Shown piece by piece: positions 1 through 50,780 of a DNA stretch of 50,780 bases. Position 1 is the first letter of the stretch. Each line of letters begins with the position of its first letter. The DNA lies in contig FN648694.1 of assembly GCA_000310025.1 (NCBI GenBank), positions 20,349-71,128 on the forward strand. The letters are read 5' to 3'. The translations under genes were made by a program, and so were the position numbers. This DNA comes from Ectocarpus siliculosus. Taxonomy: Eukaryota; Sar; Phaeophyceae; Ectocarpales; Ectocarpaceae. The notes beneath the pieces are model-generated. The model saw only the letters and a list, made by a program, of their open reading frames with translations, was not told the origin of the DNA and made no database searches.

Positions 1-53
1 GAAAACAATCATCAATACCACCACCACCACCACCACCACCACCACCACCACCA
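1..53. repeat. (CCA)n microsatellite
   Basis: About ten CAC/CCA triplets end near position 52, in the intron after the last visible exon of the HUWE1-like gene (exon end 127). Confidence 0.8.
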
Positions 54-126
54 ATTAAGAGAGCCGCGACAACACGGACAACACCACCGCCGCGGCCAAC
101 AAGAGAGCAGCAACCAACGCCCTTAC

Positions 127-1198
127 CGCCGGGAAGACATTCGCCTCCTGCACCCTCGAAGCGCCGTCGTGGGTGAGGCAGAGCGCGTGAAGCACGTTCG
201 GCACGGTGACCAAGAGGTCTGATGACGGCGGCGGCGCCGGGGTCGCCGTCAGCACCTTGAGGTACTCGTCCACGATGCCCGACCTGCGGGTGACCACAAG
301 AAACCACGTGAAAAAAAATAAACAAATAAAAAATCATTGCTTGGGGATGACATTCATTGCAGAAGCATCCTGGACAACGTGTAGGAAGACCGAAAGAAAA
401 ATCCCTGTGCGATTGAGGTTTCTCGTCGTAACAATTTTTGAAGAGAAACCACCTAAAAAAAAAAAAAAAGGGTACGTGGGGAACCGTAGAAACACAGGTA
501 TGCTCCGCTAACGCTATATGGGTTAATTCCTATTTAAATATATCCCCACTTAGAGCCTTATCAGTTGATACATAACTATTTATTATAGATGGATTCCTTG
601 TGATATGTTAAGAAAAAAACACAATTAAAATCTCTGCGTATCGAGGTGAAGGTTGCTGTTGGTCGTACTAATTTTTGGAGAGAAACCACAAAAAACAAAT
701 GCTGCTTGTGAAGTCGTAGAAATACAGATAGTGCTCCCCTAACGCTATGAGTTCATTGCACATTAATTCTGGACCCTTATCTGTGGACATAGATATATGG
801 ATTCGTTGTGTTATACTTCCAAGTGAACTTCACCTTCACCGGTTGTGGCGGGGAAAGGAAACGTCGCAGCGGCCACAAACCAAGGCGGGCACGACAACAA
901 ACACATACAAGCACAACACACAACAGCACTGCACCCGAAACTACTTCAAGAAAAAAAAGTAACACTGCAACCGATAACAAACACTGCACCAACCAACAAC
1001 ACCAACAACACCATCACGACGACGACGACGACGACAACAGACCAACACTTCAACATATAACAAACACTGGACCAACCAACTAGACAAACAACACCATCGC
1101 CTCCACCACCACGACCACAACAACAGACCAACACTTCAACCGATAACAACACTGCACCAACCAACTGGACAAACGATACCAACGCCACGACGCCGACG

Positions 1199-1250
<52 letters not shown>

Positions 1251-4200
1251 CGTGAACAAGACAAACCTGAGCAAGTAGGCCACAGTGGTGCTGGGGTCTT
1301 GGTTGGCCACGTCCGAGATGAGGGTCGCCGTCAGCGCCACCAGCACGCCCCCGAACATGTCGCTGTTGCGGAAAACGTCCATCACCGCCGCCGTCAAAAA
1401 CGCCTCCAGCAGGGGGTCTGATCCCACCTGCTGGTGTGTTTGGGTCTGCGCAAAAAAAAAAGAAAAAAGGGGTGGAGATGTGTGAGGAAATTTTTGAACG
1501 GAAACGGAGGGGATAAACAAATGTTGAAGTTGAGTATGTTCCATGCCTGAGGTAGGTATAGTCTTGTCTTTCGACTGAAGAACCTGTACACCTGGAAAAG
1601 GGGGGGTACTATGTACTGTAATGCTAATATTCAATCACGCCTGCAGAACTCGCATGCCTACAAAAAATGAACCGCTACTAAATTAACACCTAGGTTTCCA
1701 CCGAGGGGGGAGGGGGTCAGTAGAGGGGTAACGGACACACGCACCGCGACCAAGCACATGAGGTACAACTGAAAACAACCACCATCAACATAAACACACA
1801 CTTTTTCGCATCGTCAACGTAAACATACACATCGCTACGCCCAAGGTTGCACGACCGAATCCCAACAAACTCTTCGCTTTTGGCTCAACAAACGCTTTCG
1901 GCAAAACTGTTGGCAAAGCTTTTGGGGTACTACGCTTTTGGCTACTAAGCTTTCGGCTAATAAAACGTTTAGGTCAACAAGCTTTTGGCTACCAAAGTAC
2001 TCGTTTAGGTTCACAAGCTCTTGGGAAAACCTTCCCTCCGCTTTGCGCCTGGCGCACCTGGTTCTGAAACGTGATGCTGAGGGCGTTCAGAACGGAGAAG
2101 AGGAGCGCCTTCTGCGACGGAGACGGGTCGGCCAGGGGGCCACCGGCCGCCGCGCTCGCATCGTCCCCTGCGCCCCCCCCCCCGGCCCCGTCGGGACCGC
2201 CTCCCGTGGCGACAACAGCTGAGGAGGAAGAGGGGGCTCCCCTGGCCTTGCCGTCCTTATCTCTACCCTTGCCTTTACCCTTAGTGGTCTTGGAGGAGGA
2301 GGGCGGCTTCTTGCTCTTGCCTTTGCCCTGTGAGGGGGGTACAGGGAGTTGTGAGTTCGAGAGGAGGAGGAGAGAGGGAGCGGGAGCGGGAGAGGGAGAG
2401 GGAGGAGAGAGAGAGATATATAGTATTGGGTTAAACAGTAGAGCAACGACGAGAGGCAAAACGGGAAAGAAAGACCGCGACACGACAAGTTCGCCACTCA
2501 CGCCAACCCCAAAAGCAACCAATCAAGTCACATACCATCTCCGAGGACTTGTTCCGATTTAGCAACGATGCATCACCCCCCCCCCGCCCCAACGAACCCC
2601 CCTCCCCTTGAATGCCAACCCGGAAACAACGCTTACAACACATCAGTAGTCCGACAATAAAACAGTCCTTTTGGGGGACGCTGTTCTCAATTATTGCACC
2701 TACAAGCAAGATGGTCTACAACAGCAGCAGGCCTTTTTCTTGGCAATTTTTCATTCACCAAGCGTGGTTTCAACACAACAGTAGTCAACACCTTGAACAC
2801 TGACAGGGTTTCTCTAATCAACTCGCGCCGTCTCAATATTAACAAATAAATGGTGTTTACCGTTCCCAAAATACAGAAAAAAAAAAGTCGGACCTCGGCT
2901 TTGCCCTTGGGGTCGTCCACCACCATCCCGCTACCGCCACCACCACTACGGTTATCTCCCGCCGCCGCCGCCGCCGCCGCCGCCCCGGCATCGCGAAGCC
3001 TTCCAACCTCAGTGGAAAAAGCGGACGCGAGCACCTGTCGTTGTACCGGCAGTTTAGGCGGGAGAGAGGGGGGGAGGGGAAGAGAGAGAAGACGGAGAGG
3101 TTCCACAATGAACGAACGAAATATATAGGCAAGAATAGGACCACAAGAACAAACTTCGACAAAAAAAAAAAATGCTCGCCGAAAAAAAAAAAAACGAATC
3201 AGGGACCACCAACGAACGGAGGCAGCAGCAGCGAAAATTCGACGCCAACAAATCATTATTAAAAAGAGAAGGTTGACAGCATTGAAAACAAATAAGCCAA
3301 CCGAAAAAGAAGGAAATAGCCCGCGCGTATGCTACCAACACACAAAAATGCCGACGCACCTCGGCTGCGCCGAGATCCCTGAATGCGGAGAGAGCGGCCG
3401 CATTGTTCACCACCGCTGTCTCCATGATCTGAACGGCCTGCGACACCACGTACCGCCGCTGGAAGGGCTTGCCCATGCCGCCGAAGCCCTGCTTGATCAA
3501 AGAAAACAACATGTCACAAAAGGACACAAAAAAAAATCACCAAGACGTCGGTGAGGACGGTACCGTAGGTGACATGACGTAAGATATCACACCCCCTGGA
3601 CCAACTTTCGAAGCTCGATGTCTCGACAGGAGAAGCAGTGACGGTGCCCAAGATGGCGGCGTTGGAACCGTATCGTCGAGAGCTATTCCGAAAACGTATA
3701 CCTCAATTTCGGCATCCTCTTCGTCGTGGAGTAATCGAGCTGTGAAAATCGGTCCAGGGGGTGTGATATCTTACGCAATACCTATGGTAGTCACCAGAAC
3801 ACGAGGGTGGGGGCTCAAACCAACGGCATCTTATCACGAAGGCATGACTGCAGTGGGTGGGTCTCCAACAAACGGCAACTGAACACAAGGCACGGCTATG
3901 GGGTGGGTCTCTCAAGTCAGCGGCAAGTTCAACACGAAGCACTACTGCAGTGGGTGGGTCTCACCAAACGGCAACGCAACACAAAGTACGGCTATGGGGT
4001 GGGTCTCTCAAGTCAACGGTAACTGTTAACACCAAGCACGCGGGGTCGGGGTTGGGTCTGGACCCAACGGTACAGCGGTATGGAACACCAAACACGAGGG
4101 ACGACGCGGCAGCGGGTCCCCACCAAAAATAAACCGTGCCCTTCACGACAAGCACACAGTCGTAGTCCCACCTGTCCGTCCATGTTGAGCTGCACGACGT

Positions 4201-7200
4201 TGAGGAGGGCCGGGATTAGCCCGCACTCGGTCATGGCCGCCGCCCCGTGCTGCACGCTCACCACCGCCCACACCAGGCTGAACACCGTCTCGACCCAGCT
4301 GGAATGCACCAACGAAACGCACAAACAAGCAACCAAAGAGGAACAACAAAGAAATACGGGCCATCAAAACAAACGGGATACAAACGAAAAAGACAGACAG
4401 CAGTGTAAACAAGCAGAGGCCACCATCGACCGCTCTAGCGTAGCCGGCTGCCCAACGAAGACGTGGCCAGCCGTTCTAAAGGACACAAACAACGCGGATG
4501 GATACGCTCTGTTTCTCTCATATGCCGTCCCATCTCTCTTCGACGTCGTGACTGTTGTTACCACACCTTTCGGCGAGTTTGCTGGATGAGTCAGCCCGAG
4601 GCACACAGACGTCAATGAGCCCACGCACACGAACCGGGTCTACCCAGGACGTCATACTTGAGGAAACGCCCCCCATCCCCATCCCGCTACTGGTCCCGTG
4701 AGAACCCGGCGTGCTCCGTCCGGGCTTTGTAGGGATGCGAGGTCAATGGTCTAACGACTACGGCATGCACGACTATGAGTACACCCCCCCCTCTCCCCCC
4801 TCCCGCTCCGCTCCACCACCCCCCCTCCCGCCACGCAACCCCACTCCAAACAAAAAATAAAAATCCCACAACAACAAACCACAACACGGTATCAATCTTA
4901 CTTACCGCAGTTGGTCCATCTCGGACAGAACCGGAGAACTCGCGCCAGCCGTCCCCTTCTCCTCCTTGACCCCGCCGCCGTCGGCGTTAGGAGCACCCGC
5001 CCCGCCGCTCCCCCCATCGCGGCGCCCCTTCGACTGGGCCGCGCCTGCGGCCTCCACAAAGGCGATGCCGAGCGACAAGGCGGCGTCTGGCGGGGGCGGG
5101 GGCGGCGACTTCCCATCCCCGGGGTCCGACGACTTGGACTGATTCATGGGGGGAGGGGTATGGCGGCCGTGTTAGGGATCTGTGGCTTGTGCACGAGGTG
5201 ACAACTACTGCTGTTGCGGAGAAAAGCAAGGGGCTGTTCGTTTCGGAGACCGAAGCTCAACAACACAAGGGTGAATAGCAGCGATCGAGAAGCAACGCAA
5301 ATGCGGGTGCTGGTGTTGATTCTCCAGCGCTCGCTCACTGCACGGCATGATGTCTTGCGGGGGAGACGGACAGCATACACCTATATTTTATGGTGTGCGG
5401 CCAAATGTGTTTCGTTGGTCCCCCCGCCCCCCACAAGTTCTGCTATTATTGTGGAAACAATGTCGGAATGTATGAATATATGAATATCAAGTTGGTCGGT
5501 GGGGCCTTCCGCCCCCCTCGCTCAATGAATTTCGGAGAACTGAATCTCACTTCTCCAGTTAGTGTAGGAAAAAAATCTAGATACGAATGCTGTAAGGGCC
5601 GATTGAAGTGATGAACACAGACAAAAAAAAAAGAAGACTTACCTCTACAACTCCGCTATCGCCATCACTTCTTCCAGCACTGGCTGCAGCACCGGCGGCG
5701 GCGGCGGCATCCTGCTCCGGCATGATGAAGAGCGAGGCTACTCCGTGACGCACGAGGAGCGGCAGCAGGCCCGTGTACTGCCCTCTCGTGATGCCGAGCT
5801 CCTGAAAGACGTGCGTGTGTCGGGCAACCAGCCCCAGGCTTGACGTTCCGCTCCTGAACCCAGCAGCAGCAGCAGCAGCAACATCGGCGGCGGAGGCGGC
5901 GGCGGCCGTAGGATCAGCGGCAGTAGCCATATACTCCGTATGTACTCCGTATACATAAAAATACGAGGGCTGTTTCAATCCCCCCCCTATGGGAGCCGGT
6001 CTCGCGTAATACTCGCAGGAAAAGAATGGAAGGAAGTGTTTGAAGGTACAAGCAGCTGTGTAAATAGTTGTTGAGCACATCGGCTAAGTGGTGCAAGTTG
6101 ATCGAGGATCGGAAAGATACTGCTGTATCGATACACGCCTACGGTGCATACAGCAACAGAAGGATAGACCCAGGTTCGAAGGGTCGCAGTCGGATACTGA
6201 AAAGAAGTGCGTCAGTCACCGCTTGGTCATGTGGTGCGGGAAGTTGTTGCACAGCGCTGATCCCGGGGCACACAACCACACGAGACGGTGATTCTGCGTG
6301 TGTGTGGGCCACAATTGTTTGTTCTGTGTGCAAGTCTGCCTGATGCTATGGTCATGTAGGACTACATACAGCAATGAATGCAGCAGCAGCAACATCAGAC
6401 AGCCTCGAATCCAGCAAGCTGCGCTTGTTTGTACCTCCCAACTTTACGACATGTTTCCCGCTTGGCTCTACAGCAGCAGCAGTGTTACAGCAGTAGTCCA
6501 TCACACACAACCGTCCATGGCTTAAAGTGCTTGTGTACCATCTCGTGAATGCTGTACAAAAGGTAGATACCGTAAGAGTCGGAGAGGTGGCACCTCCGTG
6601 TTAGCGTTTTTGTATAGCGTATTTCTCCACAACCAGGAGGGTACCAGTGCCGAAAAGGGTAGTTTTGGAAACATCTCATCGAGGGCTTTCCTGAGAGGTA
6701 TCGGTTAGTGTTCGCACCCTCCTATAATAGTTGTGGAGAAACACGCTACAAACAAACGCTAACACGGGGGGGCAATCTCTCTGACTCTTACGGTATATGC
6801 ATACGGACGAGTCGTATGCGTTAATGCTGTTCGGGGGGGGTACAGCTAGATACATCCTGGTACAGATTTCCTACACACGTAGGTTGAAGTTCGTTCCCAA
6901 AACATAATCGGATCGACAGAAAAAGAAAACACACTTGTGATGTACTTGGGGACGAAAGTACCAAGTCTCCGTGCGGGTAGCTGTCGTGGCTCACAGCAGT
7001 GCACACAGCCGGCGCGCTACGCGCGGGGCGCGCTGTGCGTACATCATTCCCGTCCGGGAGCTGCAGGAACGAAAGAAGACTGCCAGTTGTGGGAGGTAGA
7101 CACAACTGCCAGTTGTGAGCGAGGTAGAGATATGCTGCTACGTACACATGCTATGTTGTGACTCGCTTCGTTCATTACGACCACAGCTGACTATGACGTC

Positions 7201-10200
7201 ATACAAACCCCGGGGAGAGAACCAGAGAGAACCAAAAAAGATTGATTTCCAGAACAACATCCCTAGCGGTCCAGCGCGGGTAGCTCTCGACACAGCTCGC
7301 CGCATGATGTCATACTCTCGGGTCGTGCCCGCTACACTATTCCCGTCCGGGAGCCGAGAGAACGACACGAATCGGTTGAAATGTAGATGCCGAAAAAAAA
7401 AATCGGAGGCACGAGAGAGAACCGGCCTGAAACGAAACGAGACCACTCTAGATACATATATATATATATATTGTTGCTCCAGCAGCAGCAGTAGCAGCAG
7501 CAGCAGCAAAAGCTACGTCGGGTCCGATGATTGAACACACGCAGCAGCACCGGGGACAACATCGACAAGGGAACATATCGGTAACCCATAGCATACCTCG
7601 TGTGCACCAGCGCCGCCAGGCAGTGCACTGCGAGCACGGAGATGTCGAGCGGGACCGTCATCTGCGCCGCCTGGTCGGTCCTCACGCGGACCAGATCCAC
7701 TAGCTCCTGGATAAGCTCCGGCTGGATGCTCATGTACGCCATGAGGGCCTCTGCGACCGAAAGGCAGTCAGGGAGACAGAGACAAGAGACAGAGGGACAG
7801 CGAGACAAGACAGACACATCGATGAGCAACACAAGTAGACTTATCAGTGGGCTTCAAAAAGGAATCGAATCGAATCCAGCCGAACCACCACCCTCCCCCC
7901 CGCAACCCCTTCTGTACCCTCTCCGGTCCATACCCCTCCTCCCCCTCCACCAGCCTTCCTCAGCAATCGACTCTAGAACTTCGTCCCACTTTCCCTCGGA
8001 GCCCCTGCGCAAACATCCATCGCCCAATCGGCTCTAGAACCCTACGGACCCCCCCCCCTACCTTGGGAAGGATGACAGTACACCAGCGCCGTCAGCGCCA
8101 TGATCCTTCTCCGCACCGCGGCCCGCCGAGCCTCCACCCCCCCCCGCCACGCCACGGCGCTCCTGACCCTCGCCAGGAGGGAGAACAGCCGCCGCTTCGG
8201 GACGGCCGTGTGCTCGTTGGTCAATCGCCGGAACATGCCTTCCGAGGTGCTGTCTGCGTCTCCCGCTTCGCCTGCTGGTCGGCCTCCCACCCTCGCCGGC
8301 TGTGCAATTGTCGGCCAGTCATGCGAATGTAGTTTCCGACAGAAGAAAATGGGAGGTAGGGGTGGGGGGGTGGGGGGGGTGACGGTGGTCTCGCATTGGG
8401 TACATGAGACGACAGCATCAAAAGACAAAAAAGACAAAACAGCAATGAATCGAAAACACCAACGACACGAAGAACAAATACATATACGCATATGATGTGC
8501 CTCGTTAGCCTCTCTCTCTTTGTCTCTGTCTCGGTCTTTCTCCTTCTCTGTCTGTCTTACCACGAAGGTATTGCAACGTTAGTTAGTTTCTCCTCTCTCA
8601 CCACAAATATACGCGTCTCTACCAGTCTCACCACAGAGGTATGCCTACTTCGTCTCTCCCCACAAACATATGCCTCTGTACAAGTCTCTCACCACAAATA
8701 TCGTCCTGAAACGCGTGTACCCCCCGGGCGACGGTGCGCGGTTGCTCTCCTCCTCTTTTTCCCTCCCCCCTGCCTCCCCCCCCTGCCCGCTTCCGGAGGG
8801 AGAAGACCCGTCATCAGCACCGTCAGCGTCATCTTCAGCAGCAGCAGCAGCCTCGTCCGTGCCCTGAGAAGGGGCGTACTCGAAACACAGGTCGCCCGCG
8901 TTGACGGGTAGGATGGACGTGGGTTTCGGCTTCTTCGTCGAAGCTGCTGCCGCTGCTGCCGCTGCTGCTGCCGCTGCTGCTGCTGCTGCGGCAGCGGCGT
9001 CACTCTCATCCTGGACATCCAACAAGACAACAGAAAGGTGGAGAGGACGAGGGGAAAGAGAGATGGGGGGGGGGGGGGGGGATTATGACGGACACCGTTC
9101 TCTTTACATGACATGCAAGACAAACATGACCACAACAACAAACATGGGCTAAAAAAAAGGAACACGACGCTCTTTGCCATGGGACAACGAAAAAAACGCC
9201 ACCGCAACAACAAGCATCAGCAAAACAACAAAAAAATACCACAACCCAAAAGATTGAAATGCCCACGGCCGAGAATCTTGAATTTGAACCACCGCGGCGG
9301 GCGCGGGGGGCGGGAAGGGATTCATACCACGGTACCATTAGACAACTGGCTGGGTTATCTTCGCCTTATTTGCCGTTCCCGAAAGCAAACAAGCACCCAC
9401 AAACGCGAGCCTGTTGCAGCTAAGGGAGGACGGAGGCAACCATCTCTCGCAGCATCAAATCGCCCGCAAGCAAGAATGGCACAGTGTACCGAAAGGAGCC
9501 ACACGTCCTCCGTTTTCTTGTGGTTTGGAAACGTGCGGGGACACTAGAGGCCAAGCATTTGTTGTGCGTGGGAGCAACAACAACTATTTAGCGACAAAAA
9601 CTATGAGACGGTTGTCTCCAGGTTCGCGTGTGAGCAAGTTCCCGTTGGGATGTGTGGTGTGGATACACACCGGTTCAACCTCTGGTGAAGAGGCTGACGA
9701 GTACGGATAGTTGTGTTGTGAGTCAAGGGGGGAAGCAACCTTGTGTTGAAGCAAGGTTCAGCATCCATCCGACACTGTTTCTATCTGTGGCAACACCCCG
9801 AAGGTAGATCTCCGACAGGTCATCTGACGTCACAATCTACTACAGTCTGAGGTGGCATTCACACAACCCAGAGCACAAACCCAGGGAAAACAATCACTTA
9901 CAACTCAGCGTCGTAGCAGCAAACACAAAGTGAAAAGCTTCAATCGGCCACCCCGCCGTGTAGGGAGAGGTGGGAACGGCTCGAAAACAAGGACGCACCA
10001 CAACAACACAACAATCACATCAACAACATCGACCAATGTCTCTAACCAATCAACAACATCGACCAATGTCTCTAACTAGTAAGCACTCTTGTTGACTTCT
10101 CTTCCACGCTACGGGCACTTGCGTCCTCTCGCGTGGTCAATGGTCTAACCGATACAAATCAAGACATGAGTCCTCCATCACGGGCACTTCTACGCCCCCC

Positions 10201-13200
10201 CCCCCCCCCCCCCCCCCNNNNNNNNNNNNNNNNNNNNNNNNNNNNNNNNNNNNNNNNNNNNNNNNNNNNNNNNNNNNNNNNNNNNNNNNNNNNNNNNNNN
10301 NNNNNNNNNNNNNNNNNCCCCCCCCCCCCCCCCCCGCAATCCATACTGGACACCCTGCCGCTCACCTTGGCCTCGCCCTCAACTCTCCCCGTAACGCAAG
10401 CCAGCAGGCCCAACCCCTGACCCCGCCCACCCCACCCGCCGGATAGGGTCATGAGCTCCGCTGACACCGCCTTATCCTTGTGGATGGAGCACATGCTGTG
10501 GAGTTCCGGCTGTGGTGGTGTTCGGTTTCGGGGCGAGGGAAGGGAGAGGTGGTTAACCGGTTGAATAACCCATGGATAAATTGTGTCATGGTCTTTTTGA
10601 CCATATGGTCGAGTTTTGCCAGGGGAGGGGGGGTCCTCGTTTGCTTCATGACTGTATGGCACCGTTGGATTCTTGGCCACAGGTCCACCCCCCCCCCCCC
10701 CCTCCGAGTGGTGGCAAGAGGTAGGGGGGGAGTCCACATACGTACGGAGGGATAAATCAAGTGGAAATACGTCGCAAGAGAGTATCACAACCACCAACAA
10801 CGCGAGCCGAGTCTATGCGGAACAAATGGACACCCAACAACGTTTTGAAGTAAAGTCATCACCTGTTGATGCCGGTGAAGCAGCGGCGGCACCGTGAGCA
10901 GCATGAGACATCGCAACGCGCTCTCCGCCACCGCGTCATCCCCAGCAGCTAGCAGCGAGCGCAGGTGCTGCGAAATAAACAACATAATTACATGAAAAAC
11001 AAGTGTTGGCGGCACACGTGTTGCACCGAGCGGCGGCAGCAGGGGTGAAGAAATACGACAAGCAGGGGCGAGCACAAGCAGTTTGAGTATTTTCAGGAAG
11101 CACCGCAGGATTCGGGGTCGGGAGAGCAATGCAGACCTGAGGAAGTAGCACCACCACCACTACCACTACCACCGCACGCCGTTGTTCAGCAAGCACCGCG
11201 AGATTGGGGTCGGGAGAGCTAGGACCGAGAAAGTAGTACCACCACCACCACCACCGCACGCCGTTGTTCAGCAAGCACCGCGAGATTGGGGTCAGGAGAG
11301 CTAGGACCGAGAAAGTACCACCACCACCACCACCGCACGCACGCACCTCGGCCGAGCTGAAGACGTGCTTGTTGACGCAACTTCTCATCAACACCGCCAG
11401 AAAGTTCAGGCAGCAGAGCACCACCTCGCCCGCCGCCGCTGCCGCCACCGCTGTGTCCTCGCTACCGTCACCGCCAGCATCCCCGCCCCCACCAGCACCA
11501 GCGGCGGGGAGCTTCTTCTGTTGCTGGTGGTCGGCGGGCTGGATGAGCAGCAGTGACGGGTGGCGGAGCATGTTCGTCTCGAGCGTCTCGTCCATTCGGT
11601 CCAGCACATCGCACCTGACACCCAGCCGAGGTGTTGTTCGTGCGCCGTCATTACAAGGGGTAGGATTAGCGGGGGGGGGAGGGGGGGGTGTACTCATAGT
11701 CGTGCATGCCGTAGTCGTTTGACCATTGACCTCGCATCCCTACAAAGCCGGGACGGAGCACGCCGGGTTCTCACCGGACCAGGCTCTCACATCACCAAGC
11801 GCGAAGCGCCGTGAGGTATTTGGCGAGTCGCATGAAGGGTGAGCTGCATCCTGCTAAGGGTGTTCGGCATCTTGTGCTTACTTCCTTGCGTACGGATGAC
11901 AGCTACGTATGACTTAATGTATTTTCTGGTGTTTTCACTTCCAGAGCCAGTTGTAAGCACTGTGTAACTGCCTCGAGGAAGCTTGACCATTTTAACACAA
12001 CGTGGTGCGATCATCCCCCGTTGCGCGGAGTGAGGTTTCTCGACCCCGCACAACATGATCTACTCGACCACCATTATGGTTACCGCCAAAAAAAAAAACC
12101 GAGGTAAAAAAAAAAACCGGTAACCTGGTTGCCGAGTTCACGAAGTTAATTGGCTTGTTTTACAACGTCGTTGCCAAGCGACGAAAACCCAATCCCGATG
12201 GCAAACACCGAGTGGGGGGCTTGTTTTACAACGTCGTTGCCAAGCGACGAAAACCCAAACCCCGATGGCAAACACAGCGGGGGGGGGAGGGGGGGAGTAT
12301 TCCATGAAGTTATGTAGCGTCGGTCAAGCAAACAAGCAGCAGCACCTGCAAATAAATCGGCCTCAGCGGAAACAAAACCAGAAACAAAAAACGCACGCTT
12401 TCTAGCGAGTGCGCACGCGCCTTCCTTGGTCGTTAGCACTGACTGCGTTCACCGGCCCATTTTACAACAAAGAGGATTATTCTTGAACGGTCCCAAGGGC
12501 TCTGCTATGTTTCTCAAGAGAGCTTTTCTATTTTTCGCGCGGGTGATACCAACAAGCGTACTTCAGCACGGCCCTTCTCTTAGCGCCTTGCACCTATATG
12601 CATTCGTATGCATACCACGCAAAACAAAAAGCCTGAAACCCCATAAAACAGGAGAACTCCATCGCAAAACAAACACCACCCACTCCGGCATCGTAAAAAA
12701 AAAGCTTCCATGGTCTCTGGGACCCCTCTCTCTGGGACCCCGCACATCACCTACCATGCGGGTGCACTATCACCACCACCACCACCACCACCGCCAACCG
12801 ATGCGCGACTCACCAGTCGTAGAGGTCTGGCTGCTCCTCCCATTCGTCCTCCCCCTTCACCAGCTTCAACGCGGCGATCAACTCCGCATCGGTTTTGGCT
12901 TCGAGGATGGCGCGCTGGAAATAATATCGGTTCGCGCGAGCATCACACAGAAACAACAATCAATGGGCGATTTCCACTAAAGCTTTTATTTTTATTGTCC
13001 TAATGCGACCCAACGAATCCATCTCTATCTAAGAAAAGAGTCTAAGATAGGTCAGCGTCTTTTCTGTCTCAGCGCTGGGCAAAACGAAAAAAACACACGG
13101 ATATCTCCATCGCGAACACATCACTGAGGAGAGGGGATGGGTTCTAGAGGGCATGTAGCAGAGGGTAGAGGCGGCCCAAAACAAAGAGAGGCTGCAGAGG

Positions 13201-13929
13201 AGACTCTTTTGAGAACTTCTAAGGGCATTTTTCAGGGTCAAAGTGTGCGAAACCGCACCACCAAGTCCGGTACAGCACACAGCCAGAGTTCGATTTTGGA
13301 CTCGCATTAGGGAACAACGCTGGGCGTGAGCATCTGTCTGCCCGTTGATAGATGGCCGGCTCAGAAAGCGGCGCCACCGCGAGAACCCAATATTTCGCCT
13401 CAAGGCTTCATCAAGGCCCGGGTGCTACCGTTTTTTCCCCCTGCGGGCTCAAAACGACATTAGCAGTCTCACCAAAGGCAAAAAAAAAACCGCGTTCCAA
13501 GATGTTAATCCTACTTCATGTACAACAATCACGCCCGTGCACACGCTCCGCGCTTGTCCTCGTCGAAGTGACACCCGCACGTCGTTCGAAGGCAGACGGC
13601 ATGGAACAAACCACAGGCACTACTGCTGTCTAGCGATGCCCCTACTGCCCGTGCCCCCCGTTGCTCACAAGTACTTCGCCGGTGGGGGGACGGGGGACGG
13701 GGGGACGGGCAGTTGTTGTGCTAGTAGCGGTAGCAGTGGCAGCAGCAGCCGTAGTAAAAGTAGCAGCAGCGGTAGTTCACAAGCGATTGAAGCAGCAACA
13801 CCAACATTTTGAATAAAGTAGTAGTAGGACGTGGCGAGCATGCCCTACCTTCAAGGGCTCCAGTTCTCTAGAGAGGCGAGGTTCGGGTTGGCCCACCCCC
13901 CCCGCCCCGGAGGATGCCCGAATACGCAT
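127..13929 (-). CDS. HUWE1: HUWE1/TOM1/UPL-type HECT E3 ubiquitin ligase, N-terminal part (16 exons, runs off left edge)
   Basis: Giant E3 ligases of this family attach ubiquitin to substrates through a C-terminal HECT domain, which lies outside this window. Exons in transcript order: 13849-13929 (ATG), 12814-12914, 11347-11614, 10863-10967, 10366-10509, 8693-9010, 8062-8299, 7597-7750, 5643-5853, 4906-5138, 4172-4298, 3360-3488, 2894-3034, 2058-2327, 1267-1445, 127-283. All phases agree, giving 952 codons without a stop. Residues about 28-420 follow the DUF908 region of human HUWE1 (DLYDW+CDVLDRMDE at the first junctions, SSAE+HLRSLL, SGGWGGRGQGLGLL, LCFEYA), and about 440-952 follow DUF913 (GLLPLLVRHGV, MTECGLIPALL, SQKALLFSVLNAL, VTVPNVLHALCL). 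Poly-alanine, glycine and lysine inserts separate the conserved helices. The first exon is the least certain, chosen because 27 residues in phase 0 precede the conserved RAIL. Identity was judged from remembered family sequences, not a search. Confidence 0.9.
1198..1252. repeat. (AAC)n microsatellite
   Basis: Eighteen near-perfect AAC/ACA triplets lie just 3' (minus strand) of the exon ending at 1267, so in its intron. The surrounding 880-1200 stretch is also rich in CAA/CAC triplets. On the minus strand it reads as poly-leucine, which is not coding. Confidence 0.9.
3561..3789. mobile_element. MITE-like element, family 1, copy 1 (intronic)
   Basis: The two ends form an imperfect inverted repeat of about 60 bp: the left end reads TACCGTAGGT and the right end, reversed, TACCATAGGT. 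Both then share GTAAGATATCACACCCCC plus TGGACC and an AGCTCGAT motif. The body holds CGTTGGAACCGT and TCGTCGAGAGC, found again in the copies near 14.4 kb and 18.5 kb. There is no open frame for a transposase, so this is a non-autonomous element. TA at both outer edges would fit a TA target duplication. It sits in the HUWE1-like intron between exons 4172-4298 and 3360-3488. Confidence 0.8.
3800..4130. repeat. Degenerate minisatellite
   Basis: Imperfect units of about 50 bp carry GTGGGTCTC, AACGGCAAC and AACAC-AAGCAC, repeated four to six times. The pair GGCTATGGGGTGGGTCTC recurs about 108 bp apart, which suggests a higher-order doubled unit. It lies in an intron, directly beside the MITE copy at 3561-3789. 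Confidence 0.7.
4690..4800 (-). repeat. G-run-linked dispersed repeat, copy A
   Basis: Read on the minus strand, a G-run is followed by TACTCATAGTCGTGCATG, CCGTAGTCGTTAGACCATTG and ACCTCGCATCCC, continuing to a GGGTTCTCAC end. It is about 97% identical over about 100 bp to the copy at 11679-11785. It lies in the HUWE1-like intron between exons 4906-5138 and 4172-4298. There is no coding capacity. Confidence 0.75.
6567..6796. mobile_element. MITE-like element, family 2 (intronic)
   Basis: Long inverted repeats of about 75 bp frame this element. Both ends read ATACCGTAAGAGTC, then GAGAG, CCGTGTTAGCGTTT, TAGCGT and TTTCTCCACAAC in the same order on opposite strands. The spacer is only about 80 bp and non-coding. 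Its length (230 bp) and outermost TACCGTA match family 1, although the inner inverted-repeat sequence differs. It lies in the HUWE1-like intron between exons 7597-7750 and 5643-5853. Confidence 0.8.
8560..8700. repeat. Degenerate tandem repeat overlapping a splice donor
   Basis: Five imperfect units contain CTCACCACAAATAT or close variants (near 8562, 8598, 8625, 8660 and 8688). The last unit carries the donor of exon 8693-9010; on the minus strand it reads ATATTTGTGGTGAGAG, and the unit near 8598 repeats those 16 bases exactly. Confidence 0.65.
8693..9010 (-). CDS. HUWE1: Alanine-rich exon inside the DUF908 region of the HUWE1-like gene
   Basis: This 106-codon exon starts DESD, continues with about 20 alanines encoded by mixed GCC/GCA/GCG/GCT codons, then a lysine-proline segment and the conserved LCFEYAPSQG piece, followed by an acidic, glycine-rich tail. 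It is listed separately because it holds the largest low-complexity insertion relative to animal homologues. Mixed codons suggest an old, stabilised tract rather than a fresh triplet expansion. The donor (GTG then gtgaga) lies at the edge of a degenerate tandem repeat that continues into the intron. Confidence 0.85.
10105..10217 (-). repeat. G-run-linked dispersed repeat, diverged copy next to assembly gap
   Basis: GCGTGGTCAATGGTCTAAC matches the core of the repeat seen at 4690-4800, then drifts. It ends in a C-run of about 22 bases that enters the assembly gap, as the other copies end in long G/C runs. Confidence 0.5.
10218..10317. other. Assembly gap (100 N)
   Basis: Exactly 100 N flanked on both sides by runs of C (about 22 before and 18 after). 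The fixed size indicates a gap of unknown length. It lies inside the intron between HUWE1-like exons 10366-10509 and 8693-9010, so no visible coding sequence is interrupted. Confidence 0.98.
11098..11345. repeat. Minisatellite, three units of about 82-93 bp
   Basis: Three units starting near 11098, 11191 and 11273 carry AAGCACCGCGAGATTGGGGT, GGGAGAGCTAGGACCGAG, a (CCA)n run and CCGCACGC. The last two are nearly identical. The array ends two bases from the donor of HUWE1-like exon 11347-11614, so unit number sets intron length. Confidence 0.85.
11679..11785 (+). repeat. G-run-linked dispersed repeat, copy B
   Basis: After a G-run comes TACTCATAGTCGTGCATG, then CCGTAGTCGTTTGACCATTG, ACCTCGCATCCCTACAAAGCC and GGGTTCTCACCGG. 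It is in opposite orientation to copy A and nearly identical to it over about 100 bp. It lies in the intron upstream of exon 11347-11614. Confidence 0.8.
12153..12284. repeat. Tandem duplication, 66-bp unit
   Basis: GCTTGTTTTACAACGTCGTT, GCCAAGCGACGAAAACCC and GATGGCAAACAC occur twice in the same order, 66 bp apart, almost identically. It is intronic in the HUWE1-like gene. Confidence 0.85.
13849..13929 (-). CDS. HUWE1: Proposed start exon of the HUWE1-like gene
   Basis: An ATG at 13929-13927 opens 27 codons ending in AAG followed by the donor gtaggg. The phase is 0, matching the next exon at 12914. Human HUWE1 also has a short lead of similar length before the conserved block that starts here with RAILEAK. 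No homology supports the 27 residues themselves, and an upstream 5' exon or another start remains possible. Confidence 0.5.
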
Positions 13930-16900
13930 GGCCCTGACAAAAAAGGTACACCAGGGCCTTTCATGCACATGATGATAAAAGAGACAGAATGAGGTGGACA
14001 GCACAGAAGAAGGGGGGGGTACGAGAGAAGGTACGGCGATAGAACAGAGCAAAAAGAAAGGGAGGGCAAAAACGAGGCAAAAGGGGGACGAGCGTGTAGG
14101 GCGGGCGGGAGAGAAAGCACAAGAGGAAACGTAGGGAGGGGTGGGGGGAGGCAGACCACCAATATGGTGAGAGTTGTATGCAGCAAGAAACGCAAAAGTA
14201 CCCCAGTAGACGAAATGTGACAGTAAACAAAAAAAAGGCGACGGGAGATAACACGGCGGGGAGTTACCGACTAAATGGGGTCGTCGGGCGATGGAGGTGC
14301 ATTGGGCACGAGTACCAGGACCTACTCTCACTCCTGTCTACATAAGTTTGCACGACAAGTTTTGGGTGAACCTGCTACCGTTTGCTGTAGGTTGCGTAAG
14401 ATATCACATCCCCTGGACCGATTTTCAAAGCTCGATTACTCCACGACGAAGAGGATGCCAAAATTGAAGGAGCACACGTTATCGGAACGCTCTCGACGAG
14501 ACGGTTCCAACGCCGCCATCTTGGGCACCGTCACTGCTTTCCTGCCGAGACATCGAGCTTCCAAAATTGATCCGGGGGGTGTGGTATCTAATGCAACCTA
14601 CGGTACTTGCCGTGCAGAGCACGGGAGAGGGGGAATTGCATAGGGGGCAGAGCGCTTTCCTCGAGTGCAGACAACAACAGCAGTGCACAGCTCTACCAAC
14701 ACAACCAGGGACTTGAGAATTGCTGTGGAACCCTCGCCCGCTTGAGGGAGTTTGCTCGTGCTCTGAGGAGCCCTCGTGTTAGTTTCCTAACCTCAGAGAT
14801 GCAAGACCGTCGGTTGAACACACCAACCACGCAGCACACAGCTCTTTCATTGTTCAGGACTGACCTCGACGAACACAACAGGACGAGAAAGGCAGGGGCC
14901 GAGACAAGACGCAACACCAACTACAGTACGTCGAAACTCGAGCCAGGCCGCGGCACCTCTCTCAACCCTCGGGTTTTGTTATCCCATGACGCCAGTTTTT
15001 TTTGCACACCGTGCGGTAGGCTTTGAACGCACCAGCCGGGGGAAAAGGTGATTATCTCTGTACATGCGCGAGATGTTGTGTGTTTGTTCATGCCATATAT
15101 TTTTCTAGCGGTAAGCGGAAAGCTGCTCGAAGAGGCCACCGCAGCCGCTGCTGCTGCTGCTGCTTCTGCTTCTGCACAGCAGCAACAACGGCTACCACTC
15201 ACTACAAGTAGGTTCCGGGACCGAGGTGTTCACCCATTGAGGGCGGAGGAGGCACTAACCATGGGCACCTTAACCGCGGAACGAGAATGTCGCAGCGCTT
15301 CCAGATCTAGCTGCTACGTGACCTGTGCAGCTATTGGTCAGATTTGTTGGAAGGCCCCAAGGCTCGGGATTTCAAACGGACTCAGCAACATGTCGGAACA
15401 CCTGACAATCACCCACTCAGCTGTCGTCTTCATTTGCCTACAGCAGTAGATGTACCTCAAGGGTCGGTCGAGCAGAAACACGCGCCGTGAATCGCGACGA
15501 AGTGTGTACAACGCAACGGGTGATGTGATTTACTTCTTTCTGCCTTGCCCCCAACCAGCATGTTTGTCGCCTGTACCTGTGATGTAGATTAACGCCGTGG
15601 GACACGAGTCCGTCGAACTACATGTACCACGACATGCTTACAACCTACCACAAAACACTGCTGTTGCCATCCCGAGCAGACTATTTGTCAGGTTAAGCGT
15701 GCCTTCGCCGTGCTAAATAGTCACAACGACGTTCTGCTGGTAAAAGTTAAGTGCGTGCCTAAAGCGTGCCAACCACGATATCTGGGTGCAAGCGTCGCTG
15801 GCCTTGATGGAGGGGGGGGGGTGCACATAATATATGGGAGGGGGGGTCTCTCCCTTGGCGCCGACCACTGGCGGGTTGGATGGAGTCTGTACGGCCTGTA
15901 TGTTGCCTACGGAATCATGATAAATGAGGGAGTAAAAGCATACTCCTGCGAAACGTGGTGCGAAGAATACGCAGCCACCATGAAATCTGGATGCGCGGGT
16001 CCCTAGATATAGATCTTCTTGTGTTGTCTGCGAGCGGAGAGACGAGGAAAACATGTGAGGCAGCCACTCAAGACCAGGGGAACAACCAACTCTTGGTCTC
16101 TCCATTTCTAAGCTCCGCCAAGCATAACAAAGGCAGTCTCAGGTAGGCGTCCTCCAGACACAAGAAGGGGGGGAGGCGTAGCCCTTCTGCGCGCGAGCTC
16201 TCTTGAGAGCAAAAAAAGGCAGAGGAGGTGATGATCTGCCGGCAAGAGACTGCTGCTGGACGCACGGCCCCCTCCTCAATTCTCCCACTTTGTTTCGCCT
16301 AATGTCCCCTTTCTTGGAGTGGTTGGTACTGCTGTTAGAGTGAAGCACAGCTGAGGACTCGCGCTTTCATGATACTTCTCGCAGCCGCGGTTACCTAGGT
16401 TCCAACGCGTGTGGTGCAGTGGGTTTGATTGCCCTCTGGCTGAAGCAATCTTCGACGAGTGACCGCCGGTGGACAAGAAAGATCCGTTGTGCAGCAGCCA
16501 GTATATTAGGGGGATTTGATGTGCCTTGGTGCTCAGCGGACGGAAGTCGAAAGAGAGATGTCCAGAGAGAGATGACTACTTGTGCCCTAGTCCAGCAAGG
16601 GCGTGTGCCCAACGGATATGCACGCAAGAATAGAGCCAATCTCACCCGTGGCAGCGGGGGGGGGAGGGGGGAGTTGCACTCCTGACAGCAGAGCGGCAGC
16701 AAGGTTGAAACCCAAAGAGAGCAAAGGACCTCTAGAATCGAGTCGGTTCTCAGCGAAGAAACAAAAATGCAGTGCGCGGAGCGAGTGTATTTTCTGCAGA
16801 GTATTTCTTGCCCAGGACACGCGAAAAAAAAGTGAGATATACATTCGGGGAACCTCGCGCCTGGTGCGGATCTCAGCTTTGGACGTATAACTTTCAGAGA

Positions 16901-17421
16901 CAAGGGACCTGCATCGTGCCATATCATCCATGGCTTTGTGGAGGCTGTTCAAAAGCTGTAGAGGCGCAAAAGCGCACACAAGCTTTGGGTGAGTGTACAA
17001 GTAGTCCATGCTGAAAAGAGGACGCGGCATCACGATCCCCGGCACACAGGGCACCAAAAACATCTTTGCACATGGCGCACCTCAATACCCTTGCAGACGC
17101 AAGCCAACAGTTGCGTGCTCTCTTCTACTCCTTGCTCCCCTCTGGTCGTCTCTCTCGCGCTCTCTCCCTGGGTTGCAAAAGAAAATGAGCTGTGGTGGTG
17201 TGTGTCCTCTTGCAAAAACTGGGGAGCCCCGCAGAAAGAAACGAAGCTCTCTACAGGGGTTTCGTAAATATTCAGGCAGTTTTCCTAAATTGCCCCCGCG
17301 GCTCCGCCACCCTGTCGTTGTGTCGGCTCTGTCGCTTTCGCCCAGCTCGCTCTATCCTGCCACTCACCGATCAGAGACACACCAGGATTCAAGCTAAGAA
17401 AGCCAGGGGACCGCTCGCAAG
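13930..17421. other. Divergent intergenic region between the E3 ligase and ATG8 genes
   Basis: No exon with convincing splice sites and family resemblance was found. The region must hold the promoters of both genes. It contains the family 1 MITE at 14376-14605, a GCT-rich run near 15150 and many poly-G/poly-C runs. Overlapping open frames on the minus strand at 16391-17063 look protein-like in places (MDYLYTHPKLVCAF) but match no family recognised here. No TATA box could be assigned with confidence. Confidence 0.6.
14376..14605. mobile_element. MITE-like element, family 1, copy 2 (inverted)
   Basis: This is copy 1 in reverse orientation: GTTGCGTAAGATATCACATC and CCCTGGACCGATTTTC open it, GGTTCCAACGCCGCCATC is the reverse of the copy 1 centre, and CAACCTACGGTA closes it. 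A 7-base insertion near the left end (TACCGTTTGCTGTAGG) distinguishes it. It lies upstream of the E3 ligase start, in the divergent intergenic region. Confidence 0.8.
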
Positions 17422-20280
17422 ATGGTGTCGTTCAAGCAGGAGCACTCAGCAGGTATCTGTTTTTGATAGAAGACCACGACGAGAAGAACATGCGGAGAGT
17501 TGTCGATTTTTTTTTGTCTCTCTGCTCCCTGCCCGGCAGGTTCAAGCGACCCGCCTAGTTATGCCCTTGACCTATCACCAGCGGGAGTCTCGACGGACGC
17601 CCGAGGCCAAAAGCGTGGATTTGGGATTAACACTCCTCACGCGAGAGAGACATCCAGTTATTTGTTCGTCGTCGATTGAGCGGCGCTTTATTTTCCTATC
17701 CCTACCCTCCTTTTCTCTCGAGGCCGGGCAAGTTTTGGGAAGTTGGAGCTCCTCGACGTACTGCTGTAGCTCTGTCCACGTGGTTGAACAACAAGCCCAC
17801 GCTGCGCTCAGCACATCGGAGAACCTTGTCACTCGTTTCAAACCATTGGTAGTAGGTCTGGCGGCGCGAGATCCCTAGCACTTGGCTGTTGAATCGCGCG
17901 AGGAGGAGGAGGTGGCTCTCGCGGCGACCATCAGGAACGACGCTGACTTTTTCAAGAATCGTTCGCAGTAAAGCATGTCATCGTACGACCTCGTGTACTG
18001 GATACTCTCCTCTCTCTTTCTCCGCACCACATCACGAACCCAGCAGTTACGCTCGACGCCTGCGTATACCTTGGTGGAGCCCGTGCTTTTTTCCTTGTCC
18101 GCCGTTCCTCTTCCACGGTGCCACAAGTAAAACTCGTAGCTTTCATTGAACATTTGGGACTTGAACTTGAGTTGAAGCTTTTTCTTCTGAAAGAATGTAT
18201 GCGAGGGTTGGCTAAGATGCCACACGCTTCTCTAGTCGGAAACCCTCACTTGACACACACTATTATAATACAATTTTACCAATCGCTCGTATTTGCTTCT
18301 GCTCACCCCCCCCCGCGCTGCCGCCGCCTGCCTCGGCCGAGAGCAGACAAGAGGAAATCGGAAGCGGAGCGGATCCGTGCCAAGTACCCGGACAGGATTC
18401 CAGTGAGTACCAGATGCTGTAGAGTACGTGGGCGTTTTGGCGCGCAGCTGCTGTACAACAGAGCCGCTGCTTGGCCCAAGAGGTCACAGATGAGTCGACA
18501 TCGACACCTAAATAGGTAGACACCCGTACCGTAGGTGACATGACATGACACTAGATACCACACTCCCCTGGACCGATTTTCGAAGCTGGAGTACTCAACA
18601 GGGAGGAAAGAGATGCTTATTTAATCGTGGCGTTGGAACCGTCTCGTCGAGAGCTTTCCGAAAATGGAGTATCAGACATCCTCTCCGTCGTGGAGAGTGT
18701 TGATATTCTGTCCAGGGTGTATGATATCTCATGTCACCAGCGGGTGGCTCACTGGCTGTGTGTATAGCTCGTGGGATGATGTGTCTACAAAAAGAGCGAG
18801 AGTTCGGACGGAGGCAACGATGACGATTTAACACTGTTTATAGAGTGCTTTTTTGGGTGGGGGTGTGTGATGACCAGAGCGAGATATACTCCCTCTGTGT
18901 AGGTTTTGTATGGTGACTGTGGGGGTCGGGCTCTGGGTTGACAGTAGGACAGACACGTGGCAAATAGCCTCTGTGCGGAGAGACCCAGGCCGGATTGTTA
19001 AAAATTGAAAGAGGCAACGTGGAGAAGCAACCGCAAGGCTCCGATGTAGACTCAGGTTCACGTTTTCCAGGCAGATGCGCTCGTTCACGCTGGCAGGTTC
19101 TACAGGAGCTTGTGGTTCGTAAGGAGCTTGTGTCGTAGGGCCCTTGCGGCTGTCCTTGCGAGTGTGCCACCGTGCTGATCGACCTTCAGCCACCGTGCTA
19201 CGTTCGCGGCTCTTTCAGTGGCATCTACGAGGCACGACATACTAAGCTTAGCTGGGTGGTTTTCCTTGTTTTTTTTGTGTGTTCTCCCAGGTGATTTGCG
19301 AAAAGGCAGACCGCAGCGACATCCCGGACATCGACAAGAAGAAGTACTTGGTGCCCGCAGACCTTAGCACTGGTGAGCGGGAAGTTGGTTGGGCAGGGGA
19401 GGGGAGGCGATGGTATGTGGTGGGTGGTTGGGGGCATGAAAAGAATTGAGGTTTGGTCTATGGTGGAGAGCTCGTGTTCCCGTACACACGTGCCACAAAA
19501 CTGCCTACCTCCGACCTCCAGCTACCGTAATCGCCCCCGTTGGTTGTTCCCTTGTGTGCCAAGGCAGAGATTTTTTTACCCCAACACAGCACGCAAAGGA
19601 AAACCCGGTCTTTTTACCCTTTTTACACGCACGACCAGTTCCAGAGACGTGATATATCTTGTCTTGCCGTCACTCGTTGATTGAGATTGTATCCGCGATA
19701 CCCTCGCTTTCTCCCGTCACCCAGGCCAGTTCATCTACGTGATCCGCAAGAGGATCAAGCTGGACCCCGAGAAGGCCATCTTCATCTTCGTCAACGATAC
19801 CATACCACAGACCTGTGAGTAGTGGCGGTGATGGGGGGGGGGGGAGGGTGTCCGTGTCAATCAAGATTTTTTATTGCGTTGTTGCTGAAGTGTTGGGTTT
19901 AAGGTTACTAAAAAAGAGAAATTATTAATAGAAACTTGACCTTGAGAACCGTTGCCCAGCAGATCAGAACCCTACCATGAGCACCTAGCCGCCGTTGGGC
20001 AACCACTCAGGGGGGAATAAGAAACGAGCCTCAGAAAGAATAATTGGATCTTTACATGTGACGGCGCCACTTGTCTATCGCGCCTCGTCACTGGTCCTGT
20101 ATCGTTTGCTCGTTGCTCCTTTCCACGCGCTCACCGCTTTTTTCGAACCACTGCTGCCCCCACCGCCGCCTCCGCCCACACACCATGCCAGCTGCACTAA
20201 TGTCTCAGGTATACGAACACCAGAAGGACGAGGATGGCTTCTTGTACATCACCTACAGCGGAGAAAACACGTTTGGGTAA
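17422..20280 (+). CDS. ATG8: ATG8 ubiquitin-like autophagy modifier
   Basis: ATG8 is conjugated to phosphatidylethanolamine on autophagosomal membranes, where it recruits cargo receptors. Five exons, all in phase: 17422-17452, 18347-18402, 19291-19372, 19725-19814, 20192-20280, giving 115 residues. The start [10 protein letters not shown] replaces the usual short N-terminal helix. It is followed by [60 protein letters not shown] and [18 protein letters not shown], the ubiquitin-fold strands and hydrophobic pockets of the family. Every intron has GT-AG ends. TAA follows the terminal glycine at once, so the precursor has no tail for ATG4 to remove. The second intron contains a family 1 MITE. 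The first exon is only 31 bases, but family match and phase support it. Confidence 0.96.
18527..18746. mobile_element. MITE-like element, family 1, copy 3 (in ATG8 intron 2)
   Basis: TACCGTAGGTGACATGACAT opens the element, and CCCCTGGACCGATTTTCGAA with CGTTGGAACCGTCTCGTCGA match copies 1 and 2. The right end (GGTGACATGAGATATCATAC on the reverse strand) is more diverged at its outermost bases. Same orientation as copy 1. Confidence 0.78.
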
Positions 20281-20921
20281 AACGAAAGGCCAGCCGGTTG
20301 CCGGCTAGCGAGCGACCGGGCTGCTGTACAAAAAGAGGGCACTTTTAAAATTCCGAGGCAAAAAAAAAAATGAACAAAAGCGTCACGGAAAAAGGACCGG
20401 ATCGATAGGAACGTTGTGATGGTCGAGATTTTATGCATAGCTCGTCTTGTTTTGATCTGCGTACTGGCCGGGTTTTGGGGGGAATGTCGGCGGGGGGATG
20501 GAGGTAGGGTGGTGGGGCCTCGAGCCAAGCCACTTCACATGTCTACCTACGCAAGCGGAGCACAGATGCCCATCGTGTAGGCGAAGTGTTGGTCCAGGTG
20601 CACGGATGTAAGGATGTCGGGGAGAGCACGAACCTGTTTCGGTTGGATTGGAGATTTCGGAGACTTCGGATGCTGCAGAGGTACTCGAGGAGGAGGAGGA
20701 GGAGGAAGCTAGTGTGTTTGGCGTAGCAGCAGCAGCAGCAGCAGTTGGGTCGCGGTGTTTTGGGCTGTGAGGCTGATTTTGCCCGGAAGGAACCGGCCGG
20801 ATCTCTCGGGGGTGCTAACAACCGACCGGCCCGCTTGATTGTCTCCGTCCTTGTCGTGGACGATGGTGGGTGTTCGTGAGTCGGAGTCGACGGGGCCACG
20901 CGTACACGATGCTACCGCCAG

Positions 20922-21038
20922 GTCTGGCATGGATTTTCGGGAAGCACATTACAACTACCATTATAGAAGGTTGGGCGGCGCAGCTGCTGCAGAAAGCCAT
21001 AAGCGTGATGACCTTCCAAGAGCAGCAGCTTGAGGGGG
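20922..21038 (+). CDS. Putative orphan exon, unknown protein
   Basis: Between the acceptor ...accgccag and the donor gtgagt, one frame reads LAWIFGKHITTTIIEG then WAAQLLQKAISVMTFQEQQLEG. It is amphipathic and helix-like, with two bases of incoming and one of outgoing phase. An acidic poly-glutamate frame near 20660-20740 could be an upstream exon. No family was recognised, and no partner exon in the right phase was found before the assembly gap at 21887. The call could be chance. Confidence 0.3.
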
Positions 21039-21886
21039 GTGAGTGATTGGTGATTGGTTGGTTGCAAGAGGATCGTGTTCGCTGGCCGCAGCCCGCGGAA
21101 CGAAACCAGATGCCGACGGGATGGGTATTCCTGGGGGGGAGGGGGGGTGAACAGCAGTAAGCAGCGATTTGGATGGTGATGGTTGTTTAGCGAGGCGTCT
21201 CCTGGGTTGGCGCGTGTCTGGGCGGGTGGTCACTCGTTTGTTGTTTCGGCTGCGAGAGAAAGAGCCGCTCTGCTGGCTCTTGGGTTCTACCGGTGCCTTG
21301 GACCGTCCGGGGCGGGGCGCTCCTGTGCCCTGCTTAGCTCTTTCGTGCGTACGATGGCGTTATCGCGGACGAACACGTCGGTAGGGCCTGCGTTAGCTGG
21401 CTGCCCCTGACGGGCGGGGGGCGTTGGTAGGCTCGCCGTAAAGGAAGTTCAACCGTATCTCGTAACACGCGTTGCCTGGTTCGTTGTCGTGGCCGTAAGG
21501 AAAGAGATGGTTCAACCGCAGTACATAAAAAAACGAAAATGCTTGGTTTGGTTCCCGGGGACTCGAGTGTTGCGGATCTTTGGGCTTTCTGTTCTGGTCG
21601 CGGGGTGGCACCGAACACGTGCTGTACCACAAGTCATATCGTCGTATATAATGTACATCTGTAAGGTTCTTTATGGACTCGTGTAAGGTCGTCAAAGGAA
21701 GGCGCGCGACTCAGGGAGAATGGGTTGGAGGTTGTTCTTCTCGCTGAATAAGCGCGGGGCATGGCCAAGAGCACGCCTGACATGCCCCAACAGACAGCGG
21801 TGTTGTCTCGATCCTTGTTTCAAACCATGCACAGCTGGTGTATACTGGGTGGCCGCGCAAGAGTTTTGCGGCCGGTGGCATGGTTG

Positions 21887-21986
21887 NNNNNNNNNNNNNN
21901 NNNNNNNNNNNNNNNNNNNNNNNNNNNNNNNNNNNNNNNNNNNNNNNNNNNNNNNNNNNNNNNNNNNNNNNNNNNNNNNNNNNNNN
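21887..21986. other. Assembly gap (100 N)
   Basis: Exactly 100 N in the intergenic region. Exons of the putative plus-strand gene, if real, could be hidden here. Confidence 0.98.
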
Positions 21987-22255
21987 TGGTTCGTTCGTTG
22001 GTCCTCCTGTCCGGAAAGAGTTGCTGCGCTGAATAAATAGTGTCGTATGGGCTGCTGTAGTTGTTCTAGAAGGCGTTGTTTGTGTCGGCGGTGTTGTTGT
22101 CGCCATGGACGCGGGCAGCGGAGCACGCGTACTTGCGCCATGCTGACGGTCTGAAAGAACAAAAACGAAAAATGTAAATACAACACATGCAAACCGGGTG
22201 TAGCGATCCAGGAGGACTGACTGCTGCGCCTTCGCTTTGACGTTTTGCAATTCCG

Positions 22256-22360
22256 CACGACGAGGAGAGGATCGAGAGATATCTACCGTCACTCGCCAAA
22301 CAGTTGTCCGTGGTGCTCGAGTGCATCGACGCAGCAAGTCGGCAACAGGCAATCCGATGT
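22256..22360 (+). CDS. Putative orphan exon, unknown protein
   Basis: A frame reading ERYLPSLAKQLSVVLECIDA then ASRQQAIRC ends at the donor gtacgt. It is leucine-rich and helical in character, but the other two frames are also open here, no clear acceptor precedes it and no family is recognised. It may belong with the exon-like segment at 20922-21038. Confidence 0.22.
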
Positions 22361-22829
22361 GTACGTGTGTTCGTGTTTCTTTTTCACGAGAGAATCCTAG
22401 GTACGTAATCGAGGGTTCTTTTTCCTTCGGTGTAGGGAATTATCTGATAAATCTTACTGCGTGCAGATATCAGAGCCATTTTATTCGCCTACTTGGAGGT
22501 CATTATGGAGCGACATGTACTCTTCTTTCAGCGGGATCATGTTTTTCCAACTTTACGACCCCACAGCATGCCTTGCCCCGACTGACTCCCGACTCCCTGG
22601 TCTCCTAGTTTACGTGACACCACTCGCGGAGCCTCCACCGTTGATATACGCGGGTTCTTCGCTTCTGACTTTCACCTTCCTACCCCCTGGATTACTCCTT
22701 CTGTCCTCCCGAAATGTTGCCCCCAGCCACCATTCCATCATGATGGTGGACGTCCTCCAATACGTACATTGTAGCGAGTGCAGTGAATGCCCTCTTTGGG
22801 TTTCGCCCCGACTTCCCTTACTATCTCCC

Positions 22830-23030
22830 TCCGTACTCGGAGAGATCGATCACGCTTCAGAACTTGAGCTTCACGCCCTCTGCGATATGATGAAATTGAC
22901 GCCTCCCCAAAGCCACTTGTCTTAACTATTGGCGCCACGGAAGGAATCAGAATTTCTTGGGCACACCATCTATCTCTCCAGACGGTGTTAGGCCTAATGT
23001 TGACAAAGAAAGTTACCGCTCACCAAAGTG
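22830..23030 (+). pseudogene. Decayed Ty3/gypsy reverse-transcriptase fragment
   Basis: The three-frame reading shows the stretch after the YxDD catalytic motif in Ty3/gypsy reverse transcriptases: LHALCDMMKLTP, then SEFLGHT, then SPDGVRPNVDK. The first two are separated by a stop. The last two lie in different frames because ATCT is duplicated at the junction near 22968. No catalytic YxDD motif, integrase or long terminal repeats were recognised nearby, so this is an isolated dead fragment. Confidence 0.6.
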
Positions 23031-23186
23031 CCTTTTATGCCCAGAGACACCAAGCAGGTTCGCGTTCTCCTTGCTGAGTGGTTTGAGCTACAGATGGCGG
23101 TCGCACTTAAGAACTTAGCAGTTAAGAAATGCAGCCGCGAAAAATTCAAAATGTAAGAACTTGGCCATAAGAACACGTGCGTGCTC

Positions 23187-23294
23187 AGTTCCGGCGTGGT
23201 ATTAAGAACAAGCACCCAAAAAATTGTGGTATAACAATGAGTTCCGGCGTGGTATTAAGAACAAGCACCCGAAAAAATTGTGGGGTAACAATGC
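23187..23294. repeat. Tandem duplication, 53-bp unit
   Basis: AGTTCCGGCGTGGTATTAAG with AACAAGCACCC and an AAAATTGTGG tail occurs twice, 53 bp apart. The units differ at a few positions. Confidence 0.85.
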
Positions 23295-25671
23295 GCGTAC
23301 AGAAGAGAACAGACCCCGGGGCAGCTGCAAGATAAGAACTCATGAAGGTGGTGAGGGGTGACTCACTGGGTGTCGTGACCCCACCCACCGGCAGTTTCGG
23401 GTCAATGATCTAGCCGCTAAGATATGCAAAACATAGCAGCGCCCCCCTCCCCCCCTCTCCGCACCAGTATTATTTGAAACGGAGTTCCCCTCCCCACCCA
23501 CCGGCAGTCGCGTTCACATTTTACCTTGGTCGGTGCGGAGGGGAGGGGTGGGGTGGTAGGTGCTCAGCTTTGTTGCACAAGGATACCTCTGTCGCGTGAC
23601 ATTGGGGTGCCTGCCACGCTCTGCGTGCCATGCACGAGGGCCATGTATTAACTCTTGAAGCATTGAAGGAGCTCGGCCAATTGTCAAAGTTGAAAGGAAG
23701 AGGTGTCATTCTTGATCGACACCTACTTCGAGGCCATCAAATACGCCATTCATTGCTGGCAACTGCCCACGAAGTCAGATTGGGAGGCCTTCGAGTCGAC
23801 GCAGGGGTGACGAATGCTTAACGACACCAAATGCTTCGTCGCACCCACCGGTTTTCGAGTTCAAGCGTCTAAACTCGCTGCTGTAGCGTGGAGTACTCGT
23901 TAAACTGAGCATGGGCTGGTTAGGTGACCTAATCACTCGGCAGTCTCAGGAGCCTACCCGCCACCTTTACGACAGACTACCGTGCGCATTTCGAGCTAGA
24001 CCGAAGTACGCGCCGCATGAAATTGCCGTTGGACAGGTACAGTGGAGGTGCGGGGGCGGTGATAAGGTCGTGGGCTTTTCCTTGAGGGGAGCGCCGTAGA
24101 GCAGAGGAGAGGTCCGGCCATCGAAGAGTAGAGTGACCGTCGCAGTGTTGTTACGACGGGCGTTGGTGGAGCAGGGAGGATAATCACGCCGAACGTGACC
24201 CTTGTGGACCTCTAAAGGTTCAATGTTTGCTCAGATGCATCAATGTTTCAGGCGATACCGCGTCTAAAATTTCTACCTTGTGGTGATCGCGGAAGCTGCG
24301 GTACGCCGGGTCCAGAGGTCTCTGTTGAGCGACGTTCTACTCTGTTACATAAAAAACACGCTTGCTCTCAAGTGTCAGGTTGAATCCACGCAGAAACAAA
24401 ACCCCGGTTCCCTGAGGCCCTCGGCGTAGAAATAAGAACAAGAACCCCGCTTTTCATACAGACATGCTCGCTCCAAATAAGAACTTTGAAAATAAGAACA
24501 ATTGAGCCTATGCCATCCCCTCACAAAAGGTCCCAGTTCATGGCATTTAGAAATGTTTTGTGTTTTCAGCCGCGCCGAGACTGACGTCTTTTCATTGGTC
24601 AACCGGTTAGCGCGGTCGATCCTAATAATAAAGACACACAGTAGAAAAGTTCAATGTCATCTCCGCTGAACAAACAGTAGGCGTTCCGCTGGGCTGCGCA
24701 CCCAGAATTAGAAACCATCGTTATTCTTGCTGTTATTTATTGTTCCAATCGTGAATCTGGAGTTGCTGTATATATATTGTGGACACCGAAGACTTCATCA
24801 TACCACCCGAGCGCACTACTACTTTTCCCCGGGTCTCTCGCGTTACTCGCCCTGAATACAACCTAGGCAGGCTGCCACGCTTAACTTGCTTCCCCCACCT
24901 GCAATTAATCCTACAGTACACCTTACACCGTGCTGCATACCCGTGTGCACGTACCCTCACTCCCCGGCCCCTTACTTTACACTCTCACCGCCGTCCCCAC
25001 CTTAGTATTATCTCCCCCGCCACCTTTCTACACACGACCGCGATGACAACACCTGATTGCACAACCCGAAGGGAAAACAGCCCGAGGATAACTACGTCTT
25101 CAACACCTCTCTCGCAACTAATTAATTAACGTGCCACGTGTACGAACAAGACGACAAATGATTTCTGGGAGCTGGTGACTTTCCGACACCTGCCCTTGGT
25201 CGGTTCCCGTCTTCCATGCCCACATTCCCAACTCCCAATTTCGGCAAACGAACAACACACAACATTAAGCAGTTCGTTTTTATGTGTGTGTACGGTGCTT
25301 GAATCGTCCCGAGAAAATTGATCACTCAGCTCTTCGTGTGGTGGAAAGCCTCAAGGCATCTGTCGTTTGACCCTCTGACATCATGAGCAGGACATAAATG
25401 CGTCCCCTTGGGGAAGGAGCGGGGGTGGCGATGATTTTTGTCTGTCAGGCTCATCCACCACCACCGACTGCCTCTGAATCTGTAAGATGAACAGTCCATG
25501 GCATAACGCCGAGCATCAAACGACACCCGAATTTCCCCACAATGTGAAACTATATAAACAAATCCGCGAAATCGTGTAGTGTGGGAAGTCTGCACATGAA
25601 GCCTTCTCGCACGAGCGGCAGCTCGAAGACAGCATGGTGTTTCGCACTGAAACAAACGCGTTCCACAGGCT

Positions 25672-28600
25672 TCAGAAAATGGAGCGCTTGAGGGCGACGT
25701 AGTGGATGAGCCTCCAGACCACGGACAACCCCACCAGAGCGCCGCACCACGCCGCGATACTTACGTCGTTAAGATTGGTCCCGCCGTTGCTGAGCGAGTC
25801 CAGCACCTGCCAAGCCAAGCGCGTTCACGGTTGGTTAGCATGGAAGCGGCAGCGGGGGGGGGGGGGGGGGGGGGGTCGTGAAGCGGTCATGAAACCACGA
25901 CAACCAAAAGAAATAAAAATAAAAAGCACAATCGTATACGACGTAGCACCCGTTCGAGACAATCCTCGAGGGGTGTGTGTTGACAATTATTTTCGGTGCT
26001 AGGATCGAGGGAGCATGCCAGATACGGGGCTTAGAGGAGGTCGTAAAACCGTACGCGTATAATTACAAGTGTCGTGCTTGCCTCTGCTCCGGTCGTGCCG
26101 TAGCAGGTGACACACGTGTCCATGCCTGCGTAGGTCTGGCCTTCGAAGACGATCTGCGCCATCGCCTCCCACGAGTACCTGCGACGCAGCGTGCGCACCA
26201 GGGGAGGAAGGAACGCTCACGGGTGTATGTCCCCTTGTAGAGCATCGAGGAGAGTTAAGGAGCTATACGTGCAGTGGCGGGCCCGGTTTAGCGACATGCC
26301 TTGTTTCGCGACCACAAAATCACATGGCACTACGCACCCCGGCGAATAGTCGCTATGCTAGCAACAGCGAACCTGCCCTGAATACCGACCATATTCCCTC
26401 CTGACACACTAAATAGGGGTCGCTGGACCGGGGACCGCTGTGGTTACTTTCGCATGTGTTTAGTACGGCGTTGAGAAGGAGGGCGGCGGAGCGAAGGTTC
26501 GAGATGATGTTGACCATCGTTAACGTGGGAAGGAACGCCTGTCCCTCCCCGCAGGTCGAAACGCCTGCAGATAGATGTGTTTGCTTGCACCTGAGAGGAG
26601 ATATCCAGTAGAGCCACAGCCAAAAGTCGGGCATGTTGATGGGGTCGATGAAGAACCTGGTGGCCACCGATAAGATCGGTTTTGCGCAGCGGAGGGCAAG
26701 TGTTCGTGAAAGCGACAAACGTTTGGGAGTGAGCGTGGATGTAGGCAAGTGCAAAGCAATGCGAAGTGTTTCAGTCGGGCCGCACGATTGTAACTGGCTG
26801 CCATCGTTTGTACAGGGTGTGAACTGCTCCATGGAAATCAACAGAGCTGAGGCCAAGGTGGTGGTTCCTGGATGGTACATCACTGGAGAACCACGTGCCG
26901 ACAGGCGGAGGTCTTGCACTAAATATGGAAAACGTGCTTTAGAAAGACACAGACATCAACCGCTCTGTGTTCCCAACCCCTGTGGCAACGGTGACTGATC
27001 GGGTTCTACCAACAAAAGAGGGCCCTCTTGTCAAGACCAAGATGCCACACAATAGGTCGCGGAGTCATGTGCCGGAACCTCTGGCGAGTTCCGCCCTTTC
27101 GACAATGAATCTTCGATGTAGGCAAGTCATTTTGTCATAGGGGAAGGAGGAGGAGGAGGAGGAGGCGCCACGGACAAAGCAGCAGCGACAGCAGAAGCAG
27201 CGGGTACGGTGAACGCTCTTTCGGTTCGGCTCTCCCAAGAAAATACGAAAAGTGTTCCAAAGGAACTAATCGGCCAGCTATATCACAAGCAATGTATGTT
27301 CCCCGCTCACCCGTTGAAGATGAAGAACATCGAGAGACAGCTGGCGAAGACGGCGATCCCGAGGACGAAGTTCTGGTGTGCCATGTGGGAAAGAGACCTT
27401 GTGCAAATCAGCGTTCCGTCGGTCCGCGGTACGTTTTCACTTCCCCTCTATCGCACGATGTGTATGCACTGGGTACTCCAGACAAAACGAGGTGTGCCCT
27501 GAGTTTCCACATCCTCACTACTGTTGCCAATTGTTGGTAGGCTTCACCCAGGCAACAGAGATATCCAATGTCGTCACGGAGGGGATATATACGAGAAAGC
27601 GAACCAGAGATAATACATGGGAAAATGGATGGCCTGCCAGGTAAAGGAAGGCGAGAGAATGAAGGGATGTGCTACGGACGTGAGTTCATGTACAGACGAT
27701 CGCTGTTGTTCTACGATATACCTACATGGTCCCCCAACAGGACAAGGAACCGAACGCACGCGCGAGGCGGCCATGCACATAAAGAAGGCCCCCCATAGTC
27801 GAGTTTGTCTACACATCAGAGTATGCGTAACGGGCGGGCTTTTGTCTGGCAGGTGTGCGTACGAAACAGACCCCTACGCGTTCTCAATGATCGAACGATG
27901 AACGAAAGCTACTGATGAGTGGGTCCCCGCATTATGGATGGGTAGTTCCTCGCAACACAGCATGTGCACCGGCGCCTTTGTGTCCGCTACACAAGACAGC
28001 CACCTGCTGCCCCATACATGCCGAATACCTGTCCCTACCGAGGCTTGCACACTCAGCCATCGAGAGCGTGTGTTCTTCTCACTGGTTGTCGTTTTTTGCC
28101 TATTTGGCTCAATACTAAGTAATTGAGAGATAAAACAGGGTAACAGGGTATCACCTTGACAATGACCCCAACAAGCTGGGCCAGGCTTTCGATGACGAAC
28201 AGCATGAGGAACATCAGAAGGATGAACTGGAGGTACCTGACAAACGGAAAATGTCGGCGAGAAAGCAGGAGCAGGAGCAAAGAGAGGGGTATGAGCGAAG
28301 AACCTAGACTAGTTACAAATACTAGTTCTTCCTGATTCGGATCGGAGGGCACACACACTATTTGTCTCCTCCGCCGCACACACGCTCCGCTGAGCTCCGA
28401 GTAAGCATTTTCGGAGGAACCTCGAGGTAAATGTGCCGTTCTCATAATATCTCGACCGATGAGGTGCGTCATGAAGACCTCGCGAACAAGCTCTCCGCCC
28501 CCTCCCCCCCCCGAAGAGTTCTGTGACTGTTTTACGAACTGCTGAAACAAAAAGGATAAAAACAAATACTATTTTAGTTCTTTTGAGCCAGCTCGCATGG

Positions 28601-31600
28601 GACGACCCGTCTCGTGCACCTCGATGACATCATCATCATAGCCTTCGCACCATACCTCAAAGGGTCGTCGTTCATGTCAGTGATCCAGTACACCGGCGTG
28701 ATGCAGCACAACGCGATCAGCAGCACGAAGGGTACCTGAACGACTGCGTTGGCGATGCAGAAGCCTGCCACCCCGTACTGTCCGTTCTGTTGGGGGCAAC
28801 GTGACAAGGGAGGGGGGGGGGCGTACTCTTATATTTTGCATGCCGTTGCGATTAGACCATTGACCACGCGTCCTCGAGAGGACGGAGCCATTGACCAAGG
28901 GAGGGGTGTGTGTGTGTACTCATAGTCGTGCATGCCGTAGTCGTTAGACCAGGGAGGGGGGGGGTGGTGGTGAACGAGAAAATACTTTGGAAAAAACATG
29001 TTACAGCCGCGCGAAGGCGAGTTGATGTGATGCATTCGAAAAAATATCCGGTATTGGTGTGCGGTTTCACAGGCTACCTCTACCGGAGCTGTTTCGACCT
29101 GCCTCTCTCCCCCCCCCCCCCCGCCCGCCGCCGCTGCAGTAGCCTTCGCAGAGTTTTTCGTGTAAGTAAAATTTTTGGATAAAAGTATGCAATTTGGGGG
29201 GCTGGATTAGGGTTAGCGTTAGGGTTAGGGTTACAGTAGGGTCTGTGTACCCCCCCCATGTTCTATTTCCTCACAAAACTTTATTTCTCGCAAAGGCGGT
29301 CCCGCCCCTGCCCCAGGTCGGGGAGCACTTGTCTCTGGGAGCACCAATGAAATGGTATTCCTGGAAATGTACCTACATATCCACTTACGTACCCCGCAGG
29401 CTGATTGCCCCAGAAAAAACTGTTGACGAGTGCTCGTACCACACACGCAACACGGGAGTTGGATCAATCATCACTTGACGCTTCCGCCGCGTATTCGCTC
29501 AGGATCACACAATCACGAAGCCTGCCCCCGAGTCCTGAGAAAACAAACCAGAAATGAGGTCTTGCCTGCACTTCTTTCACGACGGCTTCCTTCTCCAGCT
29601 CGAAAACAGGGATAGCCGCCATGTCCATGTCTGATAAACCGAGAAAAGAAGAAAGGAAGCGTGTTTTTCTTGTTGTTGCTTCGAGGGGGACGAAACACAA
29701 ACAAACGCGGTTTGTTTTCTTCGACGCGGGGCAGAAGAGACTCGGGTGCTCGCTGTTGATGTGTCGAGAGCATCGAGACCAAGGCAGACGATCACAGAAA
29801 CCTCGAGCACCACCGCGTGGGGCACGAGACGCTTGTACTATCCCCAAACTGTCGACTTTTGGCTATACGACAGACCTACGTGGCCAACATCAGAGTGCCC
29901 CTGTGCGTAACATCCAACTTGTGACGTAACCACATGCACACCTCTTCTTTGGAGGCTCGTACAGACTCTGTCCCACTTTTCTTTGGAGCCTCGCACATGC
30001 TTTGCGGGAGACTTTGTCGCGCTTTTCTTTGGAGCCTCGTACATTCCAAAACGCGAGACTTGTACCAGAGCGGTGGCGAATGCCACAACGAACCTCTCGC
30101 CATCGGAACACTTGCACGACGATAACACAACACAGCCACAAAGTTGTCAAAAACGAAAGATGGGTAGAGCTAGGACTGCAACCGATCAACTCACGTTGCC
30201 GTACGAAACCGGGGCAGTGCTGGTTTAGACGAAAACGAGCGAGATGCGAGGCTGGTGCCAACATTCGGATCGGTGCAGTATAAGACTTGGCAAGTGCATT
30301 GGATAATATTCTACGTTTTATTGAGTCCGCGGGCAAAAATCCACGCTGAAGCACACATAGATTCACACGCACTTGGAAACAGCAAAAGAATAGTATGACG
30401 ATTTTCAAGACGATTTTTCGACTTCGAGCAACCAAGGGCCAAGACTCACACGAGTTGAAGGCGTTGATCCAGAGGATTAGAAACACCCGGTTGAGGATGT
30501 CCTCCTGTGTGTTTTCGACCTGGTAGTACCTGCTCGGACCGCGTTGATAAAAAAATAAACTTCAAGCCAGCAGACTAATAGGTGCTTGGATTGGTCTTCA
30601 GGCGCCGAAGCATAACCTAGAGGATGTCGATTACACAAGGAACGCCCTCCGATCACACACATGTGGGTATCTCAGCCTTACCGAGGAGATGACACGGCTG
30701 CGACACTATCCGTCGCATCCAACCATCGTATCGAGCGCTAGCGTAGCGTAAAGTCGGTCTAAACCAGCCATGCCGACCACCTAGAAGGCTTGTGCAATCA
30801 CACTGGTGCCTTCCACGGGCATGGCACTCACACTAGGCCGAGGAAGAAGGACATGAACAGGTACAGCACCAGCCTTGCCGAAGAGGAGGGTCGGAGCGCA
30901 TAGCGCCAAGAGAAAAGGACATGGGAGCAGCAAGAGGGGGGGGGGTTAGGGTGGCGCGAGAGACGGGTGGCAGGGTGAGTGCTCTCGAGGAAGAATCAAC
31001 TGATCGAAATATTTTGCCAGATCTTTCCGCGCGACTATTCCGTCAGCACAACCGCCCGCAAGTCGGCAAATCGGAGCGACAATGCGCGCCGGCCAGCGAT
31101 CACCACGAAGTAGCCTAGACGTCCCTCGTCGGAGGATCATTTTGCAACAGTAGTCCGAGTGCGGTCTCGAAGCACTCTCCCGAGAGGATAATTGGGTGAC
31201 ATTGTTGTCCAAAGAAGGTTTCGAGCGCCGCCCCTCCGTAAATCCTCACGCATGCCGTGCCGAGAAGATGGAAAAAAAACGGTGATAAATATTAGGAAAA
31301 ATAAATACACACACACAAAAAGTACCCGTTCGAGATATACCCACATTCGAACGGGATGTACATAGTACACTATCGGTTCCGACTGGTTCACACCGACGCG
31401 GAAGGGTGACAGGAGGAGCCGCTGGCCGCATACGATGAGTTTTTGCTAAGCCGATGGCCGTTTGCTATCCAAACAACCACCCGGAGCGAGTCCACAGCAC
31501 GGCTTCAACGGTGTGAGAAAAGTAGCGAGCCTTGTTGTGCGCTGTGCGTCGTTATGTGAAACTCCAGCAAACAAATCTCGCAGTGTTATGTGAAACTCCA

Positions 31601-34600
31601 ACAGCCCTTTGTTGGCGCTGACGACAACGCTTCGTATCATCCCGAATCCTAAGCTGTCATTTCAAAATGAGTAGAACTACTGCCTGTGTGGGCGGTGACT
31701 CGATTCACCCCTCCTGAGACACTTCTAGACGCAACCCACTCGATTAATGATATGGGAGGAACACTGGTCAAGTCCCTCTCCGTGTTATCACAGCAAGAGA
31801 ACCCTGGCAATAAGCATTAACGATGTCATCACTCTCACGACGCAGCCTCACGAAGCAGATTATCGCGAGCCATACCTCACCTCAAAGCGTAGGCGGCGGG
31901 GTCCCTCACGCTGTTCATCGAGGCCCTGACGATCAGCGTGCGGAGCTGCAGGAGAGCGGCGAGATAGCCGGCCTTTGATCCCTCTTCCAACGGTGGGGGG
32001 AGGGGTGCTTCAAGGCGGGCGTTTAGCGCTCGGCACCCCGGCGTCTCCTTCCACGAATCGGCCAGCTCCTGCACGGCCTCGGTGTCACTGAAGTCGGCGT
32101 TGGTGATCTAGTTGGCCGAGAGATGGGAGGGTGGATGTGTTGGTATATAGTGGTTGGAACGATTTTTCGGTCGGGGTGCGCGAAAGGACATATCGCCGTG
32201 TGTACGAAGCTAACTCTATCTACAAAGGCATCGAGGAAGAAAAAGGGCGGCTTTGCAACTGCAGTCTCGTGGCTCGGATGACTGCATGAGCACCCTGCTC
32301 GAGGATGAAAAGCGACCAACTGTCAATTCAATAGTAAGCTCAGAAAATATTGAAAGAGGATCCTAGTTTCTCTGACAATACGCAAGCCGGTCTTGACAAC
32401 AAGCGTCCCGGATACGTTGGCGAGTAATCCGTCACAGAAATTCAGCAGCACATGCGTTTGTTGTTGCCGCAACAGACCATACAACGCGGGAGGGTCACAA
32501 TCTACACACTGCTGAGGAGAATCTACCTCCAGGAGGTAGTCGGCAGGGTTGACGAGACCCTTCGGTTCGTGGCCCAAGCGCGCGAAGTGGTCGAGGCTGT
32601 CCGACGCAGGCCCGAAGTAGGCCGTCTGCCCCATCGTCAACAGAATCACCTGGCTCAGAATGACCAAGCGTGGGTTTGCAAAGTGCGTTCGGCACCAAGA
32701 GATATTTTTCTTCGTGAGTGGAAACAATAGAACAACCGCACTTACCGTGTAATGTTGTGAGAAGCGAGGTATCGGCGTGGTCGTGGACGGTGCCAAAGAC
32801 AGAGGAAAACACGGGAGAGTCCCGCAATGCCGAGGAGTCATTTCGTCCGCTTGGCGACGCTCTCTTTGGTATTCGGATTCCACCAACGCATCCTGGCGGA
32901 GCACCGTGCCGGCAACGTCGGTGTCCAGTGGCTGAACCGGACTACCCCAGTGTTAAGATTTGTTCTTTTGTAAATACGAGTCAGCGCTAGCTTAGGATAG
33001 TGGATTGCTGTACGCCTAAACACGCAGGCTGTGCATGCTGGTTGTGAGACAAACCCACACACAACAATCTCAACTTCGTGAAGCACTTTCCCTCTATTTC
33101 CAGCCCCGAAACACAAACGAGAGGTTGCTTCTCAACCTCTTTGCGGTATTCCCAGGTCCCTTGAAGGTGTTTTTTTTTTTGTTTTCATCACCTGGTCGAA
33201 ACTGTTGAACACGCGGCTGGACGGTTGGTGCACGCTCGCGATGATTATCACGTCCGTCTCCGACGCCAGTCGCCTCAGCAACGACATGATCTCGGAGGCG
33301 GAAGCGGCGTCCAGCCCAGACGTTGGTTCGTCTGAGTAAGGGAGGGGGACATGGGTCTTTGGGAAGTGACGAAGTGACAGACGTAACCGGTGGAACAAAA
33401 AGCATGAGATATGCCACCACTTGCTAGGTGGCCAGTTTTTTTTTTGCTTATATATTTTTTACAGAAGTACGACGATGCAGAAAAGGGGGGGTCCAACCTC
33501 TATGACGCGTGCCTCCATCTTTAGGATTAATGCGTCGAGATGCAGCAGCTCCGCAGCCTGCACGCGTCTCAGCGTCTGATGTAACCGTCGAAATGAACAG
33601 ACAGGTTGCAACGTAGCTCACCGAGGAAGAGTATCTTGCGCTGGACCACGAGCTCGACACCGATTGAAGTGCGCCGCTTCTGACCGCCCGAGATACCCTT
33701 CAGGAAAACGTTGCCGACCTTGTTTGTGACATAATTGTTGAGCGACGGGTCCCGAAACAACCCACAGGGGATGGAAGGAAAGAGGGTGCGGTCAGTACGT
33801 ATGTGTTGCCAGAACCGCACGTACATGGCCTATACTACCACATCTCCATGCCGTGTGATTGCTGCCCTCTATACATCGTTCTCTCGGGTATGTTTCCAGC
33901 TGTTGGGTACGAAATGCGCGAAAACCCCAGGACAAAACAGATCATTTAATCGATTGAGCACTGCTGTGTATAGCACCGGTGTAGGTCGGGAAGAGGAGGA
34001 AGAGAGGTCTCGACGTCGGCAGGGCGGGGGGCATAAGGTTTCTACCCCAAACCTCAATGAGCGTTAACGGTAGTTCGTTGTGATTCATTATCTAACGAGG
34101 CAGACGGTTGTCTACCCAGCCGAAACAATCCATTCGAAGCCACCATCCTACAAGTATCGTTTTGGGAAGACAGCGCCGGTTTGTGCATCAGGATGTACCC
34201 AAACGATTGTAGACTGGTGACCTGGAACAGATGGGACAAGAAGACAACAACAACAACTTAAAAAAAAACGTGTGAGCCCGTGTCGGGGCAGGTGGTTTGA
34301 CCCGCGTACATAGGGCGGCGATTTTACCTTCGTGTGCTGGCATCCCTCGAGGCCCAAGCTGGCGAGCACCTTGTTCACGCGTTTGTCGCTGTCTGCTCGC
34401 GACAATGCCGGGCTGTACATCTTGCACGCAAACGTCAGGTTTTCCCGAACTTGGGTACGGGGGGGGGCGGCAGGCACGGGCAGGGGGGGGGAATACTCAT
34501 GTTTTGCGTGCCTTAGCTGTTCAACAATTGGGTGGGTGGGTAGGTGGGGGAGGTACTCAATTCTGGCTTGCCGTATGTGCTCATGTGATCGTTGACCACG

Positions 34601-36154
34601 TACATCTCTTTCGAGATGGAACCGGGAGGATGCGGGATGCGAGCAGGCGTTGTGGGGGCGGGGGGGAGGCGAAGAACACCCGGTCGTAAGGGATTGTTTG
34701 CGGGGTTCCTCTGTACGCCTGCTCCTGCTCAGCCCGTTTGTCGGGTTAACTTATCGCGAATCACCCCTTGTCCAGGCGGAGCAACTGGTTGGGTTTCGAG
34801 ACAGTTCGATTTTACCGCGTCGCGTATGAGGACACTTCCCAGGCCGTTTTTCTCCTCAAGCGCAAAACTCGAAGAACTATAGGAAGACATGCATATCATG
34901 TACACGTTGTAGGCGGTTTGAAAGCTGCTACGGCTACAATCACAGTATAACCGGAGAGAGGTACTCTGAGTGCTGCATCTTGTTGACAGCCGTCGGAGGC
35001 AAGAGATTGCCGAACTTTAGTTTGGGTGACGGCGATTTTCACCTGTGAGAGCACTCCACAGGCGGTCTTCCTGAGGGACGTAAGCGGCGTTCTCCAAGAA
35101 GAAGGACTTGGACATCGCCTTGCCGTTGACGGTTACGTCGCCCGTGATGTCCAGGCCCTTCGTGCCAGCCGAGACCTGTCCTCAACACAAGCCCCCCCCC
35201 CACCCCCCGACGGGAATCGTTTCGTTGGACGGGACGGGGTGGGCAAAGCACAAAGGGGGGGAGGTCAATGGGGAAAAGCCGAGACATGATCGAGGCTTGA
35301 CGGTGTAGGGGAGACACCAGCGAGCGCTTGAGCTCCCGGTTGCGCCGCGAAACATTCGCCGTACCAAAAAGATGGGGCGTGGGGGGAGAGAAAGAACTTG
35401 ACGATTCCAACCAAGAAGAGAAATGCAATTGACACGAACTAAATGTGAGCAAGACCCGCAGTATGAGCACGCCTTCTTCTTACGCGCACGTGGTCACGAG
35501 CCTGATCCACTCTACGAGCACAAAACCCTCTCGACCTCGCACGCCGTCATGACACATCTACGTACCTTTCCGACGAGCACGTCGAGCAGAGACGTCTTGC
35601 CCGCTCCGCTAGAGCCGATAATGGCCAAGATCTGCCCTGACTCCACGGCTCCACTGACTCCCCCGAGGATGTGTTTGACGCCAGCCTCCCCCCCCATCAG
35701 AGACGCCTTCATCTTCGAAACCTCTACGCTGAAACGCACGTCGCGAAAGCGGAAGTCCACCTGAAGGAAATGTTCCGTTGTTTGGAGGCAGGCGTGGGTT
35801 GGACAGTCGCGGAGGTCGTCAAGCTGGTTCACTGGTAGAAAAACCATGTTGGAAAACACAAGCAGCTATACCTGAGACGAGCAAGTCCTGCTCCAAACGG
35901 CGCCGGGGTGTAAATATGTTCGCAGAAATACCCAAACTTCAGATGGGGTTGCAGCCTCTCCATTTGCTCCGATCCGATCCACTTGATCCCCTATCGCTAC
36001 CCACGAGGGTTATCAGCAACGGTTCAGATGGTGCGGAACATTTTCCCACCTTCTGGTCGCCGGGAGATTTCCAGGGTTTGCTCAAGGGCTCCGCCGGGCA
36101 GACGCGGCTGCTGCCGACCTCCACATCTTCACCAGCTACAGCTGAAGAGGCCAT
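25672..36154 (-). CDS. ABCG (WHITE/PDR)-type half-transporter
   Basis: ATP-driven membrane exporter with the nucleotide-binding domain before the membrane domain, as in ABCG half-transporters that dimerise. Exons in transcript order: 36050-36154, 35566-35760, 35043-35175, 34328-34449, 33622-33718, 33192-33331, 32527-32649, 31881-32107, 30832-30873, 30450-30529, 29566-29630, 28656-28786, 28155-28236, 27311-27372, 26591-26656, 26082-26178, 25672-25806. All are in phase: 633 residues and TGA, the usual family length. Walker A GSSGAGKT is at about 84-91, Q-loop YVPQED in exon 3, signature ISGGQKRR at about 194, Walker B FLDEPTSGLD at about 218 and H-loop SVHQPS at about 252. Membrane segments follow (FMSFFLGLV, VPFVLLIALC, FILLMFLMLF, GIAVFASCLSMFF), then a cysteine-containing loop (CVTC) and a final helix. 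Two donors appear to be GC. The substrate cannot be told. The first exon rests on phase and position only. Confidence 0.93.
28805..28900 (+). repeat. G-run-linked dispersed repeat, copy C
   Basis: After a run of G comes GCGTACTCTTATATTTTGCATG, then CCGTTGCGATTAGACCATTG, ACCACGCG and a short CCTCGAGAGG palindrome. It is a diverged relative of the copies at 4.7 and 11.7 kb, immediately beyond the acceptor of ABC transporter exon 28656-28786. Confidence 0.65.
28905..28965 (+). repeat. G-run-linked dispersed repeat, copy D (short)
   Basis: After (GT)n comes TACTCATAGTCGTGCATG and CCGTAGTCGTTAGACCAGGG, then a G-run. The core is identical to the copies at 4.7 and 11.7 kb, and it lies directly after copy C in the same direction. 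Confidence 0.75.
29207..29233 (+). repeat. Interstitial TTAGGG telomere-like repeat
   Basis: Four and a half units (TTAGGG, TTAGCG, TTAGGG, TTAGGG, TTA) lie in the ABC transporter intron between exons 29566-29630 and 28656-28786. A further TTAGGG-like sequence follows at once. Confidence 0.85.
29941..30062. repeat. Irregular minisatellite
   Basis: Three copies of a CTTTTCTTTGGAGCCTCG core followed by (T/C)ACA start near 29942, 29976 and 30021, in an intron of the ABC transporter. Confidence 0.75.
34484..34625 (+). repeat. G-run-linked dispersed repeat, two diverged tandem copies
   Basis: GGGGAATACTCATGTTTTGC followed by GTGCC starts the first copy. GGTACTCAATTCTGGCTTGC followed by CGTATG and GATCGTTGACCACG forms the second. 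Both follow G-runs and keep the order of the repeat core seen at 4.7, 11.7 and 28.9 kb. They lie in the ABC transporter intron upstream of exon 34328-34449. Confidence 0.55.
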
Positions 36155-37744
36155 GCTCTGACGAAGTACACCAACGCGGGTGAACGTGGAAATCAGGAAA
36201 ATTGCTGGTATTCTCTAAGCTAGAAGAATGGGGTCCTTTCCAAAGACGTTCGACGAATGGCGTCGGAACAAGTTACGTATTGAACTAAGTGACCCGGAAT
36301 AGTCTGGGTAGTGCTCGCGGACGCCTCTCTCGGAGTGACACAAAGATTCGCCAGACAAATCTTCATCTCTACTGGAGCTGGGAAGACTAAGATTCGACCA
36401 ACGACTGCCAGAAGACCATCAACAACAGCATGCGATGTTCGTGACGTATGCTAGCCCTATTCCGGGTAGAATTGATGGGATCCTACTTCCAGCATGTTTT
36501 CTTTTTTCCCACCCCGGTAGGATGTTCACTCAAACATTCGCGTGGGGCGAGAGCATGACATGACTGTCGAAGTAGCCGTGTGACATTGCGATATTTTCAA
36601 TATGTGGCGAGCTAATGATACTCCACGTGTGTTCAGTATGTTGTCTGTGACCACGGAAGGCATCCGCGTCAGTTGTGCCGGTACGAATGTTAGGAGACTG
36701 AGAGATTGGAACGGTTGTTAGTGAAGATAATAAGAAAAACATTCATCATATATTAGCCTTGAAAAATGATAATCTAGGGAGCAGAAAACCCGGAAAATGA
36801 CAGAAAAAAAGGCCTTTGATTGCTTGGTACTACCCAACGAGGCATTCAGTGCCATCTAAAATATTTGGAAGGTGTTACAGCCGCAGTACTGCTGTCGTTA
36901 ACGCCTCTCGATAGGTACACCACCCTCGACCACCTCATACATACAGCATCCCTCCCTGTGATTGTTTCGGCAGGTTGGATCGATACGTTGAAGAGAAACA
37001 GGCTTCGTGAGCCTCATCACAGACGAGACCTCCCTACACGCCCCCCAGAGGTGAACGGGGAGCTTCTCCCGATCCACAGTGACTGCTTGGTCGGAATAAG
37101 TGAAATTCAGATGCATATGTCGCGCTATGTATAGATTACGTCTTGAAGCTGTCGACAAACGATCGTGCGTGGCACGCGCAGCGTGCCCCTTGTCCAAGGC
37201 GATGGTAACTATCTTCAGTCGCATCGCCTGGAGCAACTACTAGTGAAATAGTCAATGTCCACTCACTAGAAGAACTGCTCGCGATCGGGAGCAGTCCTGC
37301 CTTGTGCCGAAAGCTCACCATGTGATACTGTGCTGTAGGTGTTTCAGCGGCGTCCTTCAGCGGTGGTAATCACAAGAAGAGCTGTGTTTGCGCCAAAGGT
37401 TCCGAGGTGCAAGGGTGGAAGAAGAGGGCGGGAAGGAAACAGGATTCAAACAAAGGCTGGTGGACGCACGTGGAGAACGGGAGGACGGGAACAGACCGCC
37501 TATGATACAACAATCACAGGGATCATCCCGTTGTTCGCTTGCGCCCCGGATTTTCCCCGCATCAACCTTTTGTCTGAGGGGTGCTTACGTGTACCACAGT
37601 GGAGAAAAATGGTTGACATAACAGCTGTCTTTGTGAAGAATGGCGCGGATCGGAGAGATAGCACCGGGGTCTGCAAAAAGAGTGCCACAAAGAACGGCAT
37701 GATTTATTCTGGACTTGCGCACCGGGTCGGAGAAACCGAAAACC

Positions 37745-37893
37745 TCAGTACGTGGGCCCGGGCCACTTCACCTTCACGCCGTTCTCTATGCCGCAGGTGA
37801 ACCACCCGTCGAGCGAGTTACATGTGGCGAGGGTATCACCGGGGTATCGGAGCAACACTCCTCCAAGAACGGTGGTGGTATTCAGTGTCGCAC
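37745..37893 (-). CDS. Tentative terminal exon of an unknown protein
   Basis: An acceptor with a pyrimidine tract (cttcaactcccatag) precedes a frame reading LGGVLLRYPGDTLATC, NSLDGWFTCGIENG, VKVKWPGPTY and TGA. Its incoming phase (one base from the previous exon) matches a donor at 39625 (minus strand), where a frame LVLRGQAREIETTATCALS ends in CTG then gtaagt. The two could be exons of one gene, but the 1.7 kb between them is unexplained and no family is recognised. Confidence 0.25.
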
Positions 37894-38602
37894 CTATGGG
37901 AGTTGAAGGTTGAAGCGCCGGGGGTGCGTGCTCGCTGCATGAAATTATTTGGGACGTCGGACCCACCATGGCAGAATCGCACCAGGGTGCCTTGAAAAAG
38001 CTAGACCGAAGTGATTAAGTTGCATTTTTCCGGGGTCGGAGAGATAGCACTAGTCGGAGAGATGGCATCGGTCGGAGTGATGGTCACCAGGGTGCGAACA
38101 TCAGCAGTTGCTGCTGTGTGTTCTGTGTTCTGTGTGCTGTGTTCTGTGTACTGCTGTGTTCCGTGCTCCGCGAAGCTCCGTGTTGGTGCCGTGGTTCTGC
38201 AGCGGTTCGTCTCTTGAGAACTGGTTCTAAACATTGTACAGACCAGCAGTACACACGCAGACTCCACCACATCCCGTTCGACTGCTGTGGGTATATCTCG
38301 AATGGGTAGTCTTTCTGTGTGTGTTTTTATTATTCCTTAATACAAGGCGCGCCTTCAGAGTGGGCTCATCAGAGCATAGCAGTAGTGTTATCAAGGCGTG
38401 ATGCAAGATGAAAGCAAAGGATGTGTTGGTTTGAATCAACTGCCAGCTGCCATCATTGACGTCTGCCAAGCTCGAAAAGCTCATCAACAAAAAACGAGGT
38501 CTATTTACACTCTGTTAGTGACTCTTTAGGACTAACCGATGTTGCACTTTGCAAGGCTAGGTTCCTCACGCGAGCAAGGCTAGGTTCCTCACCCCACATC
38601 TA

Positions 38603-38630
38603 CCCTAACCCTAACCCTAACCCTAACCCT
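38603..38630 (-). repeat. Interstitial CCCTAA telomere-like repeat
   Basis: Four CCCTAA units and a CCCT remainder, in opposite orientation to the tract at 29207-29233. They lie inside the inverted-repeat element. Confidence 0.9.
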
Positions 38631-38670
38631 CACCCACGGCCAAAGCACGGCCTAGCGGCCGCGAACTGGT

Positions 38671-38697
38671 CGAGAACGCGGCTGCGCCGCGTTCTCG
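38671..38697. repeat. Perfect GC-rich hairpin
   Basis: CGAGAACGCGGC, then TGC, then GCCGCGTTCTCG: 12 perfect base pairs with a three-base loop. No T-run follows, so it does not look like a terminator. Confidence 0.9.
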
Positions 38698-41354
38698 GAA
38701 TGCGGAACGGCGAGAGGGCGCTGGAGAGGGTCAAGGCTAGGAACCAACGCCGGACCAATCAGAGGGCGTAAAAGCCGTTAGATAGGAAGAGTCACTAACA
38801 GACTGCAAAAACTACTGCAAAAAACAGACGTGGTTTCAAGTGGTTTCGACTCGAACAGCCCAACGAACCCCAACGAACCAAAATAGATTTTTCTTTCCAT
38901 ACAAATAAATCTGTTTACAGCAGTCTTGGATGCCTGCCTCTTGCACGCTCCAACCTCTAGACTACCCTCTTTTGCGTTTCAAGCCGGTCACCCCAGTGGC
39001 CTAGTGCCCAACTATCCTTATTCTTGATGTCGTCGGGGACGGCAACGGTTGCTGCTGCTGATGGTGGTGGAGAGGACGTGTTTGTTGCGGGTTGAATGTT
39101 CGACTCTCTCTCGGAAACTTTCCGCTATTTACAACCATGAGCAGCACGCGAGCGCACGAACGAACCCAACGCATGGGGCACGGAGGTAACCTCGCGCCGA
39201 AATGACTGCACGCGGCGTGTGCTGGGCACGTGTTTCTTTCCCGGCGATCGAGTGCAACTGATGCTGAAGGGGAGGAATGTGCGTGAGCGAGGTTTGTGAA
39301 GAAAAACGAAAAAGGAGAAAAACAAAATGTGCGCTGCCTATATTCTTCAAGGACGACAGCAGTGCAACGAAAATTGAATCTCTTACTGGCTCTTTGTTGC
39401 AGCCTTTATCGCAGTCATCATCGCAGACGCGGGGGATACACAAAAGACATAATGCACAGCAACTGTGCCAGCGTGCACGCACCACGAAGGAGACAACGAC
39501 TTCTCGTGCTCTTCTTGTGGTTCTGACCAATCATCAGTGGTGGCGGCAGCAATGTTGAGTTGTTGGTAATTGGCGAGCGTTGGCAAGCGGTGCGCGAAAA
39601 AAATGCCTCTCAAATAATACTTACCAGAAAGCGCACACGTCGCTGTTGTCTCGATCTCCCTTGCTTGACCACGGAGGACGAGCCCGCTCACTCCACCATT
39701 AAAGGAGCAGTATAGCGTAGTGCTTTGTTTTTCCGAGGCTATAGATGGCGTTGCTCACGCTTGTCTGTCTGTGCGTCCAAGCAGCACAGCGTTTACAATT
39801 AATTTGCGATGGCAGACAAAACATTACGGAAGGGTTTGGCTGCCTATTTTACTCACCGAATATATATGTAATCGCCCGGCCCATCTCCAGTCGGCAACCA
39901 ACGGCATGATACGCAACCGTGCGGATAGTGCAGCAAACCCTTTTCGAGCATACTGGTTATATCCTTTTGGCAGTGGGCTTATTGCGTGCCTGGTGCGGCG
40001 CGCGCTGTGCGTGTGTATGTGCATCATCTCGTGTCTCCCTCTCCCCTCTCCTCGTGATGCCAAAATGAAATAGCAAAATGGGTAGGTGTATGTACCAATG
40101 TACCTAAGGAGGATTCTTGCAATTGCACAACTAGTCTGCTGCTGTTATTGTTGTAGACACACTCTGTCTGCCGATCGATCCGCAACAACACAGTTTTTGA
40201 GAACAAAATTGTTCCGCTTTTTTAGGTGGGGACTATATGTACAAAAAAAAAGCACCCACAAAACCAGTGACATCTCCCCTGTGGCCATCTGACTGTGTAC
40301 ATGATGCTTGTGTATTGGGAGGGGGGGGCAGCAGGAACATGTCGAAAGGGTTGGGTGTTCGGGTATGTACAGTATATATCGTGTGTGTGTGTGTGGTGAA
40401 CAAATGACCACAAAAAAAGTGTGTGTGTGTGCAGCTGTTTCTTGGATGCGGGGCAATGCTATTGTATACTCACTCCCTGTTTTCGTGCTAATCCCCTGGT
40501 TGACGGCGCGCGGCTATGGTGTCATTGTTGCTACACAGACACAATGCTGAGTGTTGTTAGCAGGCAAGCATTGGCAGGTAGGTGTAGATGAGAGTTTTGC
40601 GTGTGCGCGTGCCGGGTGCGCACTTTTTCATGCTTGGGGCCGCGTGTCATAAAACTCATCGGTACACACCTGAAATGTTATCGCTCGTTCGTTGCGGAAT
40701 GCCCTGTGTCAGTCGCACGTGGTCAGTGGCGAGGAGCAAAAGCAGCACGCACGTCGCTACAGCCGTGTAGTAGCCAGTAGGCTCCAGGTTCTATCGGAGA
40801 GGTCTCTTTTTCACGGGCTGCTCCGAATAACAAGGGAGGCTGTAGGCGTAGCTCAAGCACAACGAATGATGGCCGTTGGTTGGCTCCTCTCTTCTGGATC
40901 ACGTGCACAATGGCTGGATCTTCCTAGGGTACGGTAAGGATCCGCGGTGAAATCAGGTGGCGTTGCGGCGTTTTTCGGTACGGGATCTTTCTCACCTGCT
41001 CAACAACATGATTTAGTCGGCAAATTGAAGCCACGCATAGGCTGTAGTGTATACAGGGGGTGGTGGCAACGTGCCTGTGGAGCAACAACACCATGAATGA
41101 GTGTGTGTGTAGACCGACGCGCGGTGAACATCAACAGCGTAGAACTAAAGAGTTGACAAAAGAGTAAACCTAAAGATACTCGGACATCAGCCCGCCAACC
41201 AACCATCAGTTGAATTGTATGCATGCGCACGCGACTTGAAGAAGAAACTGGAAAGAGAGGCTTACTCGCAGGCGGTGGAATAACATTAGGTGTACTTACA
41301 ACCACCGCTCGGGCACAACCAATCACTCTGCGTGTGGATGTCATGAGTGTCGTC

Positions 41355-41384
41355 AGTGGCTTTCTGTGTACACAGAAAGTCACT
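41355..41384. repeat. 30-bp palindrome
   Basis: The central 20 bases CTTTCTGTGTACACAGAAAG are a perfect palindrome without loop. Four further pairs extend it beyond one G-T mismatch. It lies in a gene-poor stretch with no assigned function. Confidence 0.85.
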
Positions 41385-44005
41385 GCACGTCGTGGCTCTA
41401 GACCCCGCGCGGTGCTCGTCGACCTAGAACTAAAGAGTCCATCAACAGCAAGTTGAGTATTCTGAGAGCCAGTTGTGGGATGTGGTTAGCGTTTAGCCAG
41501 TCCTGCCCGCACCGTGTGAATGCAGTACACATACAGTAGTAATTATAGCGGAACAATCACTGCGCGCGGGACAGCCACTGCATCACGAGTTTGATGGCTG
41601 TATATCCGTAGTAGCATGTTGTATGCGTGCATGCATGTGGAGATGTGCATGTGGAGCAGTGATGGGTACTACTGAGCTGTTGTAGGTGATGGAGCAAAGT
41701 CAGAGAGGGACAGTCACCGCCGTTGGCAGGCTCGGGAACCGGTTGGACGAAGGGCGGACGGTCTACCACAAATTGAGCTCATGATTACCATACTCCTTGA
41801 AAAACGATAAAACAAAATGAAAAAAGCGAAAAAGATGATGGGCCACCCACCAAACAAACTGTCTAGCCAGGTGAAAAGCTTGCAGCGTGATAGGCCACCC
41901 GTCTGTCTATGCTGCTCTGAAGCCATTACCGTAGGTGCTTGCTGAGAACCAGGACAGCCTGCTAATGCGAGAAGTGGGACAGTCCTGCTACGCAACTCAA
42001 AGGCGACCCTCGAAGCGATGGTTAGAACATACTTCGTATGCCGTTGCTGCTGGCTGACCCCATCAGGGCTCCTCGCGGTTTGGATGGCATACTATAGATG
42101 AGAGTGAGAGTGAAAGAGAGAGGCGTGCTGGCCAGCTTCGAACACTACAACAGTAAAAAACAGAAAAACAATACCATCTACAATATAGTCTACCGTTGTT
42201 GAGGACAATGTATAAATTTAGGCACCCGAAAATCCAATCTAGGCTACAATGTTCGGGTCCCCTACGGAGACGTATGGCTTTCACGGTTGCAATTTTCGGG
42301 CCACAAGCGAACGGAACACAGCCAGTGTTTACGTGTCATACATGCACCTACTGCGAAACATAACTATGTAGACTATGTACTTTTAGTTAACAAGTGGTTG
42401 TCTTCTTCTTTCTCCGTTCACTGTTGTTGTGCGTCTCAAACACCCCGCCCCGCTCTCCCAATAAAATCGCTTAAAACCTCGTCGCTGGGTATACGTGAAC
42501 ATTACATGCGGCCAACAACATGCATCGCACGGCCCCGATATGTGGCCACCAAGCTAGGACGTTTCAACGACAGACCACCCAGAATCATTTGATGATGCCC
42601 GAAACGTTTTTGCGCGAAGTTGTTACAATTAGAAAACATCATTACAATATCTTAGTTTTAACTTGATATCCAAGACGCGCCAGAGGCTATGGAAGACGTC
42701 CCCGTCCGTTGGACTACTGACGTTAATAAGTACGGAACCTAGCGACCGGAACAGTTAAATGTGAAGACAACGACAACTAAGAACCTTGGTGACGGATTAT
42801 TGCTAGAGTAGGAATTCCACAACGAACCCCGGGCCTTCCAGCACGATACAACAGGAAACAAGAAAGACAACTAAAAGAGTGTGCAAGGTGTTGCGGAAAC
42901 AGGCGTGTAAATTCCTCGCCGACGCCACACCGGGCTGAACGAGGCAAGGCGCGCCGTTGGCCCCGCAACAAAAACATGATAAGGCAAGCGCGCGGGGCAG
43001 CTCGCAGGGCCGGCTCACCGACCGTCGTCGCCGTCTCCCGTCGTCGCACACAGAGTCGGCACGACCAGACGCGGCAGCGTGTGGATTCAGGTTCGGGCTC
43101 GTCGTTGTGAGGCGAGGCAGACAGCCATCACTACCCGCCGCCTGTTGCGCTAATTCTCGCCCACAACGCAAGCCCCCCACTCCGAAAAAAACCGACTGAA
43201 CTGTTAAGCGTGCGAGCTAGAGATAATTCGTTAACCCCTCCCTGGTGCCACCACATGAAATCCCAACCCACCAAAATCTCCATACATACCAAGTGTACGC
43301 GGGCGGACAGCTCGACTAAGACGACCGATATTTCTGTTTCTCTCTCCCTCTCTCTCTGACAGCTACATTTTACGACAAGGACAATGAATGCTCCACGAAT
43401 ATTATGACCTGGTCGCGGCAACACCAGTACAGCAAGCAACCCCAGCCAGCGCAATACGCGCGACTAACACCTTGTATTAATCATCTCCATACGCACATAT
43501 GGCGAGAGGAATCCATAAAAGGAGTATAGAGTGTATTCCCTTCTAGGGTCGAAGGAAGAGGCAACAGGGTCGCCCGCCAACCTTTCTCTGCTGGGGCTAT
43601 TCAGCACCAGTACAGTACCGAGACCAAGACAAACGGAACATTTCCGGGTTTTCTCCCGGCTGGAGAGAGATGTTCCGTGTCATTCGAGGGAGCGTCTCTC
43701 TGGCGGCCCAGAGAAACGTGGGGGAAAAAACAGGCACACACAACACATACCAAACACACAACACACGCACACGCCGAAGGACAAAACAATACCGAGGAGG
43801 CCGGGGGCACCCTGCTACTTGCGTCCTTCCTGTCCCCTCTAAGGAAACAATAAAAACTTGCTGCTAGGCTAAGGCTCACCACAATGTTGCCAGAAAAACA
43901 ACAGCTGTTTCTCACGGCAACAGAGCCACTAAATATCGTCACGGACAGCTTGTAATTGTTGGGTAATAAAACTTGGCTCGCAGAGATACAGCATGGTATT
44001 GATAC

Positions 44006-46628
44006 CGCTCTCTGAGGCACGACGAAGGCGAAGGGGACGGGGGGGTCCCCAGCCAGGTCTACAAAACGCCACCCCGCCGGGAGCTCCGCAAGCAAGCTTC
44101 ACCGAGCGGACGCTTCTTCGCCGTCTTGGCGCTAATATGCCGCGACGAAGCCCCCGCCGCCCTCAGCCCCTCTACAAGGAACGACGCTCCGTCTCTAACA
44201 AATGCATGAACAATCCACGCTCAATAATACTACTACTTCAAGAAATAAAAATGAGTAACCCTACCTCCCGCCCTCCTCCTCTTTTGCGTTGGGAATCGAA
44301 ATCGATTGTATTGCACGAAGGCAAAAAGCACCCGACAGGCCCCGAGGCCGATTGCACCAGTACCAGACAAGAGACTGCAGTTATCGCCGGGGCGCTTCAT
44401 AGTGGCCGGCCGGCACACGGAACAAGCAATTGCCGATAAGTCTACCTCAAGAAAATCAAGCCCAGCGCTCAAGGGAATGCCGTACAATGCAAGCCAGCCG
44501 ACATGCGGTTGAGAACGAGGGAGAGAGCGACGACTGATCCTCGTCGCCGACCACCAAAACGCAGTCTCAGATCAAGGGGAAACTCCAGAAGCGGTAGCAA
44601 TACAGGGTGCGAGGAAGTAAAAAGAGGAACGAGCCGCGTAAAAAAAAAAAGAAAAAGGACAATAGAATATTAGTAATAACTATGCGGCTCTCCCCCCCAA
44701 GTGAAATCTCACCCCGAATTTCAGTATTCATCAAACCCCTGCCCGCCCTACACCTACGCCCCTCTCGTTGCCGTTGGCGGCCTCTGGCGGCAGGGTCTCG
44801 ACGAGCCGGTTTATCCCGTCGCTGTAAGCCTGGAGCCTCGCCATTACGGCCGCGACGCCTGCCTCCGTGACTTCCGGCTCTTGAATGGTGCTGATGACCG
44901 TCTCAATCAGGTCCTGAGCACCAGTGCCGAGGGCGGGGCGCGCAAGGAGAGGAGAGTGGGGGGGGTAAACGAATGGAGAAGCACGATGGTTGGAAGGCAC
45001 GACCAAGCAACTGCTGTTACTGCTGGTGTGGGCTTTTACAACGGCGAGAGCGGTATTTGTGGCGTTATTGTTTGGTGTGAAAAGGCCGGTGTGATGTCTG
45101 TTGTTTCGAAGGGAAGGGGGGGAGGGAGGGAGGGAGGGAGGAATGCCCACGAGTGATCCACTTGGTGCATTTTCTTCGTTCGATCCAAGAACGACGACTG
45201 TACACGCAGAGAACGTCAACTCGAGCCAAGAACATGCCGTACGGAGACAGCTAGGCGCACCCGGCACTCCTAGAGAACGTGGCTGCTGTTTTCGGGCCTA
45301 CCATAACTCCAAATCTGCCATATGCCTCCGGACAGAGCGGTAGTCTTGAATTTCAAACGAGAGCAAAGAAGGAAATGCCGTAGATGCTTCACGGCGGAGG
45401 TACCGACTGTAAGAAAGCGCCACACCTCTCTCAAGGCTGCCAGAGAGGATATGCACGCAACCCAACCACGAGTGGACCTCGTTCACGCGCGTACATCCAC
45501 CCCTAAGAGGACTCGGTCAGCTGGTCACATAGCCAGCGCCTCCAACAACATGTCGACAACACATTTTTGTGAGCCGCGAACAACCCCCGGACGCACACGT
45601 CATGCCGCTGCGCGAAGCCAGTTCAGCGTTCAATTTATCTTTGACATCTGAACAAGAAAGACAAGGCAGGTAAGGGTATTATGCCCCGGGCTTGCACACG
45701 CGCCAGTCGGGGCGCTGAAGGGGGTGTATGGAGCCTGGGCCGGGCCTACACATGTACCGCAAGTCTTCGACGATGGGCCCTCTACGTAGCGGGGGGGGGG
45801 GGGGAGACATGGGCTCGAAGTACGTGCGTGATTGCTCTCCATCCCAAACGCCCATGAAGCAAAACTGCTGTTACTACACTGCCGTACCCCTCCAAAAGTC
45901 AATGTTGGGGCTGAATGACATCCCTCGGGACTGGGAAAGACCAGGCCGTTCGCTTTTGGACTGGCGCATGCGGGCTTGACTTACAGGAAAACGAGATTGT
46001 CCGCCTACGAGGGGATCTTGTGGGAAGGGTCCGCTCCATGTACACTGCCAATGTATGCGCTGAGGTGTCAAAAAACGGGAGGGCTTAACCTGACCACCGT
46101 ATCCTGCGTAGCGAGTACTTTTCAACCAACAACAAGTGAAAGACGCTAGTATGGGTTTGAACTCGATCGCTGGCATGGCGGTAAGCTTTCAAAACACGCA
46201 CAGCTTTCGGTGTGTGTAGGTGGGGGAAAGGGGGGAGAATAAAGAAGAGGTGAGAGAGCGGGATCTACGAGCCGTTCAACAGCAGTATTTCCGTGCGGAC
46301 ACTTCACGCGCAGCCATACCACACCCTTTCGCAGCACGTGCGGTACAGAAAGGAGTCGGCATACGGCTGGAGTAACAGGAACGCCGCATCTCCGCGGCCG
46401 TTCGCCATCAGCACGCCTGCTTCGTGATTCAAAATCAAGCGATGCCAACAACGCAAGCAAGGGCGTTCGTTTCCGAGCAACAGGGGAAAAGGTGGAGAAT
46501 CTCCATCTGTGTTCTTCACGCGCTATTTCGCTCACCTCGAACTGCTTGACGACCCCCGTTGGCTCCACCTTCACCTCCGTATTCACGGAGGAATCCATTG
46601 CCGGCGCTGGTTGTGCTGTTGGCAACAT
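44006..46628 (-). CDS. Small unknown protein, three exons seen
   Basis: Exon 46536-46628 opens with ATG and reads MLPTAQPAPAMDSS, then TEVKVEPTGVVKQFE before gtgagc. Exon 44758-44913 reads DLIETVISTIQEPEVTEAG, then VMARLQAYSDGINRLVETLP. Exon 44006-44083 reads LPAGWRFVDLAGDPPVPF then AFVVPQRA. All three are phase 0 at both ends, giving 109 codons. The middle exon is strongly helical with heptad-like leucines. The final stop is not resolved: reading past 44006 reaches a stop after about 20 codons, or more exons follow. No family is recognised, and intervening exons could be missing. It is divergent from the kinase gene at 47059. Confidence 0.5.
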
Positions 46629-47058
46629 GCTGCACGTCAAACGAGAGACAAATGGCCGATTGAGCAGACAGAGCAGGGCCGAACACCGGGGCGCAAGTGG
46701 TGGCAGATGGTCCAGGGGGCTCCGTGGACGGAAAGGGCACCCCCCCTAATGAAGCCACGTGCCTCCGAAGGAGATGCGGCGGAACTGCCTCTCGTCATCC
46801 ACGTGTCTTTTGCCACCCTCCTATTTCGGATTTCGGACCTGTCTGCGTCGTCCACGAGCGCTTCAGGTCAGCTCCTCCCTACAGTACGTCGCCGCCAATA
46901 TCATCAGGGGGTGGAACGTTCCAGGACTGGCCCATCCATCCCTCCGGTGCTACATAGTTCGGAGAGAGAGTATCGAGACGCTTTCTCTCTAACTCAAGAA
47001 CTTGAACCCGCGCTCCTTCAACAGCAGCACATAGACTAATAGACATCATTCGAACTCA
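46629..47058. promoter_or_regulatory. Probable bidirectional promoter region
   Basis: Only 430 bp separate the proposed ATG of the minus-strand unknown gene (46628) from the ATG of the plus-strand kinase (47059), so both promoters should lie here unless 5' UTR introns exist. No TATA box is obvious. Open frames through this stretch have no splice or family support. Confidence 0.45.
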
Positions 47059-50000
47059 ATGATGCTCGTCGTCCATCGACGCCCAGCGAGCCGAGGAGCT
47101 GCTGTCTTGTTGACGAGAAGAAAGGCCACCACCACAACGACCCACTGGCCGCCAGCGGCGTCCGGCGGCTACACCGCCGCCATCCTGGATGATTCTGCTT
47201 TCCGAAAACCTTGGGAAAAGGATCTCATCAAGTCGTGGTGAGTGCTGCTGCTGCTGGCTCTCCCATGTTGCATGCATATCTCTCGCCTTGATGCGTGTTT
47301 CGAAGTCTGCTGCTGGTACACACGCACACACGGGCATGTGACTTGCAGCTTCTTTTGCCTCCGAGAACACGTCAGAATGTGCACGACCGTGTCTGTCAGT
47401 CTGCATGAGTGTGTGTGCTGCACGTGTTTTTTTTTAAAGAAAAACACGCTCGTCGGGGACATTCCTGCTGTAATGTATGCGGGCCCTCTGGGTTGCCTCT
47501 GCTGCTGCGCATCATGCTTTGGTTGCTTGTTCAGCGCCAAGCGCAAGCAGGTGAGAGTGAGTCTCGAGTCGATACTCGACGTCTCGACTGGCGAGAGGCC
47601 ATGGAGGGCCTCTTTCGGTGCGGCCAACCCGGACGTGTCGGCCGGCCCAGAACCAGAACTCGGACGGAGGGCATGCACGAGTTACGTTTCGGACGCCGAG
47701 AGACGGAAGATAGCAGAGGGCCAGCTGCAGAGCGCGCAGTACCTTCACCGGGAGCTGCCGGTCAGATTAGCGCAGGCGGTCACGGCGTTAGACAAGGTGC
47801 GCTGTGAGTTTTCCTTAAAAAACAACAACATATAAAAGCAATCTCTACAATTACCCGTAAGTAGAAATCCCCGAGAGGATAAAATTGGCGATGCGTTCTT
47901 GCGTTAGAGGCACACCAACCAGCGCGCTCTAAGATATTTCCCTAATCGTGTCAACCGACAATTTGTCGCGCAATCCCCCGATATGCTGTGCGGCGAAATC
48001 TACAAGCCGGAAGCAGCGCGGAAGTGGTGCCCAACATTCGAACGGTTGCAGCATATACGAGACTTTGCGGCACGACCTTTTGCAGCCCGCAAAATGCGAC
48101 TTGGGAATGACGTCGCCGGTAGGCATTTTGTTTTCGCGCATCGTACCATTCTACTAAATACTATACACAGCAGTCAAGACTGCCATCGTCTGTGAATAAA
48201 CCCGAGCTGGTGGGTTAGGTCGTGCGACGGAATTACCGCTCTAAATTCGATAGCATTTTTGCTCCGCATTATGTCCTAGGCAAATCAGCTCACATGTTCG
48301 TCGAATACTTCTATTCCCTGCGACACTCTGTCTGCTTGGCGTGGCGTGCACATGCTTGAAGAAGGCGGGATTATCTTACTTGTTCCGGTCCATAAATATA
48401 TTAAACAAGAAGCGGCAAACACCGCCGTGTCAACAACGCCGTGTCATCCACCACGGGCGGTTGCCACAACACAGTTGCGGGTCGGTATTGAGTGCCTGGT
48501 GGATTTTGCAAGCCTGGTTTGATTTTCAGAATGACCTTACCAGCATTTCACTTGTATCCTGGATGGTTTAACTGTGAACATTAGGCGCGGGCCAATGAAC
48601 AGACTGCACACAACCAAACAATGTCAAATACGTTCGCCAATCTTCCTTCCGCAGCAAATCTTGCAGTATCGCGCTTGCACTCTCAGGCTGCGGTGTGGCA
48701 CTTGCGCTCCTGCTAAGGTATGCCAGAGGTTCTTTAAAGATACGAGGCTGGCAGCCGATTACGCGCGTCGACCCTGTCCGTCACTGCTTTGGCCATCCTT
48801 TCTCTCGCTCCTCACGAACCATCCCGTTCTGTTGTTCTCGTGGCTGTCCACCGCTTCTGCTACTGTTCCCAGATGAAGGATACAGGGCTAACATCCACCC
48901 TTCCCGTGAAACGAGTACGCGAGGACTACCTTCAGAACTTCCGGGAGCTGCAAGAGTCCCCGAGGCCGCACGAGCTGGAACAGGTGAAGGAACACTGGAG
49001 GGGCGGATAGAGCGAGACACAAGAGATGAGCCTAACTTAGTAGGTAGAGAGAGCGAGATGCAGATGTTCTGATACCTCTGCTGCTAGACGACATGCATCT
49101 GCAATGGATGTATGTGGAGAGAGAGGGAGAGAGAGGGAGAGAGAGAGACAGAGTGACAGAGAGAAGGAGAGAACCTGCCGAGGGCCTTTGCTTTGGACAT
49201 TCCAAGACCACAAACAGGGAAACTTGGCGCTGAAGGAGCCTGGTGCAGAACATGACCTGATCACACCCATAGGTCACACGAGACAAACAGGGACCCCTGT
49301 GGAATTTAATCGTTGTTCGATGTCGGTCCTGAGTGTACATATCGTGCCCTGGCCGATTGCAGGGTCAAGACACATCGAAGTAGGCGTGTATCCTCTTCTC
49401 AATTGCTTCTATCCCCGACTGCTGGGTTCGAGACACATGTTTTACCCCCGTGATATGTACTCATCCATTCGCGCCCTGCGAAGCCGGGTGCTAGCTAATT
49501 TGAGCCTCTTGCCCCTGCGTCCCTTCAGGTGGCGGCGTTTACGGAGACGGTTAGGAGGGTACAGAAGCGGGGCAGCGACACGGTGCTGCAGATGGCCTGC
49601 GGGCTGCAGGATCTGATGCGGGGTGGCAAGCGGGAGGAAAGCGAGGCGCTTGGGCGGATCCAAGATTTCTTGGACGATTTTTACCAGGTGATGGAATGCT
49701 TCTGTGCTTCTTCTGTGTTCGTTGTACGATTTTTTTTTTTCTGCTTTTTCGAAAATGTGCATATACACTCAAAGACTTCCAGTTCGAGATATATCCACAG
49801 CAAGTCACTCGAAGGGGATGGATGAAGACAGTGAGGGGGGCGAGTTCTTGTTGTGTTGCGGCCAGGGCGGCCTTGGTCCAGCGATGGCTGTCTGCTCGCG
49901 CTTGGGAGTCAACTCTCTCGGACTTGCTCGCCTTCTGCTTCCGCGCACGGCGTCTGCAGAATCGCGTCGCAATGAGGTTCCTCTGCGGGCACTACCTGGC

Positions 50001-50746
50001 CCTGTCTTCGACACAGCGGGATGGCTTCGTGGGCCTGGTCCAGCGAGGGGTTAGCTTGGCGGGGATCGTGCAGGTGACAAGAGCTGGTCAGAAGAAGTAC
50101 AGACGACGGCCTAAAAAAGCGCTAGCGTATCCCTCGCTCATTATGATGGACTCTCGAAATATCGGGCCGGCCAGCTGAACCGCCGACTTGAAAACTGCTG
50201 CAGCGCTTACACGACCGCACTCTTTCTCTTTCTTTCGCTCTCTGTCTACCGGTCTGTCCGTCCGTCTGTCTCTCTCTCCCTCTCTCTCTTTCTCACTCTC
50301 TTTATCTCTCTCTTCTCTCCCTTTGCCATTCACAAACACAATCTTTTGCTCGCACGCAGTCTGCCGCGGTGGAGGCCGCCTCGATTTGCTGCCACGCCCT
50401 TGGCGCCTGCCCCGAAGTCCGCTTGAGCGTCGACCCGGCGGGGGACGGCCTCGTCGCCGCGGTGCCGGAGTACGTCCACTACGTCATCCTCGAACTGCTC
50501 AAGAACTCCATGCGCGCCACGATGCAGGCACACGGCGGCGGCAAAGCCGGGGTCGGGATGGACGTGGCGGCGGAGGAGGATGCTCGCGTGCAGGAGCGAG
50601 AAGGAGCCGAGGAAGGCGGCGGCTCGAATATCGTTTTTGCGGACGTGCCCGAGGTGGTGATTTCCGTGAGGCCTCATGGCGAGGATGACGTCATGCTCGT
50701 CGTGACGGACCAGGGCGGGGGGATTCCGGCGGAGGCTACAGACAAG
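47059..50746 (+). CDS. PDK: Mitochondrial 2-oxoacid dehydrogenase kinase (PDK/BCKDK family), partial
   Basis: Kinases of this family phosphorylate the E1 alpha subunit of pyruvate or branched-chain 2-oxoacid dehydrogenase in the mitochondrial matrix and switch the complex off. Exons 47059-47237, 47535-47796, 48873-48983, 49529-49687, 49960-50073, 50360-50746 are all in phase: 404 codons, continuing past the right edge. The N-terminus is basic and hydroxylated, like a transit peptide. Then come VRVSLESILD, LHRELPVRLAQAV, the regulatory helices (FTETVRRVQKRG, IQDFLDDFYQNRVAMRF, GHYLALS) and the GHKL ATP-binding site with N-box ELLKNSMRAT at about 320 and G1 box DQGGGIP at about 392. A 50-residue acidic, glycine-rich insert separates N-box and G1 box. 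G2 box, lid and C-terminal tail lie outside. PDK versus BCKDK is not decided: ELLKN with RATM leans to BCKDK, FLDDFYQNR to PDK. Confidence 0.92.
49110..49165. repeat. (GA)n-rich microsatellite
   Basis: Imperfect GAGAGA/GGGAGA run in the kinase intron between exons 48873-48983 and 49529-49687. Confidence 0.8.
50222..50322. repeat. CT-rich tract upstream of a kinase exon
   Basis: About 100 bases of CTCT/CTTT/CTGT repeats precede the acceptor of exon 50360-50746. It doubles as a very long pyrimidine tract. Confidence 0.8.
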
Positions 50747-50780
50747 GTGAAAAGCGGGGTGGGTGGGGGGGGTGGGGGGG

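Follow-up and report, generated by a model that had tools for sequence, protein, structure and literature searches.

The window, that is, the whole stretch of DNA analysed here, consists of 50,780 nucleotides of an Ectocarpus siliculosus contig (FN648694.1, positions 20,349 to 71,128) and has a G+C content of 53.6%. It includes 234 stop-to-stop reading frames of at least 90 amino acids; 20 of them were picked by eye and scanned against Pfam with thresholds of 0.01 and 0.05. Matches were obtained for five of the 20 frames:

7332-7853, minus strand: DUF908 match, Pfam E-value 5e-4, below the cut-off; the same frame gives a poor match to a phage spanin (E-value 0.024)
26353-26955, minus strand: ABC2_membrane match, Pfam E-value 0.007, below the cut-off
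35512-35865, minus strand: ABC transporter match, Pfam E-value 1.7e-7, above the cut-off
47242-47835, plus strand: branched-chain-dehydrogenase-kinase-like piece, Pfam E-value 5e-4, below the cut-off
49499-49825, plus strand: branched-chain-dehydrogenase-kinase-like piece, Pfam E-value 2.6e-5, just above the cut-off

The subject of this analysis, a 290-bp unit bounded by inverted repeats, is located at 38512-38801, between the ABC transporter piece and the kinase pieces. No sign of a chromosome end was seen in its surroundings within the window.

A MITE-like element of about 220 bp, with the ends CCGTAGGT and TA-type flanks (ends placed by eye), is present in three copies:

3563-3787: copy 1, 225 bp, ends by eye
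14385-14603: copy 2, 219 bp, left flank TG rather than TA, ends by eye
from 18529: copy 3, eroded

Its length is close to the 217 bp of TcMar-N1_Ec32, a mariner MITE of Ectocarpus (PMC12477816), the two being compared by length only. Another family is represented by the 224-bp MITE-like element at 6570-6793, which has the ends CCGTAAGAGTC and TA flanks, and whose central 41-nt stretch is 66% similar to one in the element at 3563-3787. MITE-like elements are thus common here, since three small elements with TA-type flanks (3563-3787, 14385-14603, and 6570-6793, ends by eye) share the window. The Ectocarpus genome is described as containing almost 12,000 mariner copies, most of which are MITEs (PMC12477816). 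The base composition of the window, its TTAGGG repeats, and these small elements suggest DNA of a brown alga.

A further dispersed repeat (4690-4800, 11672-11782, and 28837-28951) has a common core around TCATAGTCGTGCATGCCGTAGTCGTT beside runs of G or C; this core had no match in viral contigs. To the left of the 290-bp unit, a short tandem array with a period of 18 (three copies, 78% match by TRF) lies at 38034-38088. A 52-nt dispersed repeat is found in inverted orientation at 38286-38337 and 31294-31345 with 88% similarity, and the former copy ends 174 bp left of the unit.

Architecture of the 290-bp unit and its flanks

The features recognized in the unit and at its borders are as follows:

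38509-38511: left putative target-site duplication ACT, of the ANT type, from the sequence
38512-38526, plus strand: left terminal inverted repeat (TIR) CTGTTAGTGACTCTT, from the sequence and an inverted-repeat scan
38551-38569, plus strand: direct repeat GCAAGGCTAGGTTCCTCAC, 19 nt, copy 1
38574-38592, plus strand: direct repeat GCAAGGCTAGGTTCCTCAC, copy 2, period 23
38592-38635, minus strand: G-quadruplex-type motif covering the telomere tract
38602-38635: interstitial telomeric tract, 4.5 perfect CCCTAA units (38603-38629) with a degenerate edge; 5.7 copies with 96% match by TRF
38671-38697: perfect hairpin of 12 bp with a loop of 3 (arms 38671-38682 and 38686-38697)
38727-38741, plus strand: AGGGTCAAGGCTAGG, a 12/15 match to TTAGGG repeats in inverted orientation
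38787-38801, minus strand: right TIR, exact reverse complement of the left TIR, from the sequence and an inverted-repeat scan
38802-38804: right putative target-site duplication ACT, from the sequence

The exact 15-bp inverted repeats, the direct repeat present twice (at 38551 and 38574), the 4.5 CCCTAA units, and the 12-bp perfect hairpin had been named in the original prediction, and each was borne out at its position. A third copy of CAAGGCTAGG, weak and possibly due to chance, is seen at 38732 inside AGGGTCAAGGCTAGG. Among the stop-to-stop frames of at least 90 amino acids, only a 103-aa frame on the plus strand (38460-38771) covers most of the unit. This frame is too short for a transposase, and the unit therefore has no transposase coding capacity.

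The frequency of such inverted repeats was estimated from 60 dinucleotide shuffles of the window, with a gap of at least 50 and a start-to-start distance of at most 700. Perfect inverted repeats of at least 15 bp appeared 0.067 times per shuffled window. Those of at least 16 bp were absent from the 60 shuffles, versus three in the real window: the TIRs of the unit, a CAG-repeat pair, and the ends of a recognizable MITE (3578-3775). Besides the hairpin, the window has no perfect stem of at least 10 bp with a loop of 3 to 8; 40 shuffles yielded 0.4 such stems per window at 10 bp or longer and none at 12 bp or longer. Likewise, apart from the CCCTAA array, no hexamer array in the window has at least three perfect units, hexamers built from a 2- or 3-base repeat being excluded from the count. 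Exact direct repeats of at least 18 nt within 60 nt occur at six places in the window, and the 19-nt direct repeat is not special. Nor is the G-quadruplex-type motif, one of 28 in the window. Most parts of the unit are individually beyond chance. What unites them as one element is the pair of TIRs and, more weakly, the ACT/ACT flanks.

The trinucleotide ACT abuts both TIRs exactly. It resembles an ANT target-site duplication and was not part of the original prediction, whose proposal of a bounded, transposon-like small element at these borders it supports. The uninterrupted pairing of the TIRs extends one base beyond them (38511-38526/38787-38802), and the perfect match is 16 bp instead of 15 because the left T of an ANT duplication always pairs with the right A. 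The flanks were surveyed for 132 inverted-repeat pairs of at least 9 bp, spaced 100-600 bp apart. The TIRs of the unit were the only pair with flanks of the ANT form (1/132), and two of the other pairs had another abutting 3-bp direct repeat. By an arithmetic estimate, the ANT form is expected by chance for about 1 in 190 pairs, or about 0.7 of the 132, and the observed count is no enrichment. The ACT flanks have weight solely because the pair that they adjoin is among the three longest, a 3-bp duplication being weak evidence; when other choices of boundary are allowed for, the probability of finding such flanks by chance is put at 1 in 20 to 1 in 60.

The true ends of the element could be further out and lack a duplication, because the inverted similarity continues imperfectly into the flanks, with 21 of 23 bases matching (38504-38526/38787-38809). 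Transposons of the EnSpm/CACTA type have TIRs starting with CACTA or CACTG and generate a 2-3-bp duplication. Outer ends of this kind (CACTCTG from 38508, and CAGTCTG from 38805 on the minus strand) were considered and rejected; the flanking triplets, TTA and CAA, differ.

The repeat itself contains TA (38516-38517/38796-38797). In a MITE of the Tc1/mariner type, this TA would be the duplicated target, the TIR would be GTGACTCTT, and the complementary bases outside TA would be accidental. MITE-like elements with TA-type flanks do occur in the window, and Mariner-Tc1 shows the most copies among the DNA superfamilies in Table 1 of PMC12477816. This assignment, however, requires five accidental complementary bases outside TA, and the resulting TIR does not resemble CCGTA(A/G)G, the end sequence of the MITEs in the window; the assignment is regarded as improbable.

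The telomeric tract, the copy number, and the fold

The CCCTAA tract lies wholly inside the TIRs. The window contains seven telomere-like clusters with at least 12/15 matches, and two of them are real tracts, one in the unit and the other at 29202-29238. None of the seven is located just outside the TIRs; at this locus, the element therefore did not land in a telomere array. The original prediction proposed either a mobile unit that carries telomere sequence or an element that inserted into or captured it. Carrying or capture is supported in part. Insertion into a telomere array finds no support. A decayed inverted telomere tract at 38727-38741 was also considered and was rejected as more than a hint: its 12/15 match is one of the seven clusters, and the alignment of the left and right interiors as inverted copies is not significant (112 of 500 shuffles equally good).

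The second tract, at 29202-29238, consists of four to five TTAGGG units, one of them a variant, and lies between two ABC-transporter-like pieces, 9 kb from the unit. It is possibly in an intron. No inverted repeats of at least 13 bp bracket it within 700 bp. Telomeric tracts therefore occur here independently of the element, and the absence of bracketing TIRs fits an origin of such tracts on their own.

No second copy of the element was found in the window by blastn with 38401-38900; it is a single copy there. A TIR-like site at 39380-39394 has three mismatches, a similarity no better than chance would give (18 of 100 shuffles have as many matches). Exact patterns of the element had no match in viral contigs and prokaryotic genomes, a result that says next to nothing about the host; the patterns with two TIRs covered only inner spacings of 240-270 in viral contigs and prokaryotic genomes and of 200-230 in viral contigs. 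Control patterns from two other repeats of the window likewise had no match in viral contigs.

These observations bear on an alternative in which no mobile element is present and a chance inverted repeat in intergenic DNA surrounds an interstitial telomeric tract inserted by break repair. The single copy in the window, the second tract 9 kb away without such TIRs, and the occurrence of ANT-form flanks at the chance rate all agree with it, and mammals provide documented cases of telomeric repeats inserted at double-strand breaks (PMC7215372; PMC2246262). It is nevertheless unlikely, given the rarity of inverted repeats of 15 bp or longer in the shuffled windows and the ACT/ACT flanks that come in addition.

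A long inverted repeat could also function as an RNA or DNA fold, in a structured non-coding RNA or a regulatory unit. The minus strand of 38504-38809 folds far better than shuffled sequence, with a z-score of -9.1 (-7.7 in a second run). The excess is smaller for the plus strand, with a score of -3.9 (second run -4.3), or -4.7 when it is folded as DNA. Without the TIRs, the scores are -3.9 (minus) and -1.2 (plus), and without the TIRs and the hairpin they fall to -2.0 (minus) and +1.1 (plus). As the TIRs and the hairpin supply most of the folding excess, the fold does not count as separate evidence for a function as RNA. Moreover, the tile of the window starting at 4897 is of similar folding strength (-153.3 kcal/mol), the window has no Rfam match at a family's gathering score, and the interiors are not significantly inverted copies of each other. 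A functional fold is judged very unlikely, and the share of the TIRs and the hairpin in the excess was the reason for rejecting it as the leading explanation.

Another candidate is a gene for telomerase RNA with CCCTAA as its template. Template-like C-strand repeats are indeed present on the plus strand of a structured stretch of about 300 nt. The tract has 4.5 repeats, however, compared with about 1.3 to 2 in described templates (PMC7658794), no Rfam family reaches its gathering score, and the TIRs and ACT flanks would be left unexplained. Such a gene is hardly credible here. When 38200-39200 was searched against Rfam with E-values up to 5, the sole match was a sub-threshold one to RybB (38339-38383, E-value 0.53), a bacterial RNA, and it was taken as chance and rejected. 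No tRNA was found in the window, and no bacterial-type promoter or terminator in 38300-39000. Among the papers listed by literature searches, none appeared to deal with a telomerase RNA of brown algae.

A probable MITE-like transposon with a passenger tract

The 290-bp element is probably a non-autonomous, MITE-like cut-and-paste DNA transposon with the telomere tract as a passenger. It was probably mobile in the past. In the proposed mechanism, the 15-bp TIRs would be bound by a transposase produced from another site in the genome, which would excise the element, and insertion at an ANT trinucleotide, here ACT, would leave ACT on either side. Three passengers would be carried along between the TIRs: the tandem duplication of 23 bp, the hairpin, and the telomere tract. 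The last of these most likely represents a short interstitial telomeric sequence, which may have originated by insertion during break repair or by growth from a C/A-rich seed, and it may have been acquired before or after the landing of this copy.

In a special form of the MITE-like reading, the internal CCCTAA tract would be a conserved, working part of a MITE family and present in most copies. In its favor, the 4.5 units are perfect and lie between intact TIRs; the tract at 29202-29238, on the other hand, is outside any such TIR pair, and the element is known from a single copy. A conserved tract is accordingly given little credence. If it were conserved, transposition would scatter telomere seeds through the chromosomes as sites that form G-quadruplexes, bind telomere proteins, or serve in healing. 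Transposition would then be a route for spreading interstitial telomeric sequences, and copies sharing the tract would make the genome a direct test of fragile-site, healing-seed, or protein-binding roles. If, as is more likely, a single MITE copy has captured the tract, the element would be a small, dateable example, and copies with and without the tract would tell break repair from slippage as the way of entry of the telomere repeats.

Comparison with known elements

The best guess for the transposase is the Pangu/IS5-like type of PIF/Harbinger, a tentative assignment that is a lead and not a filing. Among the Harbinger families of Ectocarpus, groups duplicating ANT and groups duplicating TNA are described, and the ANT pattern has been likened to Pangu (PMC12477816). 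Pangu transposons generate ANT duplications and have TIRs of 11-40 bp, usually starting with AG or GG; they are known from one heterokontophyte and two algae, among others, and the TIRs of PIF/Harbinger start with A or G (PMC4482050). The element resembles Pangu in its ACT/ACT flanks, which have the ANT form and are weak evidence, and in its 15-bp TIR, which is within the length range. In contrast, the TIR starts with CT rather than AG or GG, and neither a transposase nor a second copy was seen in the window.

The TBE elements of Oxytricha are DNA transposons that have host telomeric repeats in their TIRs, generate ANT duplications, and encode three proteins (PMC4724952). They are similar to the element in that a DNA transposon bears telomeric repeats and in the ANT duplication. 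They differ in that the tract of the element (38602-38635) is internal, one-sided, and outside the TIRs, and the element is just 290 bp long.

Tetrahymena has transposon-like inverted-repeat elements with internal C4A2 repeats. The internal telomeric sequence is alike, whereas the host, the repeat, and the layout differ. The name "Tel-1" has no occurrence in PMC7599177, and passages of that paper gave no confirmation of these elements.

In mammals, break repair is described as inserting short interstitial telomeric tracts (PMC7215372). The shared feature is a small number of TTAGGG units in an internal position, seen also at 29202-29238, where bracketing TIRs are absent. TTAGGG motifs are also present in an approximately 98-bp satellite of Ectocarpus subtelomeres (PMC11541908), which is similar in placing telomere motifs in a non-telomeric repeat; the satellite is tandem and located at chromosome ends, whereas the element is a single unit. 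The only TRF array in the window with a period near 98 bp is at 3814-4040 (period 96), and its consensus has no TTAGGG.

A telomere tract inside a mobile element would thus not be new in itself. According to the original prediction, no family of such a layout was known. That the element is strange on this account is not supported, as Oxytricha TBE, the ANT-duplicating Harbingers of Ectocarpus, and MITEs are all described, the last in large number from Ectocarpus (PMC12477816). Literature searches covering titles and the starts of abstracts found no MITE with interstitial telomeric repeats. A MITE family with a conserved internal tract, if true, would be a new variant, an internal and one-sided counterpart of the telomere-bearing elements of ciliates.
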